Positions 1 through 56,562 of a DNA stretch of 56,562 nucleotides are shown here, piece after piece. The notes under the pieces are model-generated. The model had not been told where the DNA came from. It ran no database searches and was given only the letters and a program-made list of their open reading frames with translations. The stretch covers positions 1 to 56,562 of IMG/VR virus record IMGVR_UViG_3300028802_000016; one strand, given 5' to 3'. Numbering within the stretch: position 1 is the first letter of the stretch; each line of letters starts with the position of its first letter. Both the position numbers and the translations under genes were made by a program. This DNA comes from a virus.

Positions 1-10
1 GTTGCGCCAA

Positions 11-136
11 CTGTCGAAGAATCCCATCAGCTCTCCTCCTGGTTGTTTTCGATCTTGTACGTGAGCCGGTAGTCGGGTTGAAGATTCAATTCGTCGGCCC
101 AGCGGTAGCCGCCGTCCTCGGTCAGGTACCACCAGC
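11..136. repeat. Left copy of the 126-bp terminal overlap
   Basis: These bases are identical to the last 126 bases of the window. The first ten bases of the window (positions 1-10) do not match the sequence that precedes the right-hand copy. The simplest reading is that a circular or circularly permuted genome was cut open, leaving an assembly overlap plus a short stray end. A genuine terminal repeat is possible but less likely, because the overlap falls inside genes. Confidence 0.85.
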
Positions 137-446
137 CCTTGCCGTTGACGGTGTAGATGTAGGCCGGAACGTCGCGGGGGTCGACGCCTGCCCGGCGCTC
201 GATCACCCGGCCGAGCGTGATGCAGTTCGCGGCACCGACGTCGGTCAAGGTCTGGTCGTGGCAGGGGCGACACAGCATGAGGATGTTGCGGACGTCGTTG
301 GAGACGTTCGCTGCGGCGCCGTGTACGCCTCCTGAGCCGCGCGTCATGCGGTGGTGCGGGTCCAGACCCCCGAACGCGCCGCAGCCCTCGCACATCCCGT
401 ACGAGCGGGCCTGCGCGAGGGCTCTGGCGACCTCGAAGGTGGTCAT
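27..446 (-). CDS. HNH endonuclease
   Basis: The 139-residue protein has a compact HNH nuclease domain. A first CxxC pair (CEGC) is followed by DPHH, then an Asn-rich segment ending in N-I-L-M-L-C-R-P-C-H, which fits the zinc-bound His-Asn-His fold. The start codon overlaps the stop of the upstream 68-residue gene, so the two are probably translationally coupled. HNH proteins encoded by phages often assist terminase cleavage at packaging; here terL is about 10 kb away on the other strand, so that role is inference. The 3' end of the gene is duplicated at the right end of the window through the terminal overlap. Confidence 0.85.
   Translation of the reverse strand: MTTFEVARALAQARSYGMCEGCGAFGGLDPHHRMTRGSGGVHGAAANVSNDVRNILMLCRPCHDQTLTDVGAANCITLGRVIERRAGVDPRDVPAYIYTVNGKGWWYLTEDGGYRWADELNLQPDYRLTYKIENNQEES
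45..57 (-). promoter_or_regulatory. GATCGAAAAC motif before a Shine-Dalgarno sequence
   Basis: On the minus strand this reads CAAGATCGAAAAC, followed after four bases by an AGGAGGAG ribosome-binding site and the ATG of the next small gene (56304-56453 in the right-hand copy). It also encodes part of the HNH protein C-terminus. It is one of about 22 copies or near copies in the genome. Confidence 0.55.
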
Positions 447-652
447 CAGTGCGGCTGTTCGTCGTCGGGCGTCGGCGGGGCCAGGATCTCGACGACCTCC
501 TTGAAGCCCTGCTTGCTGGGCGGGTAGCCCATGCCGTCGTCGCGGAACACGATGGCCAGCGGGTCGCGGCCTGCCTTTTTGATGAAGCGGCGGCGCTGCC
601 GGGGGGTCATGCGGCGTCCGGCCTGGCGGATGACGCGGGTTGCGGTGTCCAT
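446..652 (-). CDS. Small basic protein of unknown function
   Basis: The 68-residue protein starts M-D-T-A-T-R-V and has a basic N-terminal half (RQRRRFIKKAGR) followed by an acidic, proline-rich tail. I chose the ATG at 652 because GAGGGAG lies nine bases upstream; an earlier ATG lies too close to that site. The stop overlaps the HNH start. The basic stretch could bind nucleic acid, but I do not recognise the family. It is probably co-transcribed with the HNH gene from the promoter near 685. Confidence 0.6.
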   Translation of the reverse strand: MDTATRVIRQAGRRMTPRQRRRFIKKAGRDPLAIVFRDDGMGYPPSKQGFKEVVEILAPPTPDDEQPH

Positions 653-681
653 GCGGACCATCTCCCTCTGTGTATGTCCCC

Positions 682-687
682 AGCATA
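682..687 (-). promoter_or_regulatory. Putative -10 box (TATGCT) of a minus-strand promoter
   Basis: The minus strand reads TATGCT about 35 bases upstream of the ATG at 652, in a gap between two minus-strand genes. The same hexamer precedes several other genes here. No good -35 match is present at 16-18 bases, and the GACAGACA leader element is degenerate, so this member is weak. Confidence 0.4.
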
Positions 688-701
688 CACCACGGGGGTG
701 A

Positions 702-992
702 TCAGCAGGGGCAGTGCTTCGTCTTGCTGTGCTCAGGGTTCGGCCAGTGGCCGGTCGCCCGCTTCTCCAGATTGGCGCAGTGGCCATCCAGCTTGTCGCC
801 GTGGATGTACTTGCCGAGGTGGGTCTTGCAGCGGCAGAAGGCGCACGGCTCCGACCAGCGGATCTTCGCGGCGCCCTCGCCCTCGGTCCAATAGGTGTCC
901 AGCTTCGCCGCCCCCGCCGCCCCCTTAGGGGTGGTGGCGAAGGCGGCGGATACGGCATGGCCGAGGTCACGGGCGAGCTGCACGAGCTGCAT
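702..992 (-). CDS. Small cysteine-rich protein
   Basis: The 96-residue protein carries C-A-F-C-R-C, then H and C residues at intervals (HGDKLDGHC), and ends C-P-C. This pattern suggests a zinc-binding fold. No clear Shine-Dalgarno sequence precedes the ATG at 992. Translation could be coupled to the micro-ORF ending ten bases upstream. I do not recognise a family. The gene sits in the leftward small-gene operon that carries regulatory, exclusion and replication functions. Confidence 0.55.
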   Translation of the reverse strand: MQLVQLARDLGHAVSAAFATTPKGAAGAAKLDTYWTEGEGAAKIRWSEPCAFCRCKTHLGKYIHGDKLDGHCANLEKRATGHWPNPEHSKTKHCPC

Positions 993-1001
993 GCGAACAG
1001 A

Positions 1002-1088
1002 TTACGGCCAGTACCGCCCGGCGTATTCCACTGCCGTGAAAATGGCCGGGATGCAGGCCATCATCACGAGCAGCGCGGCCCCGCTCAC
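1002..1088 (-). CDS. Possible 28-residue membrane peptide
   Basis: A GTG start lies one base after the stop of the lipoprotein gene. The reading frame encodes a hydrophobic peptide (A-A-L-L-V-M-M-A-C-I-P-A-I-F) with a short C-terminal tail ending G-R-Y-W-P. It fills the gap between two minus-strand genes exactly. There is no independent ribosome-binding site, so expression would depend on translational coupling. A chance frame is possible. Confidence 0.35.
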   Translation of the reverse strand: MSGAALLVMMACIPAIFTAVEYAGRYWP

Positions 1089-1089
1089 T

Positions 1090-1563
1090 TCAGAGACCGG
1101 CCTGGTTGACGCCGTAGACGGCCTGCGTGTGAGAGAAGCCCTCGTATTCAAGCTGCTCGATCAGGCCCTTGCGGGAGAACGACTGCCCGTTCAGGTAGCT
1201 CTTGGCCGAGAGGGCAGCCTGCTTGTTCCAGTCGACGTGCAGGGAGGCCACAGCCGCCGTCGCAACGGTGGCCGGGTAGCCCTCGTACTTCAACTGTTCG
1301 ATCAGGCCCTTGCGGGAGAAGCTCTGACCGTCCAGGTAGCTCTCCGCCTGCTGGGTGGCGTTGCGCTGCTCGGTGCTGACTGCCTTGGTCGTCTGCGTGA
1401 CCTTCGGTGCGGCCTTCGACGCGGGGGGCGGGGTCACCGCGTCGACGCTGGCCGCCGGGGTGCTCGGGGTGTCCTGCGCCTCGTCGGCGGGGCTGCCGCC
1501 GCAGGCCAGCAGCATGAGGCCCAGCGCCAAGGCGCCGACCGTGGTTGCGATGCGAAACTTCAC
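1090..1563 (-). CDS. Ltp-like lipoprotein, probable superinfection exclusion
   Basis: The 157-residue protein starts with a basic signal sequence and a lipobox (L-M-L-L-A-C-G-G), which predicts a lipid-anchored surface protein. A Thr/Pro/Ala-rich linker follows. Two copies of a ~45-residue repeat end the protein, each with S-F-S-R-K-G-L-I-E-Q-L and Y-E-G (roughly residues 70-110 and 118-155). This repeat matches the host cell surface-exposed lipoprotein family, whose best known member is Ltp of Streptococcus thermophilus phage TP-J34. Ltp blocks DNA injection by related phages. By analogy this protein would act at the outer face of the membrane against superinfecting phage. A Shine-Dalgarno GGAGGA precedes the start. 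Confidence 0.82.
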   Translation of the reverse strand: MKFRIATTVGALALGLMLLACGGSPADEAQDTPSTPAASVDAVTPPPASKAAPKVTQTTKAVSTEQRNATQQAESYLDGQSFSRKGLIEQLKYEGYPATVATAAVASLHVDWNKQAALSAKSYLNGQSFSRKGLIEQLEYEGFSHTQAVYGVNQAGL

Positions 1564-1582
1564 GAAACTTCCTCCTCCTGGG

Positions 1583-1822
1583 TTAGGCGAATCTCGCCTT
1601 GATGGTGACGGGAAGCGTCACGACGTGGACGCCTTTGTCGTCTTGGATGTATCCGTGCAGCATTGCGGCGTGCTCGGATCCCGGCATCGCCAAGATCGAA
1701 AACGTCAGCAGGTCGCCGTTCATCTGCTTCAACTCGATCGACACCCGCAGGCCGGGCCGGGCCTGCGGCGCCGGGGTCCAGCGCCGTACGAAGCGGCGCC
1801 GGACCGACCGGCTGGGGGTCAC
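1583..1822 (-). CDS. Small protein of unknown function
   Basis: The 79-residue protein begins at a GTG that overlaps the stop of the upstream gene, with GGGAGGA six bases before it. A basic, proline-containing N-terminus leads into a likely beta-rich region (R-V-S-I-E-L-K-Q) and an H-V-V-T-L-P-V-T-I-K segment. I do not recognise it. One copy of the recurring GATCGAAAAC word lies inside the gene at 1691-1703, in antisense orientation. The neighbouring genes and tight overlaps mark it as part of the leftward operon. Confidence 0.6.
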   Translation of the reverse strand: MTPSRSVRRRFVRRWTPAPQARPGLRVSIELKQMNGDLLTFSILAMPGSEHAAMLHGYIQDDKGVHVVTLPVTIKARFA

Positions 1823-2247
1823 GTCCTGTCCTCCCTCGCCACACCCGGCGCGGGGAATTCGGAGATGCCGAGTTCGCGGGCGGCGTCGTTGACCATGTTG
1901 CGGATGTCCTCGGGGGCGAACTGGCGCCAGCACTCCTCGCCCCGGTTCTCACCCCAATGATCCGATGCCTCGTGGTTGGACTGAGCGCCCTCGATCCAGT
2001 TGTCCAGGACGATCAGCATGTTGTAGAGCGCCGCGCTCTTGGCCACCGCGTCCGGGCTGGCCCTAACCTTGGGCGGCGTCTTGATCATCGCCTTGGGCAC
2101 CTCGGCGAGGATGCCGGGCAGCAGTGCCTCGATCTGCTCAGCGCTTCGATTCCACGCGGCGTAGATCGGCTTCTCGTTGGCGCCGTCCTGCCGGGTGACC
2201 CAGAGGTCCCAGCGGCCGTCCGCGTCCTCGGTGATCTTGATGTTCAC
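1819..2247 (-). CDS. Unknown protein, about 142 residues
   Basis: The GTG at 2247 overlaps the upstream stop in a GTGA arrangement, and GGGAG lies eight bases before it; an ATG at 2262 is the alternative. The protein starts V-N-I-K-I-T-E-D-A-D-G-R-W, a beta-strand pattern, followed by an alpha-helical region ending in A-P-E-D-I-R-N-M-V-N-D-A-A-R-E. No family is recognised. It belongs to the leftward operon. Confidence 0.65.
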   Translation of the reverse strand: MNIKITEDADGRWDLWVTRQDGANEKPIYAAWNRSAEQIEALLPGILAEVPKAMIKTPPKVRASPDAVAKSAALYNMLIVLDNWIEGAQSNHEASDHWGENRGEECWRQFAPEDIRNMVNDAARELGISEFPAPGVAREDRT

Positions 2248-2639
2248 AGCAGGGACTCCCATTCGCACGGCCCCATCGTCCGGAAGCCCCGATCGGTTGC
2301 GTAGACCTGCACGCGCTTCGACGACCCGCGCGTGATCTCACCCTCTTGCAGGACCGCTGTGGCTGCCCCGGTGAAGTTCTTCAGCCGCTGCCAGGTGCAC
2401 GAGCGGTCGCCGACGGCGTAGACGTTGTAGAGGCCCGGGGCAACCTGGCCGGGTACGCGCCAGGCGGCCTGTCCGGAGTACATGACGGCCGGGCCCTGGG
2501 GGGCCGGGGTGAGCGCGGGCACAAACTCGGCGCGGGCGGGCTCCAGCACGCGGAAGAGACCGGCCGTGAGCAACATGCCCACGGCCAGGACCACGGCCGT
2601 GATGACCGCAGCGGACCGGGTGGTGATGGTGCGGCTCAC
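2244..2639 (-). CDS. Membrane-anchored or secreted small protein
   Basis: The 131-residue protein has an N-terminal transmembrane segment or uncleaved signal (residues about 11-31, A-V-I-T-A-V-V-L-A-V-G-M-L-L). The rest is extracytoplasmic in character and has two cysteines (S-C-T-W and P-C-E-W) that may form a disulfide. The pattern Y-V-Y/N-V-Y-A-V-G-D resembles short secreted beta proteins of actinobacteria. It sits two genes from the Ltp-like lipoprotein, so a surface role during infection is plausible but unproven. Confidence 0.6.
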   Translation of the reverse strand: MSRTITTRSAAVITAVVLAVGMLLTAGLFRVLEPARAEFVPALTPAPQGPAVMYSGQAAWRVPGQVAPGLYNVYAVGDRSCTWQRLKNFTGAATAVLQEGEITRGSSKRVQVYATDRGFRTMGPCEWESLL

Positions 2640-3226
2640 TCGTATGCCCCGTTCTCCAGCCGGTCCGCAAACTCCGGGTCGTACTGCGGGGCAGGCTTCG
2701 GCCCCTCCAGCGTCGCGGCGAACCCGGCGGCCAGCCGCGCCATCCGCTCGGTGCCCTCCTTCGTGGAGGTGACCGACACGAACGGCTGGCCCTGCTCGAC
2801 GCGGATGAACGGCAGCACCTCGCCGGTCTTCGGGTCGACACCCTCGGACCCGGCGGGGGCGTCGTCGGCCTTGGCGAGGTCAAGGAGCATTTTCAGATAG
2901 GCCGGGCGGATCACCTCGACGGTCACGACCTCGGACGGGTGGGCACGCCTGCACCAGGCCAGCGCTGCCGCCTCGTCGATGAGCTTCGCGGTCCGGCGTC
3001 CCTGGGAGTAGCCGATGGCGCCCAGCTTGGTTCCGTCGGGCAGCTTCGCACCGACGCGCTCTTCATCGTTCGCGCCCATCTCCCCGGTTACCTGGACGCG
3101 CAGCCCGTCGGCGATCGACTTGATGAACTTGATGTAGGTCTCCAGGGCGACGAGCTGCTGCTTGCTGGTCAGCTCCCGCCCCGGGGGGCCGTCGCCCTGG
3201 ACGGCCCCCGTGGTCTGGTCGGTCAT
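2636..3226 (-). CDS. Unknown protein next to the recombination gene
   Basis: The 196-residue protein begins M-T-D-Q-T-T-G-A-V-Q. A helical region with T-Y-I-K-F-I-K-S-I-A-D-G-L is followed by a mixed region and a Pro/Ala-rich end. The ATG at 3226 overlaps the stop of the upstream Cys-rich gene. Its position in the ERF operon suggests a link to recombination or replication. The sequence shows no catalytic motif that I recognise. Confidence 0.65.
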   Translation of the reverse strand: MTDQTTGAVQGDGPPGRELTSKQQLVALETYIKFIKSIADGLRVQVTGEMGANDEERVGAKLPDGTKLGAIGYSQGRRTAKLIDEAAALAWCRRAHPSEVVTVEVIRPAYLKMLLDLAKADDAPAGSEGVDPKTGEVLPFIRVEQGQPFVSVTSTKEGTERMARLAAGFAATLEGPKPAPQYDPEFADRLENGAYE

Positions 3227-3450
3227 GCAGTCTTCCCCTCTTGCTTGCATTTCTCGCAGGTCTCGCACTGCCGCAGGATGCGCCGGATCAGCGCTCTGGC
3301 GTTCTGGTCGCCCCGGCCCCCATGCCTGGAGCCGGAGGAGGACATCTGGTGGTGCCCGCACGGGCACTGCCAGATCTTGTGCTTCCTCTTTCTGGTCAGC
3401 GTGAACTTCGCGGCGTCGAACACCAGATCCAGCGCGACGAGGTTGTTCAT
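3223..3450 (-). CDS. Small zinc-ribbon-like protein
   Basis: The 75-residue protein has two cysteine clusters: C-P-C-G-H-H near the middle and C-E-T-C-E-K-C near the C-terminus. It is basic in between and at the N-terminal third (T-R-K-R-K-H-K). The ATG at 3450 overlaps the stop of the ERF gene. The pattern suggests zinc binding and contact with nucleic acid. Placement directly after ERF suggests an accessory role in DNA metabolism; this is inference. Confidence 0.65.
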   Translation of the reverse strand: MNNLVALDLVFDAAKFTLTRKRKHKIWQCPCGHHQMSSSGSRHGGRGDQNARALIRRILRQCETCEKCKQEGKTA

Positions 3451-4325
3451 CAATCGCCGGTCCCGGACATGGCGGGCACCGCCGTACCGTCGTCGCCGCT
3501 GGCGGCCGGCTGCTGGAGCAGGTCGCGGGCCATGGCCAGCTCCTCGTCCAGGGTGGTCGCCTCGGACACCTGGACCTTCAGCAGGCCCCGGTCGGTGGCC
3601 CAGGCGCGCAGGTCGGCAATCTCGGCCAGGGTGACGCCGGGCTGCGCGGCGATGTCGGCCATCCGGTAGGCCAGCACATCCGACGCGCTGATCATCGCGT
3701 CAATGACGGGGTCCGGGTGGGCGATCTGCCGGTTGTGCAGGTTCTTGCTGGCCATCCAGTCGTAGCCGTTGACGGCCTGGCCGATCGGCAGCGTCTCGAT
3801 CCGGGTGTGCAACCCCTGGATCTCCTCGTCGGTCCAGGTCGTCTTCTCCGGCCTCGGCTCGGCGGCCTGCTCACGCTGCGGCCGGGCGCTGTCCCAGCTC
3901 TCGCGGTTCGACGCCTTGGCGCCGTCGTCATCCTCCCCGCTGGGGAAGGTGTTGGTGACGGCCAGCAGGGCGTACCGGCGCCAGTAGGTGATCCAGGAGC
4001 CCATCTCCTGCGGCTTGACCCGGGTGGGATCAGGCAGCGGCCAGAAGCCGTCCTCACTCTCGCCGCCCTCGTGCTTCAGGGCGTAGACGAGGCCGAAGCC
4101 GTCGGGGGTCATGGTCGGCTTCGAGATGAACGCGAGGCCGTGCTTGCCGAGGAGTGGGTTGACGGCCTCCGCGACGGTGGCGAGGTCGGCGTACCCGTAG
4201 GTGTAGCTGATCTTGCTGCCGTCCTTGCTCTCGCCGGTCACCTTGGCCGTGGCGTCTTTGACGACCTTTACGGATTCGGTGTGGAACGCGGCGAGTGCCG
4301 CGACCAGGCTCGTGTGCTCTGTCAT
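3450..4325 (-). CDS. ERF-family single-strand annealing protein
   Basis: The 291-residue protein matches the ERF superfamily in its first ~160 residues. The pattern V-A-A-L-A-A-F-H is followed by Y-G-Y-A-D-L-A-T-V, then H-G-L-A-F-I-S-K-P, and Y-W-R-R-Y-A-L-L-A-V-T-N near the end of the domain. ERF proteins anneal complementary single strands and drive recombination and circularisation of phage genomes. The C-terminal third is Asp/Glu- and Arg-rich and variable, as is usual. AGGAGG lies eight bases before the ATG, and a promoter with TTGACC and TATGCT boxes lies just upstream. It is the first gene of a tightly overlapping minus-strand operon. Confidence 0.88.
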   Translation of the reverse strand: MTEHTSLVAALAAFHTESVKVVKDATAKVTGESKDGSKISYTYGYADLATVAEAVNPLLGKHGLAFISKPTMTPDGFGLVYALKHEGGESEDGFWPLPDPTRVKPQEMGSWITYWRRYALLAVTNTFPSGEDDDGAKASNRESWDSARPQREQAAEPRPEKTTWTDEEIQGLHTRIETLPIGQAVNGYDWMASKNLHNRQIAHPDPVIDAMISASDVLAYRMADIAAQPGVTLAEIADLRAWATDRGLLKVQVSEATTLDEELAMARDLLQQPAASGDDGTAVPAMSGTGD

Positions 4326-4357
4326 GCGCGTACCCTCCTAGTGGACTGTCTGCGCAC

Positions 4358-4385
4358 AGCATACACGAGGGACGCCAGTGGTCAA
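4358..4385 (-). promoter_or_regulatory. Promoter of the ERF operon
   Basis: On the minus strand, TTGACC (4380-4385) and TATGCT (4358-4363) are separated by 16 bases. A GACAG element of the leader follows, then AGGAGG and the ERF start. It belongs to the TATGCT promoter family of this genome. The -35 box overlaps the last codons of the upstream gene. Confidence 0.65.
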
Positions 4386-5002
4386 GCAGGGGCCACCCAG
4401 GCGCTGTAGGCGTGCTCGGACTCCGGGTATCCGCAGACGTTCGCCGGGTCAAGCCCCTTCAAGATCACCTGGCACGGCACCCCCTTGCGGTCGGCGTCGT
4501 ACCGGTGGCCGACGATGCTTGCCGTGGGGTCCGGCCGGTAGTGCGGGTTCGGCTGCGCCTCCTGCTGACGCCGATACGCGGCGTGCTCCCGCTCCCATGC
4601 CACCGTGCGCGGCATCAGCGCCTCCCTGGAGCCCTCGGGCAGCGAGACCCCCATCGACCTCAGCAGCTCCCGCACCGGACGCGTCAGGAGCCTCTCGACG
4701 ACCGGTCCGGAGATCTCCGGCATCGCCTGATCCTTCGGCACACCGGCCTGTCCCGGCGCCCAGCCGGTCGATCGGGCGGCCCGCTCCCTCTCCTGCTGCA
4801 TCCGCTCGGTCGCCCGCCGGACGTGCGCGGGCATCATCCACTCGGTGTTGTCGGCGTACCACTCCCGGACGGCCAGGAGACCATCGTCGAAGTCGATGTC
4901 GGCCAGGACCGACTGCCACGCGGCAACGTCCATGTCGCCGACGGTGCGCCGGTCGAACGCCGCCATCGCGCCCAGCAGCTTCGCGGTCTGGGAAAGATTC
5001 AC
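4382..5002 (-). CDS. Helical protein in the replication region
   Basis: The 206-residue protein begins at a GTG overlapping the stop of the HTH gene. The N-terminal ~70 residues (T-A-K-L-L-G-A-M-A-A-F-D-R-R, then W-Q-S-V-L-A-D-I-D-F-D-D) are typical of a small alpha-helical domain found beside replication initiators in actinophages. An Arg/Glu-rich stretch follows. The C-terminus has a single cysteine and no obvious enzyme motif. Loading or primosome functions are often assigned by position, but the sequence alone does not establish one. Confidence 0.6.
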   Translation of the reverse strand: MNLSQTAKLLGAMAAFDRRTVGDMDVAAWQSVLADIDFDDGLLAVREWYADNTEWMMPAHVRRATERMQQERERAARSTGWAPGQAGVPKDQAMPEISGPVVERLLTRPVRELLRSMGVSLPEGSREALMPRTVAWEREHAAYRRQQEAQPNPHYRPDPTASIVGHRYDADRKGVPCQVILKGLDPANVCGYPESEHAYSAWVAPA

Positions 5003-5814
5003 AGTCCCTGCTCCTCGTATTTAGCGGCCAGGCTCAGCGCCTGGCCGACCCGCTGATCGGTCGTGCTCGGCCGGTACGTGCCGCCGCCGGGCGTTGCCCA
5101 GTCGTGCGCAGACCGGTCCAGGGCGGTCCCCGGGCGACGCTGCCCCCGTTCGGCGGCCGTACGCATCCAGCGACGCCACGTCGCGGGCCAGTCCAGCTTG
5201 CGGGCGCGAGCCCCGGCCTCCGCTCGCCAGTAGTCCATGAACTTCTCGTGCTCAACAGCGCCGTCGATCACCGCACCGAGGTTGTTGTCCCGGAACCATT
5301 CCCGCATCTTCTCGTCGGGCCTGAAGTCGTCGGGGATCCTCGTTGCCCGCGTGGCCTGCGAAGCGGCCGGGATAGAAGCTGGTGGTTCAAGAAGTGATGG
5401 TTCCTTAATAGGAATATCCGCCAGCTCCTGGCGGGCGGAAGCGCTGGCTCCTGGCGCATCTACCGCTGGCTCCTGGCGCTTGCCTTCCGCTGGGATCTGG
5501 CGGTAGCTGGCCCAGTCGTCGGCGTCCGGTTCCATCGTGCCGGGGCCGTCGATCAGAAGCTGGTACCGGCAGGAGCGGCGCAGCCCACTGGTCTTGTGCC
5601 GGTAGAAGACGCGGATCAGGCCCAGCTCGGCGAGCAGCTTCGTGGCGGCCCGTACCGTGCTCTCGCCCATCTCGGCGACCTCGGCCAGCTTCCCCACCGA
5701 CGGGTAGCAGGAGTAGTCCGTACCGGCGTAGTCGGCGAGCAGCAGCAGGATGAACTTGGCGGGGATCGAGCCGGTCTTCTGGGTCTTGGCCCAGGCGGTG
5801 GCGTCGTGAGACAA
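4999..5814 (-). CDS. Winged-helix replication initiator-like protein (TTG start)
   Basis: The 271-residue protein starts at TTG (M-S-H-D-A-T-A-W-A-K-T-Q), with GAAAGAGG four bases upstream; no in-frame ATG or GTG is nearby. Residues about 5-85 form a helix-turn-helix domain of the replication-protein type: P-A-K-F-I-L-L-L-L-A-D-Y-A, then Y-P-S-V-G-K-L-A-E, then S-T-V-R-A-A-T-K-L-L. The middle is a low-complexity Pro/Ala linker. The C-terminal ~90 residues (W-F-R-D-N-N-L-G-A, then F-M-D-Y-W-R-A, then W-P-A-T-W-R-R-W-M) match the C-terminus seen in phage replisome organisers. With no polymerase or helicase gene visible, it probably recruits the host replisome. Confidence 0.72.
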   Translation of the reverse strand: MSHDATAWAKTQKTGSIPAKFILLLLADYAGTDYSCYPSVGKLAEVAEMGESTVRAATKLLAELGLIRVFYRHKTSGLRRSCRYQLLIDGPGTMEPDADDWASYRQIPAEGKRQEPAVDAPGASASARQELADIPIKEPSLLEPPASIPAASQATRATRIPDDFRPDEKMREWFRDNNLGAVIDGAVEHEKFMDYWRAEAGARARKLDWPATWRRWMRTAAERGQRRPGTALDRSAHDWATPGGGTYRPSTTDQRVGQALSLAAKYEEQGL

Positions 5815-5916
5815 GGTGCCTCTTTCAGATAGGGCACCCTGACGAGTTGTCCCGGCTGTATGCGCTCGGTAGACTCGTGGGTGCCTCTTACAAAGTGAAT
5901 GATCTGGCAGTGCTTC

Positions 5917-5946
5917 AACGCCTCGGACTTGCCGGTCCGGGGCGTT
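5917..5946 (-). terminator. Hairpin between two minus-strand genes
   Basis: Twelve-base arms pair with one mismatch around a six-base loop. It lies after the 115-residue gene and before the replication gene. No U-run follows, so it may be a weak terminator or attenuator. A possible -35 (TTGAAG) overlaps its 3' arm on the minus strand, which could restart transcription toward 5814. Confidence 0.45.
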
Positions 5947-5962
5947 GCCTATTGTGCACCCG

Positions 5963-6310
5963 TCAGGCGGCGGGCGACAGTTCCTCGGCCGGTACGTCGT
6001 CGTACCAGACCCGGCGCGTGGGGACGGCGAACTTCTCCTTGATCGTGCTGGCGTACCAGAGCGGTTCGGCGATGTCCGGGAAGTCGACCGGCGGCAGGTG
6101 GCCGCGCTGCTTCCACTGCTGCGGCGTGAACCGTTCAACCCGCATGTGCGCGGCGATGCCCGCCAGGTCGACGACGAGGCGGGTCCGCTCGACTTCCTTG
6201 GCGTTCGCGTCGGGGCCCGCCTGGATCGTGGCGCGCAGCCGCTCGACCTCACCGGCCAGCTCGTCGGCCCGCTTGATCGCCTCCTGATAGAGCGTCTTGT
6301 AACTGGTCAT
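5963..6310 (-). CDS. First gene of the leftward operon, unknown function
   Basis: The 115-residue protein starts M-T-S-Y-K-T-L-Y-Q-E-A-I-K-R and forms a probable N-terminal coiled coil (A-D-E-L-A-G-E-V-E-R-L-R). It then has R-F-T-P-Q-Q-W-K-Q-R-G and a short acidic tail. Being the promoter-proximal gene of the leftward block, it could be regulatory or replicative. I do not recognise a family. Confidence 0.65.
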   Translation of the reverse strand: MTSYKTLYQEAIKRADELAGEVERLRATIQAGPDANAKEVERTRLVVDLAGIAAHMRVERFTPQQWKQRGHLPPVDFPDIAEPLWYASTIKEKFAVPTRRVWYDDVPAEELSPAA

Positions 6311-6349
6311 ATTCGTCCTCGTGGATGCCGGGGGGTTGCGTCAGCCATG

Positions 6350-6355
6350 AGCATA
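6350..6355 (-). promoter_or_regulatory. Putative -10 of the leftward operon
   Basis: The minus strand reads TATGCT, followed by CTGACG about eight bases downstream, a degenerate copy of the GACAGAC leader. It lies about 40 bases before the ATG at 6310. No good -35 hexamer was found. Confidence 0.45.
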
Positions 6356-6414
6356 CAGGACCTGCCCTGCCGGGGCGAGAGGAGTCGATCTCGACGACCC
6401 CCTTTGTACGGCCG

Positions 6415-6460
6415 GGGTTGACAGAGGGGATCACGTAGCGCACGATAGCCCCGTCAACCC
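6415..6460 (+). promoter_or_regulatory. Rightward promoter within an inverted repeat
   Basis: A consensus -35 (TTGACA, 6418-6423) is followed at 17-18 bases by CACGAT/ACGATA. The region is bracketed by GGGTTGAC and GTCAACCC, and the inner bases GGGG and CCCC also pair. AAGGAGG and the ATG at 6475 follow. The dyad enclosing the promoter could be an operator or an RNA hairpin at the leader. Together with the leftward -10 at 6350 it makes a divergent control region. Confidence 0.5.
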
Positions 6461-6474
6461 AAGGAGGACCCGAA

Positions 6475-6813
6475 ATGTTGAGCCCACTTGCCTTCCCCGC
6501 ACTCGGCGCCGCCGCCGTCCTGGCCGTCCTCGCCGTCCTCGCCTTCATCGGCGTGACGCTGCTGCGCCCGGATGCCCCCGAGGGCTGGCCGAAGATCAAG
6601 GCCCCCAAGCTCGGTGGCCGCCACGAGCTGGCCACCGTCCCCGAACCCCGCCGCCCCCGCAACTGGGACGCCGTCCTGGCCGAGGCGTACGTGACCCTTC
6701 CGCTGCCCGAGATCACCGAGGAGCCGGAGCCGATCGACGAGCTGGACCCCCGCTGGGACTGGCGCGCCTACGCCGACACCCAGGAAGAGACCCACGAGCT
6801 GGTGGCCGCCTGA
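6475..6813 (+). CDS. Small membrane-anchored protein
   Basis: The 112-residue protein has one N-terminal transmembrane segment (residues about 8-28, Ala/Val/Leu-rich, followed by LLR). A Pro-rich basic region and an acidic C-terminus with Glu/Asp-Pro repeats follow. AAGGAGG lies seven bases before the ATG. Its stop overlaps the start of the ParB-like gene. It is the first rightward gene after the divergent region; function is unknown. Confidence 0.65.
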   Translation: MLSPLAFPALGAAAVLAVLAVLAFIGVTLLRPDAPEGWPKIKAPKLGGRHELATVPEPRRPRNWDAVLAEAYVTLPLPEITEEPEPIDELDPRWDWRAYADTQEETHELVAA

Positions 6814-7703
6814 TGGCCGCCTCCCCGATCGAGCAGGAAGTGTGGATCGAGACGATCCGCACTCCCCATGTCCGGGAGAGGAGTGGCGTCCTGCGGTCCC
6901 TCGCCGACAGCATCGAGAAGAACGGCCTGCGCCACCCCGTCGCCGTCTGGGACGACGGCACCCTCCTCTCCGGCGGCCGACGGCTGCGGGCCCACTTCCT
7001 GCTCGGCAAGCCCACCATCCGCGCCGTCTTCGTCAACACCATCGAGGATGCCGCCAAGCGGCTGCTGTGCGACAACCAGGACGATTTCGAGTCCGTCCCG
7101 ATGCGCGCCTCGGAGATGTGCCGCCTGTGGGAGCTGCTGCGCCGCCTGGACGCCCCCGCCGCCGCCCTGCGCCGCCGCGAAGCCCAGCGACGCGGTATCG
7201 CCCTGCGCCGCGAGACGCAGGCCGGAAAGCGCAGACCCGGCCGGTCGTCGAGCCGCAGCGATGACTACGTTCTCGGCGTCATCTGTGAGCCGTTCGCCAT
7301 GTCCAGCGCCACGGCCCGCCGGTACGAGGTCATCTACCAGCACGCCACCGGCGTCTCCATGGTCGGCGACGACAAGCACGAGCTGGCCGTCAAGCTGCTC
7401 GCCGAGCTGGACGAGGGCAGCCCCGTGTGGCCCGCCTATCAGCAGTTGCTCGGTGTACGCCCGGCGCTGGTCTCCCGGCCGAAGGCGGTAGTCCCGGTCG
7501 AGCCCGCCGCCGCCGCCAAGCAGCGCGCGGCCTGGGACCGGGGGCTTCCCCAGCTGGAAGGTCTCATCGCGGGTCTCGCCGAGCTGGGCCCGCCCCACCC
7601 TGACCTGACCTGGAACGAGGTCGGTCCCGTGCATGCCCAGCTCACGAACGTACGCCGCGAGCTGGAAAAGATGATCAAGAAGATGAAGGAGATCAGCAAG
7701 TGA
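6813..7703 (+). CDS. ParB-like nuclease-domain protein
   Basis: The 296-residue protein has an N-terminal ParB/sulfiredoxin-fold domain, seen as H-V-R-E-R-S-G-V-L-R-S-L-A-D-S-I, then N-G-L-R-H-P-V-A-V, and D-G-T-L-L-S-G-G-R-R-L-R-A-H. The SGGRR box corresponds to the GERR/GxRR nucleotide-binding motif of ParB, a CTPase fold. A coiled-coil-like C-terminus ends in lysines. No ParA partner or parS-like array was seen. ParB-like proteins near actinophage terminase genes are common and may regulate transcription or modify DNA. The start overlaps the previous stop and the end overlaps the second ParB-like gene. Confidence 0.8.
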   Translation: MAASPIEQEVWIETIRTPHVRERSGVLRSLADSIEKNGLRHPVAVWDDGTLLSGGRRLRAHFLLGKPTIRAVFVNTIEDAAKRLLCDNQDDFESVPMRASEMCRLWELLRRLDAPAAALRRREAQRRGIALRRETQAGKRRPGRSSSRSDDYVLGVICEPFAMSSATARRYEVIYQHATGVSMVGDDKHELAVKLLAELDEGSPVWPAYQQLLGVRPALVSRPKAVVPVEPAAAAKQRAAWDRGLPQLEGLIAGLAELGPPHPDLTWNEVGPVHAQLTNVRRELEKMIKKMKEISK

Positions 7704-8494
7704 CCGCATCCCGGCAGATCGAACCCCGCGTCACCTACGAGATGGTCGAAGTCAAGGTCGGCGACCTCTGGGTGGACCCGAACGTCCAGCGCAGCCTCAA
7801 GAAGGCCCGGGTCGGCAGGATGGCCGTCGAGTTCAACGCCGACGCGCTCGGGGTGCTCACCACCTCGTTCCGCTCGCCGCGCCGCATCCACGTCATCGAC
7901 GGCCAGCACCGCTACCGCGCCGCCGAGGCCGCCGCCTACAGCGGCAAGATCCAGACGATGCAGTACCGGGGGCTGACCGTCCCCGAGGAAGCCGCCCTGT
8001 TCCGCCTGCTCAACACGACCGAGAAGGTCACGCGTGTCGACCAGTTCCTGGTCTCCTGCGTCGAGCAGAACCCCGACGCCGTGCACCTGGCCGCCATCGT
8101 CGCCGAGTACGGCTGGGAGGTCTCCCCCAACACCGCCGAAGGCCGACTGACCGCCATCGGCAGCATGGAACGCGTGTACGCCATGGACCCCAACGCGGCC
8201 AAGGCCACCCTGCACGTGCTCACCAAGGCGTACGGCCGCCGCCCCGCCGCCGTCCAGGGCGCGCTGCTGGTCGGACTCGGCCGGATGTTCACCAAGTACG
8301 GCATCGACGCCATCGACCTGGAAGACCTGTCGCAGCGCCTCGCGAAGATCCCCGGCGGCCCCGACGCCCTGATCGGCAACGCCCGGGGCCAGAAGCTGAC
8401 CCGCACCGGCGACCTCTCCACGCAGGTCGCCCGGATCGTCGTGGACCTCTACAACCAGCGCCGCCGGACCACCGCGCTGCCCCGCTGGGAATGA
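7700..8494 (+). CDS. Second ParB-like protein (DGQHR type)
   Basis: The 264-residue protein contains V-G-D-L-W-V-D-P-N-V-Q-R, then H-V-I-D-G-Q-H-R-Y-R-A-A-E near residue 57. This is the signature of the DGQHR/ParB-like fold found in phage and DNA-modification systems. The remainder is helical with no zinc or nuclease motif. The GTG start overlaps the preceding stop, so the pair is co-translated. Whether it binds DNA or a nucleotide cannot be decided from sequence. Confidence 0.72.
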   Translation: MTASRQIEPRVTYEMVEVKVGDLWVDPNVQRSLKKARVGRMAVEFNADALGVLTTSFRSPRRIHVIDGQHRYRAAEAAAYSGKIQTMQYRGLTVPEEAALFRLLNTTEKVTRVDQFLVSCVEQNPDAVHLAAIVAEYGWEVSPNTAEGRLTAIGSMERVYAMDPNAAKATLHVLTKAYGRRPAAVQGALLVGLGRMFTKYGIDAIDLEDLSQRLAKIPGGPDALIGNARGQKLTRTGDLSTQVARIVVDLYNQRRRTTALPRWE

Positions 8495-8832
8495 CCGCCC
8501 GTCGCCGCCGCCGCCCCACGCCGCCCCCGCAGCCGCTGCCCTCGCAGCGGCCGGGGGCGGCCCCCACCGGCGTGTGGCTCGACCGGGGCGGCCAGGCCCA
8601 GAAGACCGGCGTCGTCTGGCTCAAGCGGCCGATGCCGAACGGTCAGTGGCCGCCGGACCAGCGGGCGCCCCGCGACGACTCGTTCTCCTGGCTGGTCCGC
8701 TCGCACTGCGGGCACGAGGGCGGGGGAAGGCTGTGGGCGTTCTACGACGAGAAGTACGCCGACCAGTATGGGGACATCTTCCGGGAGAACCCCTGCTTCT
8801 ACACCCGCTGCCAAGATCGGAAACGACGCTAG
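8491..8832 (+). CDS. Small Arg/Pro-rich protein with a Cys/His cluster
   Basis: The 113-residue protein starts at an ATG overlapping the previous stop. The first 30 residues are Arg-, Pro- and Gln-rich. The second half has S-H-C-G-H-E-G-G-G and C-F-Y-T-R-C, which may bind zinc. The GATCGGAAAC variant of the recurring motif lies in its last codons and directly precedes the ribosome-binding site of the next gene. No family is recognised. Confidence 0.55.
   Translation: MTARRRRRPTPPPQPLPSQRPGAAPTGVWLDRGGQAQKTGVVWLKRPMPNGQWPPDQRAPRDDSFSWLVRSHCGHEGGGRLWAFYDEKYADQYGDIFRENPCFYTRCQDRKRR
8812..8824 (+). promoter_or_regulatory. GATCGGAAAC motif variant before a Shine-Dalgarno sequence
   Basis: CAAGATCGGAAAC is followed after about seven bases by AGGGGG and the ATG at 8843. 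It is one of six copies placed just upstream of a ribosome-binding site. Confidence 0.5.
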
Positions 8833-8842
8833 GGGGTACGTC

Positions 8843-9052
8843 ATGAATGCAGCGAGAGCCCGCCGACGCTGGCTGGCATGGTGCCGGTACGTGAACGCGA
8901 CACAGACGCAGGCGAACCGCTCCCGGGGATGGGGCACCGACATCCACGCCGGGCAGGCCAAGGCGTATCAGGACTACACGTTTGCCGGACGCGCTGCCCC
9001 GCGCGGAGCCCGCCTCGTCTACTACCCGAGATGGGGTCACACCCGTGGCTAG
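8843..9052 (+). CDS. Small basic protein, unknown
   Basis: The 69-residue protein starts M-N-A-A-R-A-R-R-R-W-L-A-W and is rich in Arg, Trp and Tyr. AGGGGG lies seven bases before the ATG, which decides this start over an earlier in-frame ATG inside the previous gene. The end overlaps the GTG of the next gene. Function unknown; a basic aromatic composition fits nucleic acid binding. Confidence 0.55.
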   Translation: MNAARARRRWLAWCRYVNATQTQANRSRGWGTDIHAGQAKAYQDYTFAGRAAPRGARLVYYPRWGHTRG

Positions 9053-9410
9053 CTGGGCGTGGCCGCACACCCCGAACAGCTCCTTCGCCCGAATCGTGCT
9101 GGCCGACGGCCCGTTCGCCGGGCAGGAGATCGGCTTCGTGCCGCCCGACACCGGCTCGCCCGCACAAGTCGTCTGGTCGGCCTGGCTGACCGGCGTCGGC
9201 TTCACCGCCTACCTGTACGAGTGGCATGGCGAGGTCACCACCGACCGGGGCCGGACGGATGCGCTGCTCTTTCGCGCCACCGGCCGTCGCCTGGCCGCCC
9301 TGGAGATGCCGCCGCTGCTCGGTGAAGACGTCGAGGTGTGGGCCGACGGCGCCGCCCTGATCGTCTCCGCCACCCAGGTCCCGGCCGAGATGATCTGGCC
9401 AGGGCTGTAG
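9045..9410 (+). CDS. Unknown protein, beta-rich
   Basis: The 121-residue product starts at a GTG overlapping the preceding stop, with GATGGGG eight bases upstream. The sequence alternates hydrophobic and polar residues (F-A-R-I-V-L-A, E-I-G-F-V, F-T-A-Y-L-Y-E-W) and looks mostly beta. It has no cysteines and no catalytic motif that I recognise. Confidence 0.6.
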   Translation: MASWAWPHTPNSSFARIVLADGPFAGQEIGFVPPDTGSPAQVVWSAWLTGVGFTAYLYEWHGEVTTDRGRTDALLFRATGRRLAALEMPPLLGEDVEVWADGAALIVSATQVPAEMIWPGL

Positions 9411-9411
9411 C

Positions 9412-9424
9412 CAAGATCCAAAAC
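9412..9424 (+). promoter_or_regulatory. GATCCAAAAC motif variant before a Shine-Dalgarno sequence
   Basis: CAAGATCCAAAAC lies in the 34-base gap between two genes and is followed by GGAAAGG and the ATG at 9445. Here the element does not overlap a coding region, so coding constraint cannot explain it. Confidence 0.5.
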
Positions 9425-9444
9425 GAACGGAAAGGCCCCCTGGC

Positions 9445-9615
9445 ATGACCAAGATGATCAAGGTGATCAACCGTTACGAAGCCGCTGTCCGCTGGGAACT
9501 CGCCCGCCAGATCGTCCGTGAATGCAAGAACTACGGGTTCCCCGTCACTCTCACCGATGTGGCCGAGGTCCACGCGGCCGAGCGCCAGTACGACAGGGCC
9601 ACCCGCACCGCATGA
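9445..9615 (+). CDS. Small helical protein, unknown
   Basis: The 56-residue frame begins M-T-K-M-I-K-V-I-N-R-Y-E and encodes a Lys/Arg/Glu-rich, mostly helical peptide with one cysteine. GGAAAGG lies nine bases upstream. Its stop overlaps the start of the next gene in an ATGA arrangement. Function is unknown. Confidence 0.6.
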   Translation: MTKMIKVINRYEAAVRWELARQIVRECKNYGFPVTLTDVAEVHAAERQYDRATRTA

Positions 9616-9821
9616 TCACCCTCCGGTACGCCACCCCCGAGGAGGAGCGCCCCGTCCACTGCGGCGCGAAGCGCTCCCCCCGGGGCGCCGTCGTGTGCGA
9701 GAAGCCCGCCTTCCACCGGCAGGGATGCAAGCTCGTCCCCGGCCACGCCTGCGCCGGACGCGGCAGGCGTGGCCAGTGGTACTTCTGGTTCTCCCCCTGG
9801 CCCTGGGACCGCTGCCGGTAG
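9612..9821 (+). CDS. Small Cys/His protein, probably zinc-binding
   Basis: The 69-residue protein has C-G-A-K-R, V-V-C-E-K-P-A-F-H, G-C-K-L-V-P-G-H and a final C, spaced like a treble-clef or zinc-ribbon site. The similar pattern H-x-P-G-x-C-K-G occurs in two head-region proteins of this phage. The ATG overlaps the previous stop. The role is unknown; position before the terminase genes suggests packaging or host takeover. Confidence 0.6.
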   Translation: MITLRYATPEEERPVHCGAKRSPRGAVVCEKPAFHRQGCKLVPGHACAGRGRRGQWYFWFSPWPWDRCR

Positions 9822-9844
9822 GCTGGCTCCCGTAGGAGGAGCCC

Positions 9845-10582
9845 ATGACACGCCGCCCGAAGCGCCACGGAACCAGCAGCAACGACCACAGCCGTTCCCC
9901 CGAGGTACTGAACGCGCTGGAGCGCAAGAAGATCGAGCTTGACCCGCTGCTCGACGCCTGGGAGCAGCAGCCCAGCGAGACCCCCCGCGACTACGGCCTG
10001 TTCTGCATGTACCGAGACCACGGCAAGATCCGCACCATCGCGCAGATCGCCACCATGTCCCCGCTCACCTACGCGACCGTCGCCCGCATCGGCCGCATGA
10101 AGCGCTGGGTCGAACGTGCTGGCCTCTGGGACGCCGAGCAGGACCGCATCACCACCATTCGCCTCCAGGACGCCCGCGAGGACATGGCCCGCCGCCACGT
10201 CAAGGCCGCCGGGCTGCTGATGGACAAAGCCCTGGAGCGGCTGAAGTCGCTCAACCCGGACAAGATCAGCCCGCACGCCCTCATCCTCATGATCGACACC
10301 GCCGCGAGGATCGAACGCGCCGCGCTGGGCCTGGAGAAGGGCACCACCGCCCCGCAGACCTCCGTGACCGTCGCCGCCACCACGCAGACCGACGCCGCCG
10401 GGAAGCCGGAGATGCGCGTCGAGATCGGCGTGCAGCATGACAGGATCATGGCGTCTCTCGACCAGATGGTCTCCCGGATGAGCCCCGAGCAGTTGGCCGC
10501 CGGGTACGAGGAGCTGACCGCGAGCGCAGAGGAGGCGACTCGCGGGATTGACGCCGCCCTTCCTGCACCTCCTCCGCAGTGA
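9845..10582 (+). CDS. terS: Terminase small subunit
   Basis: The 245-residue protein matches actinophage small terminase subunits. A basic N-terminus is followed by a helix-turn-helix-like region around residues 50-90 (I-A-Q-I-A-T-M-S, then Y-A-T-V-A-R-I-G-R-M-K-R-W). A long helical oligomerisation segment and an acidic Ala/Glu-rich tail complete it. Small subunits recognise the packaging site and stimulate the large subunit. GTAGGAGGA lies just upstream of the ATG, and the end lies about 170 bases before terL. Confidence 0.75.
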   Translation: MTRRPKRHGTSSNDHSRSPEVLNALERKKIELDPLLDAWEQQPSETPRDYGLFCMYRDHGKIRTIAQIATMSPLTYATVARIGRMKRWVERAGLWDAEQDRITTIRLQDAREDMARRHVKAAGLLMDKALERLKSLNPDKISPHALILMIDTAARIERAALGLEKGTTAPQTSVTVAATTQTDAAGKPEMRVEIGVQHDRIMASLDQMVSRMSPEQLAAGYEELTASAEEATRGIDAALPAPPPQ

Positions 10583-10740
10583 AGGCGCTGGCGCGGCTGG
10601 GGGTCGCCCGCGTGCCGGGCGGCCGGGCGACCCCCGGTGACCGCATCCTTGCCATGATTGACTGGATGGCATTGTTCCTGCCGTCGGCTGTCCTCGTCGG
10701 CGAGATGATGCAGCCCGTTCTCGTCATCTCGATTGCGTAG
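10579..10740 (+). CDS. Possible 53-residue protein between terS and terL
   Basis: A GTG overlapping the terS stop opens a frame that ends just before terL. The C-terminal half is hydrophobic (M-A-L-F-L-P-S-A-V-L-V, then V-L-V-I-S-I-A), suggesting a small membrane protein. Codon use is less biased than in the flanking genes and no separate ribosome-binding site is seen, so this call is uncertain. Confidence 0.4.
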   Translation: MKALARLGVARVPGGRATPGDRILAMIDWMALFLPSAVLVGEMMQPVLVISIA

Positions 10741-10749
10741 TTTTCGATC

Positions 10750-12204
10750 ATGAGCCTGTCCGCCGCCCAGAAGCTGGCGCTGCTCCCGGCCAAGCTGCGC
10801 CGCGCCTGGCTGGCCGCCCAGAAGCGCGAGACCCTGGAGGAGATCCAGAAGGGCGCCTGGTGGTGGGTCGGCCGCCCCGAGCAGTTCAAGCCCCCCGGTG
10901 ACTGGCTTGTCTGGCTCATCCTGTCCGGCCGTGGCTGGGGCAAGACCCGCACCGGCGCCGAAGACCTCCTCGATCGCGTCTTCAAGCATCCCGTCGACAT
11001 GGTGGGCCAGCGCACCGAGTGGCTGGTCATCGCCGAGACCCTGAACGATTGCCGCACCGCCTGCATTGAGGGCAACAGCGGCATCCTCAGCGTGCTCAGC
11101 CGCATGGGCATGGAGAAGGCCAAGGACTTCCGCTACTGGAAGTCGCCCAAGCTGATGATCGAATTCTCCAGCGGGCAGGTCATCTATTTCGAAGGCGCCG
11201 ACAACGCCGACGTCGGCCGTGGCTACAACGCCGCCGGGCTCTGGGCCGACGAGCTGGCGAAGTGGCGCTACACCTGGAATGCCTGGTACGAGGGCATCCT
11301 CCCGTCGCTGCGCGCCCCGCTGATCGACGACCACCCCCGCGCCGTCATCACCACCACCCCGAAGCCGATCAAGCTGCTGATCGAGTGGAAGCACAAGACC
11401 GACGGCACGGTGGTCATCACCACCGGCTCGATCTTCGACAACATCGCCAACCTCTCCCGCCATGTGGTGGAAGAGCTGAAGAAGATCTACGAGGGCACCC
11501 GCGCCGGGTTGCAGGAGCTGTACGGCCACCTGATCGAGGAGGTCGAAGGCGCGCTGTGGCAGCGTCCCATGATCGAAAACAACCGCGTAAAGCCCGCTGA
11601 CCTGCCCGAACTGAAGATGACCGTCGTCTCCATGGACCCCGGCGCCACCGGCGCAGGCGACGAGACCGGGCTGGTGGCCTGCGGGCGCGGCTACAACGGC
11701 GATGACTACCTGCTGGCCGACTGGACGAAGAAGATCGTCGGGCACGCCGCCGCCCGGCGCGGCTGGGAGATGTTCATCCAGTACGACGCGACCTGGTTCA
11801 TCGTCGAGACGAACATGGGCAAGAAGTGGCTGATCCAGGTGGTGCAGGACGCGTACGCCGAGATGCAGAAGGAGCATGCGCCCGGCTGCGATGGCGAGGA
11901 CTGCGAAGGCTGCCTGCTCCCGCCCGGCCCGGCCCCGATCAAGGAGGTGACCTCCCTGGCCGGGAAGAAGCTGCGCGCCGAACCGGTCGCCTCCCGCTAC
12001 GAGCAGAACCGCTGGCATCACGCCGGTACGTTCATCGAGCTGGAGGACCAGCTCTGCACGTGGGTGCCCGAGGATGCGAAGAGCCCGGACCGGATCGACG
12101 CCCTCGTGCAGGCCGGTCTGTTCCTGATGGGCAAGGAGAACAAGCTGGTCCGCGTCGCCGCCCCCGCCGACATGCTGATGCCGGTCAGCTCTCCGTACGG
12201 GTAG
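10750..12204 (+). CDS. terL: Terminase large subunit
   Basis: The 484-residue protein carries the packaging ATPase Walker A motif L-S-G-R-G-W-G-K-T-R-T-G-A-E near residue 60. A Walker B-like segment follows (A-A-G-L-W-A-D-E-L-A-K-W, around residue 165). The C-terminal half holds the RNase H-like nuclease with V-S-M-D-P-G-A-T as its first acidic strand. It packages DNA into the prohead through the portal. The ATG at 10750 has no Shine-Dalgarno sequence; instead TTTTCGATC abuts it directly, the recurring motif in reverse orientation. A second copy (sense) lies inside at 11568-11580. Confidence 0.92.
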   Translation: MSLSAAQKLALLPAKLRRAWLAAQKRETLEEIQKGAWWWVGRPEQFKPPGDWLVWLILSGRGWGKTRTGAEDLLDRVFKHPVDMVGQRTEWLVIAETLNDCRTACIEGNSGILSVLSRMGMEKAKDFRYWKSPKLMIEFSSGQVIYFEGADNADVGRGYNAAGLWADELAKWRYTWNAWYEGILPSLRAPLIDDHPRAVITTTPKPIKLLIEWKHKTDGTVVITTGSIFDNIANLSRHVVEELKKIYEGTRAGLQELYGHLIEEVEGALWQRPMIENNRVKPADLPELKMTVVSMDPGATGAGDETGLVACGRGYNGDDYLLADWTKKIVGHAAARRGWEMFIQYDATWFIVETNMGKKWLIQVVQDAYAEMQKEHAPGCDGEDCEGCLLPPGPAPIKEVTSLAGKKLRAEPVASRYEQNRWHHAGTFIELEDQLCTWVPEDAKSPDRIDALVQAGLFLMGKENKLVRVAAPADMLMPVSSPYG

Positions 12205-12338
12205 GCTGCGGCCATCGAATCGGCCGGGACTACCGCCCCGGATCGGTCTGTGGGATGAATCGCGGCAGTGCCGCGACACTTAAGACGGCCGGACTACCCC
12301 GCATCGCCAGGGGCTCCGGCCGTTCCCATGTCCGGACA
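12205..12338 (+). other. Non-coding stretch with tandem hairpins
   Basis: No gene is seen. Three hairpins lie in a row: CCGGG/CCCGG near 12227-12245, an 8-bp stem TCGCGGCA/TGCCGCGA (12260-12276), and a 9-bp stem ACGGCCGGA/TCCGGCCGT (12285-12323). The first and third carry a loop-side G-A-C-T-A-C-C word that also occurs in a tRNA-like gene at 14151. The purpose is unknown. Confidence 0.4.
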
Positions 12339-12339
12339 C

Positions 12340-12381
12340 GCTAAAGGCCCGGCCCCACGGGGGATGGGCTGGGCCTTTAGC
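12340..12381. terminator. Strong bidirectional terminator
   Basis: The arms CTAAAGGCCCGGCCC and GGGCTGGGCCTTTAG pair almost perfectly around a ten-base loop. It lies between terL (plus) and the convergent gene at 12502-12777 (minus), so it can end transcription in both directions. Confidence 0.75.
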
Positions 12382-12501
12382 TGGCAGGCTTGCGCTCTTC
12401 TGTCCGGCTCCTCAGGGGCATCCCCTGCGGGTTGCGGCTGCCCCGGTGCACTCGGGGGAGGCTGCCGGTCACCACCGGGAGACCCGAACCGGGCCCTGCC
12501 A

Positions 12502-12777
12502 TCAGCGCTTCGACGCTACACCCCGGCGCCCGCGCCGCCTGCCGCGAAGGCGTGCCATCCGCTTGCGCCGCACCTCCGCCAGCTCGGTGATCAGGTCAGA
12601 CAGGGCCCCGCTGTCCAGCGTGGGGAAGGTGGCGATGGTGCGCACACGCTCGGCGTACGGCAGCTCGGAGGTGCACAGGTCCCTGGCGTACTGCACCTGC
12701 TCCCGCGAGGGCGGCTGCGCCCACGAGTTGATCTGCGGGGGTACGAATGCTTCCTGTTCCATCTCCAGCGTCTCCAT
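12502..12777 (-). CDS. Small helical protein, DUF3072-like C-terminus
   Basis: The 91-residue protein starts M-E-T-L-E-M-E-Q with GGAGG six bases upstream. Residues 25-70 read R-E-Q-V-Q-Y-A-R-D-L-C, then S-D-L-I-T-E-L-A, a pattern found in many actinobacterial and phage proteins that end in a short helix pair. The C-terminus is Arg-rich (R-G-R-R-R-G-R-R). It is the only minus-strand gene in this stretch and faces the rightward genes, so a regulatory role is possible. Confidence 0.6.
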   Translation of the reverse strand: METLEMEQEAFVPPQINSWAQPPSREQVQYARDLCTSELPYAERVRTIATFPTLDSGALSDLITELAEVRRKRMARLRGRRRGRRGVASKR

Positions 12778-12872
12778 CGCTGACCTCCGCCTTTCCCGGG
12801 GGTTTCTCTCTCTCAAGAGTGACAGAAAATCAGCACAAGGCAAGCCGAAAAGGGCTCCTCGTCCGCCGGGGG

Positions 12873-12901
12873 TTGACGGCCCTGGACTCCCTCCGTATGC
12901 T
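12873..12901 (+). promoter_or_regulatory. Promoter with TTGACG and TATGCT boxes
   Basis: TTGACG (12873-12878) and TATGCT (12896-12901) are separated by 17 bases. The leader CTGACAGACCGACA and AGGAGGG follow, then the ATG at 12936. It is the clearest member of the repeated promoter family. Confidence 0.75.
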
Positions 12902-12935
12902 GGAAGCTGACAGACCGACAAGGAGGGTGTTTCAG

Positions 12936-13106
12936 ATGCGGCGGATAGCGGTCAGTGAACTGCACAAGGACTCCCAGGTGATTCTCAAGAGCGGCACCTA
13001 CACCGTGACCGCCGAGCCGATCAACACCGGCAACTCGTCCATCGTGAAGCTCGACGGCCTGGGTATCCGGGACTGGGCGAACGCCAAGACCGTTAAGGTC
13101 GCCTGA
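12936..13106 (+). CDS. Small protein, unknown
   Basis: The 56-residue protein starts M-R-R-I-A-V-S-E-L-H and is largely beta (V-I-L-K-S-G-T-Y-T-V-T-A). It ends in a short basic stretch. AGGAGGG lies eight bases upstream and a strong promoter precedes it, so it is well expressed. Length and fold resemble small SH3-like beta barrels, but no family is recognised. Its stop overlaps the next start. Confidence 0.65.
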   Translation: MRRIAVSELHKDSQVILKSGTYTVTAEPINTGNSSIVKLDGLGIRDWANAKTVKVA

Positions 13107-13465
13107 TGGACCCCGGAATCGCCGACGCCATCAACCGCCGCACAGCGCAGGCCGTCGCCGCCCGCATGGACGGCATCGACGTCGGCCTGGACATCCGCTT
13201 CCCCGAGGTCGGCAGCCCCTGGTACCACGGGAGTATGGCCGCCACGATCATGGGTGAGAACCCTGACGCGGGACCCCAGGATCTGCGCTGGCTCGTCAGC
13301 GCTCTCGGCCTCGCCACGTGGGGCACGGGTTTCGACGGCACCCCTGCCGACGCCGACTGGGACAACCTGTATTCCCACCTACGGGCCGAGGTTGTGGCCC
13401 GCAGGGATCGTGACCCGGAAATCCCCTGCGTTGCGGCGTCGACCGCTGTGGCGTCTGGTGTGTAG
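13106..13465 (+). CDS. Unknown protein, 119 residues
   Basis: The ATG overlaps the previous stop. The sequence has a helical N-terminus (D-P-G-I-A-D-A-I-N-R-R-T), a central D-I-R-F-P-E-V-G-S-P-W-Y-H-G-S-M, and a helical C-terminus. It is acidic overall. I recognise no motif. It is co-transcribed with the 56-residue gene from the promoter at 12873. Confidence 0.6.
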   Translation: MDPGIADAINRRTAQAVAARMDGIDVGLDIRFPEVGSPWYHGSMAATIMGENPDAGPQDLRWLVSALGLATWGTGFDGTPADADWDNLYSHLRAEVVARRDRDPEIPCVAASTAVASGV

Positions 13466-13479
13466 GGTCATGAGATACA

Positions 13480-13574
13480 GGAGGGGACCGGGGAAGGCCT
13501 TAGCCTCCTTGGTCTGTCAACCCGGACGGTTGCCCCCGCCGCCGTCCGGGAGGTGAGGCCACCCGGTCCCCTCC
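13480..13574 (+). ncRNA. Structured RNA element with a 13-bp closing stem
   Basis: A perfect 13-bp stem GGAGGGGACCGGG (13480-13492) with CCCGGTCCCCTCC (13562-13574) closes the element. Inside, CCCGGACGG (13521-13529) pairs with CCGTCCGGG (13542-13550), and GGCCT pairs with AGGCC, giving a multi-branch fold. It lies in a 143-base gap and is followed by the ribosome-binding site of the next gene. It could be a 5' leader regulator, a processed small RNA or a terminator-like barrier. No known class is recognised. Confidence 0.55.
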
Positions 13575-13608
13575 GCACCGCCCGACACACTCTCCGAGGA
13601 GAACCCCT

Positions 13609-13809
13609 GTGGACCTGACCCTGCACGTCGCGGACGAGAACGGCCTCATCAACCTGGGCGGCATCGTCCCGCCCGGCGCGCACTACACCGCCGCCCGCAA
13701 CGAGAACACCGGCGTCGTCCGCCTCGTCCCGGTGAAGGTCGCCACGACCGTCGTGCAGGCCCCCGACCCCGTCCAGGCGAACAGCCCGGACACGCAGCCC
13801 TGGGCCTGA
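13609..13809 (+). CDS. Small protein, possibly AbrB-like
   Basis: The 66-residue product starts at GTG with GAGGAGAA seven bases upstream. The first 45 residues read D-L-T-L-H-V-A-D-E-N-G-L-I-N-L, then G-A-H-Y-T-A-A-R, then V-V-R-L-V-P-V-K. This resembles the swapped-hairpin AbrB fold, used by small DNA-binding regulators, but the match is weak. A Pro-rich tail ends the protein. It directly follows the structured element at 13480-13574, so its expression may be controlled by that RNA. Confidence 0.55.
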   Translation: MDLTLHVADENGLINLGGIVPPGAHYTAARNENTGVVRLVPVKVATTVVQAPDPVQANSPDTQPWA

Positions 13810-14102
13810 CCCAAGACCCCCGCCCCGGACCGTCGTGTGGGCTGCAACCCCGTAGTGTCACCCGCCTTTGCAGAGGTGCGACCTGGGCGAGACTTCGGTC
13901 TCAGTAGCAGGAGGAGTGTCGAGCGGCCCGGGGCGGGCCAATACCAGCAAACGCCCGTGAGCTAGTTGTGCACGCCAGTCGTGGCGTTGACGGAGACAAA
14001 AACCGGGCAAGCAGGGAAGAGCCGGGACGACGGTAACGGTGACGACCTGATGCACGAAGCCTGGTGGTGGCTGCTGTAGGGCAGTAAGCGCCGTCAGGCC
14101 CT
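13810..14102 (+). other. ORF-free region before the tRNA cluster
   Basis: I see no gene. Small hairpins are present, including GAGAC-TTCG-GTCTC near 13893, GGCCCG-GGG-CGGGCC near 13935, and AACGCC paired with GGCGTT across about 27 bases. No tRNA T-arm signature is present. Large phage RNAs such as GOLLD and ROOL sit next to tRNA clusters in other genomes, so a non-coding RNA is possible, but nothing here identifies one. Confidence 0.35.
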
Positions 14103-14197
14103 GGGGAGATAGCTCAGCAGGCAGAGCGCACCTCGCTTAGAGGTCAGCCGGACTACCGAGCCGGTAAGAGGTCGCAGGTTCAAGTCCTGCTCTCCCC
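14103..14197 (+). tRNA. tRNA-like gene with an insertion in the anticodon arm
   Basis: The acceptor GGGGAGA pairs fully with TCTCCCC. The D-stem is GCTC/GAGC and the T-arm is GCAGG-TTCAAGT-CCTGC. The anticodon arm is oversized: 47 bases separate the D-stem and T-stem instead of about 23. A direct repeat AGAGGTC (14139-14145, 14167-14173) spaced by 28 bases brackets the extra sequence, which contains CCGG-ACTACCGAG-CCGG. If the first part is the real arm, the anticodon could be CTT, but base 33 would not be T. I cannot assign an amino acid. No CCA is encoded. Confidence 0.6.
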
Positions 14198-14209
14198 TCG
14201 AAACCGCAA

Positions 14210-14287
14210 GGGCTTGAAAGCTGAGAAGGTCGGCGATCAGCACCGGGTTTATGCCGGAGGTTCGCGGGTTCGAATCCCGTCAAGTCC
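14210..14287 (+). tRNA. tRNA, anticodon uncertain (TTA in a 7-base loop)
   Basis: The acceptor GGGCTTG pairs with CAAGTCC (one G-T). The D-stem GCTGA/TCAGC has a 12-base loop, and the T-arm is GCGGG-TTCGAAT-CCCGT. The anticodon stem is CCGG/CCGG with loop GTTTATG. The central triplet is TTA, which would read UAA stop codons. Positions 32 and 37 have bases that are unusual there, so this reading needs caution. The discriminator is A; no CCA is encoded. Confidence 0.62.
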
Positions 14288-14383
14288 ACGCGAAGGAACG
14301 CCAGGTGTCGTCCCGCCCCTCTGGGGGCTCGGTCGGCTGCTCAGCCTGGAGTCAACCGACGCCGCCGGAACGAGCACCCGGCG

Positions 14384-14453
14384 GGCCCTGTAGCTCAGCG
14401 GATAGAGCACCCGCCCCTGGCGGGAGGTCGGCGGTTCGAACCCGTCCAGGACC
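14384..14453 (+). tRNA. tRNA with a shortened anticodon loop, possibly CCT
   Basis: The acceptor GGCCCTG pairs with CAGGACC except one C-A mismatch. The D-arm is GCTC/GAGC with an eight-base loop. The T-arm is GGCGG-TTCGAAC-CCGTC and the variable loop is AGGTC. The anticodon stem CCCGC/GCGGG encloses only five bases, CCCTG, two short of normal and without T33. The central triplet CCT would be Arg. Outside the anticodon loop it is a typical class I tRNA of 70 bases. Confidence 0.65.
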
Positions 14454-14463
14454 ACGTAAGCAA

Positions 14464-14665
14464 GGCGACGTAGCTCAGACAGGACAGAGCACCCTCGGTC
14501 GAAGAATGCCGTGCGCACGGCACGACGCGACCCCCGGCCGGTACAGCCGGTGCTCAGAGGGAGGAGTGGCCCGAAGGATCACCCAGGTCCGCGCCCGGCA
14601 GGATCAGCCGGGAGTCGGATGGGACCGAGCCAGAGGACCCCGGAGGTTCAAATCCTCCCGTCGCC
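14464..14665 (+). tRNA. tRNA-like gene carrying a large insertion
   Basis: The acceptor GGCGACG pairs fully with CGTCGCC, the D-stem is GCTC/GAGC, and the T-arm is GGAGG-TTCAAAT-CCTCC. Between D-stem and T-stem lie 151 bases (14491-14641). They begin CCTCGGTC and end GACCGAGCCAGAGG, so CTCGGTC pairs with GACCGAG and CCTC can pair with GAGG. Inside are a 16-base palindrome centred on GTGCGCAC and the hairpin CCCGGC-AGGATCA-GCCGGG. The insert is smaller than the group I introns I know of and I see no group I core. The secreted inhibitor gene starts 33 bases downstream and is probably co-transcribed. Confidence 0.55.
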
Positions 14666-14697
14666 ACGCAGCATTCGCCCACCAACCAGGAGGTCCC

Positions 14698-15096
14698 GTG
14701 CGCACCAAGCTCAAGGCCGCACTGCTCACCCTCGCCGCCTCGGTGAGTCTGCTCAGCGTCGCCGCCCCCGCCCAGGCCGCCCTCACCGATTGCCCCCTCG
14801 GCAGCTTCTGCCTCTGGACCGCAACCAACTACAGCGGCTCCCGCTTCCAGTACTCCAAGGCCACCTTCGACGCCCACTACCGCCACGGCATCGAGTTCGG
14901 CTCCGGCGTCTCCAACCGGGGCTACTCGTTCTACAACCACACCACCGTCGCCATCAACATCTACGACTCCGGCGACTGCTCCTACAGTCCCTGGACGCGG
15001 ACCATGGCCAGCGGCCAGTACGCGACCGCTCAGGGTTCCGACTGGGGCGGCCGGGTGTCCTCCGCGCAGATCAAGGCATACGCTCCTGCCTGCTGA
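14698..15096 (+). CDS. Secreted peptidase inhibitor, family I36 type
   Basis: The 132-residue protein starts at GTG with AGGAGG four bases upstream. It has a Sec signal peptide (K-L-K-A-A-L-L-T-L-A-A-S-V, cleaved after A-P-A-Q-A). The mature part has D-C-P-L-G-S-F-C-L-W, then G-S-R-F-Q-Y-S, then S-N-R-G-Y-S-F-Y-N and W-G-G-R-V-S-S. These match I36 inhibitors such as the Streptomyces metalloproteinase inhibitor SMPI, a beta/gamma-crystallin fold. Four cysteines can form two disulfides. It would be exported by the infected host. A paralogue lies at 32250-32666 on the other strand. Confidence 0.8.
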   Translation: MRTKLKAALLTLAASVSLLSVAAPAQAALTDCPLGSFCLWTATNYSGSRFQYSKATFDAHYRHGIEFGSGVSNRGYSFYNHTTVAINIYDSGDCSYSPWTRTMASGQYATAQGSDWGGRVSSAQIKAYAPAC

Positions 15097-15202
15097 AGAC
15101 ACCCCCACAAGGGGAAACGGCGCACACGCTGCGCCTGGTAACAGGAACCGGTAATCAGCCGCAAAGGGGACGCGTACCCGATCGGTGAAGAACCGTAGTA
15201 CC

Positions 15203-15271
15203 GCCGTGAGGCTGGAAGGCAACAGCGCCGGGCGAGAGCGCGGAGGCCGGGGTTCAAGTCCCCGCACGGCA
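15203..15271 (+). tRNA. tRNA-like gene, anticodon not assignable
   Basis: GCCGTG pairs with CACGGC to form the acceptor stem. The D-arm is GCTG/CAGC with an eight-base loop. The T-arm is CGGGG-TTCAAGT-CCCCG. Between D-stem and T-stem the sequence can form CCG/CGG or GCGC/GCGC stems but no standard seven-base anticodon loop with T33. The discriminator A followed by CG matches four neighbouring tRNA genes. The sequence from 15097 to 15202 holds no gene that I can see. Confidence 0.5.
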
Positions 15272-15335
15272 CGCAGGGATGCACACGTGGAAGCGGAAGG
15301 CGACGGCCCTACCTACGGCCTGCGTGTGCTGTCAC

Positions 15336-15438
15336 CCTCCCCGGTGTCTACCAGACGTGGACTGGGGAGGAGGCGGGTCGTCAGTAGGCATCTGGAGCTG
15401 TCCCCGTGGCCACGGCGCGGCAGCGTCTACTGACGACC
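15336..15438 (+). ncRNA. Two strong hairpins upstream of a small gene
   Basis: CCTCCCC (15336-15342) pairs with GGGGAGG (15364-15370). A second stem of 12 perfect pairs, GGTCGTCAGTAG (15376-15387) with CTACTGACGACC (15427-15438), encloses an inner CCGTGGCCACGG palindrome. The element ends 28 bases before the ATG at 15467. It may be a leader regulator or a processed RNA. No U-run marks it as a terminator. Confidence 0.5.
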
Positions 15439-15466
15439 TACCCTAGAAACCCTGGAGGAGGGCACT

Positions 15467-15661
15467 ATGGGCACCAAAAAGCCCGCAAAAAACGTCAAGA
15501 ATCTGATAGCGGCGGCGGAGGCGAACAAGGCCGTCAAGGCTGCCGCGCCGCGCCGCGCCGCGAAGGAGATGCGCCTGCGGGGGAAGAAGCACAAGACCGC
15601 GCCGACGCACGTGCTGACCCTCATCGCGAAGGCCGTGAACCGGCAGAAGGGAAAGTCGTGA
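15467..15661 (+). CDS. Small, very basic protein
   Basis: The 64-residue protein is Lys/Arg/Ala-rich throughout (M-G-T-K-K-P-A-K-N-V-K-N, later A-P-R-R-A-A-K-E-M-R-L). GGAGGAGGG lies six bases upstream. The composition resembles small histone-like or ribosomal-type proteins, suggesting nucleic acid binding. No family is recognised. It follows the hairpin pair at 15336-15438 and overlaps the next start. Confidence 0.6.
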   Translation: MGTKKPAKNVKNLIAAAEANKAVKAAAPRRAAKEMRLRGKKHKTAPTHVLTLIAKAVNRQKGKS

Positions 15662-15873
15662 CCGTCACCGCTGAAGCGCCCGCCCGGTACGTGAAGCTGG
15701 CCCCGAAGAACATCGTCAAGGTCGGTGCGCTCGCGGGCACCGACACCCCTCACAAGCACGCCGGTGACGCCTGGACCGGGTCGTCGTGCATGGCCTGCTT
15801 CGGCTGGAGCGACGACCCCCGGCATCTGGCCCGCGTCCCGCGTGCCCGGCGCGCCAGGGTGGTGGCGGCATGA
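15658..15873 (+). CDS. Small Cys/His-containing protein
   Basis: The 71-residue protein starts at a GTG overlapping the preceding stop. A beta-like N-terminus (R-Y-V-K-L-A-P-K-N-I-V-K-V) is followed by H-K-H-A-G-D-A-W-T, then C-M-A-C-F-G-W-S-D-D-P-R-H. The C-x-x-C and His residues suggest one zinc. An Arg-rich tail ends it. Unknown function. Confidence 0.55.
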   Translation: MTVTAEAPARYVKLAPKNIVKVGALAGTDTPHKHAGDAWTGSSCMACFGWSDDPRHLARVPRARRARVVAA

Positions 15874-16292
15874 TCCGGGTGCCGGACCCGGGGAAGATCG
15901 GGCAGGCGCTCGGCGAGGTCCGCAGGATGCTCGCGATTCCCCGGCGGCAGGCGGCCCGGCAGATCGCCGAGGCGGTCGGCCGGTCGGAGACCAGCGTCAA
16001 CTCGCAGCTGTGGGGCTGGGAGAACGGGCAGCACCAGCCGGACCTGGGATCGATCGTGCCTGTCCTCGATGTCCTCGAATATGATCTTGCCCTGGTGGAG
16101 CGGCCCGATGGCCCCCGCTCGTGGCCTCGTCTCGAAGACCCGCCCGCCGATGTGCTGAAGGTGCGCGGCGCCGACGGCACCCTCTGGGTCAGGATGGAAG
16201 CGGAAGGCCGCTACTGGTCCGCCAGGGGCTGGGAGGATGGCGTGAGCTGGTCTCAGGTCCTGTACTGGGGCCCCGTCACGGAGGTGCGGTAG
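15870..16292 (+). CDS. XRE-type helix-turn-helix protein
   Basis: The 140-residue protein has an N-terminal Cro/C1-type HTH (residues about 8-65): I-G-Q-A-L-G-E-V-R-R-M-L, then Q-A-A-R-Q-I-A-E-A-V, then S-V-N-S-Q-L-W-G-W-E-N-G-Q. The last segment is the typical recognition helix plus W-E-N-G. The C-terminal half has repeated Trp residues and a small beta domain. It is the best candidate for a transcriptional regulator in this genome. Dyad operators at 17225 and 18091 lie 0.9-1.8 kb downstream, but no direct link is shown. Confidence 0.75.
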   Translation: MIRVPDPGKIGQALGEVRRMLAIPRRQAARQIAEAVGRSETSVNSQLWGWENGQHQPDLGSIVPVLDVLEYDLALVERPDGPRSWPRLEDPPADVLKVRGADGTLWVRMEAEGRYWSARGWEDGVSWSQVLYWGPVTEVR

Positions 16293-16294
16293 AG

Positions 16295-16558
16295 ATGCCC
16301 GACAACGCGTATGACCCGCCCAGGTGGGAGCCCGACGACCGTGGCCCTCTGGCCCTTGCCGAGGCTGTCGGTCAGTCCCTCGGGGCGGCGAGCATGTGCT
16401 GGGTCGGCGGGACCGGCCAGCTCGAATTCGACAGCGTCCGCTGTGTCGAGATCAACGACTGGCTGATGGCGTACCTCGCCGACTGGGGCGACAAGATCCG
16501 CCGGGAGGCGAACGAGGCCACCAGCGCCAAGCTCGTCGCGAAGGAACGCTGGCAGTGA
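16295..16558 (+). CDS. Unknown protein, 87 residues
   Basis: GGAGG lies ten bases before the ATG. The protein is acidic and helical (L-A-L-A-E-A-V-G-Q-S-L, then I-N-D-W-L-M-A-Y-L-A-D-W). It resembles small actinobacterial accessory proteins without a named domain. Its stop overlaps the GTG of the next gene. Confidence 0.6.
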   Translation: MPDNAYDPPRWEPDDRGPLALAEAVGQSLGAASMCWVGGTGQLEFDSVRCVEINDWLMAYLADWGDKIRREANEATSAKLVAKERWQ

Positions 16559-16845
16559 GCGGCATCTTCAAGGAAAGCCCCTGGCAGAACATTCCGCTGT
16601 ACGAGCCCGTTGCCGTGCAGGCGGGCAAGCACTATGAGGTGGGTATCGACACGGAGACGGGAAAGCCGTATGTGCGGGAGGCGGCGCAGGGTCTCGTGTT
16701 TCCGAGCAACGGCACGATCCATGGGCTGCTGATGATGGAGCCGCCTGCTGGCGCGGCGGCCGTCTATCACGCCTCCCGAAAGGTTACTGACCAGTACGAG
16801 TGCCAGGATTCCCGGGAAAACACCCCCGAGAATCCGGCAAACTAG
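16555..16845 (+). CDS. Unknown protein, 96 residues
   Basis: The GTG start overlaps the previous stop. The protein begins V-S-G-I-F-K-E-S-P-W-Q-N-I and contains H-Y-E-V-G-I-D-T-E-T-G-K-P, a beta-rich pattern, then M-M-E-P-P-A-G-A-A-A. No family is recognised. It ends eight bases before the next tRNA-like gene. Confidence 0.55.
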   Translation: MSGIFKESPWQNIPLYEPVAVQAGKHYEVGIDTETGKPYVREAAQGLVFPSNGTIHGLLMMEPPAGAAAVYHASRKVTDQYECQDSRENTPENPAN

Positions 16846-16852
16846 CACCAAA

Positions 16853-16953
16853 GGCCCGACGGCAAGTGGATCGAGCGCGTCGCCCCGCGCACCGTCGCCA
16901 GGCAAAGCGGCCCCGCCGAGGGGACGCGAGGGGGTCCGAATCCCCCGAGGGCC
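16853..16953 (+). tRNA. tRNA-like gene, possibly with a long variable arm
   Basis: GGCCC pairs with GGGCC at the ends; the next two pairs are G-A and A-G mismatches. The T-arm is GGGGG-TCCGAAT-CCCCC, with C in place of the usual second T in the loop. The D-region A-A-G-T-G-G-A-T-C-G-A-G-C resembles normal D-loops. GCGCG-TCGCCC-CGCGC may be the anticodon arm, with a six-base loop. About 40 further bases could form a class II variable arm. Amino acid not assignable. Confidence 0.4.
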
Positions 16954-16956
16954 ACG

Positions 16957-17085
16957 ATCCCGAGCGCCCTGGGACTACGCGCCCCTCGGGATGTGTCACC
17001 CCCTGCCGATTCGGCCGCAGAGCGCGGCCCGCCGAGGCTCACGGGCGCCGGAGCGACGTCGAATGCGGAACGTCTACGGCAGGGG
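16957..17085 (+). ncRNA. Structured sequence between two tRNA-like genes
   Basis: ATCCCGAG (16957-16964) pairs with CTCGGGAT (16985-16992). CCCCTGCCG (17000-17008) pairs with CGGCAGGGG (17077-17085), enclosing GGCCGC/GCGGCC and GACGT/ACGTC hairpins. Precursor processing sites or an independent small RNA are both possible. No gene is seen here. Confidence 0.45.
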
Positions 17086-17090
17086 CTCAA

Positions 17091-17163
17091 GGCGGGGTGG
17101 CGCGCACCAGGCGAGCGCGGCCCACAGAAGGGTGACGAGGCAGGTTCGAGTCCTGCCCCCGCC
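17091..17163 (+). tRNA. tRNA-like gene, anticodon not assignable
   Basis: The acceptor GGCGGGG pairs fully with CCCCGCC. The D-stem is GCGC/GCGC with an 11-base loop, and the T-arm is GCAGG-TTCGAGT-CCTGC. The anticodon stem GCCC/GGGT encloses ACAGAA, six bases, again lacking a standard loop with T33. The total length of 73 bases is normal. The discriminator is A and no CCA is encoded. Confidence 0.58.
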
Positions 17164-17224
17164 ACAAGTTACCGGCCAGTACGGACGCGAAGAGTTTGCA
17201 GCTCAATACCGGATACAGACCAGA

Positions 17225-17268
17225 ACCGTCCATCCCTGATGGACGGTAAACGGCCCGTCATGTACGCT
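17225..17268 (+). promoter_or_regulatory. Promoter with a dyad over the -35 box
   Basis: TGGACG (17240-17245) and TACGCT (17263-17268) are separated by 17 bases. The -35 lies in the right arm of a 9-bp inverted repeat, ACCGTCCAT and ATGGACGGT, with a five-base spacer. The leader GACCGACAGACACC and AGGAGGAG follow. The dyad is a good candidate operator. Confidence 0.6.
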
Positions 17269-17302
17269 GAGGACCGACAGACACCGCCAGGAGGAGACCT
17301 TC

Positions 17303-18034
17303 ATGCAGTACGCAGACCCGTCCGTCGACTGGACCGAATGGTTCCAGGACAACATCGACCGGGACGACGCCGCCAAGCTGGCCGCGCTTCGCGAGTACAT
17401 CTTCGAAGCCGCCGGGCACTGGGTCAGCAACGGGGAAATCACCCACACCTGGGCCGACAAGAAGCTGGCCAAGCTCGGCATCACCACGAGGATCGAGAAG
17501 GAGCAGGTCTACGACCTTGCCGCCCCCATCGCCGCCCAGATGGAACTGCGTGTCTACGCCCGCAACCGGGTCGAGGCCCTGGAGAAGGCCAAGGAGCGGC
17601 TGAACGGCATGGGCGCCGGAATGGCCGCCAAGGTCACCATGGCCGGGGACGTTGCATTCACCAGCGGCCCCGAGGACCACGACCCGAACGTCGTCGACCC
17701 GGACGCCCCGCAGACCGTGTTCGCCACCCTGGCGATGTTCCGCGAGATCGTCATGCTCGGCCACATCGCCGGGCCGAAGTTCTGCTCGGTCGGCGCCAAC
17801 CGGGTTCTCGCCCAGTTCGGTCTCGCGCCGATCCCGGAGGCCAAGGAGTTCGTCGTCACCCGCCCGGTGGTCGCCACGGCCCGCACTGTCGTGTCGGCGT
17901 ACGACGAGGCCAGCGCCGAGCGGGTCGCCGACTGGCGCTGGGACGACGGGCAGACCGGCTACGAGATCTACGACACCGTGTCGTCCGGCGATGCGGTTGT
18001 CGAGCCGCACCGCTTCCAGCCCCCCGCCGTCTGA
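17303..18034 (+). CDS. Unknown protein, 243 residues
   Basis: The protein begins M-Q-Y-A-D-P-S-V-D-W-T-E-W-F. It has a helical first half (residues about 20-115, with A-K-L-A-A-L-R-E-Y-I-F-E-A-A and L-E-K-A-K-E-R-L-N-G-M). The second half contains P-K-F-C-S-V-G-A-N-R and A-R-T-V-V-S-A-Y-D-E. AGGAGGAG lies six bases upstream. It has its own regulated promoter. No catalytic motif is recognised. Confidence 0.65.
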   Translation: MQYADPSVDWTEWFQDNIDRDDAAKLAALREYIFEAAGHWVSNGEITHTWADKKLAKLGITTRIEKEQVYDLAAPIAAQMELRVYARNRVEALEKAKERLNGMGAGMAAKVTMAGDVAFTSGPEDHDPNVVDPDAPQTVFATLAMFREIVMLGHIAGPKFCSVGANRVLAQFGLAPIPEAKEFVVTRPVVATARTVVSAYDEASAERVADWRWDDGQTGYEIYDTVSSGDAVVEPHRFQPPAV

Positions 18035-18039
18035 CCGAA

Positions 18040-18088
18040 CTTCCGGCGGGTCATGGCCAGCGGATGGAGCCCTCCGCCCCGCCGGAAG
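18040..18088 (+). terminator. Hairpin after the 243-residue gene
   Basis: CTTCCGGCGGG (18040-18050) pairs perfectly with CCCGCCGGAAG (18078-18088) around 27 bases. It starts six bases after the stop codon. No U-run follows, so it may stabilise the 3' end or terminate with Rho. Confidence 0.5.
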
Positions 18089-18090
18089 CT

Positions 18091-18128
18091 ACAGCCCCGT
18101 TGCCTGATGGGCAGCGGGGCTGTATGCT
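18091..18128 (+). promoter_or_regulatory. Promoter of the macrodomain gene, within a dyad
   Basis: TTGCCT (18100-18105) and TATGCT (18123-18128) are 17 bases apart. A 14-bp inverted repeat (18091-18104 with 18110-18123, one G-T) covers the -35 and most of the spacer. The leader AGACAGACACC and GGGAGGG follow. The dyad could be an operator or an overlapping terminator for the upstream gene. Confidence 0.65.
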
Positions 18129-18158
18129 GCCAGCAGACAGACACCAGGGAGGGACCCC

Positions 18159-18719
18159 GTGAACACCGTCATCCACAACCTGATCCTCCGGCTCACCCGC
18201 CGCGCCCGCCTCGTCATCTACCCCGGCGACATCACCACCATCAACGCCGACGCCATCGTGAACGCCGCCAAGCCGTCCCTCATGGGCGGCGGCGGAGTTG
18301 ACGGGGCGATCCACCGCGCGGGCGGCCCCGACATCCTGGCCGAATGCCGCGCCTTGCGTATCGCCTACCCGGACGGCCTGCCTGTCGGCCGCGCTGTCCG
18401 CACCACCGCCGGGCGGCTGCTGGCGGACCACGTGATCCACACCGTCGGCCCGGACCGGCGCATCGGCCAGACCGACCCGGCCCTGCTCGCCGACTGCTAC
18501 CGGAACAGCCTCAAGGTCGCCGACAAGCTGAAGGCCCGGACCGTCGCCTTCCCGCTGATCTCCTCCGGCGTGTACGGCTGGGACACCGACGACGCCCTGC
18601 GGATCGCCATCGCCGCGATCACCGACGCCCGCACCCGCGTGAGGACCGTCGGGCTGGTCCTGTTCGACGACGCCACCATGCGCGCCGCGAAGACGATCGT
18701 GACCGAGGCCGGACGATGA
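18159..18719 (+). CDS. Macrodomain protein (ADP-ribose binding/hydrolysis)
   Basis: The 186-residue protein starts at GTG with GGGAGGG five bases upstream. From residue 15 it is a MacroD-type macrodomain: V-I-Y-P-G-D-I-T-T-I, then D-A-I-V-N-A-A, then G-G-G-G-V-D-G-A-I-H-R-A-G-G, and later P-L-I-S-S-G-V-Y-G-W. These are the ADP-ribose-binding loops, including the Asn and the Gly-rich loop followed by Asp of active hydrolases. The family removes ADP-ribose from proteins or nucleic acids, or deacetylates O-acetyl-ADP-ribose. Another gene in this genome encodes a probable ADP-ribosyltransferase plus Nudix box, so a counteracting or anti-host-defence role is plausible. Confidence 0.88.
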   Translation: MNTVIHNLILRLTRRARLVIYPGDITTINADAIVNAAKPSLMGGGGVDGAIHRAGGPDILAECRALRIAYPDGLPVGRAVRTTAGRLLADHVIHTVGPDRRIGQTDPALLADCYRNSLKVADKLKARTVAFPLISSGVYGWDTDDALRIAIAAITDARTRVRTVGLVLFDDATMRAAKTIVTEAGR

Positions 18720-19024
18720 AACTCACGATCATCTTCGACGTGCCGGACGGGGAAGGGGACCAGTACGCGGACGTTCTCCAGCGCCTGATCGCCGCCTCCC
18801 GCCGCGACCCCGACGAGCACAGGCGCTTCTGGGTGTTTCACCAGGCCTTGCGCCCCGTCGGAGCCGTCGTGATCGAAGACGGCGGGAAGCTGACCGAAGC
18901 CGCCCAGGCTGCCCGCAGGGAAGTCGACCAGGAACACCCGTGGATCCCGGGGGCAGCGTTCAACATCGACGACCGGCTCAAGCCCGCCCTGCTCGCGCTC
19001 CTCGACACCCTGATCACCGACTGA
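18716..19024 (+). CDS. Unknown protein downstream of the macrodomain gene
   Basis: The 102-residue protein starts at an ATG overlapping the macrodomain stop. It reads M-K-L-T-I-I-F-D-V-P-D-G-E-G, then helical segments, then W-V-F-H-Q-A-L-R-P-V-G. It ends with A-L-L-A-L-L-D-T-L-I-T-D. It is acidic and has no recognised family. Coupling to the macrodomain gene suggests a shared function. Confidence 0.6.
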   Translation: MKLTIIFDVPDGEGDQYADVLQRLIAASRRDPDEHRRFWVFHQALRPVGAVVIEDGGKLTEAAQAARREVDQEHPWIPGAAFNIDDRLKPALLALLDTLITD

Positions 19025-19078
19025 CCGACCGCTAGGCACTCACACCCTGAGCCGGGCTGACCACCTACGATGGTGGCC

Positions 19079-19378
19079 ATGCCCGGCTCTTCCTTGCTGT
19101 ACGCCGTCTATCTGCTCGCGTTCGCGCGCCTCGTCCTGCTGTGCACCTCCGACATGATCACCGCGCGGCCCCGCGACACGTTCGTGACCGCCCTCAAGGA
19201 ACGCGGGCACGACATGCTCGCCTACCTGTTCCTTTGCCCCTGGTGTCTCTCCATCTGGCTGGCCATCCCCGCCGCCCCGATCATCTACGCTTACGGCCAG
19301 TCGCCATGGCTGTTCGTGCCCGCCCTCGGGCTGGCCCTTTCTGCCGCCGCTGGCGCGCTCGCACGTGTGAAGGGGTGA
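19079..19378 (+). CDS. Membrane protein with a CPWC motif (DUF1360-like)
   Basis: The 99-residue protein has three hydrophobic segments: residues about 4-22, 55-75 and 80-95. Between the first and second lies T-A-R-P-R-D-T-F, and the second begins F-L-C-P-W-C-L-S-I-W-L. The C-P-x-C-x-x-x-W pattern is typical of DUF1360 membrane proteins. No Shine-Dalgarno sequence is seen; TACGAT ends eight bases before this ATG, so the transcript may be leaderless. An in-frame ATG at 19070 is the alternative. Confidence 0.55.
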   Translation: MPGSSLLYAVYLLAFARLVLLCTSDMITARPRDTFVTALKERGHDMLAYLFLCPWCLSIWLAIPAAPIIYAYGQSPWLFVPALGLALSAAAGALARVKG

Positions 19379-19382
19379 CAGG

Positions 19383-21338
19383 GTGGGGCTGCTGACCGGC
19401 AAGCGCAAGGTCGTACCAGCAGGAGGGGCTGACGGCCCCGGCACCCGCACTATGGCGCTCACCGCAGCCGCCGTCCCGATCAACCTGGGCGACGCCGCGT
19501 CATGGCAGATGTTCAAGCTCGGCGACCACCGCTGGCAGTGGGAGGCGTGGCGCCACTACGACATCTGCGGGGAGATGCGCTTCGTCGTCAACTGGATCGG
19601 CAACGCCGTCTCCCGCTGCCGCATGTACGCCGCCGACGTCTCCGAGGACGGCACCGTAGGCGACGAGACCACCGACCCGCAGGCCAAGCTCATCGGCGAG
19701 ACAATGTTCGGCACGCCCGCCTCGAAGGCGCAGGCCCAGCGTGCGATGGGCATCAACATGATGGTCGCCGGGGACGTGTTCATCGTCGCCGAGGGCTATC
19801 AGCAGACCGGCCAGGACGGCACCCCCGACCAGGACAAGTGGTACGTGTGCTCCTCGTCGGAGGTGTTCCGGCGCGGCGACGACATCATGGTCAAGCGGTC
19901 GATCACACACGGCGGCGGCACGTACAAGCTGGACTCGGCGAAAGACCTGCTGATTCGCGCCTGGAATCCGCACCCGCGCCGTCACGACGCCGCCGACTCC
20001 ACGGTCCGGGCGATCCTGCCGGTGCTGCGGGAGCTGGAGCAGTGCACGAAGCGGGTGTTCGCCGAGCTGGACTCGCGTCTGGCCGGTGCCGGAATTTTGT
20101 TGCTGCCCGACAACATCGACTTCCCGAGGCCGCCGCAGGAGAACCCCGGTGACCCGGTGCCGACGGGTATCCAGGGGTTCGCGCAGGTCCTCCAGCGCAC
20201 CATGGCCACCTCGCTCCAGCAGCGCGACTCCGCTGCCGCTCTGGTGCCGTTGCTGTTGCAGGTGGCGCCGGAAGCCCTCGACAAGATCAAGCATCTGACG
20301 TTCGACTCGCAGCTCAGCGACAAGATCATCGACATGCGCCGGGCCGCCGTCGAACGCATGGCCATGTCCCTGGACATCCCGCCCGAGGTCTTGACCGGCA
20401 TGGGCGGCAGCAACCACTGGTCGTCGTGGCAGATCGAAGAGTCCTCGATCAAGATCCACATCGAGCCGCTGCTGATCCAGCTCGCCGACGCCCTCAACAT
20501 CGGCTACTACCAGCCCGCCCTCAAGGCCGCAGGCGTCAAGAACCCCGAGAAGAAGACCCTCTGGTTCGACATCGCCGCGCTCACCGTCCGGCCCAACCGG
20601 TCCGAGCAGGCCATGCAGTTCGCCGAGAAGGAATTCATCTCCGCCAAGGCCGCCCGCGACAACGCCGCCTTCTCCGACGACGACGCGCCGGACAAGAAGG
20701 AGTTGCAGTACAACCTCGTCAAGGCGCTGGTGCTGGCCAACCCCGCCTACGCCACCGACCCCGAGGTGCAGAAGATCCTCAACCTGCCCGCCATCCAGGC
20801 CCAGGGCCCCGCTGCCGCCCCCGGCGCAGGCGACCTGATGCCCGGTGACCCCGGCTACGACGAGGCCGGGAGCGAGCCCGCCGACGTCGGCGCCCGTGGC
20901 CTGCCGCAGTTCCCGTCCGTCGAAGACGCCGAAGCCGGGAAGGTCCCGCCGAAGGGCCGCCAGAAGCTCGGCCAGCTCGCCGCGTCCGTCGGCACCCTCG
21001 AAGGGACACCGCTGTTCTACGCCGCCGACAGCGCCGTGCGCCGCGCCCTGGAGCTGGCCGGTGGCCGCCTGGTGCCCGGCCCGCAGCGCGCCCGCTACCC
21101 GGTGCCGAAGCACGAGTTGCATACCCGTGTGGCGGCATCGGCTACGCAGGTGCCCAGCCTCCTGGCGGGTGCGTGGTCGCATGTGCGAGAGCAGGCCCCC
21201 GCTCTCGGGGTCGATCCCGACGCCTTGGAAAGCGTGCTCGGCGGGTACTGCACGGAGCTGCTGACGCGGGGCGTGGCGCATGAGCCGGGCCTGCTGAGTT
21301 CGATGCTGCATCACACTCGGGGCGACCTCGCGCCATGA
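19383..21338 (+). CDS. Portal protein
   Basis: The 651-residue protein fits phage portal proteins in size, position and motifs: F-V-V-N-W-I-G-N-A-V-S-R-C-R near residue 65, G-D-V-F-I-V-A-E near 130, and M-S-L-D-I-P-P-E-V-L-T-G near 330. Helical stem segments follow, then an extended Ala/Pro-rich C-terminus. A dodecameric ring of it forms the DNA entry vertex and binds terminase. The GTG start follows the previous stop by four bases. The stop overlaps the start of the next gene within a GATCGAAAAT copy of the recurring motif. Confidence 0.88.
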   Translation: MGLLTGKRKVVPAGGADGPGTRTMALTAAAVPINLGDAASWQMFKLGDHRWQWEAWRHYDICGEMRFVVNWIGNAVSRCRMYAADVSEDGTVGDETTDPQAKLIGETMFGTPASKAQAQRAMGINMMVAGDVFIVAEGYQQTGQDGTPDQDKWYVCSSSEVFRRGDDIMVKRSITHGGGTYKLDSAKDLLIRAWNPHPRRHDAADSTVRAILPVLRELEQCTKRVFAELDSRLAGAGILLLPDNIDFPRPPQENPGDPVPTGIQGFAQVLQRTMATSLQQRDSAAALVPLLLQVAPEALDKIKHLTFDSQLSDKIIDMRRAAVERMAMSLDIPPEVLTGMGGSNHWSSWQIEESSIKIHIEPLLIQLADALNIGYYQPALKAAGVKNPEKKTLWFDIAALTVRPNRSEQAMQFAEKEFISAKAARDNAAFSDDDAPDKKELQYNLVKALVLANPAYATDPEVQKILNLPAIQAQGPAAAPGAGDLMPGDPGYDEAGSEPADVGARGLPQFPSVEDAEAGKVPPKGRQKLGQLAASVGTLEGTPLFYAADSAVRRALELAGGRLVPGPQRARYPVPKHELHTRVAASATQVPSLLAGAWSHVREQAPALGVDPDALESVLGGYCTELLTRGVAHEPGLLSSMLHHTRGDLAP

Positions 21339-21640
21339 TCGAAAATGACGTGAAGATGCGCCGCTGGCTGATGCCCGGCGGCGGCTACCCGTGGCACGAC
21401 AGCGGCGGAGTTCCGTGCGTTCCTGGAACGGGGTGGAATCATGTGGAACGAAGTGGAACGGCATGGAACGCCACCCCCCTCGGTTATTACCCGTCAGTAC
21501 GAGTGCCAGGAAACAGCAGCTCAATACCGGGCTCGGGGGACAAAACGGATGAAGGATGGCTCGCAGTAGTCGCCGTGCTGGCGCTCTGCTTGATCACCAG
21601 CGGCGCCACCCTCATCCTCATCGGCTGGTACGGGCCATGA
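21335..21640 (+). CDS. Small protein with a C-terminal membrane segment
   Basis: The ATG overlaps the portal stop. The 101-residue product has a Gly/Trp-rich N-terminal region and a hydrophobic segment near the end (W-L-A-V-V-A-V-L-A-L-C-L-I). The sequence 21335-21540 is less codon-biased than its neighbours, so the real start could lie further in. No family is recognised. Confidence 0.45.
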   Translation: MIENDVKMRRWLMPGGGYPWHDSGGVPCVPGTGWNHVERSGTAWNATPLGYYPSVRVPGNSSSIPGSGDKTDEGWLAVVAVLALCLITSGATLILIGWYGP

Positions 21641-21831
21641 ACTGGACCCGCGAAGACTTCGAGAAAGACCGCCTGCGGTACGAGACGGCCCTGGCCGCCC
21701 TCCTCGAAAGCGGGCTCTCCGAAGAGCATGCCCTCGTCCGCCGTCAACGCCGCCGCATCGCCGTCGTCGACCGCGTACTCACCGACCCCGCCTTCGGCAT
21801 GGTCCAGCCTGAAACCGAGGAGCAGCCGTGA
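21637..21831 (+). CDS. Small helical protein
   Basis: The 64-residue protein starts M-N-W-T-R-E-D-F-E-K-D-R-L-R-Y at an ATG overlapping the previous stop. It is highly charged and helical, with Arg-rich L-V-R-R-Q-R-R-R-I in the middle. Its end overlaps the GTG of the MuF gene. Position suggests a head-assembly accessory; no motif is recognised. Confidence 0.6.
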   Translation: MNWTREDFEKDRLRYETALAALLESGLSEEHALVRRQRRRIAVVDRVLTDPAFGMVQPETEEQP

Positions 21832-23261
21832 CCCAGCCCGTCACCCTGCCTACCGCGACCGCACAGCAGCAGGCCGCCGTGGAGGTCTTCGCCCAGTACG
21901 AGCCGCCCCTGTATGAGGCGTACCTGGAGATGATGCTGGAGTGGCTGGCCGCCGTGAAGACGGCCATGTTCACCGGCGGCGTCGTCTCCCTCGGGCTCGT
22001 CCCCGACCCGATGACGGTCTTCTCCCAGACCCCGAAGTGGAACGCCCTCACCGAGAAGTACAGCGAGCAGGTCGCCCGGGAGGTCCTGGCCGCCCCGTAC
22101 CGGGACCTGTTCGCCGACGGCACGCTCTTCGAGTCACGGCCGTTCGTCCGGAACTGGATCGCCGCCCGCGCCAACCGGCTCCAGCAGGTCCCCAACGAGG
22201 TTTTCGGCGCCGTCACCCACATCGTCGACTCCGCCACCACCAACGGAGCCTCAATCCCCGACGTGCAATCCCAGATCGAACAGCTGTTCGGCGACACCGG
22301 CGTGCAGCAGTGGAAGAACCGGGCCCGCACCGTTGCACGAACAGAGGTCGTCGGCGCCTACAACGGCGGGCTGTACGACGCGTTCTCGATGATCGTCGAC
22401 AACGACCCGGACACCGACTGGGTGAAGCGCTGGCTCGCCACCGAGGATCACCGCACCCGCCCCGACCACCGCGAGGCTGACGGCCAGGTGGTGCCCTTTT
22501 CGCAGCCGTTCATCATCGGCGGGGAACAGGACGCCACCGGGCAGATCGTCGGCGGCTTCCAGATGATGTACCCGCACGACCCGGAAGGGCCGCCGCACGA
22601 GGTCATCAACTGCCGCTGCACCATGCTGCTGGAGATCAAAAACGAGCCGACGGAGATGGGTAACCGCCAGTTCCTCAACGCCTCCGGCACCACCCTCATG
22701 CAGTCCGTCTGCGACCACGGGCAGTTCTGCATGCAGACCCACAAGCCCGGCCTCTGCAAGGGCCAGAAGCGCGGCCAGTCCGAACCCGGCACCCAGGACG
22801 CCGCCCAGGCCAACCCCGTCCGCAAGGCCCAGGTCGCGCAGAAGGGCCTCACCGACGCCATCGCCCAGGCGCAGGCCGTCGCCGCCGTCGAGAAGACCCG
22901 CAACCCGCGCCTGGCCGCCGCCGCCAAGAAGGCCGTCGCCGCCTACGTGAAAGCGCTCCGGCCGCACGAGCAGACACTGAAGGAAGCCGCCCGCGACAAC
23001 GACAAGGCGAAGCGCACCGGTGAGCAGGACACCCGGCAGCAGGACGCCATCGACAAGCGGGGCCAGAAGAAGCGGGAGACGCTGAAGAAGCACGCCCAGG
23101 CCATCGTCGACCGGCGCCGTCGGCAGGCCGAGGAGACCGCGAAGATCGCCAAGATGTCGAAGAAGCAGGCCGCCGCGTACCGCAAGACCCGGGCGGAGAA
23201 GACCCGCCGCCAGCGCGAAGCCCGCGAGAACAAGGTCATCAAGCAGGCGAACAGCTCCTGA
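21828..23261 (+). CDS. MuF-like minor head protein
   Basis: The 477-residue protein has the phage Mu protein F-like signature: R-T-V-A-R-T-E-V-V-G-A-Y-N-G-G near residue 170, then H-R-T-R-P-D-H-R-E-A-D-G-Q near 210, and H-E-V-I-N-C-R-C-T-M-L near 260. A Cys/His element, C-M-Q-T-H-K-P-G-L-C-K-G, follows near residue 304. The C-terminal ~150 residues form a Lys/Arg/Ala-rich helical rod. MuF proteins sit inside the head near the portal and in some phages carry or load toxins that enter the cell with DNA. A shared HxPGxCKG motif also occurs in the giant protein downstream. Confidence 0.82.
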   Translation: MTQPVTLPTATAQQQAAVEVFAQYEPPLYEAYLEMMLEWLAAVKTAMFTGGVVSLGLVPDPMTVFSQTPKWNALTEKYSEQVAREVLAAPYRDLFADGTLFESRPFVRNWIAARANRLQQVPNEVFGAVTHIVDSATTNGASIPDVQSQIEQLFGDTGVQQWKNRARTVARTEVVGAYNGGLYDAFSMIVDNDPDTDWVKRWLATEDHRTRPDHREADGQVVPFSQPFIIGGEQDATGQIVGGFQMMYPHDPEGPPHEVINCRCTMLLEIKNEPTEMGNRQFLNASGTTLMQSVCDHGQFCMQTHKPGLCKGQKRGQSEPGTQDAAQANPVRKAQVAQKGLTDAIAQAQAVAAVEKTRNPRLAAAAKKAVAAYVKALRPHEQTLKEAARDNDKAKRTGEQDTRQQDAIDKRGQKKRETLKKHAQAIVDRRRRQAEETAKIAKMSKKQAAAYRKTRAEKTRRQREARENKVIKQANSS

Positions 23262-23323
23262 GCGGTATCCTGCCTCCCGACGCCACCGAGATGGTGGCGA
23301 ACCCCGAGATGGGAGACGGCGAG

Positions 23324-23650
23324 ATGCCTGCTGAAACGATCTACAGCAACACAGGAGTCGACGTTCGGGTGAGCTGGGGGGGCGAGGGCCAGGAGACGGT
23401 CCAGATCGTCACCCAGGCCGCCCGCCGCGACGGCGTGGAAGACCCGACCGCCCGGATGATCAGCATCGTCAACGACTGGCTGAAGGGCGCTGGCGAGCCG
23501 ACGATCGATCTGGCCAAGCTGAAGGAAGCCCTGCCGTACGAGCCCAGCTTCGACGGCTGGTGGATGACCCTGGATGACTGGGGCTCGCTCAACCGGCTGA
23601 TCAAGGTGCTCCAGCGCGCCCGGGACCGCTCGTTCGGTGCGCCTGGCTGA
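23324..23650 (+). CDS. Unknown protein, 108 residues
   Basis: The ATG at 23324 is preceded by GGGAGA at seven bases, which favours it over an earlier in-frame ATG at 23291. The protein starts M-P-A-E-T-I-Y-S-N-T-G-V-D-V-R-V-S-W. An N-terminal beta segment is followed by a helical region and W-W-M-T-L-D-D-W-G-S-L-N-R-L-I. A strong terminator follows directly. No family is recognised. Confidence 0.65.
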   Translation: MPAETIYSNTGVDVRVSWGGEGQETVQIVTQAARRDGVEDPTARMISIVNDWLKGAGEPTIDLAKLKEALPYEPSFDGWWMTLDDWGSLNRLIKVLQRARDRSFGAPG

Positions 23651-23660
23651 CGCAGAAAAA

Positions 23661-23694
23661 GGAGCCCTCACCCTTTCCGGGTGGGGGCTCTTTT
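23661..23694 (+). terminator. Rho-independent terminator
   Basis: GAGCCCTCACCC pairs with GGGTGGGGGCTC around TTTCC, followed by TTTTGTG. It separates the MuF transcription unit from the giant gene, which then needs its own promoter. Confidence 0.85.
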
Positions 23695-23711
23695 GTGTCG
23701 GTGCGCCGCAT

Positions 23712-23740
23712 GCTTCATGATCAAAAATAATCGCTATGAT
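23712..23740 (+). promoter_or_regulatory. Probable promoter for the giant gene
   Basis: TATGAT (23735-23740) lies seven bases before the ATG at 23748, so the transcript would be leaderless. A weak -35 (about 23712-23717) lies 17 bases upstream, and the GATCAAAAAT copy of the recurring motif occupies the spacer. The string CGCTATGATC recurs upstream of the capsid gene at 36363. Confidence 0.5.
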
Positions 23741-23747
23741 CCCTGGC

Positions 23748-26700
23748 ATGACGACGACGCTCGGGAGCCTGTTCAAGGGCGGCGGGGTCTATGTCGCCCC
23801 CGTCGCCCCCGTCGACCCCGCCACGTACGCCATCGTCACCGGCCAGCCCGCCCCCGACCTGGCCGACGCAATCGCCACGGTCGCCCTGCTGGCCAGCGCT
23901 CACGCCCCCAGCCTCGGCTCCCTGTCGCACATCGTCGCGAGCGTCCAGGGATGGGCCAACCAGGATGATGACGCCCACGACACCTGCGACTGGGATTCCC
24001 TGGTCGCCTGCCGTAACCCGCTGCACCCGGGCCCCTGCAAAGGCTGGAAAGGCACCCTCCACTCCGTCGCCCCCGGCACCTACTACCAGGTAGAAGCCGC
24101 CCGCGTCGCGAAGGCCAACACCCGGCGCGTCCAGAAGATCGCCGACCTCAAGGCGCAGGGCAAGCCGATCCCCCGCCGCCTGCTGGACGAGATCAAGCCG
24201 AAGGCCGCCCCGGGCCACCCGGCCCACGGCGCGCAGCCCGTCCCCCTCGGTCAGGTCAACCAGAAGGCCGACCTTGCAGGCGGTCAGGCCCACGCCGCCG
24301 GTCAGGCCGTGTCCAAGGCCGCTGGTGTCCAGGTCAACACGCCCGGCCCGCTGCCGCTCGGCCCGAAGGGCAAGAAGCCCACCATCGCCGGTCGCGGCCC
24401 CGCGTTCGTCATTACCCAGCCCAAGGTCACCGACACCTACAAGCTGGGCAAGGCCGACAAGCTCACCCCGCAGGAGTGGAACGACCTCTCCGACGCCGAC
24501 AAGAAGACCATCCGCGACGAGCTGGAGGCCATCAAGCAGCGCGGCTTCGGCCCGCAGCAGAAGAAGGCCGACGAGCTGCTGGCCCGCCTCCCCGAGAAGG
24601 GCCTGGCGCCGGGCACCCCGAACACGGTCACCACCCCCAAGGGCAACGTCCACCAGGCCATCAATCCGGCCCCCGGGAAGGTCAGCCTGGGCACCGCAAC
24701 CAAGACGGCAGGAACGGCCCCCAGCGCCCCCAGGGCGGCCCCCAGCGCCCCCGCCGCGCCCAGCGCACCCAAGCCCACCGCCACGGCCCCCACGCCCGGC
24801 ACAGCGGTCACCACGATGACGCCCGTCGGCGTCGCCGGGAAGATCCGCAAGGACGGCCACGCCGACATCATCCTGGGCGGCAAGAAGGTCCGGACCGGTT
24901 TCGCCAGCAGCAGCCACCCGGGCAAGCTGACCATGGCCCCCGGCGGCCACTACGTCGTCACCGAGGCCGACGGCACCAAGCACACCCTCGCCAAGGGCCA
25001 GCACGTCCAGGTGGCCACCGACAGCGGCGCCCCCGCGACGCCGCAGGTGGCCCCGGCCCCGACGCCCGCCACCCCCAGGGCGCTGTCCCCCGACGCCCAG
25101 AACGCCCGCGCTGTCGCCGGTCGCGGCCTCGGCCGTCCCACCTCCAAGGCGCACCTCGACGCCTACGGCAAGCTGTCCAAGGCCGACTTCGACTCCCTCG
25201 ACGCCACCACGCAGAAGACGATCCGCGACGACCTGGCCAACGCGAAGGCGAAGTTCCTCGACCCGGCGAAGAAGCAGGCCGCGCAGGATGTCCTCGACCG
25301 CCTCGGCGCCAAGCACCCCGCGACCGCCCCGACGCACCCGTCCGGCGCGAAGGGCTACAGCGACCCGCAGAACGAGGCCGTCAAGGCGACCAGCTCCGGT
25401 CTCATCTCCACCGACGACGTACTGAAGACCGTCGGCCGCCTCTCCCCCAACGCCGTCAAGGGCCTCTCCGACGACGACCGCAAGCGCCTCCTCGGCCGCC
25501 TTGCATTCGTCGCCACCCACCCGAAGGCCACCCCCGACCAGAAGGCGAAGGCCGCCGCGTACGGGCGAATCATCAACAGCGGCAGCCCCGACGCGAAGAC
25601 CCTCACCCTCGACCACGAGCCGTCACTGGGGGAGCTGCACGCCCACGAGGAGAAGGCCGCCGCCGTCAAGGGTCAGGCCAGCGCCGCGAAGGTGACGACC
25701 GCCCTGGACGCCGCCGACGCGAAGATCCCGGGCGCCGGACCCGGCGCCCGGATCAAGGCGCTCAACGGCCTCGACAAGGCGCAGTTCGACAGCCTCAAGC
25801 CCGACCAGCAGCGGAAGATCACCGATGCGCTCCAGGAGCTGCATCACGCGAACGCGGGATACGGCAAGACCCGCACCGACGACGACCAGGTCGCCGAGGA
25901 CGCCCTGGCGCGGTACACCGGCCAGCACCCGGCCGTGCACCGCGCCGTTCAGGCCGAAGCCGACTTCCGGGCGGGCCGGATCACCCCCGACGAGCTGCAC
26001 AGCGAGATCCTGCACGCCCGCGTCCAGCTCCCCGTCGGCCAGAGCGCCGCCCGCGCCAAGCTCCAGCAGGAAGAGCAGCGGATCGCCGAGGACAACGCGA
26101 CCCTGCCGACCTGGCTGCGCGCCTCCTTGATCGAAAACAAGTACTCCAGTGTGCGTGGCAATCCGTACGACGTGATCGCCCAGCTCTCCATGAAGCACAT
26201 GTGGGGGCCCGCCCCCCGGATGAGTTCGGGGGACTTCCGGTTCATCTTCAACTCCGCCGACGCGAACCTGGCGAACACCCACCCCATCCACGTCGAAGCG
26301 ATCAAGGATTTCCGCGAGAACATCGTCAGCACGGGCCTCGACTCCGCCAGCCCCTGGTCCACCGCGACCAAGGGCCAGCTCGTCGACTCCCTGCTGAGCA
26401 GCGGCTACGCCCCCAGCCCGGTCGTCACCGACGACCGGATGAAGATGTTCCACGACCTCACCCCGGCCACCCAGATGAAGGTCCGCACCGCCCTGGCCGA
26501 CCGGATCCTGGCCCAGACGCACCCGCGCGCGAAGGCCGCCACCGACATCACCCTGCGGCAGTTGCAGGGCCACCCGTACCAGGGCCATCAGCTCGACGCT
26601 GCCCTGGCCGCTGCCGACGCGTCCCTGCGGAGCACCAACTACGACACCTACCGCAAGCTGGCGCCGTCGGAATACCAGGGCCTCTCCCCGATCATTCAGG

Positions 26701-28997
26701 GGGCCATCGATGACCAGCTCGACCACTACCAGCGCCGGGCCGAGGGCCACGGCCAGGTCGTCAACTTCGGTCTCCAGAGCAACGCGCTGAAGGAGTTCCC
26801 CGCCGCCCTCAAGGCGCAGCTCAACGGGACCCGCGAGCAGCACCTCGGACGCGCCGAGCGCAACGCCTCCGACGTGGCGAACTACGGCACGAAGATCGTG
26901 CTGCCCGAGTACCGCGTGGACGTCTACAGCGGCCTGTCCATCGCCGCCTTCCGGAAGATGTCGACGCACACCCAGGACAAGGTCCACGCCGACCTCGACA
27001 CGATCGGAAACGACAGCGGGAACCCGCTTGGCCTGCGATACCGCGCGCTGCGCGCCAAGGACATCGACCTGGGCGACGCCCCCGGGCTCAACGCCAACCA
27101 GATCGCCGCCATCGCCAGCGTCAACCCGACCAACCCCACCAGCGACAGCAACGCCCACGCCGCCCTCGCCCTCCTCGACAAGGCCGACTACGACAAGCTG
27201 AACACGACCTACCGTGAGGCCGTCGACCAGCGGGTCCAGGGCCTGTCCGACCCGATGCAGCAGCAAGCGCTGACGGTCAAGTTCCACCCCAACACCCCGG
27301 CCGCGTCCACCCCCGCCGGGATCAACCCGACCAAGCCCGCGACCGTGCAACCGCACGTGCAGGACGCCCTGGACACCATCTACGGCGTCCACCCGAAGTC
27401 GCACACCATGGCGCACCAGCTCAAGACGTACGGCTCGCTGCGCGGCTCCGACTTCGGCCAGCTCAACCCGCAGGAACAGTCGCACCTGCTGTCCGACCTG
27501 TCGTTCATCGAGACCACCGCGAAGGGCCCGTCGGCCGCCAAGGCGAAGCTGCTCATCGACCGGTTCACCCCGGCCGGTACCCCGCCCGGCCAGATCCCGC
27601 CGCAGCCGATCATCCCCCCGGCCAACGCCATCCCCGGCCAGGTCCGCTACGCCACCCCGCTCAAGGGGCTGGAGATGTCGAAGAACCCCGGCGTCTCCGG
27701 CGACCAGTGGATCACCACCTCGTCCGGCCGCCGCGTCTGGGGCAAGTACGGCGCGTCCGGCATGCTGATCAGGCACGTCGACCCGAACACCGGCGAAGAG
27801 CGCTACCTGATGGTGCAGCGCGGTCCCGCCATCTCCGACCCCGGCATGTGGACGTTCCCCGGCGGCGCCAGCGAGTCGAAGGAGACCCCGCACGAAGGCG
27901 CCACCCGCGAGACGATCGAGGAGCTGGGCCTCAAGGACGACCAGTTCAAGGACGCCCAGGTCCACGGCGACTTCACCTACTCGATCCCGAACAGCACGTG
28001 GAAGTACACGTCGGTTGCCGTCCAGGTGCCCAGCCAGTTCCAGCCGAACCTGTCGACCGCCCACGCCCGCGCCGAGACGTCCGACGCGAAGTGGATGACG
28101 ATCGACGAGATCCGCGCGCTCGACCGGTCCGGCAAGCTGCACGGCCCGATCGCCAACGGCCTGCTGGAGAAGAACGTCATCAGCCTGTACCCGGCCGCCG
28201 GGGCACCGGCCGGTACGACCCTGGGCCAGGCTGTCCGGCCCGGCCCGGTCACTAAGCGGCAGGGCCGCCTCGGCTTGCCGCACGGTGGCCGTCAGGCGCC
28301 CGCCTCGTTCAACGCCTGGCCGCACGCGCACAAGCCGTCCACGGGCAAGAACCTCGTCGGCGACATGGCGTCCATCAACAAGCTGCGGCAGGACGTCAAG
28401 CAGGCCCGCACCGCCTACGACGGCAAGACCGGCGACGGCCGCCTGGCCGCCATCGGTGCGATGCAGGGCTACGACGACACCCCGACGGTCGCCAGCCGCG
28501 CCGAGGTCGACCGGCTCCTGGCGACCGGCGACTACATCGAGGCGTGGCGCGGCGTCAACCGGGGCAGCGGCAAGAGCGCGGCCCAGATCAACGAGGACTT
28601 CCGCTCGGGCCCGGCCTGGTACGGGCGGGGGATCTTCGGCAACGGCTACTACCTGGCCACCCAGAAGACCGTCGCCCAGAAGTACTCGGACCACTCGAAG
28701 AACAGCCTCGTCCGGATCTTGATCCCGAAGAGTGCCGTGACCGAGCACTACAGGAAGGTCCAGGGGGAGGCCCGCGCCAACTCGTCCAGCCAGTCGAAGG
28801 CGAAGGGCAAGTACGAGGACGGCACGTTGTACGACGCTGGCCGTTGGGCTGCCGCGAAGGGTGTCGACGGCATCCAGATCAACCACGACACCACGAACGA
28901 CCGGGGCGGCTGGGCGCGGCACGTCGCGGCGCCCGGGAAGCCCGCCTTCAATTGGCTCAACCGCTCCGTGCTGATCGTCCAGGAGGCCGACAAGTGA
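23748..28997 (+). CDS. Giant head-associated protein with Nudix box and probable ADP-ribosyltransferase domain
   Basis: The protein has about 1749 residues. Near residues 86-98 it has an LHPGPCKGWKG element like that of the MuF protein. Residues about 230-1260 hold some nine copies of a helical module with the pattern Y/L-x-x-L-x-x-x-x-F/W-x-x-L, e.g. L-S-K-A-D-F-D-S-L-D. A Nudix box follows around residue 1370: G, then E, then RETIEELGL, matching GX5EX7REUXEEXGU. The last ~160 residues have A-W-R-G-V-N near 1597, Y-G-R-G-I-F-G-N-G-Y-Y-L-A-T near 1625, and D-G-I-Q-I-N-H. This resembles an ADP-ribosyltransferase fold with its conserved Arg. The start has no ribosome-binding site. Co-injection with DNA is inferred from its position beside MuF. 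Confidence 0.7.
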   Translation: MTTTLGSLFKGGGVYVAPVAPVDPATYAIVTGQPAPDLADAIATVALLASAHAPSLGSLSHIVASVQGWANQDDDAHDTCDWDSLVACRNPLHPGPCKGWKGTLHSVAPGTYYQVEAARVAKANTRRVQKIADLKAQGKPIPRRLLDEIKPKAAPGHPAHGAQPVPLGQVNQKADLAGGQAHAAGQAVSKAAGVQVNTPGPLPLGPKGKKPTIAGRGPAFVITQPKVTDTYKLGKADKLTPQEWNDLSDADKKTIRDELEAIKQRGFGPQQKKADELLARLPEKGLAPGTPNTVTTPKGNVHQAINPAPGKVSLGTATKTAGTAPSAPRAAPSAPAAPSAPKPTATAPTPGTAVTTMTPVGVAGKIRKDGHADIILGGKKVRTGFASSSHPGKLTMAPGGHYVVTEADGTKHTLAKGQHVQVATDSGAPATPQVAPAPTPATPRALSPDAQNARAVAGRGLGRPTSKAHLDAYGKLSKADFDSLDATTQKTIRDDLANAKAKFLDPAKKQAAQDVLDRLGAKHPATAPTHPSGAKGYSDPQNEAVKATSSGLISTDDVLKTVGRLSPNAVKGLSDDDRKRLLGRLAFVATHPKATPDQKAKAAAYGRIINSGSPDAKTLTLDHEPSLGELHAHEEKAAAVKGQASAAKVTTALDAADAKIPGAGPGARIKALNGLDKAQFDSLKPDQQRKITDALQELHHANAGYGKTRTDDDQVAEDALARYTGQHPAVHRAVQAEADFRAGRITPDELHSEILHARVQLPVGQSAARAKLQQEEQRIAEDNATLPTWLRASLIENKYSSVRGNPYDVIAQLSMKHMWGPAPRMSSGDFRFIFNSADANLANTHPIHVEAIKDFRENIVSTGLDSASPWSTATKGQLVDSLLSSGYAPSPVVTDDRMKMFHDLTPATQMKVRTALADRILAQTHPRAKAATDITLRQLQGHPYQGHQLDAALAAADASLRSTNYDTYRKLAPSEYQGLSPIIQGAIDDQLDHYQRRAEGHGQVVNFGLQSNALKEFPAALKAQLNGTREQHLGRAERNASDVANYGTKIVLPEYRVDVYSGLSIAAFRKMSTHTQDKVHADLDTIGNDSGNPLGLRYRALRAKDIDLGDAPGLNANQIAAIASVNPTNPTSDSNAHAALALLDKADYDKLNTTYREAVDQRVQGLSDPMQQQALTVKFHPNTPAASTPAGINPTKPATVQPHVQDALDTIYGVHPKSHTMAHQLKTYGSLRGSDFGQLNPQEQSHLLSDLSFIETTAKGPSAAKAKLLIDRFTPAGTPPGQIPPQPIIPPANAIPGQVRYATPLKGLEMSKNPGVSGDQWITTSSGRRVWGKYGASGMLIRHVDPNTGEERYLMVQRGPAISDPGMWTFPGGASESKETPHEGATRETIEELGLKDDQFKDAQVHGDFTYSIPNSTWKYTSVAVQVPSQFQPNLSTAHARAETSDAKWMTIDEIRALDRSGKLHGPIANGLLEKNVISLYPAAGAPAGTTLGQAVRPGPVTKRQGRLGLPHGGRQAPASFNAWPHAHKPSTGKNLVGDMASINKLRQDVKQARTAYDGKTGDGRLAAIGAMQGYDDTPTVASRAEVDRLLATGDYIEAWRGVNRGSGKSAAQINEDFRSGPAWYGRGIFGNGYYLATQKTVAQKYSDHSKNSLVRILIPKSAVTEHYRKVQGEARANSSSQSKAKGKYEDGTLYDAGRWAAAKGVDGIQINHDTTNDRGGWARHVAAPGKPAFNWLNRSVLIVQEADK

Positions 28998-29227
28998 CCG
29001 ACGCCGTGAGTCCCGGCAGGGATGCGCTCTACCGTCGTGTCGTGGGCGTGATCAGTGAGCACGACGCGACCCCGGATCAGCGGGACACGATCATCCTGGG
29101 GACCGGTCAGGCCGGGTCATGGGATGAGGTGCCGAAGGATGTGCAAGACCTCATCGTCAAGATCGAAAACACGCCTCCACAGGTCTGGAACGACCCCGCC
29201 GACCTGCCCCACCAGAAGAACCTGTAG
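28994..29227 (+). CDS. Small acidic protein coupled to the giant gene
   Basis: The 77-residue protein starts at a GTG overlapping the giant gene stop. It is acidic and helical (Y-R-R-V-V-G-V-I-S-E-H-D, later V-P-K-D-V-Q-D-L-I-V-K-I-E-N). A small acidic protein translated from the end of a toxin-like gene is a typical antitoxin or immunity arrangement, but no family supports that here. A GATCGAAAAC copy lies at 29158-29170. Confidence 0.55.
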   Translation: MTDAVSPGRDALYRRVVGVISEHDATPDQRDTIILGTGQAGSWDEVPKDVQDLIVKIENTPPQVWNDPADLPHQKNL

Positions 29228-29286
29228 AACATCTGTCCTGGTAGAAGGGCTGCTGTAGCATGCGAGACGACATCAAGGAGGAGACC

Positions 29287-29499
29287 ATGATCCGTTTGCG
29301 TACGCTCCTGGGCCTCGCCGCCTGTCTCGCTGCGCTGCTGTTCGTAGCGGGCAGCGGCTGCAACCCCCAGGCGGGCGACCACTGCGACGGCCCCGGGTAC
29401 ACCACCCGCGTCGAGCACGGCAAGCGCACCAGCCTGTCCTGCGAGCCGTCCGGCATCGACAGCGACGGCCACCAGGAATACCGCTGGGTGAAGGCATGA
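29287..29499 (+). CDS. Small secreted or lipid-anchored Cys-rich protein
   Basis: The 70-residue protein starts M-I-R-L-R-T-L-L-G-L-A-A-C-L-A with AGGAGGAG upstream. The signal peptide ends near A-G-S-G-C, which may be a lipobox. The rest holds C-D-G-P-G-Y-T-T and S-C-E-P-S-G. TAGCAT at 29256 and the leader GACGACATCAAGGAGG resemble the repeated promoter family. Secretion into the envelope suggests a surface or exclusion role; this is inference. Confidence 0.6.
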   Translation: MIRLRTLLGLAACLAALLFVAGSGCNPQAGDHCDGPGYTTRVEHGKRTSLSCEPSGIDSDGHQEYRWVKA

Positions 29500-29612
29500 G
29501 AAAGATTGCAGCGGTCATCGGGCCCGTATGCGACATGGCGTACGGGATCCTGATGATCGTCGTAGGCGCTGGCCTGATCGTCGGCGGCACCACCGGCGTG
29601 CTCTGGCTGTAG
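29496..29612 (+). CDS. Small membrane peptide
   Basis: The 38-residue frame overlaps the previous stop (ATGA). It encodes M-R-K-I-A-A-V-I-G-P-V-C, followed by a hydrophobic stretch G-I-L-M-I-V-V-G-A-G-L-I-V-G-G. A single transmembrane span is likely. Function unknown. Confidence 0.55.
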   Translation: MRKIAAVIGPVCDMAYGILMIVVGAGLIVGGTTGVLWL

Positions 29613-29642
29613 CCTGAGCAGCAAATCGAGAAGGGGTAGCGC

Positions 29643-31484
29643 ATGGGGACCGCCTGGAAGATGCCCATCGCCGTCATCGGCAAGCCGACCGGCGACGGCC
29701 GCCAGTTCGACGCTGGCGCCCTCGGGCACCGCGACCTGCCGCTGCCTCTGCGGTACGTGGCCAGCGACTCCGGCGGCCACTCCAACGCCGTCATCGTCGG
29801 CCACATCTCCAAGATCGGAAACGAGAAGAGCGGCGTACTGCCCGCCGAAGGCGAGTTCTACGACGACTCCTCCTGGCCCGAGGACGTGCGCAGCGCTGCC
29901 CTGGCCGCCCGGAAGTTCACGGCCAACAAGGTCATCGGCCCCTCCGTCGACCTCGACCAGCAGGAAGTCGAGATCGTTCCCGAACCCAAGGCGTACTCCG
30001 CCTGGAAGAAGGAGCAGGCCGGGAAGATCAAGGCCGCGAAGATGGCGCACTCCAAGCTGTCCGGATCGGACTGCGGCTGCGGCGCCGACCCGGTCATGGC
30101 CGAGGAGCCGTACGACGGGCCCCGGCTGCGGATGATCCGGTCCGGCCGCCTCGCCTCGGCGACCCTCGTGCACATCCCCGCGTTCGCCGAGCTGGCCGGG
30201 CACGCGAAGCTGACGCTCGACTCCTCCGACCCGAACGTGGACGGCACGACCGCCAGCGCCAAGATCGAAAACGACGCCGAGATGAGCGACGACCAGGACA
30301 CCGGCATCTGGCTCACCGATGACGACTTCCTGGAGTTCGCCAAACGGCGCCTGCCCAGCAAGAACAAAGACGGCGAGACCGAGCCGTCCGGCCAGGCCGA
30401 GCACGGCGGCCTGTTCGCCGACCGGTCGAAGATCGACGACGCGGACTTCGTCGACCCCGAGGGCCGACGCTTCCCCATCACCGACTGCTCCTCCGTCGGT
30501 GACGCCGTCTCCTCCTACGGCCGGGCCAACCCGAAGATCCCGTACGAGAAGTTCAAGGCCCGCGTCATGGCGATCGCCAAGCGTAAGGGCTGCGAGAGCA
30601 GCCTCCCCGACAACTGGAAGGCCGGAGCGAAGATGGCCGCACTCATGGCCGCCGGGGCACCGGCTGCCCCTCTCGGGGAATGGTTCGACGACCCGAATCT
30701 GCCCGGCCCGACGCCGCTGCACATCGGCGACGACGGCCGCGTGTACGGGCACGTCGCGGTCTGGGACACCTGCCACGTCGGCATCGGCAACTCGTGCGTG
30801 AAGCCGCCCAAGACGCAGACCAACTACGCGTACTTCCACACCGGTGAGGTTGTGGTCGATGACGGCTCCCGCATCCCCGTAGGGCGTCTGACGTACGGCG
30901 GCGGCCACGCCCAGCCGAGTCTCGGCTACCGGGCGGCGGCGGAGCACTACGACCAGACCTCCAACACCGGCGCCCTCGTGCGCGCGGGCGAAGACGCCCA
31001 CGGCATCTGGGTCGCCGGTGCCCTCACCCCCGAAGCCGACGAGGCAGCCGTACGGCAGATGCGCGCGGCGCCGCTGTCCGGCGACTGGCGGCGGATCGGC
31101 GGCAACCTGGAGATGGTCGCCGCCCTGCACGTCAACACCGCAGGATTCCCAATCCCCCGCGCCATGGCCGCCTCCATCCACGGCGGCGTCCTGGACGCCG
31201 CCGAGACCGAGATGGACATGCTTTCCCTCGTCTCCGCCGGTGCGCTCCCCCGCGTCATCGACGAGGGCGAGCAGGACACCGCCACGGCGGCGGGATCGCT
31301 CGACACCGAGGAGCTGGGCCGGGCCATCGCCCGGGGCATGCTCGCCGAGCAGCAGGCCGCAGCCGACCGGACGGCGCGGACCAGCGAATGGAACGAGCTG
31401 GTCGCGGCGGCCATGTCCGAGGGCCGCGAGGCCGATTACGATGAGGCCATGGGTGACCTGTTGGTCGCCCTGGTGGAGGAGTAG
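29643..31484 (+). CDS. Capsid maturation protease-like protein
   Basis: The 613-residue protein begins M-G-T-A-W-K-M-P-I-A-V-I-G-K. Its N-terminal ~190 residues contain G-H-S-N-A-V-I-V-G-H near residue 45, then acidic and basic turns, then A-T-L-V-H-I-P-A-F-A-E-L near 180. Actinophage prohead proteases often have this start. A central Asp/Glu-rich region (residues about 200-240) and a domain with G-R-V-Y-G-H-V-A-V-W-D-T-C-H-V near 360 follow. The C-terminus is helical and may be a scaffold segment. Three motif copies lie in or near it (29158, 29810, 30260). It would cleave the scaffold and capsid during assembly. Confidence 0.65.
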   Translation: MGTAWKMPIAVIGKPTGDGRQFDAGALGHRDLPLPLRYVASDSGGHSNAVIVGHISKIGNEKSGVLPAEGEFYDDSSWPEDVRSAALAARKFTANKVIGPSVDLDQQEVEIVPEPKAYSAWKKEQAGKIKAAKMAHSKLSGSDCGCGADPVMAEEPYDGPRLRMIRSGRLASATLVHIPAFAELAGHAKLTLDSSDPNVDGTTASAKIENDAEMSDDQDTGIWLTDDDFLEFAKRRLPSKNKDGETEPSGQAEHGGLFADRSKIDDADFVDPEGRRFPITDCSSVGDAVSSYGRANPKIPYEKFKARVMAIAKRKGCESSLPDNWKAGAKMAALMAAGAPAAPLGEWFDDPNLPGPTPLHIGDDGRVYGHVAVWDTCHVGIGNSCVKPPKTQTNYAYFHTGEVVVDDGSRIPVGRLTYGGGHAQPSLGYRAAAEHYDQTSNTGALVRAGEDAHGIWVAGALTPEADEAAVRQMRAAPLSGDWRRIGGNLEMVAALHVNTAGFPIPRAMAASIHGGVLDAAETEMDMLSLVSAGALPRVIDEGEQDTATAAGSLDTEELGRAIARGMLAEQQAAADRTARTSEWNELVAAAMSEGREADYDEAMGDLLVALVEE

Positions 31485-31502
31485 CACGGAGGAGGTTCCC
31501 CG

Positions 31503-31661
31503 ATGGGATGCGGTTGCGGTAACGGCTCGTCCGGCCTTGCGAACTATGAGGTCAAGGACAGCAACGGAGCGGTTGTGAAGACGTTCAGCGCGGTCACTGA
31601 GACCGAAGTGAAGACGTTCGCGGCGAAGGGTTCCGGGTACACCTGGCGCAAGACGAGCTGA
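31503..31661 (+). CDS. Small MGCGCG protein
   Basis: The 52-residue protein starts M-G-C-G-C-G-N-G, a start shared by small structural-region proteins in many actinophages. The rest is a likely beta structure (A-N-Y-E-V-K-D-S-N-G, later V-K-T-F-A-A-K-G). GGAGGAGG lies about seven bases upstream. A 20-bp terminator follows. Function unknown. Confidence 0.65.
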   Translation: MGCGCGNGSSGLANYEVKDSNGAVVKTFSAVTETEVKTFAAKGSGYTWRKTS

Positions 31662-31664
31662 CCC

Positions 31665-31718
31665 CAGACGCGACGAAGGCCCGCCCCAGAGAATGGGTGC
31701 GGGCCTTCGTCGCGTCTG
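31665..31718. terminator. Bidirectional terminator with a 20-bp stem
   Basis: CAGACGCGACGAAGGCCCGC (31665-31684) pairs perfectly with its inverse at 31699-31718 around 14 bases. It lies between convergent genes ending at 31661 (plus) and 31725 (minus), so it ends both transcripts. Confidence 0.85.
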
Positions 31719-31724
31719 AACCGG

Positions 31725-32156
31725 TCAGGGCTTGTCGGTGTACTTCCGGCCGACAATGACCCACTGTCCCTGGTTGTTACGGCGGGGGGTGTCGGCCACA
31801 TACCCGGCCGCCTCGATCTCGTCGACCACCTTCCCGACGTGCGGCAGCTTGAACGGGTCATCCGCCTTGTGGTCGCCGGTCTCCGTCTTCACGTTCACCT
31901 GCATGGTGTGCAGGCACTTCCCCCACCGGCCGACGCCCTTGAAGCCGTTCACCCGGTCGGCGGGAACAGCGGCGGCGCCACCGGTGAACATCTCGACCAG
32001 CTCGGTGGGGGTCAGCTCGATGGTGAGCACCCGGCCGGACGTCTGGTCGGTGATCTCGATGGCGGGCTTGATGGCCCCCCTGTCGGGGCCGGTGCCGTGG
32101 ACGCGTCCGAACGAGAGTCGGACGGAAAGGTCGCCGGGCTTGTACTCGTCGCGCAT
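31725..32156 (-). CDS. Unknown protein, 143 residues
   Basis: The ATG at 32156 has AGGAGG four bases upstream. The protein reads M-R-D-E-Y-K-P-G-D-L-S-V-R-L-S-F-G-R, later T-S-G-R-V-L-T-I-E-L-T-P-T-E-L-V. It then has G-F-K-G-V-G-R-W-G-K and a beta-rich end. It resembles a single-domain actinophage protein of unknown role. A TATGCT promoter with a GACAGACAGATC leader precedes it. Confidence 0.65.
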   Translation of the reverse strand: MRDEYKPGDLSVRLSFGRVHGTGPDRGAIKPAIEITDQTSGRVLTIELTPTELVEMFTGGAAAVPADRVNGFKGVGRWGKCLHTMQVNVKTETGDHKADDPFKLPHVGKVVDEIEAAGYVADTPRRNNQGQWVIVGRKYTDKP

Positions 32157-32182
32157 AGCTCCTCCTTGTGATCTGTCTGTCC

Positions 32183-32188
32183 TGAGCA
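32183..32188 (-). promoter_or_regulatory. Promoter -10 box (TATGCT) with GACAGACA leader
   Basis: The minus strand reads TATGCT, then six bases later GACAGACAGATC, then AAGGAGG before the ATG at 32156. Just upstream lies the terminator hairpin, so the -35 region overlaps a GC-rich stem and cannot be read confidently. Confidence 0.6.
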
Positions 32189-32191
32189 TAC

Positions 32192-32230
32192 AGGAGGGCC
32201 CGCCCCCAAGGGAAGCGGGGGCGGGCCCTC
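32192..32230. terminator. Terminator after the second inhibitor gene
   Basis: Fourteen-base arms (GAGGGCCCGCCCCC and its inverse) pair perfectly around AAGGGAAGC. On the minus strand it lies just after the stop of the inhibitor gene and upstream of the promoter at 32183. Confidence 0.75.
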
Positions 32231-32249
32231 AGCGTCTTGCCGGGCTAGG

Positions 32250-32666
32250 TCAGCAGGGGTTGTCCGTGCTGACCGGGATGGCGTTGCCGAGCTGGATGGA
32301 GGACACCCGGCCGCCCCAGTCGGAACCCTGAGCGGTCGCGTACTGGTTGTTGTCCATGCCCCTCCACCAGGGGCTCTTGCGGCAGTTGTTGGAGTCGAAG
32401 ATCCCGATCCAGACGTGCGAGCGGTTGTAGAACGAGTAGCCCCGGTTGGAGATCCCCGAGCCCAGCCGCAGGCCGTTGTTCGTGCCGTCCTGGATCGTGT
32501 CCCGGTGGTACTGGTACCGGCCGCCGGTGGCGTTGACGTTGGTCCAGATGCAGAAGTAGTTGTCCGGGCAGTCCGCCCAGGCGGCCTGGGCCGGGCTGGC
32601 GACGCCGACACCGAGGCCGACGGCCACGGCGAGCGCCATCAGCGCGGTCATGATCTTGCTACGCAT
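32250..32666 (-). CDS. Secreted peptidase inhibitor, family I36 type (paralogue)
   Basis: The 138-residue protein starts M-R-S-K-I-M-T-A-L-M-A-L-A-V-A-V with GGAGG six bases upstream. The signal peptide ends at S-P-A-Q-A. The mature part has D-C-P-D-N-Y-F-C-I-W, then S-N-R-G-Y-S-F-Y-N and W-G-G-R-V-S-S. Compared with the copy at 14698-15096, the cores align and these motifs are shared, but loops and signal peptides differ. Four cysteines are conserved. Both copies may protect virions or the cell from host extracellular proteases. Confidence 0.8.
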   Translation of the reverse strand: MRSKIMTALMALAVAVGLGVGVASPAQAAWADCPDNYFCIWTNVNATGGRYQYHRDTIQDGTNNGLRLGSGISNRGYSFYNRSHVWIGIFDSNNCRKSPWWRGMDNNQYATAQGSDWGGRVSSIQLGNAIPVSTDNPC

Positions 32667-32713
32667 GTTGATCCTCCGATCGGCGGGGCAGGTCCCCGCG
32701 CACCTGATCGCAC

Positions 32714-32923
32714 TTACGTGATCCGGGCGGTCATCAGCCGGGCCGACATCACCGCGTAGCGCCGGGCCAGCCGGAACTGTCCCTGCTTCGCCGAGCGCAC
32801 GGCCGCCACCATCGGGCACCAGCTCCGCGCCGGGGGCTTCGCACCCGACCCGCCGACCTGCGTTGCGGGCCGGGTGCGGGACGGCCGGTCGTTCGATCCG
32901 CCACGGCGGTTACTGGACGACAT
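32714..32923 (-). CDS. Small basic protein
   Basis: The 69-residue protein is Ser/Arg-rich at the N-terminus (M-S-S-S-N-R-R-G-G-S-N-D-R-P) and helical at the C-terminus (A-V-R-S-A-K-Q-G-Q-F-R-L-A-R-R). GAGGAGGAG lies five bases upstream. It has a leader with CTGACAGACA and a GGTTTCC/GGAAACC hairpin between 32942 and 32998. Unknown function. Confidence 0.55.
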   Translation of the reverse strand: MSSSNRRGGSNDRPSRTRPATQVGGSGAKPPARSWCPMVAAVRSAKQGQFRLARRYAVMSARLMTARIT

Positions 32924-32941
32924 TCTCTCCTCCTCGAAATC

Positions 32942-33009
32942 GCCGGTCCGGTTTCCACTTTTATAGACGTTGTTCACCGGAAACCCCATGTCTGTCAGCT
33001 CTCAGCCTA
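32942..33009 (-). promoter_or_regulatory. Promoter and hairpin leader of the 69-residue gene
   Basis: The minus strand has TAGGCT (33004-33009), then CTGACAGACA, then an AT-containing hairpin whose arms are GGTTTCC and GGAAACC. The -10 lies at the 3' end of the neighbouring DUF1810 gene. It is a variant of the TATGCT family. Confidence 0.45.
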
Positions 33010-33014
33010 CACCA

Positions 33015-33695
33015 TTACCGCCGGTCCCTCCAGGCGGACTCCTCGCGGGCAGCCCAGACCGCCCCCATCGCCCGGCCCCGATCGGCCATCCACGCGTCCA
33101 CCATCTGGCGGGTGGCGACCGACGACAGGCCGAAGCTACGCACGAACGAGGTCACCCGCTCCCGCGTCCAGGCGCTCGTGTCCGCCGGGATCCTCAGCGC
33201 CCCCTGCTCCCATCGCCGCGCCGTCGGAGCGCACGGTTCCCACTCCGGCAACTCGATCTTCTTGCCCGCCAGCAGGTCGAGGGTGAGCTGGTCAGGTGCG
33301 CCGTCGAAGAACTTGTCCAGCACCTTGCCCGGCAGTGTCTTGTCGTCGGCGACCTCACGGAACAGGGTCATGCAGGCGCGCAGCTTCCGGGTGTCCGTTC
33401 CGCCGAACATCAGCCTGCGCTGCCGCAGGACGCCCATGCTGCACTCGAAGAGGCGCGTCCGCAGGGTCGCATTGTCCAGGTAGGCGACCGCCTCGTCCCG
33501 GTCGGCGATGCCGAACCGGTGGGCCATGTCGCTCTTCGCCAGGCCCCGATGCTGGGGGAAGATGAACCACATCCAGTGCGTGACCTTCTCGCCGCGCTGG
33601 ATCTCTCGCAGGGCCTGCGGGTAGGTCCGGCGCTGCGCGGCATGGAACCGGGCCAGACCGACGATCTGGGGCGTACGGGTGGTGGTCACGGCCAT
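33015..33695 (-). CDS. DUF1810-domain protein
   Basis: The 226-residue protein starts M-A-V-T-T-T-R-T-P-Q-I. Its first ~115 residues match DUF1810: F-H-A-A-Q-R-R-T-Y-P-Q-A-L, then G-E-K-V-T-H-W-M-W-F-I-F-P-Q, then D-E-A-V-A-Y-L-D-N, then R-L-F-E-C-S-M. The biochemical role of DUF1810 is not established. The C-terminal half (G-K-V-L-D-K-F-F-D-G-A-P-D and later helices) may be a DNA-binding or partner domain. It has GAGGAGGAC upstream and the TATGCT promoter at 33724. Confidence 0.75.
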   Translation of the reverse strand: MAVTTTRTPQIVGLARFHAAQRRTYPQALREIQRGEKVTHWMWFIFPQHRGLAKSDMAHRFGIADRDEAVAYLDNATLRTRLFECSMGVLRQRRLMFGGTDTRKLRACMTLFREVADDKTLPGKVLDKFFDGAPDQLTLDLLAGKKIELPEWEPCAPTARRWEQGALRIPADTSAWTRERVTSFVRSFGLSSVATRQMVDAWMADRGRAMGAVWAAREESAWRDRR

Positions 33696-33723
33696 GGTGT
33701 CCTCCTCGTGTCTGTCGGCCCTA

Positions 33724-33766
33724 AGCATACACCCATGCTTGCGGCCGGGCACAAGAGGCGTACCCT
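33724..33766. promoter_or_regulatory. Divergent promoter pair
   Basis: On the minus strand TATGCT (33724-33729) is followed by the GACAGACACGAGG leader of the DUF1810 gene. On the plus strand TTGCGG (33739-33744) and TACCCT (33761-33766), 16 bases apart, are followed by GCAGACAGACATCAAGGAGG. Both transcripts thus begin with the same leader type. Confidence 0.6.
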
Positions 33767-33796
33767 GGGGGCAGACAGACATCAAGGAGGCCCACC

Positions 33797-33955
33797 GTGA
33801 CCAGCAAGACCCTCAGCTACCAGACCCGGCGCCACCCGTTCATCACCGGCCTGGCCGCACTGATCCTCGGCCCCTACGTCCTGGCCTTCATCCTGCTCCT
33901 CGGCGCGATCTGCGCGGCAGCCGTACTCATCGACTGGTTCGGCAGCAGGAAGTGA
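33797..33955 (+). CDS. Small membrane protein
   Basis: The 52-residue frame starts at GTG with AAGGAGG upstream. After a polar start (T-S-K-T-L-S-Y-Q-T-R-R) it has a long hydrophobic segment of about 30 residues (G-L-A-A-L-I-L-G-P-Y-V-L-A, then L-L-L-G-A-I-C-A-A-A), enough for one or two spans. It ends W-F-G-S-R-K. Function is unknown. Confidence 0.6.
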   Translation: MTSKTLSYQTRRHPFITGLAALILGPYVLAFILLLGAICAAAVLIDWFGSRK

Positions 33956-34185
33956 CCGAGCCGCCGCTGTTCCCCGCCATCGCACCCCCCGCGCTGGAGC
34001 AGATGTGCGACGGCTGCGACACGCCCGTCCAGGCGTCCGACGACGAGCTGAGAGTAAGAGGCTGGCAGGTCTACGACGGGGCGTCGTGGACCGGCCAGCC
34101 TCTTCGCGTCAGGCGTTGCCCTGCGTGCCAGCAGTCCTCTTCAGCGCCACCGTCAGCAGCACCTCGCGACGCCCCTCTGTTCTGA
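33952..34185 (+). CDS. Small zinc-ribbon protein
   Basis: The 77-residue protein starts at a GTG overlapping the previous stop. It has C-D-G-C-D-T-P near residue 19 and R-R-C-P-A-C-Q near residue 54, a zinc-ribbon spacing, with V-R-G-W-Q-V-Y-D-G between. Its 3' end overlaps the convergent methyltransferase gene by 77 bases. Confidence 0.6.
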   Translation: MTEPPLFPAIAPPALEQMCDGCDTPVQASDDELRVRGWQVYDGASWTGQPLRVRRCPACQQSSSAPPSAAPRDAPLF

Positions 34186-34675
34186 TCGGCTTGACGGCCT
34201 TGCCCTGCGTGTCGAGGCCACGCTGGTGCGTCTCGATCTCCATCCAGCCCTGATCCTCCAGGACGCTGCGGATCTCCTGCGCAGAGACGTTGGCGTACCA
34301 CTCGCCGGGGGCCAGCTCCCAGACGGCGGCGACACCGGAGTGCGGCGGACGCCCAGGCCCGGCGCAGGTGAAGATCAGCCACCCGCCCGGGCGCAGCGCA
34401 TCCCAGGCCGTCGCGATGATCTCGGGCCACTTCTCGGCGTGCTCGAAGGTCTCGGTGGTGACCACGAGGTCGTAGGCGCGCGGCGGCGTCCACCCGGCGC
34501 CGTCAGCCACGAAGTCGACGTTCTCGCCCGGCAGCACATCCAGAACGTGATACGGGTTCGCGTTCGGGAACAGCGGCCGGGTGGACCCGTTGAGGTCCCG
34601 GCCGCCGATGTCGAGGACGGCGAGGTCGTCGGTGGTGCGGAACTGGGCGACCCAGCTAAGCGCCTGCTCGTGCAC
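34109..34675 (-). CDS. Class I SAM-dependent methyltransferase
   Basis: The 188-residue protein starts at a GTG overlapping the glycosyltransferase stop. Motif I reads V-L-D-I-G-G-R-D-L near residue 20, followed by V-D-F-V-A-D-G-A-G, D-L-V-V-T-T-E-T-F-E-H near 70, and L-R-P-G-G-W-L-I-F-T near 95. These are the SAM-binding and strand-4/5 motifs of small-molecule methyltransferases. Being coupled to a glycosyltransferase, it probably methylates a sugar or a glycosylated product. A GATCGAAAAC motif and GAGGGGGAG precede the start. Confidence 0.8.
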   Translation of the reverse strand: MHEQALSWVAQFRTTDDLAVLDIGGRDLNGSTRPLFPNANPYHVLDVLPGENVDFVADGAGWTPPRAYDLVVTTETFEHAEKWPEIIATAWDALRPGGWLIFTCAGPGRPPHSGVAAVWELAPGEWYANVSAQEIRSVLEDQGWMEIETHQRGLDTQGKAVKPIRTEGRREVLLTVALKRTAGTQGNA

Positions 34676-36330
34676 TACTCCCCCTCGTTTTCGATCATGA
34701 GCTGGTAGCGGGCCAGGAACAACGCCCTGTCCGTCTCCTGGGCGGCCTGCCCGATCACGTAGACGTCGTCGATCTGCCCCTTGCCGAACAGCGGGTGCAG
34801 ATGCTCGACATGCGCGGCGAGACACGGCGCCCATTCCCCCCGCCGCTTGGCCCGCTCGACGATCTCGTTGTCGACGTACCAGTGCCGGTAGCCCTCGTGG
34901 CAGACCATGCCCGGCCCGTCCAGGCTGGCGCCGATCACGTCCACGTAGTCGCGGCGGATGAACATGTGGGTTGCGTGGGCACCGGCCGTCACCGACGGGT
35001 TGCCGAGGTCGTTGGTGCCGACGACTCGGGCGTGGGTGGTCCGGGCGACCTCCATGGCCTGGTCGAGCCAGCCCGGATGGAAGGCTACATCGTCGCCGAC
35101 CAGGAAGATCCACGGCTCGTGGGCGATCATCGCGCCCCGGTTGATCTTCTCCGCGAAGGATCCCATCGTCCGCAGGTAGTGGTGCATGTCGATCTTGACC
35201 ATGCCGCCGTACTGGTCGGACTGCCCATTCCACGCCTCAGCGGTCGCCCAGTCGTCGGCGTCGGCCAGGACGTACACGCCGACCCGGCGCCGCTGCCGCT
35301 CCGTCAGGCTGTTCTGGAGCGACGTCAGGAACATGGCCGCGTTGTCCCGCTTCGCCACCGGCACGAGGACGGCGACCTCCTCCTCCGCCTCCGGCACCTG
35401 CTTCTCGCGGATCGGCGACGTGTCGGCCGCCTCCTGCACGGCCGCCGGGTTGATCATCAGCTTCGGCCACTGCTCCGGCGGCAACGCCCGCGACTTCACC
35501 TTCGGTGGCGTGAACGGCTTCAGGTGGTAGTCCGCCCCCATGTACCAGACCGTCTTCTGGTGGGTGGTGACCACACCCGTGTGCACGAACACCGGCGCGC
35601 CGACCTGATGGGCGCGCATGCAGAACGAGATGTCCTCGCCGCACTTCTCCCCGTCGGGCCCGGGGATCCGTTCGAACCAGATGTGCGGCGGCGCGCCCTG
35701 CTCGGCGAGCCAGTGGGAGATCTTCTCGTACACCGAGCGGTGGGTGAGCAGCATCCCGCAGCCGGTCGCGCTGACCCGGGTCGGCTGGTCCTGCGGCCAC
35801 TCTGAGCGGGTGAGCAGCTTGTACGCCCCGGGCATGCCGTTCTCCGGCTCGACCCACGTCCAGTCGTACAGCGTGGGGGCGAGGCTGGATCGCAGGCCGC
35901 CCCGGAAGTCGTGCGAGTAGTCGCCCTCGATGAACGCGAGCGCGCCGACGATCGGCGCCGTCTCCGGGTCGGCGACCGACATCAGCCGCTCCAGGGCGTC
36001 CTGCTCGAAGCCGATGTCCGAGTCGATCCAGAGCAGCCAGTCGGCGTCGCTGGAAAGGAACGCGGCGGCGGCAGTGTTGCGGGCGTGGGACAGCTCGACG
36101 GACCGGCCCCACACGGGGGCCAGCGCGCCATTGTTCATCAGCCCCGAGTTGTGCAGCAGATGATCCCCGTGCGCCTTGTCGTAGGCGGCCATCCGCAGCG
36201 CTGACTCGATGAAGTTCCAGCCGCCCGTGTCAAGGTGCGGCACCCCGATGCAGACGGTCTCCCCGGCGCGGGGATTCAGCGCCGAGAAAAGCCCGTCGTG
36301 GGCCTCCTGGGCAGCGTCAGTTGATTCCAT
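34675..36330 (-). CDS. Protein with two glycosyltransferase-like domains
   Basis: The 551-residue protein has two nucleotide-sugar domains. The first (residues 20-290) has H-A-R-N-T-A-A-A-A, then D-W-L-L-W-I-D-S-D-I-G-F, a DxD-type metal site. The second (residues 320-540) begins V-A-V-L-V-P-V-A-K-R and has I-F-L-V-G-D-D-V-A-F-H, another acidic pair. GGAGGAGG lies upstream of the ATG at 36330. It runs against the structural genes on both sides. It could decorate phage DNA, virion proteins or host surface glycans; the substrate is unknown. Confidence 0.75.
   Translation of the reverse strand: MESTDAAQEAHDGLFSALNPRAGETVCIGVPHLDTGGWNFIESALRMAAYDKAHGDHLLHNSGLMNNGALAPVWGRSVELSHARNTAAAAFLSSDADWLLWIDSDIGFEQDALERLMSVADPETAPIVGALAFIEGDYSHDFRGGLRSSLAPTLYDWTWVEPENGMPGAYKLLTRSEWPQDQPTRVSATGCGMLLTHRSVYEKISHWLAEQGAPPHIWFERIPGPDGEKCGEDISFCMRAHQVGAPVFVHTGVVTTHQKTVWYMGADYHLKPFTPPKVKSRALPPEQWPKLMINPAAVQEAADTSPIREKQVPEAEEEVAVLVPVAKRDNAAMFLTSLQNSLTERQRRRVGVYVLADADDWATAEAWNGQSDQYGGMVKIDMHHYLRTMGSFAEKINRGAMIAHEPWIFLVGDDVAFHPGWLDQAMEVARTTHARVVGTNDLGNPSVTAGAHATHMFIRRDYVDVIGASLDGPGMVCHEGYRHWYVDNEIVERAKRRGEWAPCLAAHVEHLHPLFGKGQIDDVYVIGQAAQETDRALFLARYQLMIENEGE
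34687..34699 (-). promoter_or_regulatory. GATCGAAAAC motif before the methyltransferase gene
   Basis: The minus strand reads CATGATCGAAAAC, then GAGGGGGAG as a ribosome-binding site, then the GTG of the methyltransferase. It also encodes the C-terminal residues L-M-I-E-N of the glycosyltransferase. Confidence 0.55.
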
Positions 36331-36343
36331 ACGGCCTCCTCCT

Positions 36344-36371
36344 CCGTGAATCCGCAGACTACCGCTATGAT
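36344..36371 (+). promoter_or_regulatory. Possible promoter for the capsid operon
   Basis: TATGAT (36366-36371) within CGCTATGATC matches the -10 upstream of the giant gene. No good -35 is present at 17 bases. It lies in the 100-base gap between the minus-strand glycosyltransferase gene and the capsid gene, where a rightward promoter is needed. Confidence 0.45.
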
Positions 36372-36430
36372 CGCGCCAGGCGTATTCGTGCTGCCACGGT
36401 CCGGCGGAGCGCTCGAAGTAGGAGACCGCA

Positions 36431-38272
36431 GTGCCGAACCTGCCTTTCCAGGTCCCGACTGACGAGGACGGCTCGTACGCCTTCTCGGGCATGACGAGCG
36501 AGGACCTGACTTCGATCCGCACCCAGGCCCGCGACGCGGCGGCCCGGTACGCGGACATGGACGTCGCGGACGTTCAGCCGGGCGACATCGAGACCATGCG
36601 CGAGCTGACCACCATCGTCAAGGGTGTCGACGCGGAGCGCAGCCGCCGCAGTGGTGCGGCTGGCGCCTTCGCCGCCCTGACCGAATCTCTCGGCGAGGAC
36701 GACGAGACCGGAACCGACGAGACCCCGGCGGGCGCGGGCATCGAGGACGCGAAGACGGACACCCCCGCAGCGCAGACCGCAGCCGCCAAGGCCCCGGGTG
36801 TCGCCGCCGTGGCGTCCAACACGGTCCCCGCCGTCCCGGCCGAGACCGTGGCCCGACAGGCACCGGCCGTCATCCTCGCCGGGGCCAACAACGGCGACGC
36901 GAACATGGGCGAGGAGCTGGACTGGACCCGCGTCGGCAAGCTCGTCGAGAAGCGCTTCCTCCAGTACAGCGCGATGGGCGGCCAGGGTGGTCGCCAGCAG
37001 CACTCCATCGCCCAGTTCAAGACGGAGTACCCGCAGGAGCTGACCGCGTCCGGCGGCCTCCAGGAGGACGCGACGGCGGTCATCGACTACGCGGCCAGCG
37101 AGAAGCGCCTTCCCGGCGGCTCGCTGCTGGCGTCGGTGGAGATCAAGCGCAAGGCCGCTCTCGCGGCTGGCGCGCCGAACGCGCTGACGGCGGCCGGTAC
37201 CGGCTGGTGCGCGCCGTCGGAGGTCATCTACGACCTGTGCGAGCTGGAGTCGGCGGACGGCATGCTGGACATCCCGGAGATCAACGTCTCCCGGGGCGGC
37301 ATCAAGTTCACGACCGGCCCGGACTTCTCGTCGATCTACTCCGGCTCGGGCTACTTCCACTACACCGAGTCGCAGATCATCGCGGGCGTCACCAAGCCCG
37401 TCATGTCCGTCGCCTGCCCGTCGTTCACCGACGTGCGGCTGGACGCTGACGGCCTGGCGATCCAGACGGACCTGCTCCAGCTCCGTGGCTACCCGGAGCT
37501 GATCGCCCGGTTCGTGCGGGGCGCGATGATCGCCCACTCGCACAAGATCAACCAGTTCGTGATCAACTCGCTGGTCACCGGCTCCACCGCGATGCCGCTG
37601 CCCTCGGGCGTCACCGCGCACACCCCCGGCGCCGGAACCACGTGGGCCACCGACCACTCGGTCGTCTCCACCCTGCTGACCGCCATCGACATGGCGATCA
37701 TGGACTACAAGTACCGCCAGCGGATGGCCCTCGCCTCCACCCTGGAGGTCGTCTTCCCGTACTGGGTGCTCGCCTGGATCCGGTCCGACATCGCGCGCAA
37801 GCAGTTCTACGACGCCGACGCGACGAACGACCAGTTCAACCTGACCATGGAGCGCATCAACACCTGGCTGGCCGCACGTGGCGCCCGCGCGCAGTACGTG
37901 TACGACTGGCAGGACGCGTCCTACTGGGCGGCCTACCCGACCGGCGCGCCGTCGGCGTGGCAGCAGTTCGGCCAGGCCCCGACCTCCACGGACTTCGTCC
38001 AGGACTTCCCCCACACCCTCCAGTTCCTGCTCTACGCGGCCGGTACCTGGGTGCGCGGCAACGCCGACATCATCACCCTGGACACCGTCTACGACAGCAC
38101 CCTGCTGGCGCAGAACAAGACCACCCAGCTCTTCACCGAGCAGGGCATCCTCGCGGCCAAGACCTGCTTCGACAGCCGCCTCTACACGATCGGCAACATC
38201 ACCGGCGGCCTGGTCCCGAGCGGCGCGGGCGCGTTCGCCCCGACCACTCAGCCGACCTGGACCAACCCGTAG
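36431..38272 (+). CDS. Major capsid protein with N-terminal scaffold region
   Basis: The 613-residue protein has an acidic, Ala/Glu/Thr-rich N-terminal region (residues about 20-165) typical of a fused scaffold or delta domain. From about residue 170 the HK97-type capsid body starts (G-E-E-L-D-W-T-R-V-G-K-L-V-E-K-R). Features include W-C-A-P-S-E-V near 260, G-G-I-K-F-T-T-G-P near 290, and a helical core with D-M-A-I-M-D-Y-K-Y-R-Q-R near 425. The start is GTG, with TAGGAG upstream. The maturation protease nearby would remove the N-terminal region. Confidence 0.85.
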   Translation: MPNLPFQVPTDEDGSYAFSGMTSEDLTSIRTQARDAAARYADMDVADVQPGDIETMRELTTIVKGVDAERSRRSGAAGAFAALTESLGEDDETGTDETPAGAGIEDAKTDTPAAQTAAAKAPGVAAVASNTVPAVPAETVARQAPAVILAGANNGDANMGEELDWTRVGKLVEKRFLQYSAMGGQGGRQQHSIAQFKTEYPQELTASGGLQEDATAVIDYAASEKRLPGGSLLASVEIKRKAALAAGAPNALTAAGTGWCAPSEVIYDLCELESADGMLDIPEINVSRGGIKFTTGPDFSSIYSGSGYFHYTESQIIAGVTKPVMSVACPSFTDVRLDADGLAIQTDLLQLRGYPELIARFVRGAMIAHSHKINQFVINSLVTGSTAMPLPSGVTAHTPGAGTTWATDHSVVSTLLTAIDMAIMDYKYRQRMALASTLEVVFPYWVLAWIRSDIARKQFYDADATNDQFNLTMERINTWLAARGARAQYVYDWQDASYWAAYPTGAPSAWQQFGQAPTSTDFVQDFPHTLQFLLYAAGTWVRGNADIITLDTVYDSTLLAQNKTTQLFTEQGILAAKTCFDSRLYTIGNITGGLVPSGAGAFAPTTQPTWTNP

Positions 38273-38341
38273 GTCGAGTAGCAGTCCCGGGCCGGGAACC
38301 CCCGGCCCGGTACCTACCCGAACCGAAGGGAGGGTGCAGGT

Positions 38342-39277
38342 ATGGCGACTCTTACGCCGATGGCCGGGCCGGTCATCGTCGAACAGCCCGCGGTCGGCAG
38401 CATCCGATACGGCCTGTTCTCGGCCGCCAACGGCCCGTTCGACCTGCCGAAGCACGGCAGCATCGGCGGCGTCCAGTACCAGGAGGAGCACTGCGGCAAC
38501 GCGCACCTGCTCGCGGCGGCCTCCTGCTCCAACCCGACCATCACGGCCGCCACCGCTCTTGACGTCTGCGACGGCACGGCCATCGGCCTGCCGTTCGAGA
38601 TCGTCGCCGGGCTCAAGGCGGGCGCGTTCCCGTACGACGCCGCCGAGGTTGAGCGGCGCATCCGGGTCCGGCTCAACGACAACGCCCAGTACATCGCCGA
38701 GCAGGCGCTGTGGGGCGGCAACGCGGACGTCCAGCCCGCGCTCCAGCGTCCCGAGCTGAACGGCGGCTCCGGGATCCTGGACGTCACCCCGACGCCCGGC
38801 ACGGCGGTCACCATCGAATACGGGGTCGGCCTGCTGGAGGACGCCCTCTCGCAGTACAACTACCCGGGCATCCTCCACGCCCGGCCCGTTGTCACCCCGT
38901 ACCTCGTCGAGCGGCAGTTGATGCCGCTGCCGCAGCGCGCCGCGAAGGGACTCACCGGTGTGCAGTACACGCCGATGGGCAACGTGTGGTCGTTCGGCCG
39001 GGGCTACTCCGGCAACAAGCCGAACAACGACGCGACCGCCCCGGCGGCCGGTACCGCCTACATGGTGGCGACGGGCGCGACCACGGTGTGGCTCGACCCG
39101 AACGTGTACGTCAACCCGCCCGAGAAGTCGTTCGACCGGTCCGGGAATGCTTGGCAGGCAATCGGGCAGCGGGCGGCGGCCATCACCATCGACTGCGTGG
39201 CGTTCTTCGTTCTGGTCGAGTTGGACAGCATGACCCGGGGTACTGGGCCTGCTGCAACAACCACGACGGTGTACTAG
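38342..39277 (+). CDS. Virion structural protein, unknown role
   Basis: The 311-residue protein follows the capsid gene, with GGGAGGG nine bases upstream. It reads M-A-T-L-T-P-M-A-G-P-V-I-V-E-Q, has several cysteines in the first 90 residues (E-E-H-C-G-N, A-A-S-C-S-N, D-V-C-D-G), and G-N-V-W-S-F-G-R-G near 220. Position and size fit a head decoration or second capsid-type protein. No signature assigns it firmly. Confidence 0.6.
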   Translation: MATLTPMAGPVIVEQPAVGSIRYGLFSAANGPFDLPKHGSIGGVQYQEEHCGNAHLLAAASCSNPTITAATALDVCDGTAIGLPFEIVAGLKAGAFPYDAAEVERRIRVRLNDNAQYIAEQALWGGNADVQPALQRPELNGGSGILDVTPTPGTAVTIEYGVGLLEDALSQYNYPGILHARPVVTPYLVERQLMPLPQRAAKGLTGVQYTPMGNVWSFGRGYSGNKPNNDATAPAAGTAYMVATGATTVWLDPNVYVNPPEKSFDRSGNAWQAIGQRAAAITIDCVAFFVLVELDSMTRGTGPAATTTTVY

Positions 39278-39286
39278 GAGCGGATC

Positions 39287-39577
39287 ATGCCTGCAATCGT
39301 CATCATCAACGAGCACGAGCCGGAGGGCGAAGTCGCCGGACGGCTCCTGGAACTGGCCGACGAGAAGGGCCACCCGGCCCAGGTCGTCGAGGCCCAGCGC
39401 GGCGAGCACGACGCCGCCCTTTCCTTCCGCGTCCCGCAGGACGTCGCCGACGCCTTCGAGGAGGACCGCGCCGAGCGCTGGCCCGCCCCCGAGGAGGACG
39501 TGGTCGACGACGACGGCGACCCGAACACCCCGCCTGTCCGCAAGTCGCGGCCCGGCAAGGCACCGGCCAAGGAGTAG
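39287..39577 (+). CDS. Small acidic head-region protein
   Basis: The 96-residue protein has a beta-alpha start (M-P-A-I-V-I-I-N-E-H-E-P-E-G) and an acidic middle. The basic tail (R-K-S-R-P-G-K-A-P-A-K) resembles tails found in head-tail connector neighbours of actinophages. TAGGAG precedes the ATG. Function unknown. Confidence 0.55.
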   Translation: MPAIVIINEHEPEGEVAGRLLELADEKGHPAQVVEAQRGEHDAALSFRVPQDVADAFEEDRAERWPAPEEDVVDDDGDPNTPPVRKSRPGKAPAKE

Positions 39578-39580
39578 CAC

Positions 39581-40273
39581 ATGACGTCCGTGTGTCAGGC
39601 CCCCATTCAGGGCACCACCATGCGGGTCCAGACGATCAACTCGTGCGGTACCCCTGCTGTGGGCTCCTGCGTGTCGGCCGTCTCGACCGGCTTCGTCTCC
39701 GTGGAGATGCAGGATCAGGTCGAGTCCGGTCAGGAGATCGTGGTCCTGAACGCGGCCGGTCAGATGTGCGTCAACGAGAAGTCGCCGACGCAGCTCAAGT
39801 GGATCGACACGACGATCACCTTCTGCAACGTCGACCCGGAGTTGTTCGGCCTGATCACGGGCTCCACGCTGGTCCTCAACGACGCCGCCTCCCCGGCGGC
39901 CGTCGGCTTCCAGACGCGTACGAGCAACTACGCGGCCGGGCAGTTCTCGCTGGAGGTGTGGACCAACATCTCAGGTGCCACGTGCGTCACCGTGGGCACT
40001 GCGTCCCTGGTGCCGTACGGGTACTTCCTGCTGCCGAACATCGTCGAGGGCCGTGTCGGCGACGTCAAGATCGAAAACGGTGCGGTGTCGTTCACCGTGG
40101 CGGGCCGCACCAAGCAGGGCACCAACTGGGGTCTCGGCCCCAAGAACGTGCTCGCCAACATGACCACGGCGGCGGCGGAGAAGCTGCTGATCGCTCTGCC
40201 GAGCGACACGCACCGCCACCTCCAGTGGACGTACCTGGCCCCGCCTGCCGCCTCGTGCGGCTGCGCGGCCTGA
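39581..40273 (+). CDS. Probable major tail protein
   Basis: The 230-residue protein is beta-rich with repeated cysteines (N-S-C-G-T-P, G-S-C-V-S, M-C-V-N-E). It has a central T-Q-L-K-W-I-D-T-T-I-T-F-C and Y-A-A-G-Q-F-S-L-E-V-W-T-N near 125, patterns found in tail-tube proteins. It ends A-A-S-C-G-C-A-A. A GATCGAAAAC copy lies at 40066-40078. The order capsid, small proteins, this gene, connector is unusual, so a second head protein is the alternative. Confidence 0.5.
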   Translation: MTSVCQAPIQGTTMRVQTINSCGTPAVGSCVSAVSTGFVSVEMQDQVESGQEIVVLNAAGQMCVNEKSPTQLKWIDTTITFCNVDPELFGLITGSTLVLNDAASPAAVGFQTRTSNYAAGQFSLEVWTNISGATCVTVGTASLVPYGYFLLPNIVEGRVGDVKIENGAVSFTVAGRTKQGTNWGLGPKNVLANMTTAAAEKLLIALPSDTHRHLQWTYLAPPAASCGCAA

Positions 40274-40341
40274 TCGACGGTCGAGGGGGACCGGGCAAAG
40301 GGATGATGGGGGCCGCCGGAAGAGCGGCGGTCCCCATCGTT

Positions 40342-40354
40342 CATGATCGAAAAC
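40342..40354 (+). promoter_or_regulatory. GATCGAAAAC motif before the connector gene
   Basis: CATGATCGAAAAC is intergenic here and is followed by GACAGGAGGAGG and the ATG at 40371. This copy has no coding constraint. Confidence 0.6.
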
Positions 40355-40370
40355 GACAGGAGGAGGCGAG

Positions 40371-41186
40371 ATGACCAGCGCAGTACCCGACGGCTGGACC
40401 GTCTCCAACTTCCCCGCCTGCGCCGACGTGTGGACGTCGCTGACCGCCGACCAGCAGGCCCTCGCCCTGCGGCTCGCCGCCTTCACCATGTACTCGCTGA
40501 CCGGCCGCCAGTTCGGCACCGTCAACCTCACGCTGCGCCCCTGCAACGCCCCCCTGCTGCCGCCGCTCTACCAGACGTACCCGGTGAACCTCATCAACCC
40601 GTGGGGCACCGACGAGGGCGGCAGCTACTACCCGCTCTACATCTACAACGGCGTCTGGCACAACGCAGGCTGCCGGGGGATCAACTGCTGCGGCGCCACC
40701 TGCGAGGTCGAGCTGCCGCGCACCGTCTCGATCACCTCCGTGCTCGTCGACAACGCCGCCGTCGATCCGACCGCCTACCGGGTCGACAACGGCTACCTGC
40801 TCGTGCGCACCGATACCGCCTGCTGGCCGCAATGCCAGGACCTCGACAAGAACCCGGGCCCCGGCGTGACGGACACGTTCGTCGTCAACGGCGTATTCGG
40901 CCGGACCGTCCCCCAGGAAGCGCTCGACGCCGCTTCGATCCTCGCCTGCGAGCTGGCCAAGGCAATGAAGGGCCAGCCGTGCCGTCTGCCGCAGCGGATG
41001 CAATCGCTGACCCGGCAGGGCGTCTCCGTCCAGTTCCCCGGCGTCAACACCTACCTGGACCGTGGCCTCACCGGGCTCAACGAGGTCGATCAGGTCGTTG
41101 TGCAGTTCAACCCCGGGCGGCTCGCGCAGTCGCCGAAAGTCTTCTCGATGGACGTCTCCCCCAACCGCATCACAACCTGGCCGTGA
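40371..41186 (+). CDS. Head-to-tail adaptor protein
   Basis: The 271-residue protein fits the gp6-like connector family of actinophages in size and start (V-S-N-F-P-A-C-A-D-V-W-T-S-L). It is helical at both ends, with a Cys-rich centre (N-A-G-C-R-G-I-N-C-C-G-A-T-C). The end reads R-Q-G-V-S-V-Q-F-P-G-V-N-T-Y. AGGAGGAGG lies seven bases upstream. It would form the ring below the portal. Confidence 0.72.
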   Translation: MTSAVPDGWTVSNFPACADVWTSLTADQQALALRLAAFTMYSLTGRQFGTVNLTLRPCNAPLLPPLYQTYPVNLINPWGTDEGGSYYPLYIYNGVWHNAGCRGINCCGATCEVELPRTVSITSVLVDNAAVDPTAYRVDNGYLLVRTDTACWPQCQDLDKNPGPGVTDTFVVNGVFGRTVPQEALDAASILACELAKAMKGQPCRLPQRMQSLTRQGVSVQFPGVNTYLDRGLTGLNEVDQVVVQFNPGRLAQSPKVFSMDVSPNRITTWP

Positions 41187-41194
41187 GGTAGCAG

Positions 41195-41593
41195 ATGGCT
41201 GACAACCTGACCGACTTGGCGGAGGCCCGCGCCCTCAACTGGCTGACGGGCAACACCACCACGGCCCCCACGATGCCGTACAGCGTCCGCCTGATGACCG
41301 CCAACGGGTCGGACTCGGCCGCCGGTACCGAGGTCGTCAACGCGGGCGGCTCCACGTACACCCCGCAGACGGTCGCCTTCCCGGCAGCCGTGGGCAATGG
41401 CGCCCCCGTCGGCAACTCCGCCGACGTGGTGTTCACCAACATGCCCGCCTGCACGGTCGTCGGCGTCGAGCTGTGGGATGCGAACGGCACCCCGTTCCGC
41501 TGGTGGTGGGGCGCGGTCACCGCGAACAAGACCTTCAACCTGGGCGACACGGCCCGGATCGTCGCGGGACAGCTCACCGTGTCGACGCAGTAA
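41195..41593 (+). CDS. Small virion structural protein
   Basis: The 132-residue protein starts M-A-D-N-L-T-D-L-A-E-A and reads N-W-L-T-G-N-T-T, then T-P-Q-T-V-A-F-P-A-A, then G-V-E-L-W-D-A-N-G-T-P-F-R-W. This matches a widespread family annotated in phage tail regions as a fibre-like or decoration protein, beta-rich and short. GAGGTAG lies near the start. Confidence 0.65.
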   Translation: MADNLTDLAEARALNWLTGNTTTAPTMPYSVRLMTANGSDSAAGTEVVNAGGSTYTPQTVAFPAAVGNGAPVGNSADVVFTNMPACTVVGVELWDANGTPFRWWWGAVTANKTFNLGDTARIVAGQLTVSTQ

Positions 41594-41605
41594 GGGGCCA
41601 CGCCC

Positions 41606-43027
41606 GTGGCGAACCTGTTCACTTCCCAGACCCCGGCCAACCCCAACAACTTCGACGCGACCCCGCTCACCCTGGCCACAGTGGTGACGTTCTCGGCGTC
41701 GGGGAATGTGACCGGCGGGCGGTTCTATGCTGCCTCCTCACTGTCGGGCGGCAGCTACGAGCTGGTCCTCTGGCAGGTGACGAGTCCGACCACGGGCACC
41801 GTGCTGGCGTCGGCGACCTACGGCGCGATCACCGCTGGCACTTGGAACACCATCTCGTTCGCCTCACCGGTGGCGGTCAGCTCGGGCGTCGCCTACGTGA
41901 TCGGCATCCGCACCTCGACCGGCCGGTACACCACGACCAGCAACTTCTTCACGACCCCCCTGGTCAACGGGAACATCACCGGCATCCAGGACAACACCAA
42001 CCCGGTCGGTGTCGGCACCCTGCGCAACGGCGTCTTCGCGGCCGACATCACCAGCTTCCCCTCCAGCACGTTCAACGCGACCTGCTACTTCGTCGACGTC
42101 GACTACACCGCCGGTGGGGCACCGGTGGTGGACCTCGCCGCCGACCTCACCGCGACCGCCAGCCTCTCGGCCGCACTGACCCCCGAACGGCTCCCCGCCG
42201 CCGCACTGTCGGCCAACGGCAGTATGAGCGCCGCACTGACCCCCGAACGGCTGGTTGCCGCCGCACTGACCGCGACCGCGTCCCTGTCCGCGTCGCTGAC
42301 CCCTGAGCGCCCACTGGCCGCCGGGCTGACCGCGACCGGCAGCATGAGCGCCGCACTGATCCGGGACACCCGCCTGGCCGCTACCCTGTCGGCGAACGCC
42401 AGCATGACGGCAGGCTTCGCGGGTGAGCAGCAGCTCACGGCCAGCCTGACCATGAACGCCAGCATGAGCGCGGCGGTCACCGTACCGACCGTCGGACCGG
42501 TCGATCTGATCGCCACCCCGGCCGCGACCGCGCTGCTGGCATGCCTCACCGAGCAGATGAACACCCTCGCCTCCCCGCCCGCGCGGATCCAGCTCCGGGT
42601 CGGCGCCGAGACCGGCCCGCTGATCGGGCCGAACGTGGACGAGTGCTGCGCCGGGCTCGCCTGGGTGCGGGTCGCCGACGTCTACCCGTCGTGGAACAGC
42701 TTCCCCGGGCCGGACAACGACTGGCTGCCCTGCGGGCCGCTGGCGTACGCCGTGGTGCTGGAGATGGGCAGCGCGTTCTGCATGCCGTGGTCCGACTCGG
42801 GCGACACCTTCGAGAACCTCGACCCGCCGAGCACCGACGACTGGCAGACCGCCTTCGGCACGCTGATGCAGCATCAGACGCTGATGCGCCGGGCGGCGGC
42901 GTGCTGCTTCGCGCCCACCCAGCGGCGCGCCGTCGGCGGCTGGAGCCCGCTGTCGGTGGAGGGCGGCTGCACCGGCGGTACGCTGACCGTGACCGTCTCG
43001 GTGATGGCGCCGTGCGGGGACTGCTGA
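41606..43027 (+). CDS. Fusion: DUF4082-like domain, repeats and a neck/tail-completion domain
   Basis: The 473-residue protein (GTG start) has three parts. Residues 10-160 resemble DUF4082 (F-S-A-S-G-N-V-T-G-G-R-F-Y, then Y-E-L-V-L-W-Q-V, then V-A-Y-V-I-G-I-R-T), a beta-sandwich often in carbohydrate-binding proteins. Residues 180-290 are tandem ~20-residue repeats around L-T-P-E-R. The C-terminal ~180 residues (R-I-Q-L-R-V-G-A-E-T-G-P, W-V-R-V-A-D-V-Y-P-S, then several cysteines) look like a typical actinophage neck protein. The N-terminal domain may be displayed on the virion neck. Confidence 0.65.
   Translation: MANLFTSQTPANPNNFDATPLTLATVVTFSASGNVTGGRFYAASSLSGGSYELVLWQVTSPTTGTVLASATYGAITAGTWNTISFASPVAVSSGVAYVIGIRTSTGRYTTTSNFFTTPLVNGNITGIQDNTNPVGVGTLRNGVFAADITSFPSSTFNATCYFVDVDYTAGGAPVVDLAADLTATASLSAALTPERLPAAALSANGSMSAALTPERLVAAALTATASLSASLTPERPLAAGLTATGSMSAALIRDTRLAATLSANASMTAGFAGEQQLTASLTMNASMSAAVTVPTVGPVDLIATPAATALLACLTEQMNTLASPPARIQLRVGAETGPLIGPNVDECCAGLAWVRVADVYPSWNSFPGPDNDWLPCGPLAYAVVLEMGSAFCMPWSDSGDTFENLDPPSTDDWQTAFGTLMQHQTLMRRAAACCFAPTQRRAVGGWSPLSVEGGCTGGTLTVTVSVMAPCGDC
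42139..42483 (+). repeat. Tandem repeats in the fusion gene
   Basis: Units of about 60 bases encode A-S/G-L/M-S-A-A-L-T-P-E-R and variants. GCCGCACTGACCCCCGAACG occurs near 42171 and again 60 bases later, with more diverged copies after. Such repeats can change number by recombination and may act as a stalk. Confidence 0.7.
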
Positions 43028-43037
43028 GGAGGCGTTC

Positions 43038-43238
43038 ATGGCCGGAGTGAGCCGCAAGACCAAGGCCCGCGTGTACGAGGTCGTCGTCAGCTTCGACGGC
43101 CTCAACAAGGGCGAGCGCTTCAGCCAGGACGCAGACGACCTGGGGTGGGCGACCCAGCGGGTGGAGGTCGGCTATCTTCGGGACGTGACCGAAGAGGGCG
43201 AGGAGGCCCCCGATGCCGCTGGCGAAGGTAAGGGTTGA
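43038..43238 (+). CDS. Small tail-region protein
   Basis: The 66-residue protein starts M-A-G-V-S-R-K-T-K-A-R-V-Y-E and has a beta-like middle (V-V-V-S-F-D-G-L-N-K-G-E) and an acidic tail. Its end overlaps the next gene by 26 bases. Function unknown. Confidence 0.55.
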   Translation: MAGVSRKTKARVYEVVVSFDGLNKGERFSQDADDLGWATQRVEVGYLRDVTEEGEEAPDAAGEGKG

Positions 43239-43632
43239 TCTTTATCAGCCGGTGATCAGTGGCGTCCTGCACGACCTCGCGGGCAAGGACGTCATGCGGA
43301 CCACCCTGCGGGTGCTCAACCGGGCGAAGGTGCTGACCCCGGTGGACACCGGTAACCTGCGCTCCAGCCATCAGTTCCGGCTCACCCAGTCGGCGAACAA
43401 GGTCACGGGTGAGGTCTACACGAAGGTGAAGTACGCGCTGCCCCTGCATGAGGGGCGGCGCGCGGTGACGATCTACCCGCGCCACAAGCAGGCGCTCGCG
43501 TTCACCTGGCACGGTAAGCCCATGGTGCGCAAGTCGGTGCACCAGCCCGCCCGGCGGGGGCGCCCGTGGCTGCGTACAGCGCTGACCGAGGTTGCGGGGC
43601 AGGCCGGTTACCGCGTGCAGAAGACAACGTAG
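43213..43632 (+). CDS. HK97 gp10-like tail-completion protein
   Basis: The 139-residue basic protein reads V-L-N-R-A-K-V-L-T-P-V-D-T-G-N-L-R-S-S-H, then Y-A-L-P-L-H-E-G, then R-P-W-L-R-T-A-L. The T-P-V-D-T-G-x-L-R motif is characteristic of the HK97 gp10 family, which joins head and tail. Confidence 0.8.
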   Translation: MPLAKVRVDLYQPVISGVLHDLAGKDVMRTTLRVLNRAKVLTPVDTGNLRSSHQFRLTQSANKVTGEVYTKVKYALPLHEGRRAVTIYPRHKQALAFTWHGKPMVRKSVHQPARRGRPWLRTALTEVAGQAGYRVQKTT

Positions 43633-43644
43633 GAGGAGGAGTAC

Positions 43645-43863
43645 GTGAAGAAGTTGAAGGTGACCTGGCAGGACGGGTCCTGGAATCATGGCGGGGACCA
43701 GCCGATCGCAGAGACGTCCCTGCCGCATGACGTGAGGATCAACCTGCTCGGCGAGACCCTGGTCTTCACTGAGCAGAGCGGCGACGGCGCGGCGATGGTT
43801 CTCCTGGCCGTTCCCGAGTCTCGCCTGATCTCGTCTGCCCAGGTCGAGGCTTCCGATGCCTGA
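43645..43863 (+). CDS. Small tail-region protein
   Basis: The 72-residue protein starts at GTG with AGGAGGAG seven bases upstream. It is beta-rich (L-K-V-T-W-Q-D-G-S-W, later E-T-L-V-F-T-E-Q). Its end overlaps the next start. Unknown function; probably a tail-assembly accessory. Confidence 0.55.
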   Translation: MKKLKVTWQDGSWNHGGDQPIAETSLPHDVRINLLGETLVFTEQSGDGAAMVLLAVPESRLISSAQVEASDA

Positions 43864-44224
43864 GCTGACGGTGCTGGTTCCGCTGGGTGACCGCGACATC
43901 GAGATGCGCAAGCCGACCGATGGCGCCCTGGTGGTGCTGTCGCGGACGTTCCGGGCGCTGCCCAAGATCGAAAACGTCGGCGAGATCACCGAGGAGATGC
44001 GCAACAAGCTGGTCCGCGACCTCGGCACCCTCGGCAAGATCGTCGAAGCCATGATCGTCCAGGAGGCCGACAAGGGCTGGCTCGACGACGCCATGATCGA
44101 CGGCAAGGTCACCGCCGAGGACGTCTTCGACTCGATCCGCGTGGCGGGCGAGAAGCTGAACGGTCTCGCCCCGGCCAAGGCGGTGGCCCCGGTCCGGCGC
44201 TCCCGGTCCGCCCGTACCCGGTGA
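43856..44224 (+). CDS. Possible tail assembly chaperone
   Basis: The 122-residue protein has a beta start (L-T-V-L-V-P-L-G-D-R-D-I-E) and a helical middle (V-G-E-I-T-E-E-M-R-N-K-L-V, then A-M-I-V-Q-E-A-D-K-G-W-L). It ends in an Arg-rich tail. It lies 1.3 kb before the tape measure gene, in the region where tail assembly chaperones normally occur. I see no programmed frameshift site. A GATCGAAAAC copy lies at 43963. Confidence 0.5.
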   Translation: MPELTVLVPLGDRDIEMRKPTDGALVVLSRTFRALPKIENVGEITEEMRNKLVRDLGTLGKIVEAMIVQEADKGWLDDAMIDGKVTAEDVFDSIRVAGEKLNGLAPAKAVAPVRRSRSARTR

Positions 44225-44484
44225 GGATCACGCACATCGCGGGGATCGACGTCACGATCGGTCCCCGCCTCCGGCAGCGCTGCGCGTGGTGCGGCGCCAC
44301 CCTGATCGACTACGACCTGGAGCGGGTCGCCGTCCCGGTCGGCCAGGAAGGGCCCCCGGGAACCTGGGAGATCGGCGCCCTGGTGCAGGTCGACGGCAAC
44401 ATGACGATCGTTTTGGATCATGACGATCAGCATCACCTGCCCGACGACGCCTGCGGCAAGCTCGACCCGGAGGTGACCAAGTGA
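44221..44484 (+). CDS. Small Cys/His protein
   Basis: The 87-residue protein starts at a GTG overlapping the previous stop. It has C-A-W-C-G-A-T near residue 21 and D-D-Q-H-H-L-P-D-D-A-C near the end, which may form a zinc site. Between tail genes such small proteins are often accessory. A reverse motif copy lies at 44410. Confidence 0.55.
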   Translation: MRITHIAGIDVTIGPRLRQRCAWCGATLIDYDLERVAVPVGQEGPPGTWEIGALVQVDGNMTIVLDHDDQHHLPDDACGKLDPEVTK

Positions 44485-44972
44485 CCAGCGGCCTGAACGT
44501 CAAGCGCCTCGTCTGGACGATCATCTTCCTGGGCATCACCCTCGCTGCGATCGTCATGGAGGTCGTCGCCGGGATCTGGCACCCGGCGGGCACCATCCCC
44601 TGGACCGAGTACATCGCCCAGTACGTGCCCTGGCCTGTCCAGCTCGCCGCGTACGTGGCCCTCGCCGTGTGGCTGCCGTTCCACTTCTGGCGCGCCGACC
44701 AGAAGCGCAAGAAGGCGTTCACGGCTGGCGTGCACGAGGGGCTGTCGGCGAACAGGGCCAATCACCTGGACGCGCTGGAAGGGGCCCACGCGGCTGGATA
44801 CGTGGCGGCAATGAAGGACCACAACATCCGGGCCCCGAGCTTGGCCGACCTCTTGCCCGAGGTCTCCGTGCAGCGCGGCGGGTTGTCGTACGGCCCGAAG
44901 TGCAGCCACGGCCGCCTCTTCGGATCACCCGGTCACGTCTGCGCCGAGATGCCCAGCGATGCCGGGCGCTGA
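44481..44972 (+). CDS. Membrane protein
   Basis: The 163-residue protein (GTG start) has two transmembrane segments (residues about 10-32 and 47-68) and a basic turn (W-R-A-D-Q-K-R-K-K-A-F). A soluble C-terminal half has two cysteines and no motif. A membrane protein amid tail genes is unusual. It may act in the host envelope late in infection. Confidence 0.65.
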   Translation: MTSGLNVKRLVWTIIFLGITLAAIVMEVVAGIWHPAGTIPWTEYIAQYVPWPVQLAAYVALAVWLPFHFWRADQKRKKAFTAGVHEGLSANRANHLDALEGAHAAGYVAAMKDHNIRAPSLADLLPEVSVQRGGLSYGPKCSHGRLFGSPGHVCAEMPSDAGR

Positions 44973-45531
44973 CGCCCTCGCCGCCCTCAAGATCTGGGGG
45001 CTCGACGTCGAGCTGGCCGGGGAGACCTTCGAGGTCCCGCCCCGGCCAGCAGTCGAATGGTTCCTGGCCATCCTCGACGAGGACGTGCCGCTGCCCCTGA
45101 TCCCTGGACTCATGGCCGACGCCGCCGAGGAGCGGATCGCCGACATGCTGCTGGACGGGGTGATCGACACCGACCTCATCATCACCCGATCGCGGGAGCT
45201 GCTGTCGGCGGCGGCCGGGCGGCCGTGGTGGGAGGCGGACCGGCTCATCCGCTCGTCCGGCGCGTCGTGGCACATCATCGGCGGGGAGCTGACCCGCCTC
45301 GGGGTGGACCTGGAGAAGGTCAGCCTCGCGGCGGCCCTGAACGCCATCTACGTGATCTGCGTGCGGACGATGGACGAGAAGGAGCGCAACAAGTTCGACA
45401 TCGATCTGCGGCTGCCCCCGATCGGGGTGGATGGGGTGAAGCCGGAGGATATGTACGACCAGGTGGCGGCCGAGTCGGCGTTCACGGCCCTGATGGGCCA
45501 GTCGCGTCCACCTGACCCCGTAGGATCCTGA
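44959..45531 (+). CDS. Tail assembly chaperone-like protein
   Basis: The 190-residue protein has I-W-G-L-D-V-E-L-A-G-E-T-F-E-V near the start and a helical core (I-P-G-L-M-A-D-A-A-E-E-R-I-A). W-W-E-A-D-R-L-I and a C-terminal segment ending M-G-Q-S-R-P-P-D-P follow. It directly precedes the tape measure gene. Actinophages commonly place a chaperone of about this size there. Confidence 0.6.
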   Translation: MPGADALAALKIWGLDVELAGETFEVPPRPAVEWFLAILDEDVPLPLIPGLMADAAEERIADMLLDGVIDTDLIITRSRELLSAAAGRPWWEADRLIRSSGASWHIIGGELTRLGVDLEKVSLAAALNAIYVICVRTMDEKERNKFDIDLRLPPIGVDGVKPEDMYDQVAAESAFTALMGQSRPPDPVGS

Positions 45532-45533
45532 CC

Positions 45534-47942
45534 ATGGCAGGGGTTCTGGGGCGCGCGTTCGTTGAGGTCATGGCGGACCTGTCCAAGTTTTCGCCCGGCC
45601 TGCGGCAGAAGATCAAGGCGGCCATCGACGAGCAGACGAAGGGCGTCCGCTTCGACGAGCTGGACAAGGCGGCGAACGAGGGCGGCAAGCGGGCGGCGGA
45701 CGAGCTGGCCAAGGGCGTCGACTCCAAGATCGACACGAACATGCAGCGGTCCGGCCGCCGGGGCGGCAGCTCCCTCTCCAAGGGTCTGCTCGCCGGATTC
45801 TCGGCCGCGTCAGCGCTGGTCTTCCCGGCGCTGATCGCCTTCGCCGTCGAGCTGGTCGCTGTCCTCGCACCGGCCGCCACCGCACTGGCCGCCACCCTGC
45901 CCGCCGCGATCTTCACGCTGATCGGCGCTGTCGGCGCGCTGATGCTCGCCACCCACGGCGTCGGCGACGCGTTGAAAAACGCCTTCGACCCGGCCAAAGC
46001 TGAACAGTTCAACGCCGCCATGAAGAAGCTTGCGCCGTCGGCGAGAGACTTCGTGCGGGAGGTGCAGGGGCTGCATCCGGCGTTCCATCAGCTTCAGCAG
46101 GACGTCCAGCAGGTCTTCTTCAACCAGCTCGAAGGTACCCTGACCCGGGTCGGCCGGGCCCTGCTGCCGACGCTGCACCGGGGCTTCATCTCACTGGCCG
46201 TCGACATCGGCAAAATGTCGGACAACTTCCTCAGCGCGTTCGGATCGGGCCGATCACAGACGAAGATCGCGGAGATCTTCATCGCCGCGCATGAGGCGAT
46301 CAAGCCGTTCGTGCCGGTACTCGGCCACCTCGTCGGCGCGTTCCTGGCCCTCGGGGCGGCGGCCGGGCCGATGCTGGCCACTCTGTCGGGCGGGCTCGCC
46401 CATGCGCTCCAGCTCTTCTCCTCGTTCATCAATCAGGCGGCGGACTCGGGCGCCCTGACGCAGTTCTTCGACGATGCGCTGGTGGTGTTGCAGGCGCTCG
46501 GCGGTCTTCTCGGCAACGTTTTTGATCTTTTCACCGCGCTGATCACCGCCCTCCAGGGCTCCGGCGCCCAGGCCCTCGGCTTCATCTCCGCCCTCATCGG
46601 CGAGCTGGCGGCCTTCTTCGCCAGCGCCCAGGGCCAGCAGATGCTGGTCGACGTCTTCACCCTGCTCAACGTCGCCTTGTCCTCGATGCAGCAGATCCTC
46701 ACCCCGCTGCTCCCGGCCATCGGCAGCCTGGTCTCCGCCCTCGCGGGTGGCCTCACCGACGCCGTGGTGACGCTGACCCCGTACCTGGTGACGATCGCCG
46801 AGTGGCTGGGCAAGCACCCTGACCTGCTCAAGGCGGCGGCTGCGGCGTGGCTGGTCTACCGGGCGGCCCTGGTCGCCGTGGCCGTCTACGAAGCGATCGT
46901 GGACGCCCTCAACCCGGTCGGCTGGATCATCCTGGCCATCGCCGCCATCGCCGCCGGGGCGTACCTGATCTACAAGAACTGGGACGCGGTCACCCGGGCC
47001 CTCTCCTCCGCCTGGGAAGCGATCCAGGGCTTCTTCAAGGGCATCTGGAGTTGGATCCAGGGGGTCGGCGCGGCGATCGGGAACTGGTTCACCGTCACCC
47101 TGCCGAACTTCTTCGCCAGCATCCCCGGCAAGATCTGGGCCGCGCTTCAGGCGCTGCCGGGCCTGCTCGGGCAGCTCTTCCTGGGCGCCCTGCACGCGGC
47201 AGGCGAAGCGATCGGCATCGGTATCGGCCTGATCCTCGCGCTGTGGATCAAGGTGCCGATGCTGATCTGGGAAGCGCTCCAGAAGATCCCGGGCCTGATC
47301 GCCAGCCTGTGGCACGCGGCCATCGAGGTCGGCGCGAACATCGTCCGGACGGGCATCGCCGCGATCGTCTACATCTTCACCGTGCTGCCCGGCAAGATCG
47401 GCGGCTTCATGATGCGGCTCCCCGGCATCATCGGCGGCGCGTTCCGGGACGCCTGGAACTGGGCGAAGCGCGAGGTCGTCTCGGGCGCGAACAGCGTGAT
47501 CGACTTCGTGAGCAACCTGCCCCGGCGGATCGGCGGCTTCTTCAACAACGTCGGGCACGCCATCCTCGGCGGCCTCAAGGCCGGGATCAACGCCGTGATC
47601 GGCGGCTTCAACTCCGGCATCGACAAGGTCGCGAGCGTCGTTCACATCGGGCTGCCGCACATCCCGAAGCTCGCCTCCGGCGGCCTGATCAACGCCCCCA
47701 CCCTCGCGGTCGTCGGCGAAGCCGGGCCCGAGGCGGTCATCCCGATGAGCGACCCCTCGCAGGCGGCGGCCGTGGCCAGGAAGACGGGCCTGCTCGACAT
47801 CCTCGGCAGCCGCATGAGCAACGCGGGCACCACGCTGGTCAAGGTCTACCTGGGCACCCGGGAGATCACGGATATTCTCAACACGCAGATCGACAAGAAG
47901 CTGAACGACCAGGCCAACGAGCTTGCCTACGGGACGAGGTGA
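45534..47942 (+). CDS. Tape measure protein
   Basis: The 802-residue protein is Ala/Gly-rich with several hydrophobic helices (residues about 90-135 and 430-475). A basic helical N-terminus (F-S-P-G-L-R-Q-K-I-K-A-A-I-D) and the C-terminal I-G-G-F-x-G signatures follow, with L-A-S-G-G-L-I-N-A-P-T and V-G-E-A-G-P-E-A-V-I-P near the end. These are standard in siphophage tape measures. The length would set a fairly short tail. Confidence 0.9.
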   Translation: MAGVLGRAFVEVMADLSKFSPGLRQKIKAAIDEQTKGVRFDELDKAANEGGKRAADELAKGVDSKIDTNMQRSGRRGGSSLSKGLLAGFSAASALVFPALIAFAVELVAVLAPAATALAATLPAAIFTLIGAVGALMLATHGVGDALKNAFDPAKAEQFNAAMKKLAPSARDFVREVQGLHPAFHQLQQDVQQVFFNQLEGTLTRVGRALLPTLHRGFISLAVDIGKMSDNFLSAFGSGRSQTKIAEIFIAAHEAIKPFVPVLGHLVGAFLALGAAAGPMLATLSGGLAHALQLFSSFINQAADSGALTQFFDDALVVLQALGGLLGNVFDLFTALITALQGSGAQALGFISALIGELAAFFASAQGQQMLVDVFTLLNVALSSMQQILTPLLPAIGSLVSALAGGLTDAVVTLTPYLVTIAEWLGKHPDLLKAAAAAWLVYRAALVAVAVYEAIVDALNPVGWIILAIAAIAAGAYLIYKNWDAVTRALSSAWEAIQGFFKGIWSWIQGVGAAIGNWFTVTLPNFFASIPGKIWAALQALPGLLGQLFLGALHAAGEAIGIGIGLILALWIKVPMLIWEALQKIPGLIASLWHAAIEVGANIVRTGIAAIVYIFTVLPGKIGGFMMRLPGIIGGAFRDAWNWAKREVVSGANSVIDFVSNLPRRIGGFFNNVGHAILGGLKAGINAVIGGFNSGIDKVASVVHIGLPHIPKLASGGLINAPTLAVVGEAGPEAVIPMSDPSQAAAVARKTGLLDILGSRMSNAGTTLVKVYLGTREITDILNTQIDKKLNDQANELAYGTR

Positions 47943-47945
47943 CGG

Positions 47946-49238
47946 ATGTCCACCCTCACCGCGACCGCCGACAACGCGAAGTCGCAGATCCGCCTCGACC
48001 TCGACTTCTCCGACATCGACGCCCCGTACGCCCTCGTCAACCGGGTCGACCCGGTCACCGGTGCCACCACGCCGGTACGCGGGCACGGCGCGTCGATCAC
48101 CCACGGCGTCGTGGCGTACGCGCCCATGCAGGCCGGATACAAGGCGGTCCTCTACGACACCGAGGCACCGCTGGACGCCTCGGTCTACTACACGGCCACC
48201 GCACCGTCGGCCACCCTCAACGTCAACACGGACTTCTCCGGCGGCTACACCGACCCGTGGTACCCGACCGACCCGGCCGTCACGATCCGGCTCACCACCG
48301 ACACCTCCGGGGTGAACTACCTCAGCTTCTTCACGGGCGGCGCCACAGCGACCCCGACGGTCCGGGCCGAGGATGTCCCGGCCACGCCGGGGGCGACCGT
48401 CACCCTCACCGCGACGATGTCCTGCAACATCTCCAAGGGCGTCGGGCTCGGCTTCGACTTCCTGGACGCGACCGGCGCCATCCTGTCCAGCCCGACCTCC
48501 TTCGCCACCGTGCAGGCCGCGACCGTGGTCACCGCGTCCGGTACCGCCCCGGCGAACACGGTGGCCGTCCGGCCGTTCATGACGATGACGGGCACCCCGA
48601 CCGCGACCACCGTGGTCAGCGTCAATCCGGTCACGCTCACCAGCGTGGCAGGGTCGGCCACCTCGGGGCCGGTGTCGCTGCCATCGCAGGGCGCCTGCCG
48701 ATTCAAGGATCCGCTACGGCCCGGCAACAGCGTCCGCGTCGACTTCCTCTTCGACCCGAACCCGCTGTGCATCCCCTCCGAGGGGATCTTCTGGCAGAGC
48801 CTCGACACCGAGCAGCAGGCCGCCAACGCCGCCTCGTTCAACGTCAACAACCAGGCCGAGCCGGTGATCGTGTCGAAGGAGCGCAGCTCCCCCACCTCCA
48901 CGCTCACGCTGGTGTCGCGCACCTTCACCGACCGGGACCGGCTCATCACGCTGCTGGCGCCGGGATCGCCGCTGCTGTTCCAGGCCCCCGACGAATACGG
49001 TCTTCCCGACCGGTACCTGTCCGTCGGTGGCGACACGATCGCCCGGGTGCTGCCCGACCACCGCTTCCCGATCAGGGTGTTCTCGATGCCGCATTCGGTG
49101 TGCGCCGCGCCGGGCGGCCCGATGCAGGGCACCGTCGGCGCCCGCTGGTCGGACACCTGCAACCGGTACGCGACCTGGGCGGCCGTCAACGCTGCCGGGC
49201 TGACCTGGATCCAGGTTCTCGACGGGCTGGCGGGCTGA
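47946..49238 (+). CDS. Minor tail protein
   Basis: The 430-residue protein follows the tape measure gene by three bases. It is beta-rich, with T-A-T-A-D-N-A-K-S-Q-I-R-L near the start and repeated Thr/Val strands. R-D-R-L-I-T-L-L-A-P-G-S-P-L-L-F marks a domain near residue 320. Position fits a distal tail or baseplate protein. Confidence 0.75.
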   Translation: MSTLTATADNAKSQIRLDLDFSDIDAPYALVNRVDPVTGATTPVRGHGASITHGVVAYAPMQAGYKAVLYDTEAPLDASVYYTATAPSATLNVNTDFSGGYTDPWYPTDPAVTIRLTTDTSGVNYLSFFTGGATATPTVRAEDVPATPGATVTLTATMSCNISKGVGLGFDFLDATGAILSSPTSFATVQAATVVTASGTAPANTVAVRPFMTMTGTPTATTVVSVNPVTLTSVAGSATSGPVSLPSQGACRFKDPLRPGNSVRVDFLFDPNPLCIPSEGIFWQSLDTEQQAANAASFNVNNQAEPVIVSKERSSPTSTLTLVSRTFTDRDRLITLLAPGSPLLFQAPDEYGLPDRYLSVGGDTIARVLPDHRFPIRVFSMPHSVCAAPGGPMQGTVGARWSDTCNRYATWAAVNAAGLTWIQVLDGLAG

Positions 49239-50398
49239 TGGTCTGGGCCGGAGGTCTCGACGCGCAGTACCGCGATGCGCTGACGCGGCCGCACACCGTC
49301 TACAACCGGGTGGACGTCCTGGCCCGGGACGGCTCGGTCCTCTACTCCGGCGCCGTCGGCGAAGGGTTGCCGTTCATCGACGGCAGCGTGCGCGCCACCC
49401 TCAACAGCCGCGTAGCGCGTGTTCTGTCCATGACGGTGGACCGGTCCTGGTTCCCGCTGTTGCCGAGCGGAGCGATCGACACAGCGGGGCTGCTGACCCC
49501 GTTCGGCAACCGGCTCGCCGTCTACCGGGGGATCCGGTACGGAGATGACTCGGTCGTCTCGTTCCCGGTCTTCTACGGGCGCATCGAGCAGGTCCAGATG
49601 AACCGCACGGGCACCGTCAGCCTGTCGGCCAACGATCTTGCCGCTGACGTGGTTGACGCCCTCTTCGAGCGTCCCGAACCGTCGGTGCCCTCCAACACGA
49701 TCGGCGCCGAGTTCCGGCGGCTCGTGCTGGGTGCCGTCTCCGACGCCGTCTTCGGCACCTCCGACCTCACCGGCACGAAGATTGCCCCCATCACCTGGCA
49801 GAGCGACCGCGCGCAGGCCCTCGACGACATGTCAGCGACCGTCTCGATGCTCTGGTACCCGCTCGCTGACGGCTCGTTCGTGCAGCGGCTGACCCCCTGG
49901 ACCGCGCCGGGCCGGACCGCCGACGTCACGCTGGCCGACGGCACCGCCGCCGCGCCTGGCACGCAGAACGCCGTCGCCGACTGGACGATTACCGTGTCCC
50001 GTACCGGCGTCTACAACAGCGTGGTCTTCGCTGCCGAGCGGCAGGACGGCACCCCTCCCGTGTACGCCGTGGTCCGCGACCTCGACGCGAACAGCCCCAC
50101 CTACTACCTGGGCAACTTCGGGCGTAAGCCGCTGCTGATCCAGAACCAGGCAGCGCTGACGCAGTCGCAGTGCCTGTCCGCCGCCCGCAGCGCATTGCGG
50201 GCGGCCACCGCCATCACCCAGGTCTGGGATCCGGTGTCGATCGTCCCCGACGCCTCCCTGGAGCTGGGCGACCTGCTCGCCATGCGCGCCGACGACGCTG
50301 CGAGCGCGCAGGTAATCTCCGGGTTCACCCTGCCGCTCCGCGAGACCGGAGATATGTCTTTGAGCCTTCGTGCGTACGCCCCGGTGACCACGTCGTGA
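49238..50398 (+). CDS. Minor tail protein (DUF5047-like)
   Basis: The 386-residue protein starts at an ATG overlapping the previous stop: M-V-W-A-G-G-L-D-A-Q-Y-R-D-A-L. It has H-T-V-Y-N-R-V-D-V, then D-G-S-V-R-A-T-L-N-S-R-V-A-R, typical of DUF5047 proteins. A longer in-frame open frame upstream is a shadow of the tape measure gene. It likely forms part of the tail tip. Confidence 0.75.
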   Translation: MVWAGGLDAQYRDALTRPHTVYNRVDVLARDGSVLYSGAVGEGLPFIDGSVRATLNSRVARVLSMTVDRSWFPLLPSGAIDTAGLLTPFGNRLAVYRGIRYGDDSVVSFPVFYGRIEQVQMNRTGTVSLSANDLAADVVDALFERPEPSVPSNTIGAEFRRLVLGAVSDAVFGTSDLTGTKIAPITWQSDRAQALDDMSATVSMLWYPLADGSFVQRLTPWTAPGRTADVTLADGTAAAPGTQNAVADWTITVSRTGVYNSVVFAAERQDGTPPVYAVVRDLDANSPTYYLGNFGRKPLLIQNQAALTQSQCLSAARSALRAATAITQVWDPVSIVPDASLELGDLLAMRADDAASAQVISGFTLPLRETGDMSLSLRAYAPVTTS

Positions 50399-50952
50399 CC
50401 ACGAAGCTGGCGCACCAGACGCAGAAGACGGCCGGGATCGGCAACGGCATGCGTACCGCCACCGTCGCGGCCGTCAGCGGCAGCGACCTCACCATCTCCG
50501 TGGCGGGCGGCCAGTTCACCGAGGGGGTCGGCGTGGTCACCTCGTACACGCCGATCGTCGGGGACACGGTTGCCGTGTTCCGGCAGGACTCCTCCTGGCT
50601 GGTCCTCGGGCCGGTGTCGGCCGTGAACGGCTGGACCCTGTTCGCCGACCTGGGCTACCAGAACGGCTGGACGGACCGGGGAACCGGCTACCCGTTCGGG
50701 GCGTACCGGCGCATCGCCTCCGGCGTGCAGCTCATCGGCCAGATCACCAACGCCGCCGTGCAGGGTGCGGGGGCCATCATCGTGACGGGCGTACCGGCGC
50801 CTCCCGGCGAGGTCGGCGGCATGATCGCGGAGCAGGGCACGTCCCGGCCGAGCCTGCACGTGGACGCCGCCGGGGCGCTGCGGATCTACAACTCCTCCAC
50901 CACGGGCATCATGCAGTTCTGCTGCACCTACCCGCTCGACTTCGCGGCATGA
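50395..50952 (+). CDS. Minor tail or baseplate protein
   Basis: The 185-residue protein starts at a GTG overlapping the previous stop. It has an OB-like first half (R-T-A-T-V-A-A-V-S-G-S-D-L-T-I) and a second half with W-T-L-F-A-D-L-G-Y-Q-N-G-W. The C-terminus has two adjacent cysteines. It fits tail-tip proteins of actinophages. Confidence 0.65.
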   Translation: MTTKLAHQTQKTAGIGNGMRTATVAAVSGSDLTISVAGGQFTEGVGVVTSYTPIVGDTVAVFRQDSSWLVLGPVSAVNGWTLFADLGYQNGWTDRGTGYPFGAYRRIASGVQLIGQITNAAVQGAGAIIVTGVPAPPGEVGGMIAEQGTSRPSLHVDAAGALRIYNSSTTGIMQFCCTYPLDFAA

Positions 50953-50962
50953 GGGGGCAGCG

Positions 50963-52183
50963 ATGACCATCGTCACCGGCTACGCCGACACGTTCGGCCG
51001 GACCGTCGCCAGCGGTCTCGGGTCGGCCACCTCGGGGCAGGCTTACACGCTGTTCGGCGCAGCCGCGCAGTTCTCCGTGACGCCCAGCACCGCCACCATC
51101 GCGCCCTCCTCCAGCGGCGACAAGTTCGGGTACGTCGACAACCGGACCCAGGACCTGGACATCACCGGGCAGGTGGCGCTCACCGCGATCCCGGCCACCA
51201 ACCTCGCCACCGTCGGTTTCGTCGGCAAGCTGCCCACCGTCAGCAACTACTTCGTCGGCTCGATGATGGTCGCCACGGGCGGCGCGATCTCGCTGCGTTT
51301 CTCGAAGGTCGTCTCCGGCTCCCTGGTGACCATCTCGACGACCGCCACCGGGCTGACGTACGTGGCGAACACCTTCTACAACCTGCGGTACCGGATCTTC
51401 TGGTCCCAGGCGCTCCAGACGAACGTCATGCAGCTCAAGCTGTGGGCGCTCAACACCACCCAGCCCGGCGGATGGATGGCCACAGCGACCGATCCGAGCC
51501 TCACCCAGTACACGGCAGGCACGCAGGTCGGCATCCACACCCGGGACGAGTCCTCGGTCATCGGTGCCGTGGCCGCCAAGTTCCAGAACGTCGCGTCGCT
51601 GACGTACAGCCTGCCGCTGCCCGCCTCGACGGACCCGATGTGTTACGACCCGGCCATCGCGTACCCGAAGCAGACGTCCCTGGAGTCCCTGGCCGACGCC
51701 GCCGACACGGCGCTGGCCGCCCTCGACCCGCTCGCCGCGCTGGCCGGACTGTTCCCGCGCGTGCGCGTCAGCAACACCAACCTGGCGATCACCGGGCTGA
51801 ACACGGTCACGTACAACGCGACGGAGTTCAACGTGGGCACGCCGACCAATCTCGGCTACGACCCGCAGGGCATCTATCTTCCGGTGGGTATCTGGCTGGC
51901 CACGTACGAAATTCAGCTCACGGAGGCGGCCAGCGATTACCTGCTGGTGAACTTCAATGCCGACTCGGCGGGCGGCAGCGTATTCATGGATATGCGCTCG
52001 AATCCGTCGCAGAGCAATGACCAGGGGGTCGGCGGTACGGGCCATATGTCGAAGCTGGTCATCGTCACCAATCCGGCCGTTGCTCAGAAAGTGTCGGTCA
52101 CGCTCACCCCCAATTCGGCGACCGCGTACACCGCGACCTATACGGCCCTGTCCGCCATCAAGATTTCGGACTATTTCGCATGA
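50963..52183 (+). CDS. Tail fibre or receptor-binding protein candidate
   Basis: The 406-residue protein starts M-T-I-V-T-G-Y-A-D-T-F-G-R, a pattern of laminin-G-like or concanavalin-like beta sandwiches in minor tail proteins. Residues 220-260 form a short helical linker (L-E-S-L-A-D-A-A-D-T-A). The C-terminal domain has G-I-Y-L-P-V-G-I-W-L-A-T-Y. GGGGGCAGCG lies near the start. Confidence 0.65.
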   Translation: MTIVTGYADTFGRTVASGLGSATSGQAYTLFGAAAQFSVTPSTATIAPSSSGDKFGYVDNRTQDLDITGQVALTAIPATNLATVGFVGKLPTVSNYFVGSMMVATGGAISLRFSKVVSGSLVTISTTATGLTYVANTFYNLRYRIFWSQALQTNVMQLKLWALNTTQPGGWMATATDPSLTQYTAGTQVGIHTRDESSVIGAVAAKFQNVASLTYSLPLPASTDPMCYDPAIAYPKQTSLESLADAADTALAALDPLAALAGLFPRVRVSNTNLAITGLNTVTYNATEFNVGTPTNLGYDPQGIYLPVGIWLATYEIQLTEAASDYLLVNFNADSAGGSVFMDMRSNPSQSNDQGVGGTGHMSKLVIVTNPAVAQKVSVTLTPNSATAYTATYTALSAIKISDYFA

Positions 52184-52776
52184 GCGGAAACACCGTAAAC
52201 AAGGGATTCCCGTATCCCCTCACGCCGGATTTCGCGGACGTGCAGGACGCCTACCGCCTGGCCACGGCGGTCGACGAGGCTGTGCGTGCCGAGCAGGCGC
52301 CGTTCCGCTCGTTCCTGTCGCGGCCGTCGTGGCTGGTGCGGCAGACCGTCAACGGCAGCGGCTTCCTGTCGGGTACCTCCTCGTTCAACTCGGGGGCCAT
52401 CGACTGGGACAACACGGGCGGCTGGACGCTGGGCACGAGCGGGTGGCAGCAGCCGGTCAGCCAGCCTCCGTCGTGGTGGATGTTCGGTTGCACGCTGCTG
52501 ACCACTCCCATCTCGGGTACGCCGGTCGTCGGCGACATGAACATGGCGCGGATCCGGGTCACCACCACCGACCAGGTCAGCGGCGTGGCTACCTCGACGA
52601 ACTACTACCAGCGCAACGACGAGACGAACACGGGCGGCGAGTGGATCAACCTGTTCACGATGGCGGCCGTCTACCGGGCGTCGGCCACCCTCGCCCTGAT
52701 CCTCAACGGCTCGACCTCCAAGGCGCTGGGCGCCGGTACGGCATTCTGGGGACTCTGCTTGGGACCGGTGACCTGA
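52180..52776 (+). CDS. Minor tail protein
   Basis: The 198-residue protein starts M-S-G-N-T-V-N-K-G-F-P-Y-P at an ATG overlapping the previous stop. The opening N-K-G-F-P-Y-P and a D-V-Q-D-A-Y-R helix recur in tail fibre tips. A beta domain with W-T-L-G-T-S-G-W-Q-Q follows. The next gene has a similar layout. Confidence 0.62.
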   Translation: MSGNTVNKGFPYPLTPDFADVQDAYRLATAVDEAVRAEQAPFRSFLSRPSWLVRQTVNGSGFLSGTSSFNSGAIDWDNTGGWTLGTSGWQQPVSQPPSWWMFGCTLLTTPISGTPVVGDMNMARIRVTTTDQVSGVATSTNYYQRNDETNTGGEWINLFTMAAVYRASATLALILNGSTSKALGAGTAFWGLCLGPVT

Positions 52777-52777
52777 C

Positions 52778-53392
52778 ATGGTGATGCGCAAGACCCCCTT
52801 CGAGCGGATCGACTACCCGTGGGCCAGCGACACCGTGTCGGTCGCCGATGTGCAGTCGATGGGCAACGACATCGACGCCGCACTGGTGGGCACCTCGAAG
52901 CTGGCCAGCGACTTCTCGCTGTTCGCCTCGGTGGTGGCGCGGCGCAACGCGGCGCAGAGCCTGACCAAGGCGACCCTGACGGCGATCACCTTCGACTCGG
53001 TGACGCACAACAACGGGGCCAACAGCCCGCTCGCGAATGGCGCCTGGTGGGCCGCTGGGGCACCGACCCGGCTGACCGCGCCGGTCGCGTGCCTGGTGTT
53101 CGCCTCCGCCGCCGCTGGTGTGAACCTCGGTTCCGCGCTGGGCGCGAGCGGCGTCATCGAGGTGACGGTGCGGCTCAACGGCAGCCAGCGGCAAGGCTCG
53201 AAATGGAATCCGCCGAGCGCGGTCACCGGTCAGCAATGGGCGTCGGCGCTGACGTTCTGGAAGCTGAATGCGGGCGATTTCATCGAGCTGATGATGTTCT
53301 GGAACGGTACGCCCGCCGGTCCTTTCAACACGGACACGGTGATCCCGCCGATGCTCAGTCTGTCGATGGTGGCGCTTCAGTCCGTGCCCTGA
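52778..53392 (+). CDS. Minor tail protein, related layout
   Basis: The 204-residue protein starts M-V-M-R-K-T-P-F-E-R-I-D-Y-P-W. The W-A-S-D-T-V-S-V-A-D-V-Q-S-M helix resembles D-V-Q-D-A in the gene before, so the two share an N-terminal attachment. The C-terminus is a C1q-like or beta-sandwich domain (S-K-W-N-P-P-S, then A-L-T-F-W-K-L-N-A-G-D-F). Confidence 0.6.
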   Translation: MVMRKTPFERIDYPWASDTVSVADVQSMGNDIDAALVGTSKLASDFSLFASVVARRNAAQSLTKATLTAITFDSVTHNNGANSPLANGAWWAAGAPTRLTAPVACLVFASAAAGVNLGSALGASGVIEVTVRLNGSQRQGSKWNPPSAVTGQQWASALTFWKLNAGDFIELMMFWNGTPAGPFNTDTVIPPMLSLSMVALQSVP

Positions 53393-53398
53393 TCTGTC

Positions 53399-53430
53399 AG
53401 TACGCCATGAAACAATGAACAAAGCGTACT
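53399..53430 (+). repeat. Inverted repeat with an AT-rich loop
   Basis: AGTACGC (53399-53405) and GCGTACT (53424-53430) flank an 18-base AT-rich spacer, ATGAAACAATGAACAAA in the middle. It lies in the gap before the lysis genes. It could be an operator, a hairpin or a small origin element. Most of the genome is far more GC-rich. Confidence 0.45.
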
Positions 53431-53446
53431 GATGGAACGGGGCAGC

Positions 53447-53761
53447 ATGACCTTGGTGAACGCGCAGAATCTCCCGTGGTATCTGATCGGCATTCTGGTG
53501 ACTGCACTTACTGCGGTGTTTTATGCCATGTTGAGCGGGAAGATCCTGTCCAGCAAGGTGGCGGACTCGCTGCGGGAGAGCGCCGACAAGAGGGCCGAGG
53601 TCGCCGAGGCCGGGGTGGCGGCCAATACTAAGAGCGTCGAGTCGCTGGTGGACTCGGTGACGAAGCTCCTGATCCTTGCGGAGAACCAGGACAAGGTACT
53701 CAAGGCCCTGGGAGAAAGGGCTGGCCGGGGCAATGCTCAGAGACGAGGTGGTGCCTCGTGA
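53447..53761 (+). CDS. Holin-like membrane protein
   Basis: The 104-residue protein (start M-T-L-V-N-A-Q-N) has one N-terminal transmembrane segment (W-Y-L-I-G-I-L-V-T-A-L-T-A-V-F-Y) followed by a charged helical tail (residues 30-90). It opens the lysis region. An upstream in-frame ATG at 53432 has no ribosome-binding site. A lysis-regulating or spanin-like role is inferred from position. Confidence 0.55.
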   Translation: MTLVNAQNLPWYLIGILVTALTAVFYAMLSGKILSSKVADSLRESADKRAEVAEAGVAANTKSVESLVDSVTKLLILAENQDKVLKALGERAGRGNAQRRGGAS

Positions 53762-53970
53762 CGTGGTGGCCGTGGCGCAGGAAGCTGGCGGAGTCGCAGG
53801 AGGCTGTCCGGGCAGCGGAGCAGCTCCGCGATCAGGCCGAGCAGCAGCAGCATCGCGCCGAGGAGCTGACCCCGCGCGTAGATGCCATCACGTCTTCCCT
53901 GCGGAAGCTGCGTGCCGACAACCATTTCGGCCCCATGATCGACGCAGCTCTCCGGGGCGGTAGCGAATGA
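53758..53970 (+). CDS. Small coiled-coil protein (DUF7620-like)
   Basis: The 70-residue protein (GTG start) begins W-W-P-W-R-R-K-L and is a charged coiled coil ending H-F-G-P-M-I-D-A-A-L-R-G. This form is common in actinophage lysis regions. Its function is unknown. Confidence 0.6.
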   Translation: MTWWPWRRKLAESQEAVRAAEQLRDQAEQQQHRAEELTPRVDAITSSLRKLRADNHFGPMIDAALRGGSE

Positions 53971-54305
53971 CACCTCAGACCCTTGGCACCATCGGGCTCT
54001 ACGCCTCGGCCGTCATCTCGACGGTCGGCTTCGTCGTCTTCGCGCTCACCGCGCGCTTCTGGCGCTCCCGGGGCGGCTGGCACGTGTTCTGGTACATGCT
54101 GATAGTCGCGTGGGTGCTGGACCTCAGCTCGGTGGCGCACCTGTTCGATCCGCCCTGGTTCGTGTGGCTGCGGGTGGCGACGTTCACCATCGGGATGCCG
54201 TTCGTGCTGGCGTGGCGTTCCTGGATCATTTTCGATCTTCAGTTGCGGCGCCGCACGATGGCGTACGGTGGGCGCAGACACCGCCCAGCAGCGGAGGAGG
54301 AGTAA
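53967..54305 (+). CDS. Membrane protein, possible holin
   Basis: The 112-residue protein has about four hydrophobic segments: residues 8-30, 40-58, 64-82 and 85-98. Its tail is basic and then acidic. It directly precedes the endolysin gene, a typical holin position. A reverse motif copy (GAAGATCGAAAAT) lies at 54228-54240. Confidence 0.6.
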   Translation: MTPQTLGTIGLYASAVISTVGFVVFALTARFWRSRGGWHVFWYMLIVAWVLDLSSVAHLFDPPWFVWLRVATFTIGMPFVLAWRSWIIFDLQLRRRTMAYGGRRHRPAAEEE

Positions 54306-54313
54306 CACACCCC

Positions 54314-55033
54314 ATGGCTGAATGGATCTTGATCCCGTGCCTGCGGGCACTGTTCATGGAATTCGACCGGATCGCCCCGTCCCGCGACAAGGCTTCCGAC
54401 GGATCGATCGGCAACGGCGCCCACAGCAAGACGGTCTCCGACCACAATCCGGACGAGACCGGATCGGTGCCGATCCACGACGCGGACCACGTCAACGAGG
54501 TCCACGCGATCGACGTCGACAACAACCTGCGCGAGTCGGACCTGACCATGGAGAAGGTCGTCCAGTTCCTGCTCGGCCGCTGCCGGTCCGGCGCCGAGAA
54601 GCGGCTGCGCTACATCATCTACAACCGGCGCATCTGGTCGGCCTCGTCGAACTGGGTACAGAAGACGTACACCGGGGCATCGCCCCACACTGAACACGCG
54701 CACTTCAGTGCGAGCTACACGAGCGGACTCGAAGCCTCGACGGCTTCCTGGCATCTGGAGGACATCCCCGTGGCACTGACAGCAGCCGACCTGGCGAAGA
54801 TCACCGGCATCGTCAAGACGCAGACCGAGGCGGCCGTAGAGAAGATCGTGGCCACCACCAACGAGGGTGCGCCCGGCGACCGCGCGCTTCCGGAGTCGCC
54901 CGTCGGTCACGCCGCGAACGTGCAGCGGATGCCCGGCGCGCCGTTCTCGGACAAGCAGATGATGGTGTACGAGTACCTGGGCGCCATCGGCGCCGCCATC
55001 GATGAGCTGCGCAAGCTGGGCAGCTCGCGATGA
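54314..55033 (+). CDS. Endolysin with a peptidase M15-like domain
   Basis: The 239-residue protein has the metal-site pattern of M15 peptidases: S-D-H-N-P near residue 42, V-H-A-I-D-V-D near 63, and S-P-H-T-E-H-A-H-F-S near 125. These Zn-dependent enzymes cut peptide crosslinks of the cell wall. The C-terminal ~90 residues may target the wall. AGGAGGAG lies 11 bases upstream. Confidence 0.75.
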   Translation: MAEWILIPCLRALFMEFDRIAPSRDKASDGSIGNGAHSKTVSDHNPDETGSVPIHDADHVNEVHAIDVDNNLRESDLTMEKVVQFLLGRCRSGAEKRLRYIIYNRRIWSASSNWVQKTYTGASPHTEHAHFSASYTSGLEASTASWHLEDIPVALTAADLAKITGIVKTQTEAAVEKIVATTNEGAPGDRALPESPVGHAANVQRMPGAPFSDKQMMVYEYLGAIGAAIDELRKLGSSR

Positions 55034-55284
55034 CCAACCCGTTCAAGACCGCGCCGGTCGCCACGCTGATCACCACCATGACGGCGCTGCTGGCCGTCCT
55101 CGTCTACCTCCAGGGGACCGGTCTGATCACCGGCCAGGCGGCCGTCTGGGTGGGCGTCGCCGTCGGCGTGCTTCAGGTGCTGCTCGGCCTGTACGCCCGA
55201 TCGAAGGCGACCCCGGTCGCGGACCCGAAGGACGACCTCGGCCGTCCGCTGGTCCCGGCGAAGCTCGTGCCGCCCGTCCGGTAA
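55030..55284 (+). CDS. Holin with two transmembrane segments
   Basis: The 84-residue protein has segments at residues about 10-28 and 36-55 and a short polar tail ending V-P-P-V-R. It overlaps the endolysin stop (ATGA). The size, two spans and position fit a class II holin. It ends in TAA, an uncommon stop codon in this genome. Confidence 0.7.
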   Translation: MTNPFKTAPVATLITTMTALLAVLVYLQGTGLITGQAAVWVGVAVGVLQVLLGLYARSKATPVADPKDDLGRPLVPAKLVPPVR

Positions 55285-55296
55285 ACGCAACAAACG

Positions 55297-55309
55297 CAAG
55301 ATCAAAAAC
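55297..55309 (+). promoter_or_regulatory. GATCAAAAAC motif variant before a Shine-Dalgarno sequence
   Basis: CAAGATCAAAAAC is intergenic and directly precedes GAGGAGGAG and the ATG at 55319. No coding constraint acts on it. Confidence 0.55.
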
Positions 55310-55318
55310 GAGGAGGAG

Positions 55319-55588
55319 ATGAGCGTGCAGCAGCCCAGCGTCAACCGGGCAGTCCACTACGTCTCGGCGGGCTCCGCCGACGGCAAGTACCCGTCCGTCT
55401 GCCGGGCGGCCACCATCACCGAGGTCGCCGACGAGATGCCCTCGGATCTCGGCGTCTGGCGTGTCGGCCTGATGGTGGTCAACCCGACGGGCGTCCACTT
55501 CCGGCCCCTGTCCGAGGGCGGCGTGAAGTACGCCAGCGCCGACGACGGGCTGGTGCCGTACACCTGGCACTGGCCGGAGCGGGTCTAG
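55319..55588 (+). CDS. Small protein after the lysis genes
   Basis: The 89-residue protein begins M-S-V-Q-Q-P-S-V-N-R-A-V-H-Y-V-S. It is largely beta with Y-P-S-V-C-R-A-A-T-I and W-H-W-P-E-R-V at the end. It resembles short actinophage proteins found near the lysis region. Its 3' end meets a convergent gene. Confidence 0.6.
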   Translation: MSVQQPSVNRAVHYVSAGSADGKYPSVCRAATITEVADEMPSDLGVWRVGLMVVNPTGVHFRPLSEGGVKYASADDGLVPYTWHWPERV

Positions 55589-55749
55589 CCGGGCGGCTGC
55601 CGGTTCCACGGAGCGGGCACCGGCAGCCCCCAACTGAACGCGAAGTGAAGCCCGAGGAAGGCCAGGCCGAACAGCAGCATGTTGATCGAGCCGAGCCCTA
55701 CTCCGAGCGCGGCCAGGAACCAGATGATCGCTGCGATCAAGGCAAACAT
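55585..55749 (-). CDS. Small membrane protein
   Basis: The 54-residue protein begins M-F-A-L-I-A-A-I-I-W-F-L-A-A-L and has two membrane spans, then a short Pro-rich tail. Similar two-span proteins are common in actinophages. It overlaps the convergent gene end by a few bases. No clear ribosome-binding site was found. Confidence 0.6.
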   Translation of the reverse strand: MFALIAAIIWFLAALGVGLGSINMLLFGLAFLGLHFAFSWGLPVPAPWNRQPPG

Positions 55750-55793
55750 GCCAGACTGGTACCCGCAGCGAGCACCGACCGAAACGAGGACCG

Positions 55794-56144
55794 ATGGCCG
55801 GACGTACCCCTCTGACGGTGGCCAGCGTAAGCCGCCTCGTGCTGACGCCCTTCCCGGCGCCGAGCGTGGCCGGGGACGTGGCCAACGGCAACGTCAGCCC
55901 GAACGACGGGGCGACCTTCCTGGCCGTACTCTCCGGCGACGCCAGCTCGCACGGCCTGACCGTGACGGTGGCCTCCGGAGTGGATGGGCTGACCGCCGGG
56001 CCCCGCCCGTACACGATCCCCGGGTCGGCGAGCGGGACGCAGATCGTCGGCCCGTTCCCGCTCCAGTTCTACGGCTCGCAGCTCCTGTGGAACGTCGACT
56101 CCGCCCAGCTCAAGGTCGCGGCGTATTCGCTTCTGGGGCCCTGA
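55794..56144 (+). CDS. Possible virion decoration protein
   Basis: The 116-residue beta-rich protein starts M-A-G-R-T-P-L-T-V-A-S-V-S-R and has T-F-L-A-V-L-S-G-D-A, later F-P-L-Q-F-Y-G-S-Q-L-L-W-N. This looks like a small beta-sandwich. GAGG lies four bases before the ATG. Its end overlaps the minus-strand gene by 35 bases. Confidence 0.55.
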   Translation: MAGRTPLTVASVSRLVLTPFPAPSVAGDVANGNVSPNDGATFLAVLSGDASSHGLTVTVASGVDGLTAGPRPYTIPGSASGTQIVGPFPLQFYGSQLLWNVDSAQLKVAAYSLLGP

Positions 56145-56304
56145 GATAGCGGACCCGCTTGCCTTCGACGTATTCGACACCCTCATACGTCCATCCGGCG
56201 GCCAGCATCGTCTCGACCGTCTCGGTGAGGTCGCCGTCTCCGGCGATCACCGCGTCCACCTGGCGGCAGCTCTTCAGGTGGGCGGCCAGCTCGGCGGCGC
56301 CCAC
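56110..56304 (-). CDS. Small protein, unknown
   Basis: The 64-residue protein starts at a GTG overlapping the upstream stop: G-A-A-E-L-A-A-H-L-K-S-C-R-Q. It is helical at first, then has beta-like E-Y-V-E-G-K-R-V-R-Y-L. No family is recognised. Confidence 0.55.
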   Translation of the reverse strand: MGAAELAAHLKSCRQVDAVIAGDGDLTETVETMLAAGWTYEGVEYVEGKRVRYLRAPEANTPRP

Positions 56305-56453
56305 TACTTCTTGCCCTTCTTCGGGTTCTTGGCCTTGACGATCTTCTTGTCGCCGTAGACGGGCTTCTGCACCTTCATGGGGGGCGTTTTGGCCTTGCTC
56401 GCCTTCTCGCCGCGATCCGAGCGTCCACGGAACACGCTGTCGAAGAATCCCAT
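56304..56453 (-). CDS. Small Lys-rich protein
   Basis: The 49-residue protein starts M-G-F-F-D-S-V-F-R-G and becomes Lys-rich (K-A-S-K-A-K-T, later K-N-P-K-K-G-K-K). AGGAGGAG precedes it, and the GATCGAAAAC motif lies just before that. The left end of the window contains a truncated copy of its start. Confidence 0.6.
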   Translation of the reverse strand: MGFFDSVFRGRSDRGEKASKAKTPPMKVQKPVYGDKKIVKAKNPKKGKK

Positions 56454-56562
56454 CAGCTCTCCTCCTGGTTGTTTTCGATCTTGTACGTGAGCCGGTAGTC
56501 GGGTTGAAGATTCAATTCGTCGGCCCAGCGGTAGCCGCCGTCCTCGGTCAGGTACCACCAGC
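56437..56562. repeat. Right copy of the 126-bp terminal overlap
   Basis: Identical to bases 11-136. It contains the start of the Lys-rich gene, a motif copy at 56471-56483, and the end of the HNH gene. Confidence 0.85.

What the first reader, a model, noticed from the sequence alone, without database searches (positions are those of the whole stretch)
14103..14665. tRNA-like genes with insertions in the anticodon region
The genes at 14103 and 14464 have perfect seven-base acceptor stems, D-stems and T-arms, but carry about 24 and 130 surplus bases where the anticodon arm should be. In the first, an AGAGGTC direct repeat brackets the extra segment. In the second, the insert starts and ends with pairing arms and has its own hairpins. 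They might be introns, decoys or tRNA-like regulators. The second is smaller than the known group I introns I can recall and shows no group I core.
Basis: partly seen in the sequence, partly recalled or inferred. Interest (0 to 1): 0.72.

Follow-up and report, generated by a model that had tools for sequence, protein, structure and literature searches.

The report
Phage tRNA mimics without working anticodons
A group of uncharacterised soil phages carries small arrays of genes that keep the full tRNA body but have the codon-reading arm swapped for unrelated hairpins, large folded inserts or nothing, so they look like a family of tRNA imitators that do something other than translate, most likely bind enzymes that recognise tRNAs.

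Summary
Window genes 14103-14198 and 14464-14666 have perfect 7-bp acceptor stems, D-arms and T-arms, with about 24 and 129 surplus bases between D- and T-arm. They belong to an array of at least six tRNA-like genes (also 14210, 14384, 15202, 17091) between terminase and portal. Related IMG/VR phages carry the same kind of array: 104 genes in 33 loci, none in shuffles. Acceptor stems are kept by covariation, but only 5 of 34 normal-sized genes have a canonical anticodon arm, against 31 of 36 control tRNAs. The arm is replaced by tri- or tetraloop hairpins, multi-hairpin modules, or only 9-10 nt. The same search also hit known-type tRNA-mimic RNAs beside Ro60, DUF2828 or RtcB genes (YrlA-like). 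The window's phages have none of these partner genes, so this is an orphan variant. Best reading: non-decoding tRNA mimics, structurally well supported (about 0.9). The mechanism, a decoy or titrator of factors that bind the tRNA body (host tRNA-cleaving defences being the prime candidate), is inferred and moderate to weak. There is no expression evidence.

The parts
14103..14198 (+). tRNA-like gene 1 (96 nt): intact acceptor, D- and T-arms; anticodon arm replaced by two hairpins
   Evidence: orthologues L008:5314, L010:3978, L021:4953, L031:2433, L062:626, L142
14130..14144 (+). gene 1 hairpin 1, ACCTC-GCTTA-GAGGT (5 bp, 5-nt loop)
   Evidence: 100% paired in 7 sequences, one position U-A/C-G/A-U
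14147..14165 (+). gene 1 hairpin 2, GCCGG-ACTACCGAG-CCGGT
   Evidence: two of seven aligned rows differ by a 1-nt shift in this region
14210..14290 (+). tRNA-like gene 2: GGGCTTG/CAAGTCC acceptor, unusual D-arm, anticodon-position hairpin ACCGG-GTTTATG-CCGGA
   Evidence: weak tRNA/tmRNA CM match
14384..14454 (+). tRNA-like gene 3: anticodon arm is CCCGCC-CCT-GGCGGG (6 bp, triloop), no anticodon
   Evidence: Rfam tRNA 52.5 bits; fold; orthologous GGCGG-T-stem group of 21 genes with 9 acceptor-stem types
14464..14666 (+). tRNA-like gene 4 (203 nt): anticodon-position stem closes a multi-hairpin domain; variable region expanded to about 80 nt
   Evidence: orthologues L002:6475, L008:6349, L010:4508, L024:830
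14492..14561 (+). gene 4 domain 1: stem CCCTC/GAGGG enclosing hairpins GGTCG..CGACC, GCCGTGCGCACGGC and CCGGCCGGTACAGCCGG
   Evidence: compensatory changes in RNAalifold; 5/5 pairs kept
14562..14641 (+). gene 4 expanded variable region, containing a CCCGGC-AGGATCA-GCCGGG hairpin
   Evidence: only part is conserved
15202..15272 (+). tRNA-like gene 5: C1.A72 (initiator-tRNA-like) acceptor CGCCGTG/CACGGCA, anticodon position a GAGA-tetraloop hairpin
   Evidence: same scaffold in L013, L015, L021, L031, L041 and others
17091..17164 (+). tRNA-like gene 6: GGCGGGG/CCCCGCC, non-canonical arm GGCCCACAGAAGGGTGACGAG
13106..13465 (+). conserved flanking ORF (119 aa, unknown), upstream border of the array region
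   Evidence: found in 24 of 25 relatives
14698..15096 (+). accessory gene inside the array: peptidase inhibitor I36 domain
   Evidence: Pfam E 4.5e-12; only 4 of 25 relatives

Best explanation
The two genes are members of an array of phage-encoded, non-decoding tRNA mimics. Each RNA keeps what defines the tRNA body (7-bp acceptor stem, D-arm with A14, R15, GG and A21, T-arm with TTCRA), so it should fold into the acceptor-elbow half of a tRNA and be handled like one (RNase P, 3' processing, CCA addition, T-loop modification: inferred). The anticodon arm has been exchanged for small stable hairpins, folded modules or nothing, so it cannot read codons (shown from sequence). Most likely mechanism (inferred): the RNAs bind factors that recognise the tRNA body and titrate or block them without entering translation. 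The prime candidates are host tRNA-attacking defence or toxin proteins, for which a tRNA without an anticodon loop would be a bindable but uncleavable decoy. The large, covarying modules would add further contacts.
For: Shown: 104 tRNA-like genes in 33 loci, 0 in 72 shuffles. With the acceptor left out of the selection, 93 sites pair 6.51 of 7 on average against 4.23 when permuted (maximum 4.54 of 200), over 34 different 5' strands. Canonical anticodon arm in 5 of 34 normal-length family genes against 31 of 36 control tRNAs. R15 63/66 and A21 65/66, neither used for selection. Compensatory changes inside the replacement modules. The two-hairpin module of 14103 also sits on other acceptors (L142, L062). 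Literature: YrlA's tRNA-like domain is not cut by an anticodon nuclease and was proposed as its competitive inhibitor (PMC7790460); phage tRNAs with altered anticodon loops are proposed to evade tRNases (PMC10264068).
Against: No transcript, charging or binding data. In retron-Eco7 evasion, changing the phage tRNA's anticodon abolished protection (PMC11555353): that is replacement, not decoy. A pure decoy does not need 100-nt conserved modules. No host is known, so no target nuclease is named. Module alignments hold only 5-7 sequences, and several internal pairs of 14464 are broken in some orthologues.
Confidence: 0.4

Rival explanations
1. Natural tRNA-scaffolded regulatory RNAs: the tRNA body serves processing and stability, and the replaced arm is a working cargo (antisense, protein-binding or tether), as with viral tRNA-like RNAs of gammaherpesviruses or Y RNAs.
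For: Large modules covary and are conserved within groups; the same module occurs on different acceptor stems; D-loop inserts also occur; Ro60, DUF2828 and RtcB loci elsewhere carry tRNA-like RNAs with inserts at the same place.
Against: Many members have only a tri- or tetraloop hairpin or 9-10 nt, hence no cargo. No TROVE, DUF2828 or RtcB partner in 18-19 records of this phage group.
Confidence: 0.28
2. Decaying phage tRNAs: former translation tRNAs that lost their anticodon arms by insertion or deletion and have no function.
For: Huge length variety; some look like deletion derivatives (L007 10-nt middle resembles the remnant of the L015 module); a few genes are near-canonical tRNA-Cys.
Against: Acceptor stems keep pairing over 34 different sequences, with compensatory changes also in the new modules. 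Decay should hit all arms, not one.
Confidence: 0.15
3. tRNAs with removable introns or inserts that mature to decoding tRNAs.
For: The inserts lie in the anticodon region; ARAGORN in intron mode can draw tRNAs.
Against: Orthologues give different or no anticodons; bracketing pairings are not conserved; several relatives are too short to splice; no intron family match; no RtcB.
Confidence: 0.05
4. RNA punctuation: tRNA-like folds mark RNase P / RNase Z cut sites that separate late mRNAs.
For: They lie between co-directional genes; the acceptor and T-arm half is what RNase P needs (established knowledge).
Against: Several stand in tandem 9-11 nt apart (14198/14210 and 14454/14464) rather than one per gap; the D-arm and elbow are conserved beyond RNase P's minimal need.
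Confidence: 0.1

Closest known systems
YrlA / bacterial Y RNAs (Ro60- and RtcB-associated tRNA mimics)
   Same: tRNA-like D, T and acceptor elements with no usable anticodon arm; not decoding; also encoded by phages
   Different: No Ro60/TROVE, DUF2828 or RtcB in these phages; several divergent genes per phage; many lack any long stem for a partner
Viral tRNA-like RNAs of murine gammaherpesvirus 68 (vtRNA/TMER)
   Same: Viral array of tRNA-like genes; only three of eight have a 7-nt anticodon loop (PMC4810235)
   Different: Eukaryotic virus, Pol III and downstream miRNA hairpins; here the change lies inside the tRNA body
Phage tRNAs that evade tRNA-targeting defences (T5, mycobacteriophage C1)
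   Same: Phage tRNA arrays linked to defence evasion
   Different: Those keep decoding anticodons (PMC10264068, PMC11555353); these do not
tmRNA
   Same: tRNA-like ends around a long insert
   Different: No tag reading frame shown; keeps a full D-arm; arrays; the single weak tmRNA match (14210, 24.8 bits) is below the gathering score
Archaeal-type or group I introns in tRNA genes
   Same: Extra sequence in the anticodon region
   Different: No conserved splice pairing, no common anticodon, no intron core match

Membership tests
functional (decoding) tRNA | 7-bp acceptor, D-arm, T-arm with conserved nucleotides | tested here: met
functional (decoding) tRNA | 5-bp anticodon stem with 7-nt loop and U33 | tested here: not met
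   14103, 14384 and 14464 fail; 5/34 in the family against 31/36 in controls
functional (decoding) tRNA | CCA end and aminoacylation | not testable with these tools
   CCA is not encoded (TCG, ACG follow); charging needs experiment
YrlA / Y RNA | tRNA-like D/T/acceptor elements with altered anticodon region | tested here: met
   description in PMC8394870
YrlA / Y RNA | linked Ro60 (TROVE) or Ro60-like DUF2828 protein | tested here: not met
   0 of 19 records TROVE, 0 of 18 DUF2828; DUF2828 found in 7 of 11 of the other phages tested
YrlA / Y RNA | conserved long Ro60-binding stem formed by the ends | tested here: not met
   ends form only a 7-bp acceptor; middles can be 9-10 nt
group I intron | conserved catalytic core / Rfam match | tested here: not met
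   no match up to E 5 in 13400-17400
intron-bearing tRNA | removal of the insert restores one anticodon arm, the same in orthologues | tested here: not met
tmRNA | tRNA-like domain plus tag reading frame, above gathering score | tested here: not met
   only 14210 at 24.8 bits against 47; ARAGORN reports no tmRNA
anti-defence tRNA decoy | binds or inhibits a tRNA-cleaving effector | not testable with these tools
   needs biochemistry

The most novel reading that the evidence does not exclude
A previously undescribed class of phage RNAs: hypervariable, anticodon-less tRNA mimics in arrays, whose conserved tRNA body competes for host tRNA-binding proteins (notably tRNA-cleaving defences), with the exchanged arm as an evolvable specificity module, independent of Ro60.
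Probability: 0.35. Interest if true: 0.88.

Novelty: new variant of a known kind. Interest (0 to 1): 0.7.

Why it matters
Phage tRNA genes are usually read as codon suppliers or replacements for cleaved tRNAs. An array in which the tRNA body is preserved but decoding is removed, in many related phages, separates tRNA shape from tRNA translation function and makes the decoy idea directly testable: express the array and ask which proteins bind and which tRNases are inhibited. It would also add a natural counterpart to engineered tRNA scaffolds, and warns that tRNA finders mislabel such genes as ordinary tRNAs with odd anticodons.

Tried and rejected
DNA similarity of 13400-17300 to named phages: no match. 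Closest named phage found by portal protein, Actinoplanes phage phiAsp2 (37% aa), has no such genes in the two stretches searched. Ro60/Y RNA membership considered and rejected for lack of TROVE/DUF2828. RNA repair/splicing by RtcB: absent. Rfam in permissive mode gave essentially only tRNA-type matches in the arrays. Promoter and terminator scans: nothing above chance. Conserved protein partner next to the array: none beyond general syntenic ORFs; I36, the 15467 basic ORF and the other small ORFs are accessory. Original papers on YrlA (Chen 2014; Wang 2018) are not held, so YrlA features come from reviews and PMC7790460. U8, A14, T54, C56 and A58 were part of my search pattern and are not counted as evidence.

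Full report
WHAT IS THERE. The window is a 56.6-kb, 68% GC phage record from IMG/VR with terminase genes at 9845-12204 and portal, head and tape-measure genes at 19383, 36431 and 45534. Between terminase and portal lie at least six tRNA-like genes on the + strand: 14103, 14210, 14384, 14464, 15202 and 17091. The two genes of the finding have perfect acceptor, D- and T-arms; the distance from D-stem to T-stem is 46 and 151 nt instead of about 22. Rfam scores 14103 and 14384 as tRNA at 46.7 and 52.5 bits. The neighbours are abnormal too: 14384 has a 6-bp stem with a triloop, and 15202 has a GAGA tetraloop hairpin and the C1.A72 mismatch known from bacterial initiator tRNAs.

NOT CHANCE AND NOT UNIQUE. 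A portal-protein search gave 48 loci, nearly all with portals 74-84% identical at protein level (one distant, 32%), many with 10 kb upstream. In 33 loci (some near-identical to each other) a structural search found 104 tRNA-like genes and none in 72 dinucleotide shuffles. To avoid circularity I then chose sites only by TAGCYCA and a T-arm and looked at the acceptor afterwards: 93 sites, 67 pairing 7/7 and 18 pairing 6/7, mean 6.51; partners permuted among sites give 4.23 (highest of 200: 4.54); 34 distinct 5' strands. So acceptor stems are maintained by compensating change. Elbow nucleotides outside my search pattern are also kept (R15 63/66, A21 65/66).

THE ANTICODON ARM IS WHAT IS MISSING. 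Among normal-length genes a lenient canonical arm (5-bp stem with at least 4 pairs, 7-nt loop, U33) is found in 5 of 34 family genes and 31 of 36 tRNAs from other phages and bacteria; with a strict test 3 of 34 against 27 of 36. The replacement is a hairpin with a loop of 3 to 8 nt (occasionally 10), two to four hairpins, or 9-10 nt with no arm at all. Some genes carry an insert in the D-loop instead. A few genes are near-canonical tRNA-Cys(GCA), so the phages may keep a real tRNA as well.

ANATOMY OF THE TWO GENES. 14103: seven orthologues align. So this is two successive hairpins, not an anticodon stem split by an insert. The module also occurs on other acceptor stems (L062, L142). 14464: five orthologues. 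The stem at the anticodon-stem position, CCCYC/GRGGG, closes a domain of further hairpins and is 100% paired; compensatory changes occur in ten pairs of the consensus fold, including the T-stem and internal hairpins. The variable region is enlarged to about 80 nt and less well conserved. These alignments are shallow (5-7 sequences), so the internal folds are provisional.

WHY NOT INTRONS. ARAGORN's intron mode gives different anticodons to orthologues of 14464 (Pro, Leu, Pro, and Met with other boundaries); several relatives have nothing to remove; no intron family matches up to E 5; no RtcB ligase in 18 records.

RELATION TO KNOWN tRNA MIMICS. A pattern scan for oversized tRNA bodies in IMG/VR and in GTDB genomes hit other groups. 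In bacteria many sit beside genes I recognise by sequence as Ro60 (Brasilonema; Herpetosiphon homologues), an RtcB ligase (Chryseobacterium) or a vWA protein resembling DUF2828 (Clostridia), and 7 of 11 other phages tested encode DUF2828. That fits YrlA-type tRNA-mimic RNAs (PMC8394870, PMC7790460). The phages of the window have no TROVE, DUF2828 or RtcB and their middles are often too small to be Y RNAs. They work like tRNA mimics but fail the membership test for Y RNAs.

FUNCTION. Shown: a conserved tRNA body, absence of decoding ability, arrays, and structured replacements. Inferred: processing as tRNA and binding to tRNA-recognising factors. I commit to a decoy or titration role, with host tRNA-cleaving defences as first candidates, because removing the anticodon is the common feature and everything else is free to vary. 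[quoted passage not shown] Against: in retron-Eco7 evasion the phage tRNA needed its anticodon (PMC11555353). A cargo-bearing tRNA scaffold is the closest rival because the large modules covary. Gene decay is unlikely given the acceptor data, and mRNA punctuation is unlikely given the tandem clustering.

LIMITS. No expression data, no cultured phage, unknown host (GC content and I36 genes suggest an actinomycete; inference). Searching PMC open-access papers found no report of such phage genes, but most subscription papers are not held.

Noticed in passing
L056, L063, L069, L083, L100, L108, L109: AT-rich phages carry Lys/Asn-type tRNA bodies with a roughly 40-45-nt insert that by eye falls between tRNA positions 28 and 29 (hairpin followed by ACAGCAA). 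Of these seven records, six (all but L056) also encode DUF2828, as does L067: probably phage Y-RNA-like partners.
   Followed up: partly
L148, L164, L180, L169, L190 and similar GTDB loci: Bacterial tRNA-like genes with 40-50-nt inserts beside genes recognisable by sequence as Ro60, RtcB or DUF2828-like vWA proteins; the insert types differ by lineage (Chryseobacterium, Herpetosiphon, Brasilonema, Clostridia).
   Followed up: partly
L178, L179, L183, L197, L205: Ruminococcus: tRNA bodies with a similar insert lie next to a gene that reads as alanyl-tRNA synthetase (alaS).
   Followed up: no
L035, L008 (about 4 kb upstream of portal): Possible acceptor/T-arm minihelices with neither D- nor anticodon arm (CCGCTGTATGG..TTCGAGT..CCAGCGG).
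   Followed up: no
L009, L011, L033, L034, L044: A further tRNA-like family with GGTGGTTCGAGTCCACC T-arm and a replaced D-region (GG-TTAT-GAAGGC).
   Followed up: no
window 18159-18719, 23736-28997, 33015-33785: Macro domain, a NUDIX domain inside a 1753-aa structural-region protein, and DUF1810: possibly several ADP-ribose/NAD-related enzymes in one phage.
   Followed up: no
window 14698-15096 and 32250-32819: Two peptidase-inhibitor I36 proteins in the phage; the first sits inside the tRNA-like array.
   Followed up: no
window 34675-36558: 627-aa glycosyltransferase-like gene on the minus strand among head genes.
   Followed up: no

What the first reader, a model, noticed from the sequence alone, without database searches (positions are those of the whole stretch)
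23748..28997. A 1749-residue head-linked protein with Nudix and ADP-ribosyltransferase-like domains
The gene follows the MuF head gene and has about nine copies of a helical module, a canonical Nudix box and a C-terminus resembling an ADP-ribosyltransferase. Nudix enzymes can remove ADP-ribose or NAD-derived groups, and ADP-ribosyltransferases add them. One protein with both could modify and trim host targets after injection. Its place beside MuF suggests packaging in the virion. I know of no described protein with this whole architecture, but I could not search.
Basis: partly seen in the sequence, partly recalled or inferred. Interest (0 to 1): 0.85.

Follow-up and report, generated by a model that had tools for sequence, protein, structure and literature searches.

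The report
Tagged phage-head Nudix-ART effector protein
A metagenomic phage carries, among the genes that build its head, a giant protein that ends in two enzyme domains for NAD/ADP-ribose chemistry, and its relatives show that it is one member of a family of swappable, probably virion-packaged effectors that share a small cysteine-histidine tag.

Summary
Window 23748-28997 (+) encodes 1749 aa: eight detectable copies (a ninth is weak) of a ~50-aa helical module, a canonical RenU-like Nudix domain, and a C-terminal domain predicted to be an ADP-ribosyltransferase (ART) fold of the PARP type (pLDDT 94; all 50 listed PDB hits are PARP1/PARP2, but weak, best E 0.016). Its active site is atypical: Arg replaces the PARP His, pocket Gly and Tyr residues are kept, and the catalytic Glu is Ala/Ser/Gly in every Nudix-linked relative examined.

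About 30 viral contigs carry this ART; no named phage matches it. Wherever the locus could be read, the gene lies in the head cluster, usually portal-MuF-gene-protease-capsid. Elsewhere the module-Nudix-ART cassette is fused to four kinds of portal or portal-MuF protein. This supports virion association better than gene position alone.

A pattern scan found it on 40 viral contigs, always fused to or beside head genes, with varied C-termini (Nudix-ART, R-S-E ART, zincin-like).

Packaged ART and Nudix effectors are known as a kind; this tagged modular set is a new variant. Packaging, injection and catalysis remain untested.

The parts
23748..28997 (+). CDS of the head-locus effector, 1749 aa
23985..24050 (+). 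N-terminal Cys/His tag (aa 80-101): C80-x7-C88-R-N-P-L-H93-P-G-P-C97-K-G-W-K
   Evidence: pattern on 40 IMG/VR contigs, all beside or fused to head genes
24438..24584 (+). helical module 1 (aa 231-279)
25152..25298 (+). helical module 2 (aa 469-517)
25416..25562 (+). helical module 3 (aa 557-605), matched by 2 of 300 shuffles
25749..25889 (+). helical module 4 (aa 668-714)
26424..26564 (+). proposed fifth copy (aa 893-939), not significant alone
   Evidence: 76 of 300 shuffles score as well
26640..26759 (+). helical module 6 (aa 965-1004)
26910..27053 (+). helical module 7 (aa 1055-1102)
27162..27269 (+). helical module 8 (aa 1139-1174), matched by 9 of 300 shuffles
27414..27560 (+). last helical module (aa 1223-1271), found before the Nudix domain in nearly all Nudix-ART relatives
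   Evidence: helices in model
27696..28175 (+). RenU-like Nudix domain (about aa 1317-1476)
   Evidence: Pfam E 8e-14, 6uuf phmmer E 1.4e-14, Foldseek E 1.3e-9
27864..27929 (+). Nudix box G1373-x5-E1379-x7-R1387-E1388-x2-E1391-E1392-x-G1394
28344..28994 (+). PARP-like ART domain (aa 1533-1749): R1601, G1602, Y1635, Y1646; A1733 at the position of the catalytic Glu
23671..23687 (+). terminator-like hairpin plus T tract just upstream
   Evidence: (number in region not above chance), sequence
23735..23740 (+). TATGAT, 7 nt before the ATG: possible leaderless start
   Evidence: read directly; no promoter above the scan threshold
19383..21338 (+). portal gene
   Evidence: phrog_776 E 2e-153
21828..23261 (+). 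MuF head gene
   Evidence: PF04233 E 6e-14
29643..31484 (+). capsid maturation protease-like gene
   Evidence: phrog_859/18402; 838 named phages, usually annotated as protease or protease-MuF fusion
36431..38272 (+). major capsid gene
   Evidence: phrog_777 E 3e-114

Best explanation
It is a virion effector of a lytic-type phage of a high-GC, probably actinobacterial host. The N-terminal Cys/His tag (possibly metal-bound) and the module array hold the protein in the procapsid near the portal and MuF. It leaves the head with the DNA, and the C-terminal Nudix-ART cassette then acts in the new host cell: the PARP-like ART uses NAD+ to put single ADP-ribose units on a host macromolecule, and the Nudix domain hydrolyses ADP-ribose or a related compound to AMP, clearing the by-product or a host ADP-ribose signal. 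Shown: gene, domains, predicted folds, conserved residues, head-gene context, fusions to portals. Inferred: packaging, injection, both activities, the target and the role of tag and modules.
For: Head context: portal-MuF-gene-protease-capsid order in all relatives whose contigs reach these genes. The same module-Nudix-ART cassette is fused to a phrog_776-type portal (L045/L046), a portal-MuF protein (L075/L054), a Mu-type portal (L076) and PF04860 portals (L027, L029); the ART without Nudix is fused to portals in L047, L080, L084, L086, L087. ART fold: pLDDT 94, pTM 0.90, all 50 listed PDB hits PARP1/2, Pfam PARP best E 9e-5 and ART-PolyVal 8e-4 among members. R1601 invariant, the Y1635 and Y1646 columns nearly so, in 22 aligned sequences. 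Nudix: RenU is the nearest solved relative and prefers ADP-ribose, FAD and NADH over NAD+ (PMC4401782). The Nudix domain also pairs with classical R-S-E ARTs (L013, L026), which suggests a shared NAD/ADP-ribose pathway. Tag: 40 of 40 contigs carry it in the head locus.
Against: No virion proteomics or enzyme assay exists. PARP matches are weak (Foldseek E 0.016 or worse, TM about 0.35) and all Pfam ART matches of the window protein are below the curated cut-offs. The PARP His is Arg and the catalytic Glu is Ala here, so the domain may not transfer. About 185 kDa is large for ejection, although larger ejected virion proteins are known (N4 RNA polymerase; own knowledge). Host not determined directly.
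Confidence: 0.5

Rival explanations
1. The ART domain is a pseudo-enzyme or reader that binds NAD+, ADP-ribose or ADP-ribosylated targets, and the Nudix domain is the working part: an injected anti-defence enzyme that destroys ADP-ribose-type signals or NAD-derived products of host immunity.
For: The PARP Glu position is Ala/Ser/Gly in every Nudix-linked member examined, whereas the Nudix-less members L047, L078, L079, L080, L084, L086 have Gln or Glu there. The Nudix box is intact throughout. PMC9503650 argues that phage Nudix domains mainly counter soluble ADP-ribose derivatives.
Against: Mono-ADP-ribosylating PARPs also lack this Glu (own knowledge). R1601, G1602, Y1635 and Y1646 are strongly conserved, more than a decaying pseudo-enzyme would suggest. 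The loss of Glu may be one event in one clade, and some Nudix-less members (L085, L087, L088) also lack it.
Confidence: 0.25
2. The ART domain is an NAD+ glycohydrolase: it depletes or converts NAD+ to ADP-ribose, which the Nudix domain splits to AMP and ribose phosphate, a two-step NAD+ destruction device.
For: Direct substrate-product logic of the fused pair; several ART-fold toxins are NADases (PMC13285283 abstract); RenU acts on ADP-ribose but not NAD+.
Against: PMC9503650 finds NADase-type ARTs under-represented in phages; a phage that needs host metabolism gains little; the missing acidic residue also argues against efficient NAD+ cleavage.
Confidence: 0.12
3. The protein is mainly structural or a morphogenesis factor of the head, and the enzyme domains are vestigial.
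For: Large, repetitive and always in the head cluster; module number varies from 1 to 9.
Against: Nudix residues are intact in all members; the C-terminal domain is exchanged for other enzyme domains behind the same tag; distant cluster-B-like named phages have the same head genes without it.
Confidence: 0.08
4. It is a toxin against rival bacteria carried by a prophage (MuF polymorphic toxin in the sense of Jamet et al.), with an immunity gene.
For: Tag plus variable C-terminal enzyme resembles polymorphic toxins (PMC5576092, PMC3482391).
Against: Two scans of one genome per 84,980 prokaryote species found no relative of the ART (pattern-seeded, so not exhaustive); no immunity gene was identified, although none was systematically sought.
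Confidence: 0.05

Closest known systems
Phage T4 Alt (virion-packaged ADP-ribosyltransferase)
   Same: ART domain in a protein predicted to travel in the head and act at once after DNA entry
   Different: Alt is of the R-S-E clade; here a PARP-like R-Y-(A) domain with a Nudix domain, modules and tag in one chain; packaging not shown
MuF-ART and MuF-toxin fusions (Gordonia phage Portcullis gp14, Microbacterium Percival/Goodman VIP2-MuF, MuF polymorphic toxins)
   Same: ART linked to MuF between portal and capsid genes; Portcullis gp14 has MuF plus a weak ADPrib_exo_Tox match; PMC7302621, PMC5576092
   Different: In the window the effector is a separate gene; different ART clade; Nudix and module array added. 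Tagged relative L112 does join MuF, tag and R-S-E ART
Polyvalent proteins / ART-PolyVal (PF18760)
   Same: large multi-domain head-locus protein; weak ART-PolyVal match
   Different: PolyVal ARTs use H-Y-D (PMC5512222); match below Pfam cut-off; no metallopeptidase domain in this chain
RenU, mycobacterial Nudix hydrolase (6uuf)
   Same: nearest solved relative of the Nudix domain by sequence (E 1.4e-14) and fold (E 1.3e-9), sharing the WGxxGAAG N-terminal stretch
   Different: RenU is a free-standing host enzyme of redox control; about 30% identity
Nudix domains fused to MuF, portal or capsid protease (PMC9503650); portal-Nudix phrog_15528
   Same: Nudix attached to head proteins, predicted to be injected
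   Different: described there as NudE-like or NadM-like, not paired with a PARP-like ART behind a module array
KptA ART-Nudix fusion of Bodo saltans virus (PMC9503650)
   Same: an ART and a Nudix domain in one viral protein
   Different: KptA is an RNA-repair H-H-h ART of a giant virus, not a head effector

Membership tests
Nudix hydrolases | Nudix box GX5EX7REUXEEXGU | tested here: met
   aa 1373-1394, catalytic residues kept in all relatives; the U after RE is Thr in the window
Nudix hydrolases | Nudix fold | tested here: met
   Pfam E 8e-14; Foldseek to RenU E 1.3e-9
Nudix hydrolases | hydrolysis of an NDP-X compound | not testable with these tools
   needs protein
ADP-ribosyltransferase superfamily (fold) | ART fold | tested here: met
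   confident model, listed PDB hits all PARP1/2 but weak, E 0.016-0.14
PARP-type ARTs (H-Y-E) | His of the first strand | tested here: not met
   Arg1601 at this position, invariant in 22 aligned sequences
PARP-type ARTs (H-Y-E) | Tyr of G-x-G-x-Y-[FL]-A and the downstream pocket Tyr | tested here: met
   Y1635 and Y1646, nearly invariant; tankyrase alignment
PARP-type ARTs (H-Y-E) | catalytic Glu | tested here: not met
   Ala1733; A/S/G in Nudix-linked relatives, E or Q in several Nudix-less ones; position judged by sequence alignment only
PARP-type ARTs (H-Y-E) | Pfam PARP gathering score | tested here: not met
   14.4 bits against 26.7 for the window domain
Polyvalent proteins | several unrelated effector domains in one phage-encoded polypeptide in a packaging context | tested here: met
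Polyvalent proteins | ART of the H-Y-D PolyVal type (PF18760) | tested here: not met
   17 bits against a cut-off of 31.2, Arg instead of His
MuF polymorphic toxins | MuF domain at the N-terminus of the same chain | tested here: not met
   MuF is a separate gene here; in one chain in relatives L075 and L112
MuF polymorphic toxins | conserved N-terminus with exchangeable C-terminal enzymes | tested here: met
   tagged proteins end in Nudix-ART, PF03496 ART or zincin-like domains
MuF polymorphic toxins | immunity gene next to the toxin | not tested
   not systematically sought
Virion-packaged effectors (T4 Alt type) | presence in the virion and injection | not testable with these tools
   only indirect: gene order and portal fusions
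Virion-packaged effectors (T4 Alt type) | R-S-E ART of the Alt/VIP2 clade | tested here: not met
   no PF03496 match in the window protein

The most novel reading that the evidence does not exclude
The CRNPLHPGPCKGWK domain is a portal- or MuF-associated loading tag of a polymorphic effector-delivery system in phage heads: any C-terminal enzyme behind the tag (Nudix-ART, R-S-E ART, zincin) is packed into the capsid and injected with the DNA, and the Nudix-ART cassette is a two-step NAD/ADP-ribose device with a new R-Y-(A) active site.
Probability: 0.35. Interest if true: 0.85.

Novelty: new variant of a known kind. Interest (0 to 1): 0.72.

Why it matters
If right, these phages carry a modular head-borne delivery system defined by one short tag, which would give a handle for finding unknown injected effectors and perhaps for loading chosen proteins into phage heads. 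The fused Nudix-ART pair poses a direct, testable question about whether a phage both writes and removes ADP-ribose, and the loss of the catalytic Glu in the Nudix-linked ARTs but not in several Nudix-less ones offers a natural comparison of ART mechanisms.

Tried and rejected
Close DNA relatives in named phages: none; protein relatives in named phages: only two weak Nudix matches, none for the divergent ART of L047, none convincing for the tag (the single weak hit in Streptomyces phage pSt2308 lies on the strand opposite to the annotated genes). Relatives in one genome per prokaryote species: none in two pattern-seeded scans. Known family for the helical module: no useful PDB or PHROG match. 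Module number as a substitute for portal fusion: fusions L046, L075, L076 have one copy but L027 has five and L029 two, so the idea was dropped. Glu loss as a strict mark of Nudix linkage: dropped as strict, because L085, L087 and L088 lack both. Strand coordinates printed for minus-strand ORFs are on the reversed strand; one search gives the right ones. A first Foldseek search with both domains returned only Nudix hits in the listed rows, so the ART was modelled alone. The zincin assignment rests on HExGH motifs alone; Pfam found nothing.

Full report
What was checked. The ORF at 23748-28997 (+) is intact and encodes 1749 aa. The window is a 56,562-bp linear virus record from IMG/VR, 67-69% G+C. 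Its structural genes follow the order of Rosebush-like actinophages: terminase 10750-12204, portal 19383-21338, MuF 21828-23261, this gene, a capsid maturation protease-like gene 29643-31484, major capsid 36431-38272, major tail protein 39581-40273, tape measure 45534-47942. Named phages with related protease and MuF genes mostly infect Mycobacterium, Gordonia and Microbacterium, so an actinobacterial host is likely but not shown. The named phages inspected in detail (Arthrobacter Odyssey395, Actinoplanes phiAsp2) have the same head genes without this protein.

Repeats. Nine seed copies were tested by leave-one-out profiles against 300 shuffles each. Six beat every shuffle (for copy 9 I use the hit on the copy itself, 11.3 bits against a best shuffle of 6.4), copies 3 and 8 were equalled by 2 and 9 shuffles, and copy 5 fails. 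An iterated profile finds 8 copies in the window, 8-9 in close relatives, 5-6 in more distant MuF-neighbour forms, 1 in several portal fusions, none in reversed proteins, and none in any other ORF of the loci. The last copy stands just before the Nudix domain in nearly all Nudix-ART relatives and is modelled as helices. No known family matches the module.

Nudix domain. Pfam NUDIX E 8e-14, with the box and metal-binding Glu residues conserved in all relatives. The nearest solved protein is RenU of M. smegmatis (Foldseek E 1.3e-9), which hydrolyses ADP-ribose, FAD and NADH but not NAD+ (PMC4401782). ADP-ribose is therefore a reasonable guess for the substrate, at about 30% identity.

ART domain. 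Sequence searches alone are weak: Pfam ART-PolyVal in 12 of 22 members (best E 8e-4) and PARP in 9 of 22 (best 9e-5), and below cut-offs for the window domain. A model from 22 relatives has pLDDT 94 and pTM 0.90. Every one of the 50 listed PDB matches is the catalytic domain of PARP1 or PARP2, although E-values (0.016-0.14) and TM-scores (about 0.35) are modest. By alignment, R1601-G1602 replace PARP His-Gly, Y1635 and Y1646 match the two pocket tyrosines, and A1733 stands where PARPs have the catalytic Glu (PARP numbering from own knowledge). The Glu column reads A, S or G in the Nudix-linked members examined, E or Q in L047, L078, L079, L080, L084 and L086, and other residues in L085, L087, L088. 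This may be a single evolutionary event. I could not inspect model coordinates, so the geometry is unverified.

Context in relatives. Two protein-seeded scans and three profile-seeded scans of IMG/VR returned about 30 contigs with Nudix-linked forms and several more distant ARTs. In all MuF-neighbour forms whose contigs reach that far, the order portal-MuF-effector-protease-capsid is kept. The cassette module-Nudix-ART is otherwise fused behind a phrog_776-type portal (L045/L046), a portal-MuF protein (L075/L054), a Mu-type portal (L076) and PF04860 portals (L027, L029). The ART without Nudix is fused to portals in L047, L080, L084, L086 and L087. Nudix is also joined to classical R-S-E ARTs in L013 and, together with the PARP-like ART, in L026. 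A tree of the cassette groups the MuF-neighbour and portal-fused forms separately but with weak deep support, so the number of independent fusions is not settled. Fusion to the portal, a virion vertex protein, is the strongest evidence for packaging.

The tag. The N-terminus carries C80-x7-CRNPLHPGPCKGWK (aa 80-101). A 30-nt degenerate DNA pattern covering only C-x-NPLHPGPC hit 43 stretches on 40 contigs of IMG/VR, most of them not fetched before. Residues outside the searched pattern are conserved in 36 distinct tags: F/Y before the first Cys (34), K/R-G-W after the last (34), an upstream Cys (27) and His (27). On each of the 40 contigs the tagged ORF is fused to or beside portal, MuF or protease genes (L128, without such genes in the stored stretch, shares its contig with L095 and L109, which have them). 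C-termini differ: Nudix-ART (window, L125, L130, L131), R-S-E ART with PF03496 above cut-off (L093, L099, L116, L129, L119), HExGH zincin-like (L101, L105/L123, L109, L110, L115/L119; motif only). L112 joins MuF, tag and R-S-E ART in one chain. This is the layout of polymorphic toxins, with a tag that I found in no named phage (a short query, so not conclusive).

How it probably works. Tag and modules anchor the protein in the head near portal and MuF; it leaves with the DNA; the ART modifies a host macromolecule with ADP-ribose and the Nudix domain removes ADP-ribose or a related compound. Gene content, predicted folds, conserved residues and head context are shown. Packaging, injection, activities and targets are inferred. 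The main rival is a non-transferring ART reader with a working, anti-defence Nudix domain.

Comparison with the literature. Packaged ARTs and Nudix domains, including fusions to MuF and portal, are described in PMC9503650 and PMC5512222, and MuF-VIP2 fusions in PMC7302621. The only ART-Nudix fusion found in the papers read is KptA-Nudix of Bodo saltans virus. Searches of the open library gave no description of a head-linked PARP-like ART with a Nudix domain or of this tag; subscription papers and preprints were not searchable. I file the protein as a new variant of a known kind and not as a member of the PARP, PolyVal or MuF-toxin families, because defining features of each were tested and not met.

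Noticed in passing
window 14251-15096 (+): ORF with a peptidase inhibitor I36 domain (PF03995, E 2.2e-11) between terminase and portal genes
   Followed up: no
window 41606-43027 (+): DUF4082 protein (E 3e-21) among tail genes
   Followed up: no
window 6813-8494 (+): two neighbouring ParB-like genes
   Followed up: no
L088 2648-9631: several neighbouring ORFs each matching a divergent copy of the PARP-like ART
   Followed up: no
window 23291-23650 (+); L011, L012, L032: the small phrog_10659 gene sits between MuF and the effector here but inverted, between protease and capsid genes, in three relatives
   Followed up: no
L047, L075, L076, L027, L080: a peptide HPRG-x-GGKF or a close form stands at head-protein/effector junctions of portal-fused relatives
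   Followed up: partly
window 23671-23750: terminator-like hairpin, then TATGAT 7 nt before the ATG, as for a separately transcribed, leaderless gene
   Followed up: partly
L101, L105, L109, L110, L119: tagged head-locus proteins ending in HExGH zincin-like regions without a Pfam match
   Followed up: partly
L060 3204-8654: N-terminal stretch before the tag looks like a GNAT acetyltransferase by eye; not confirmed by Pfam
   Followed up: no
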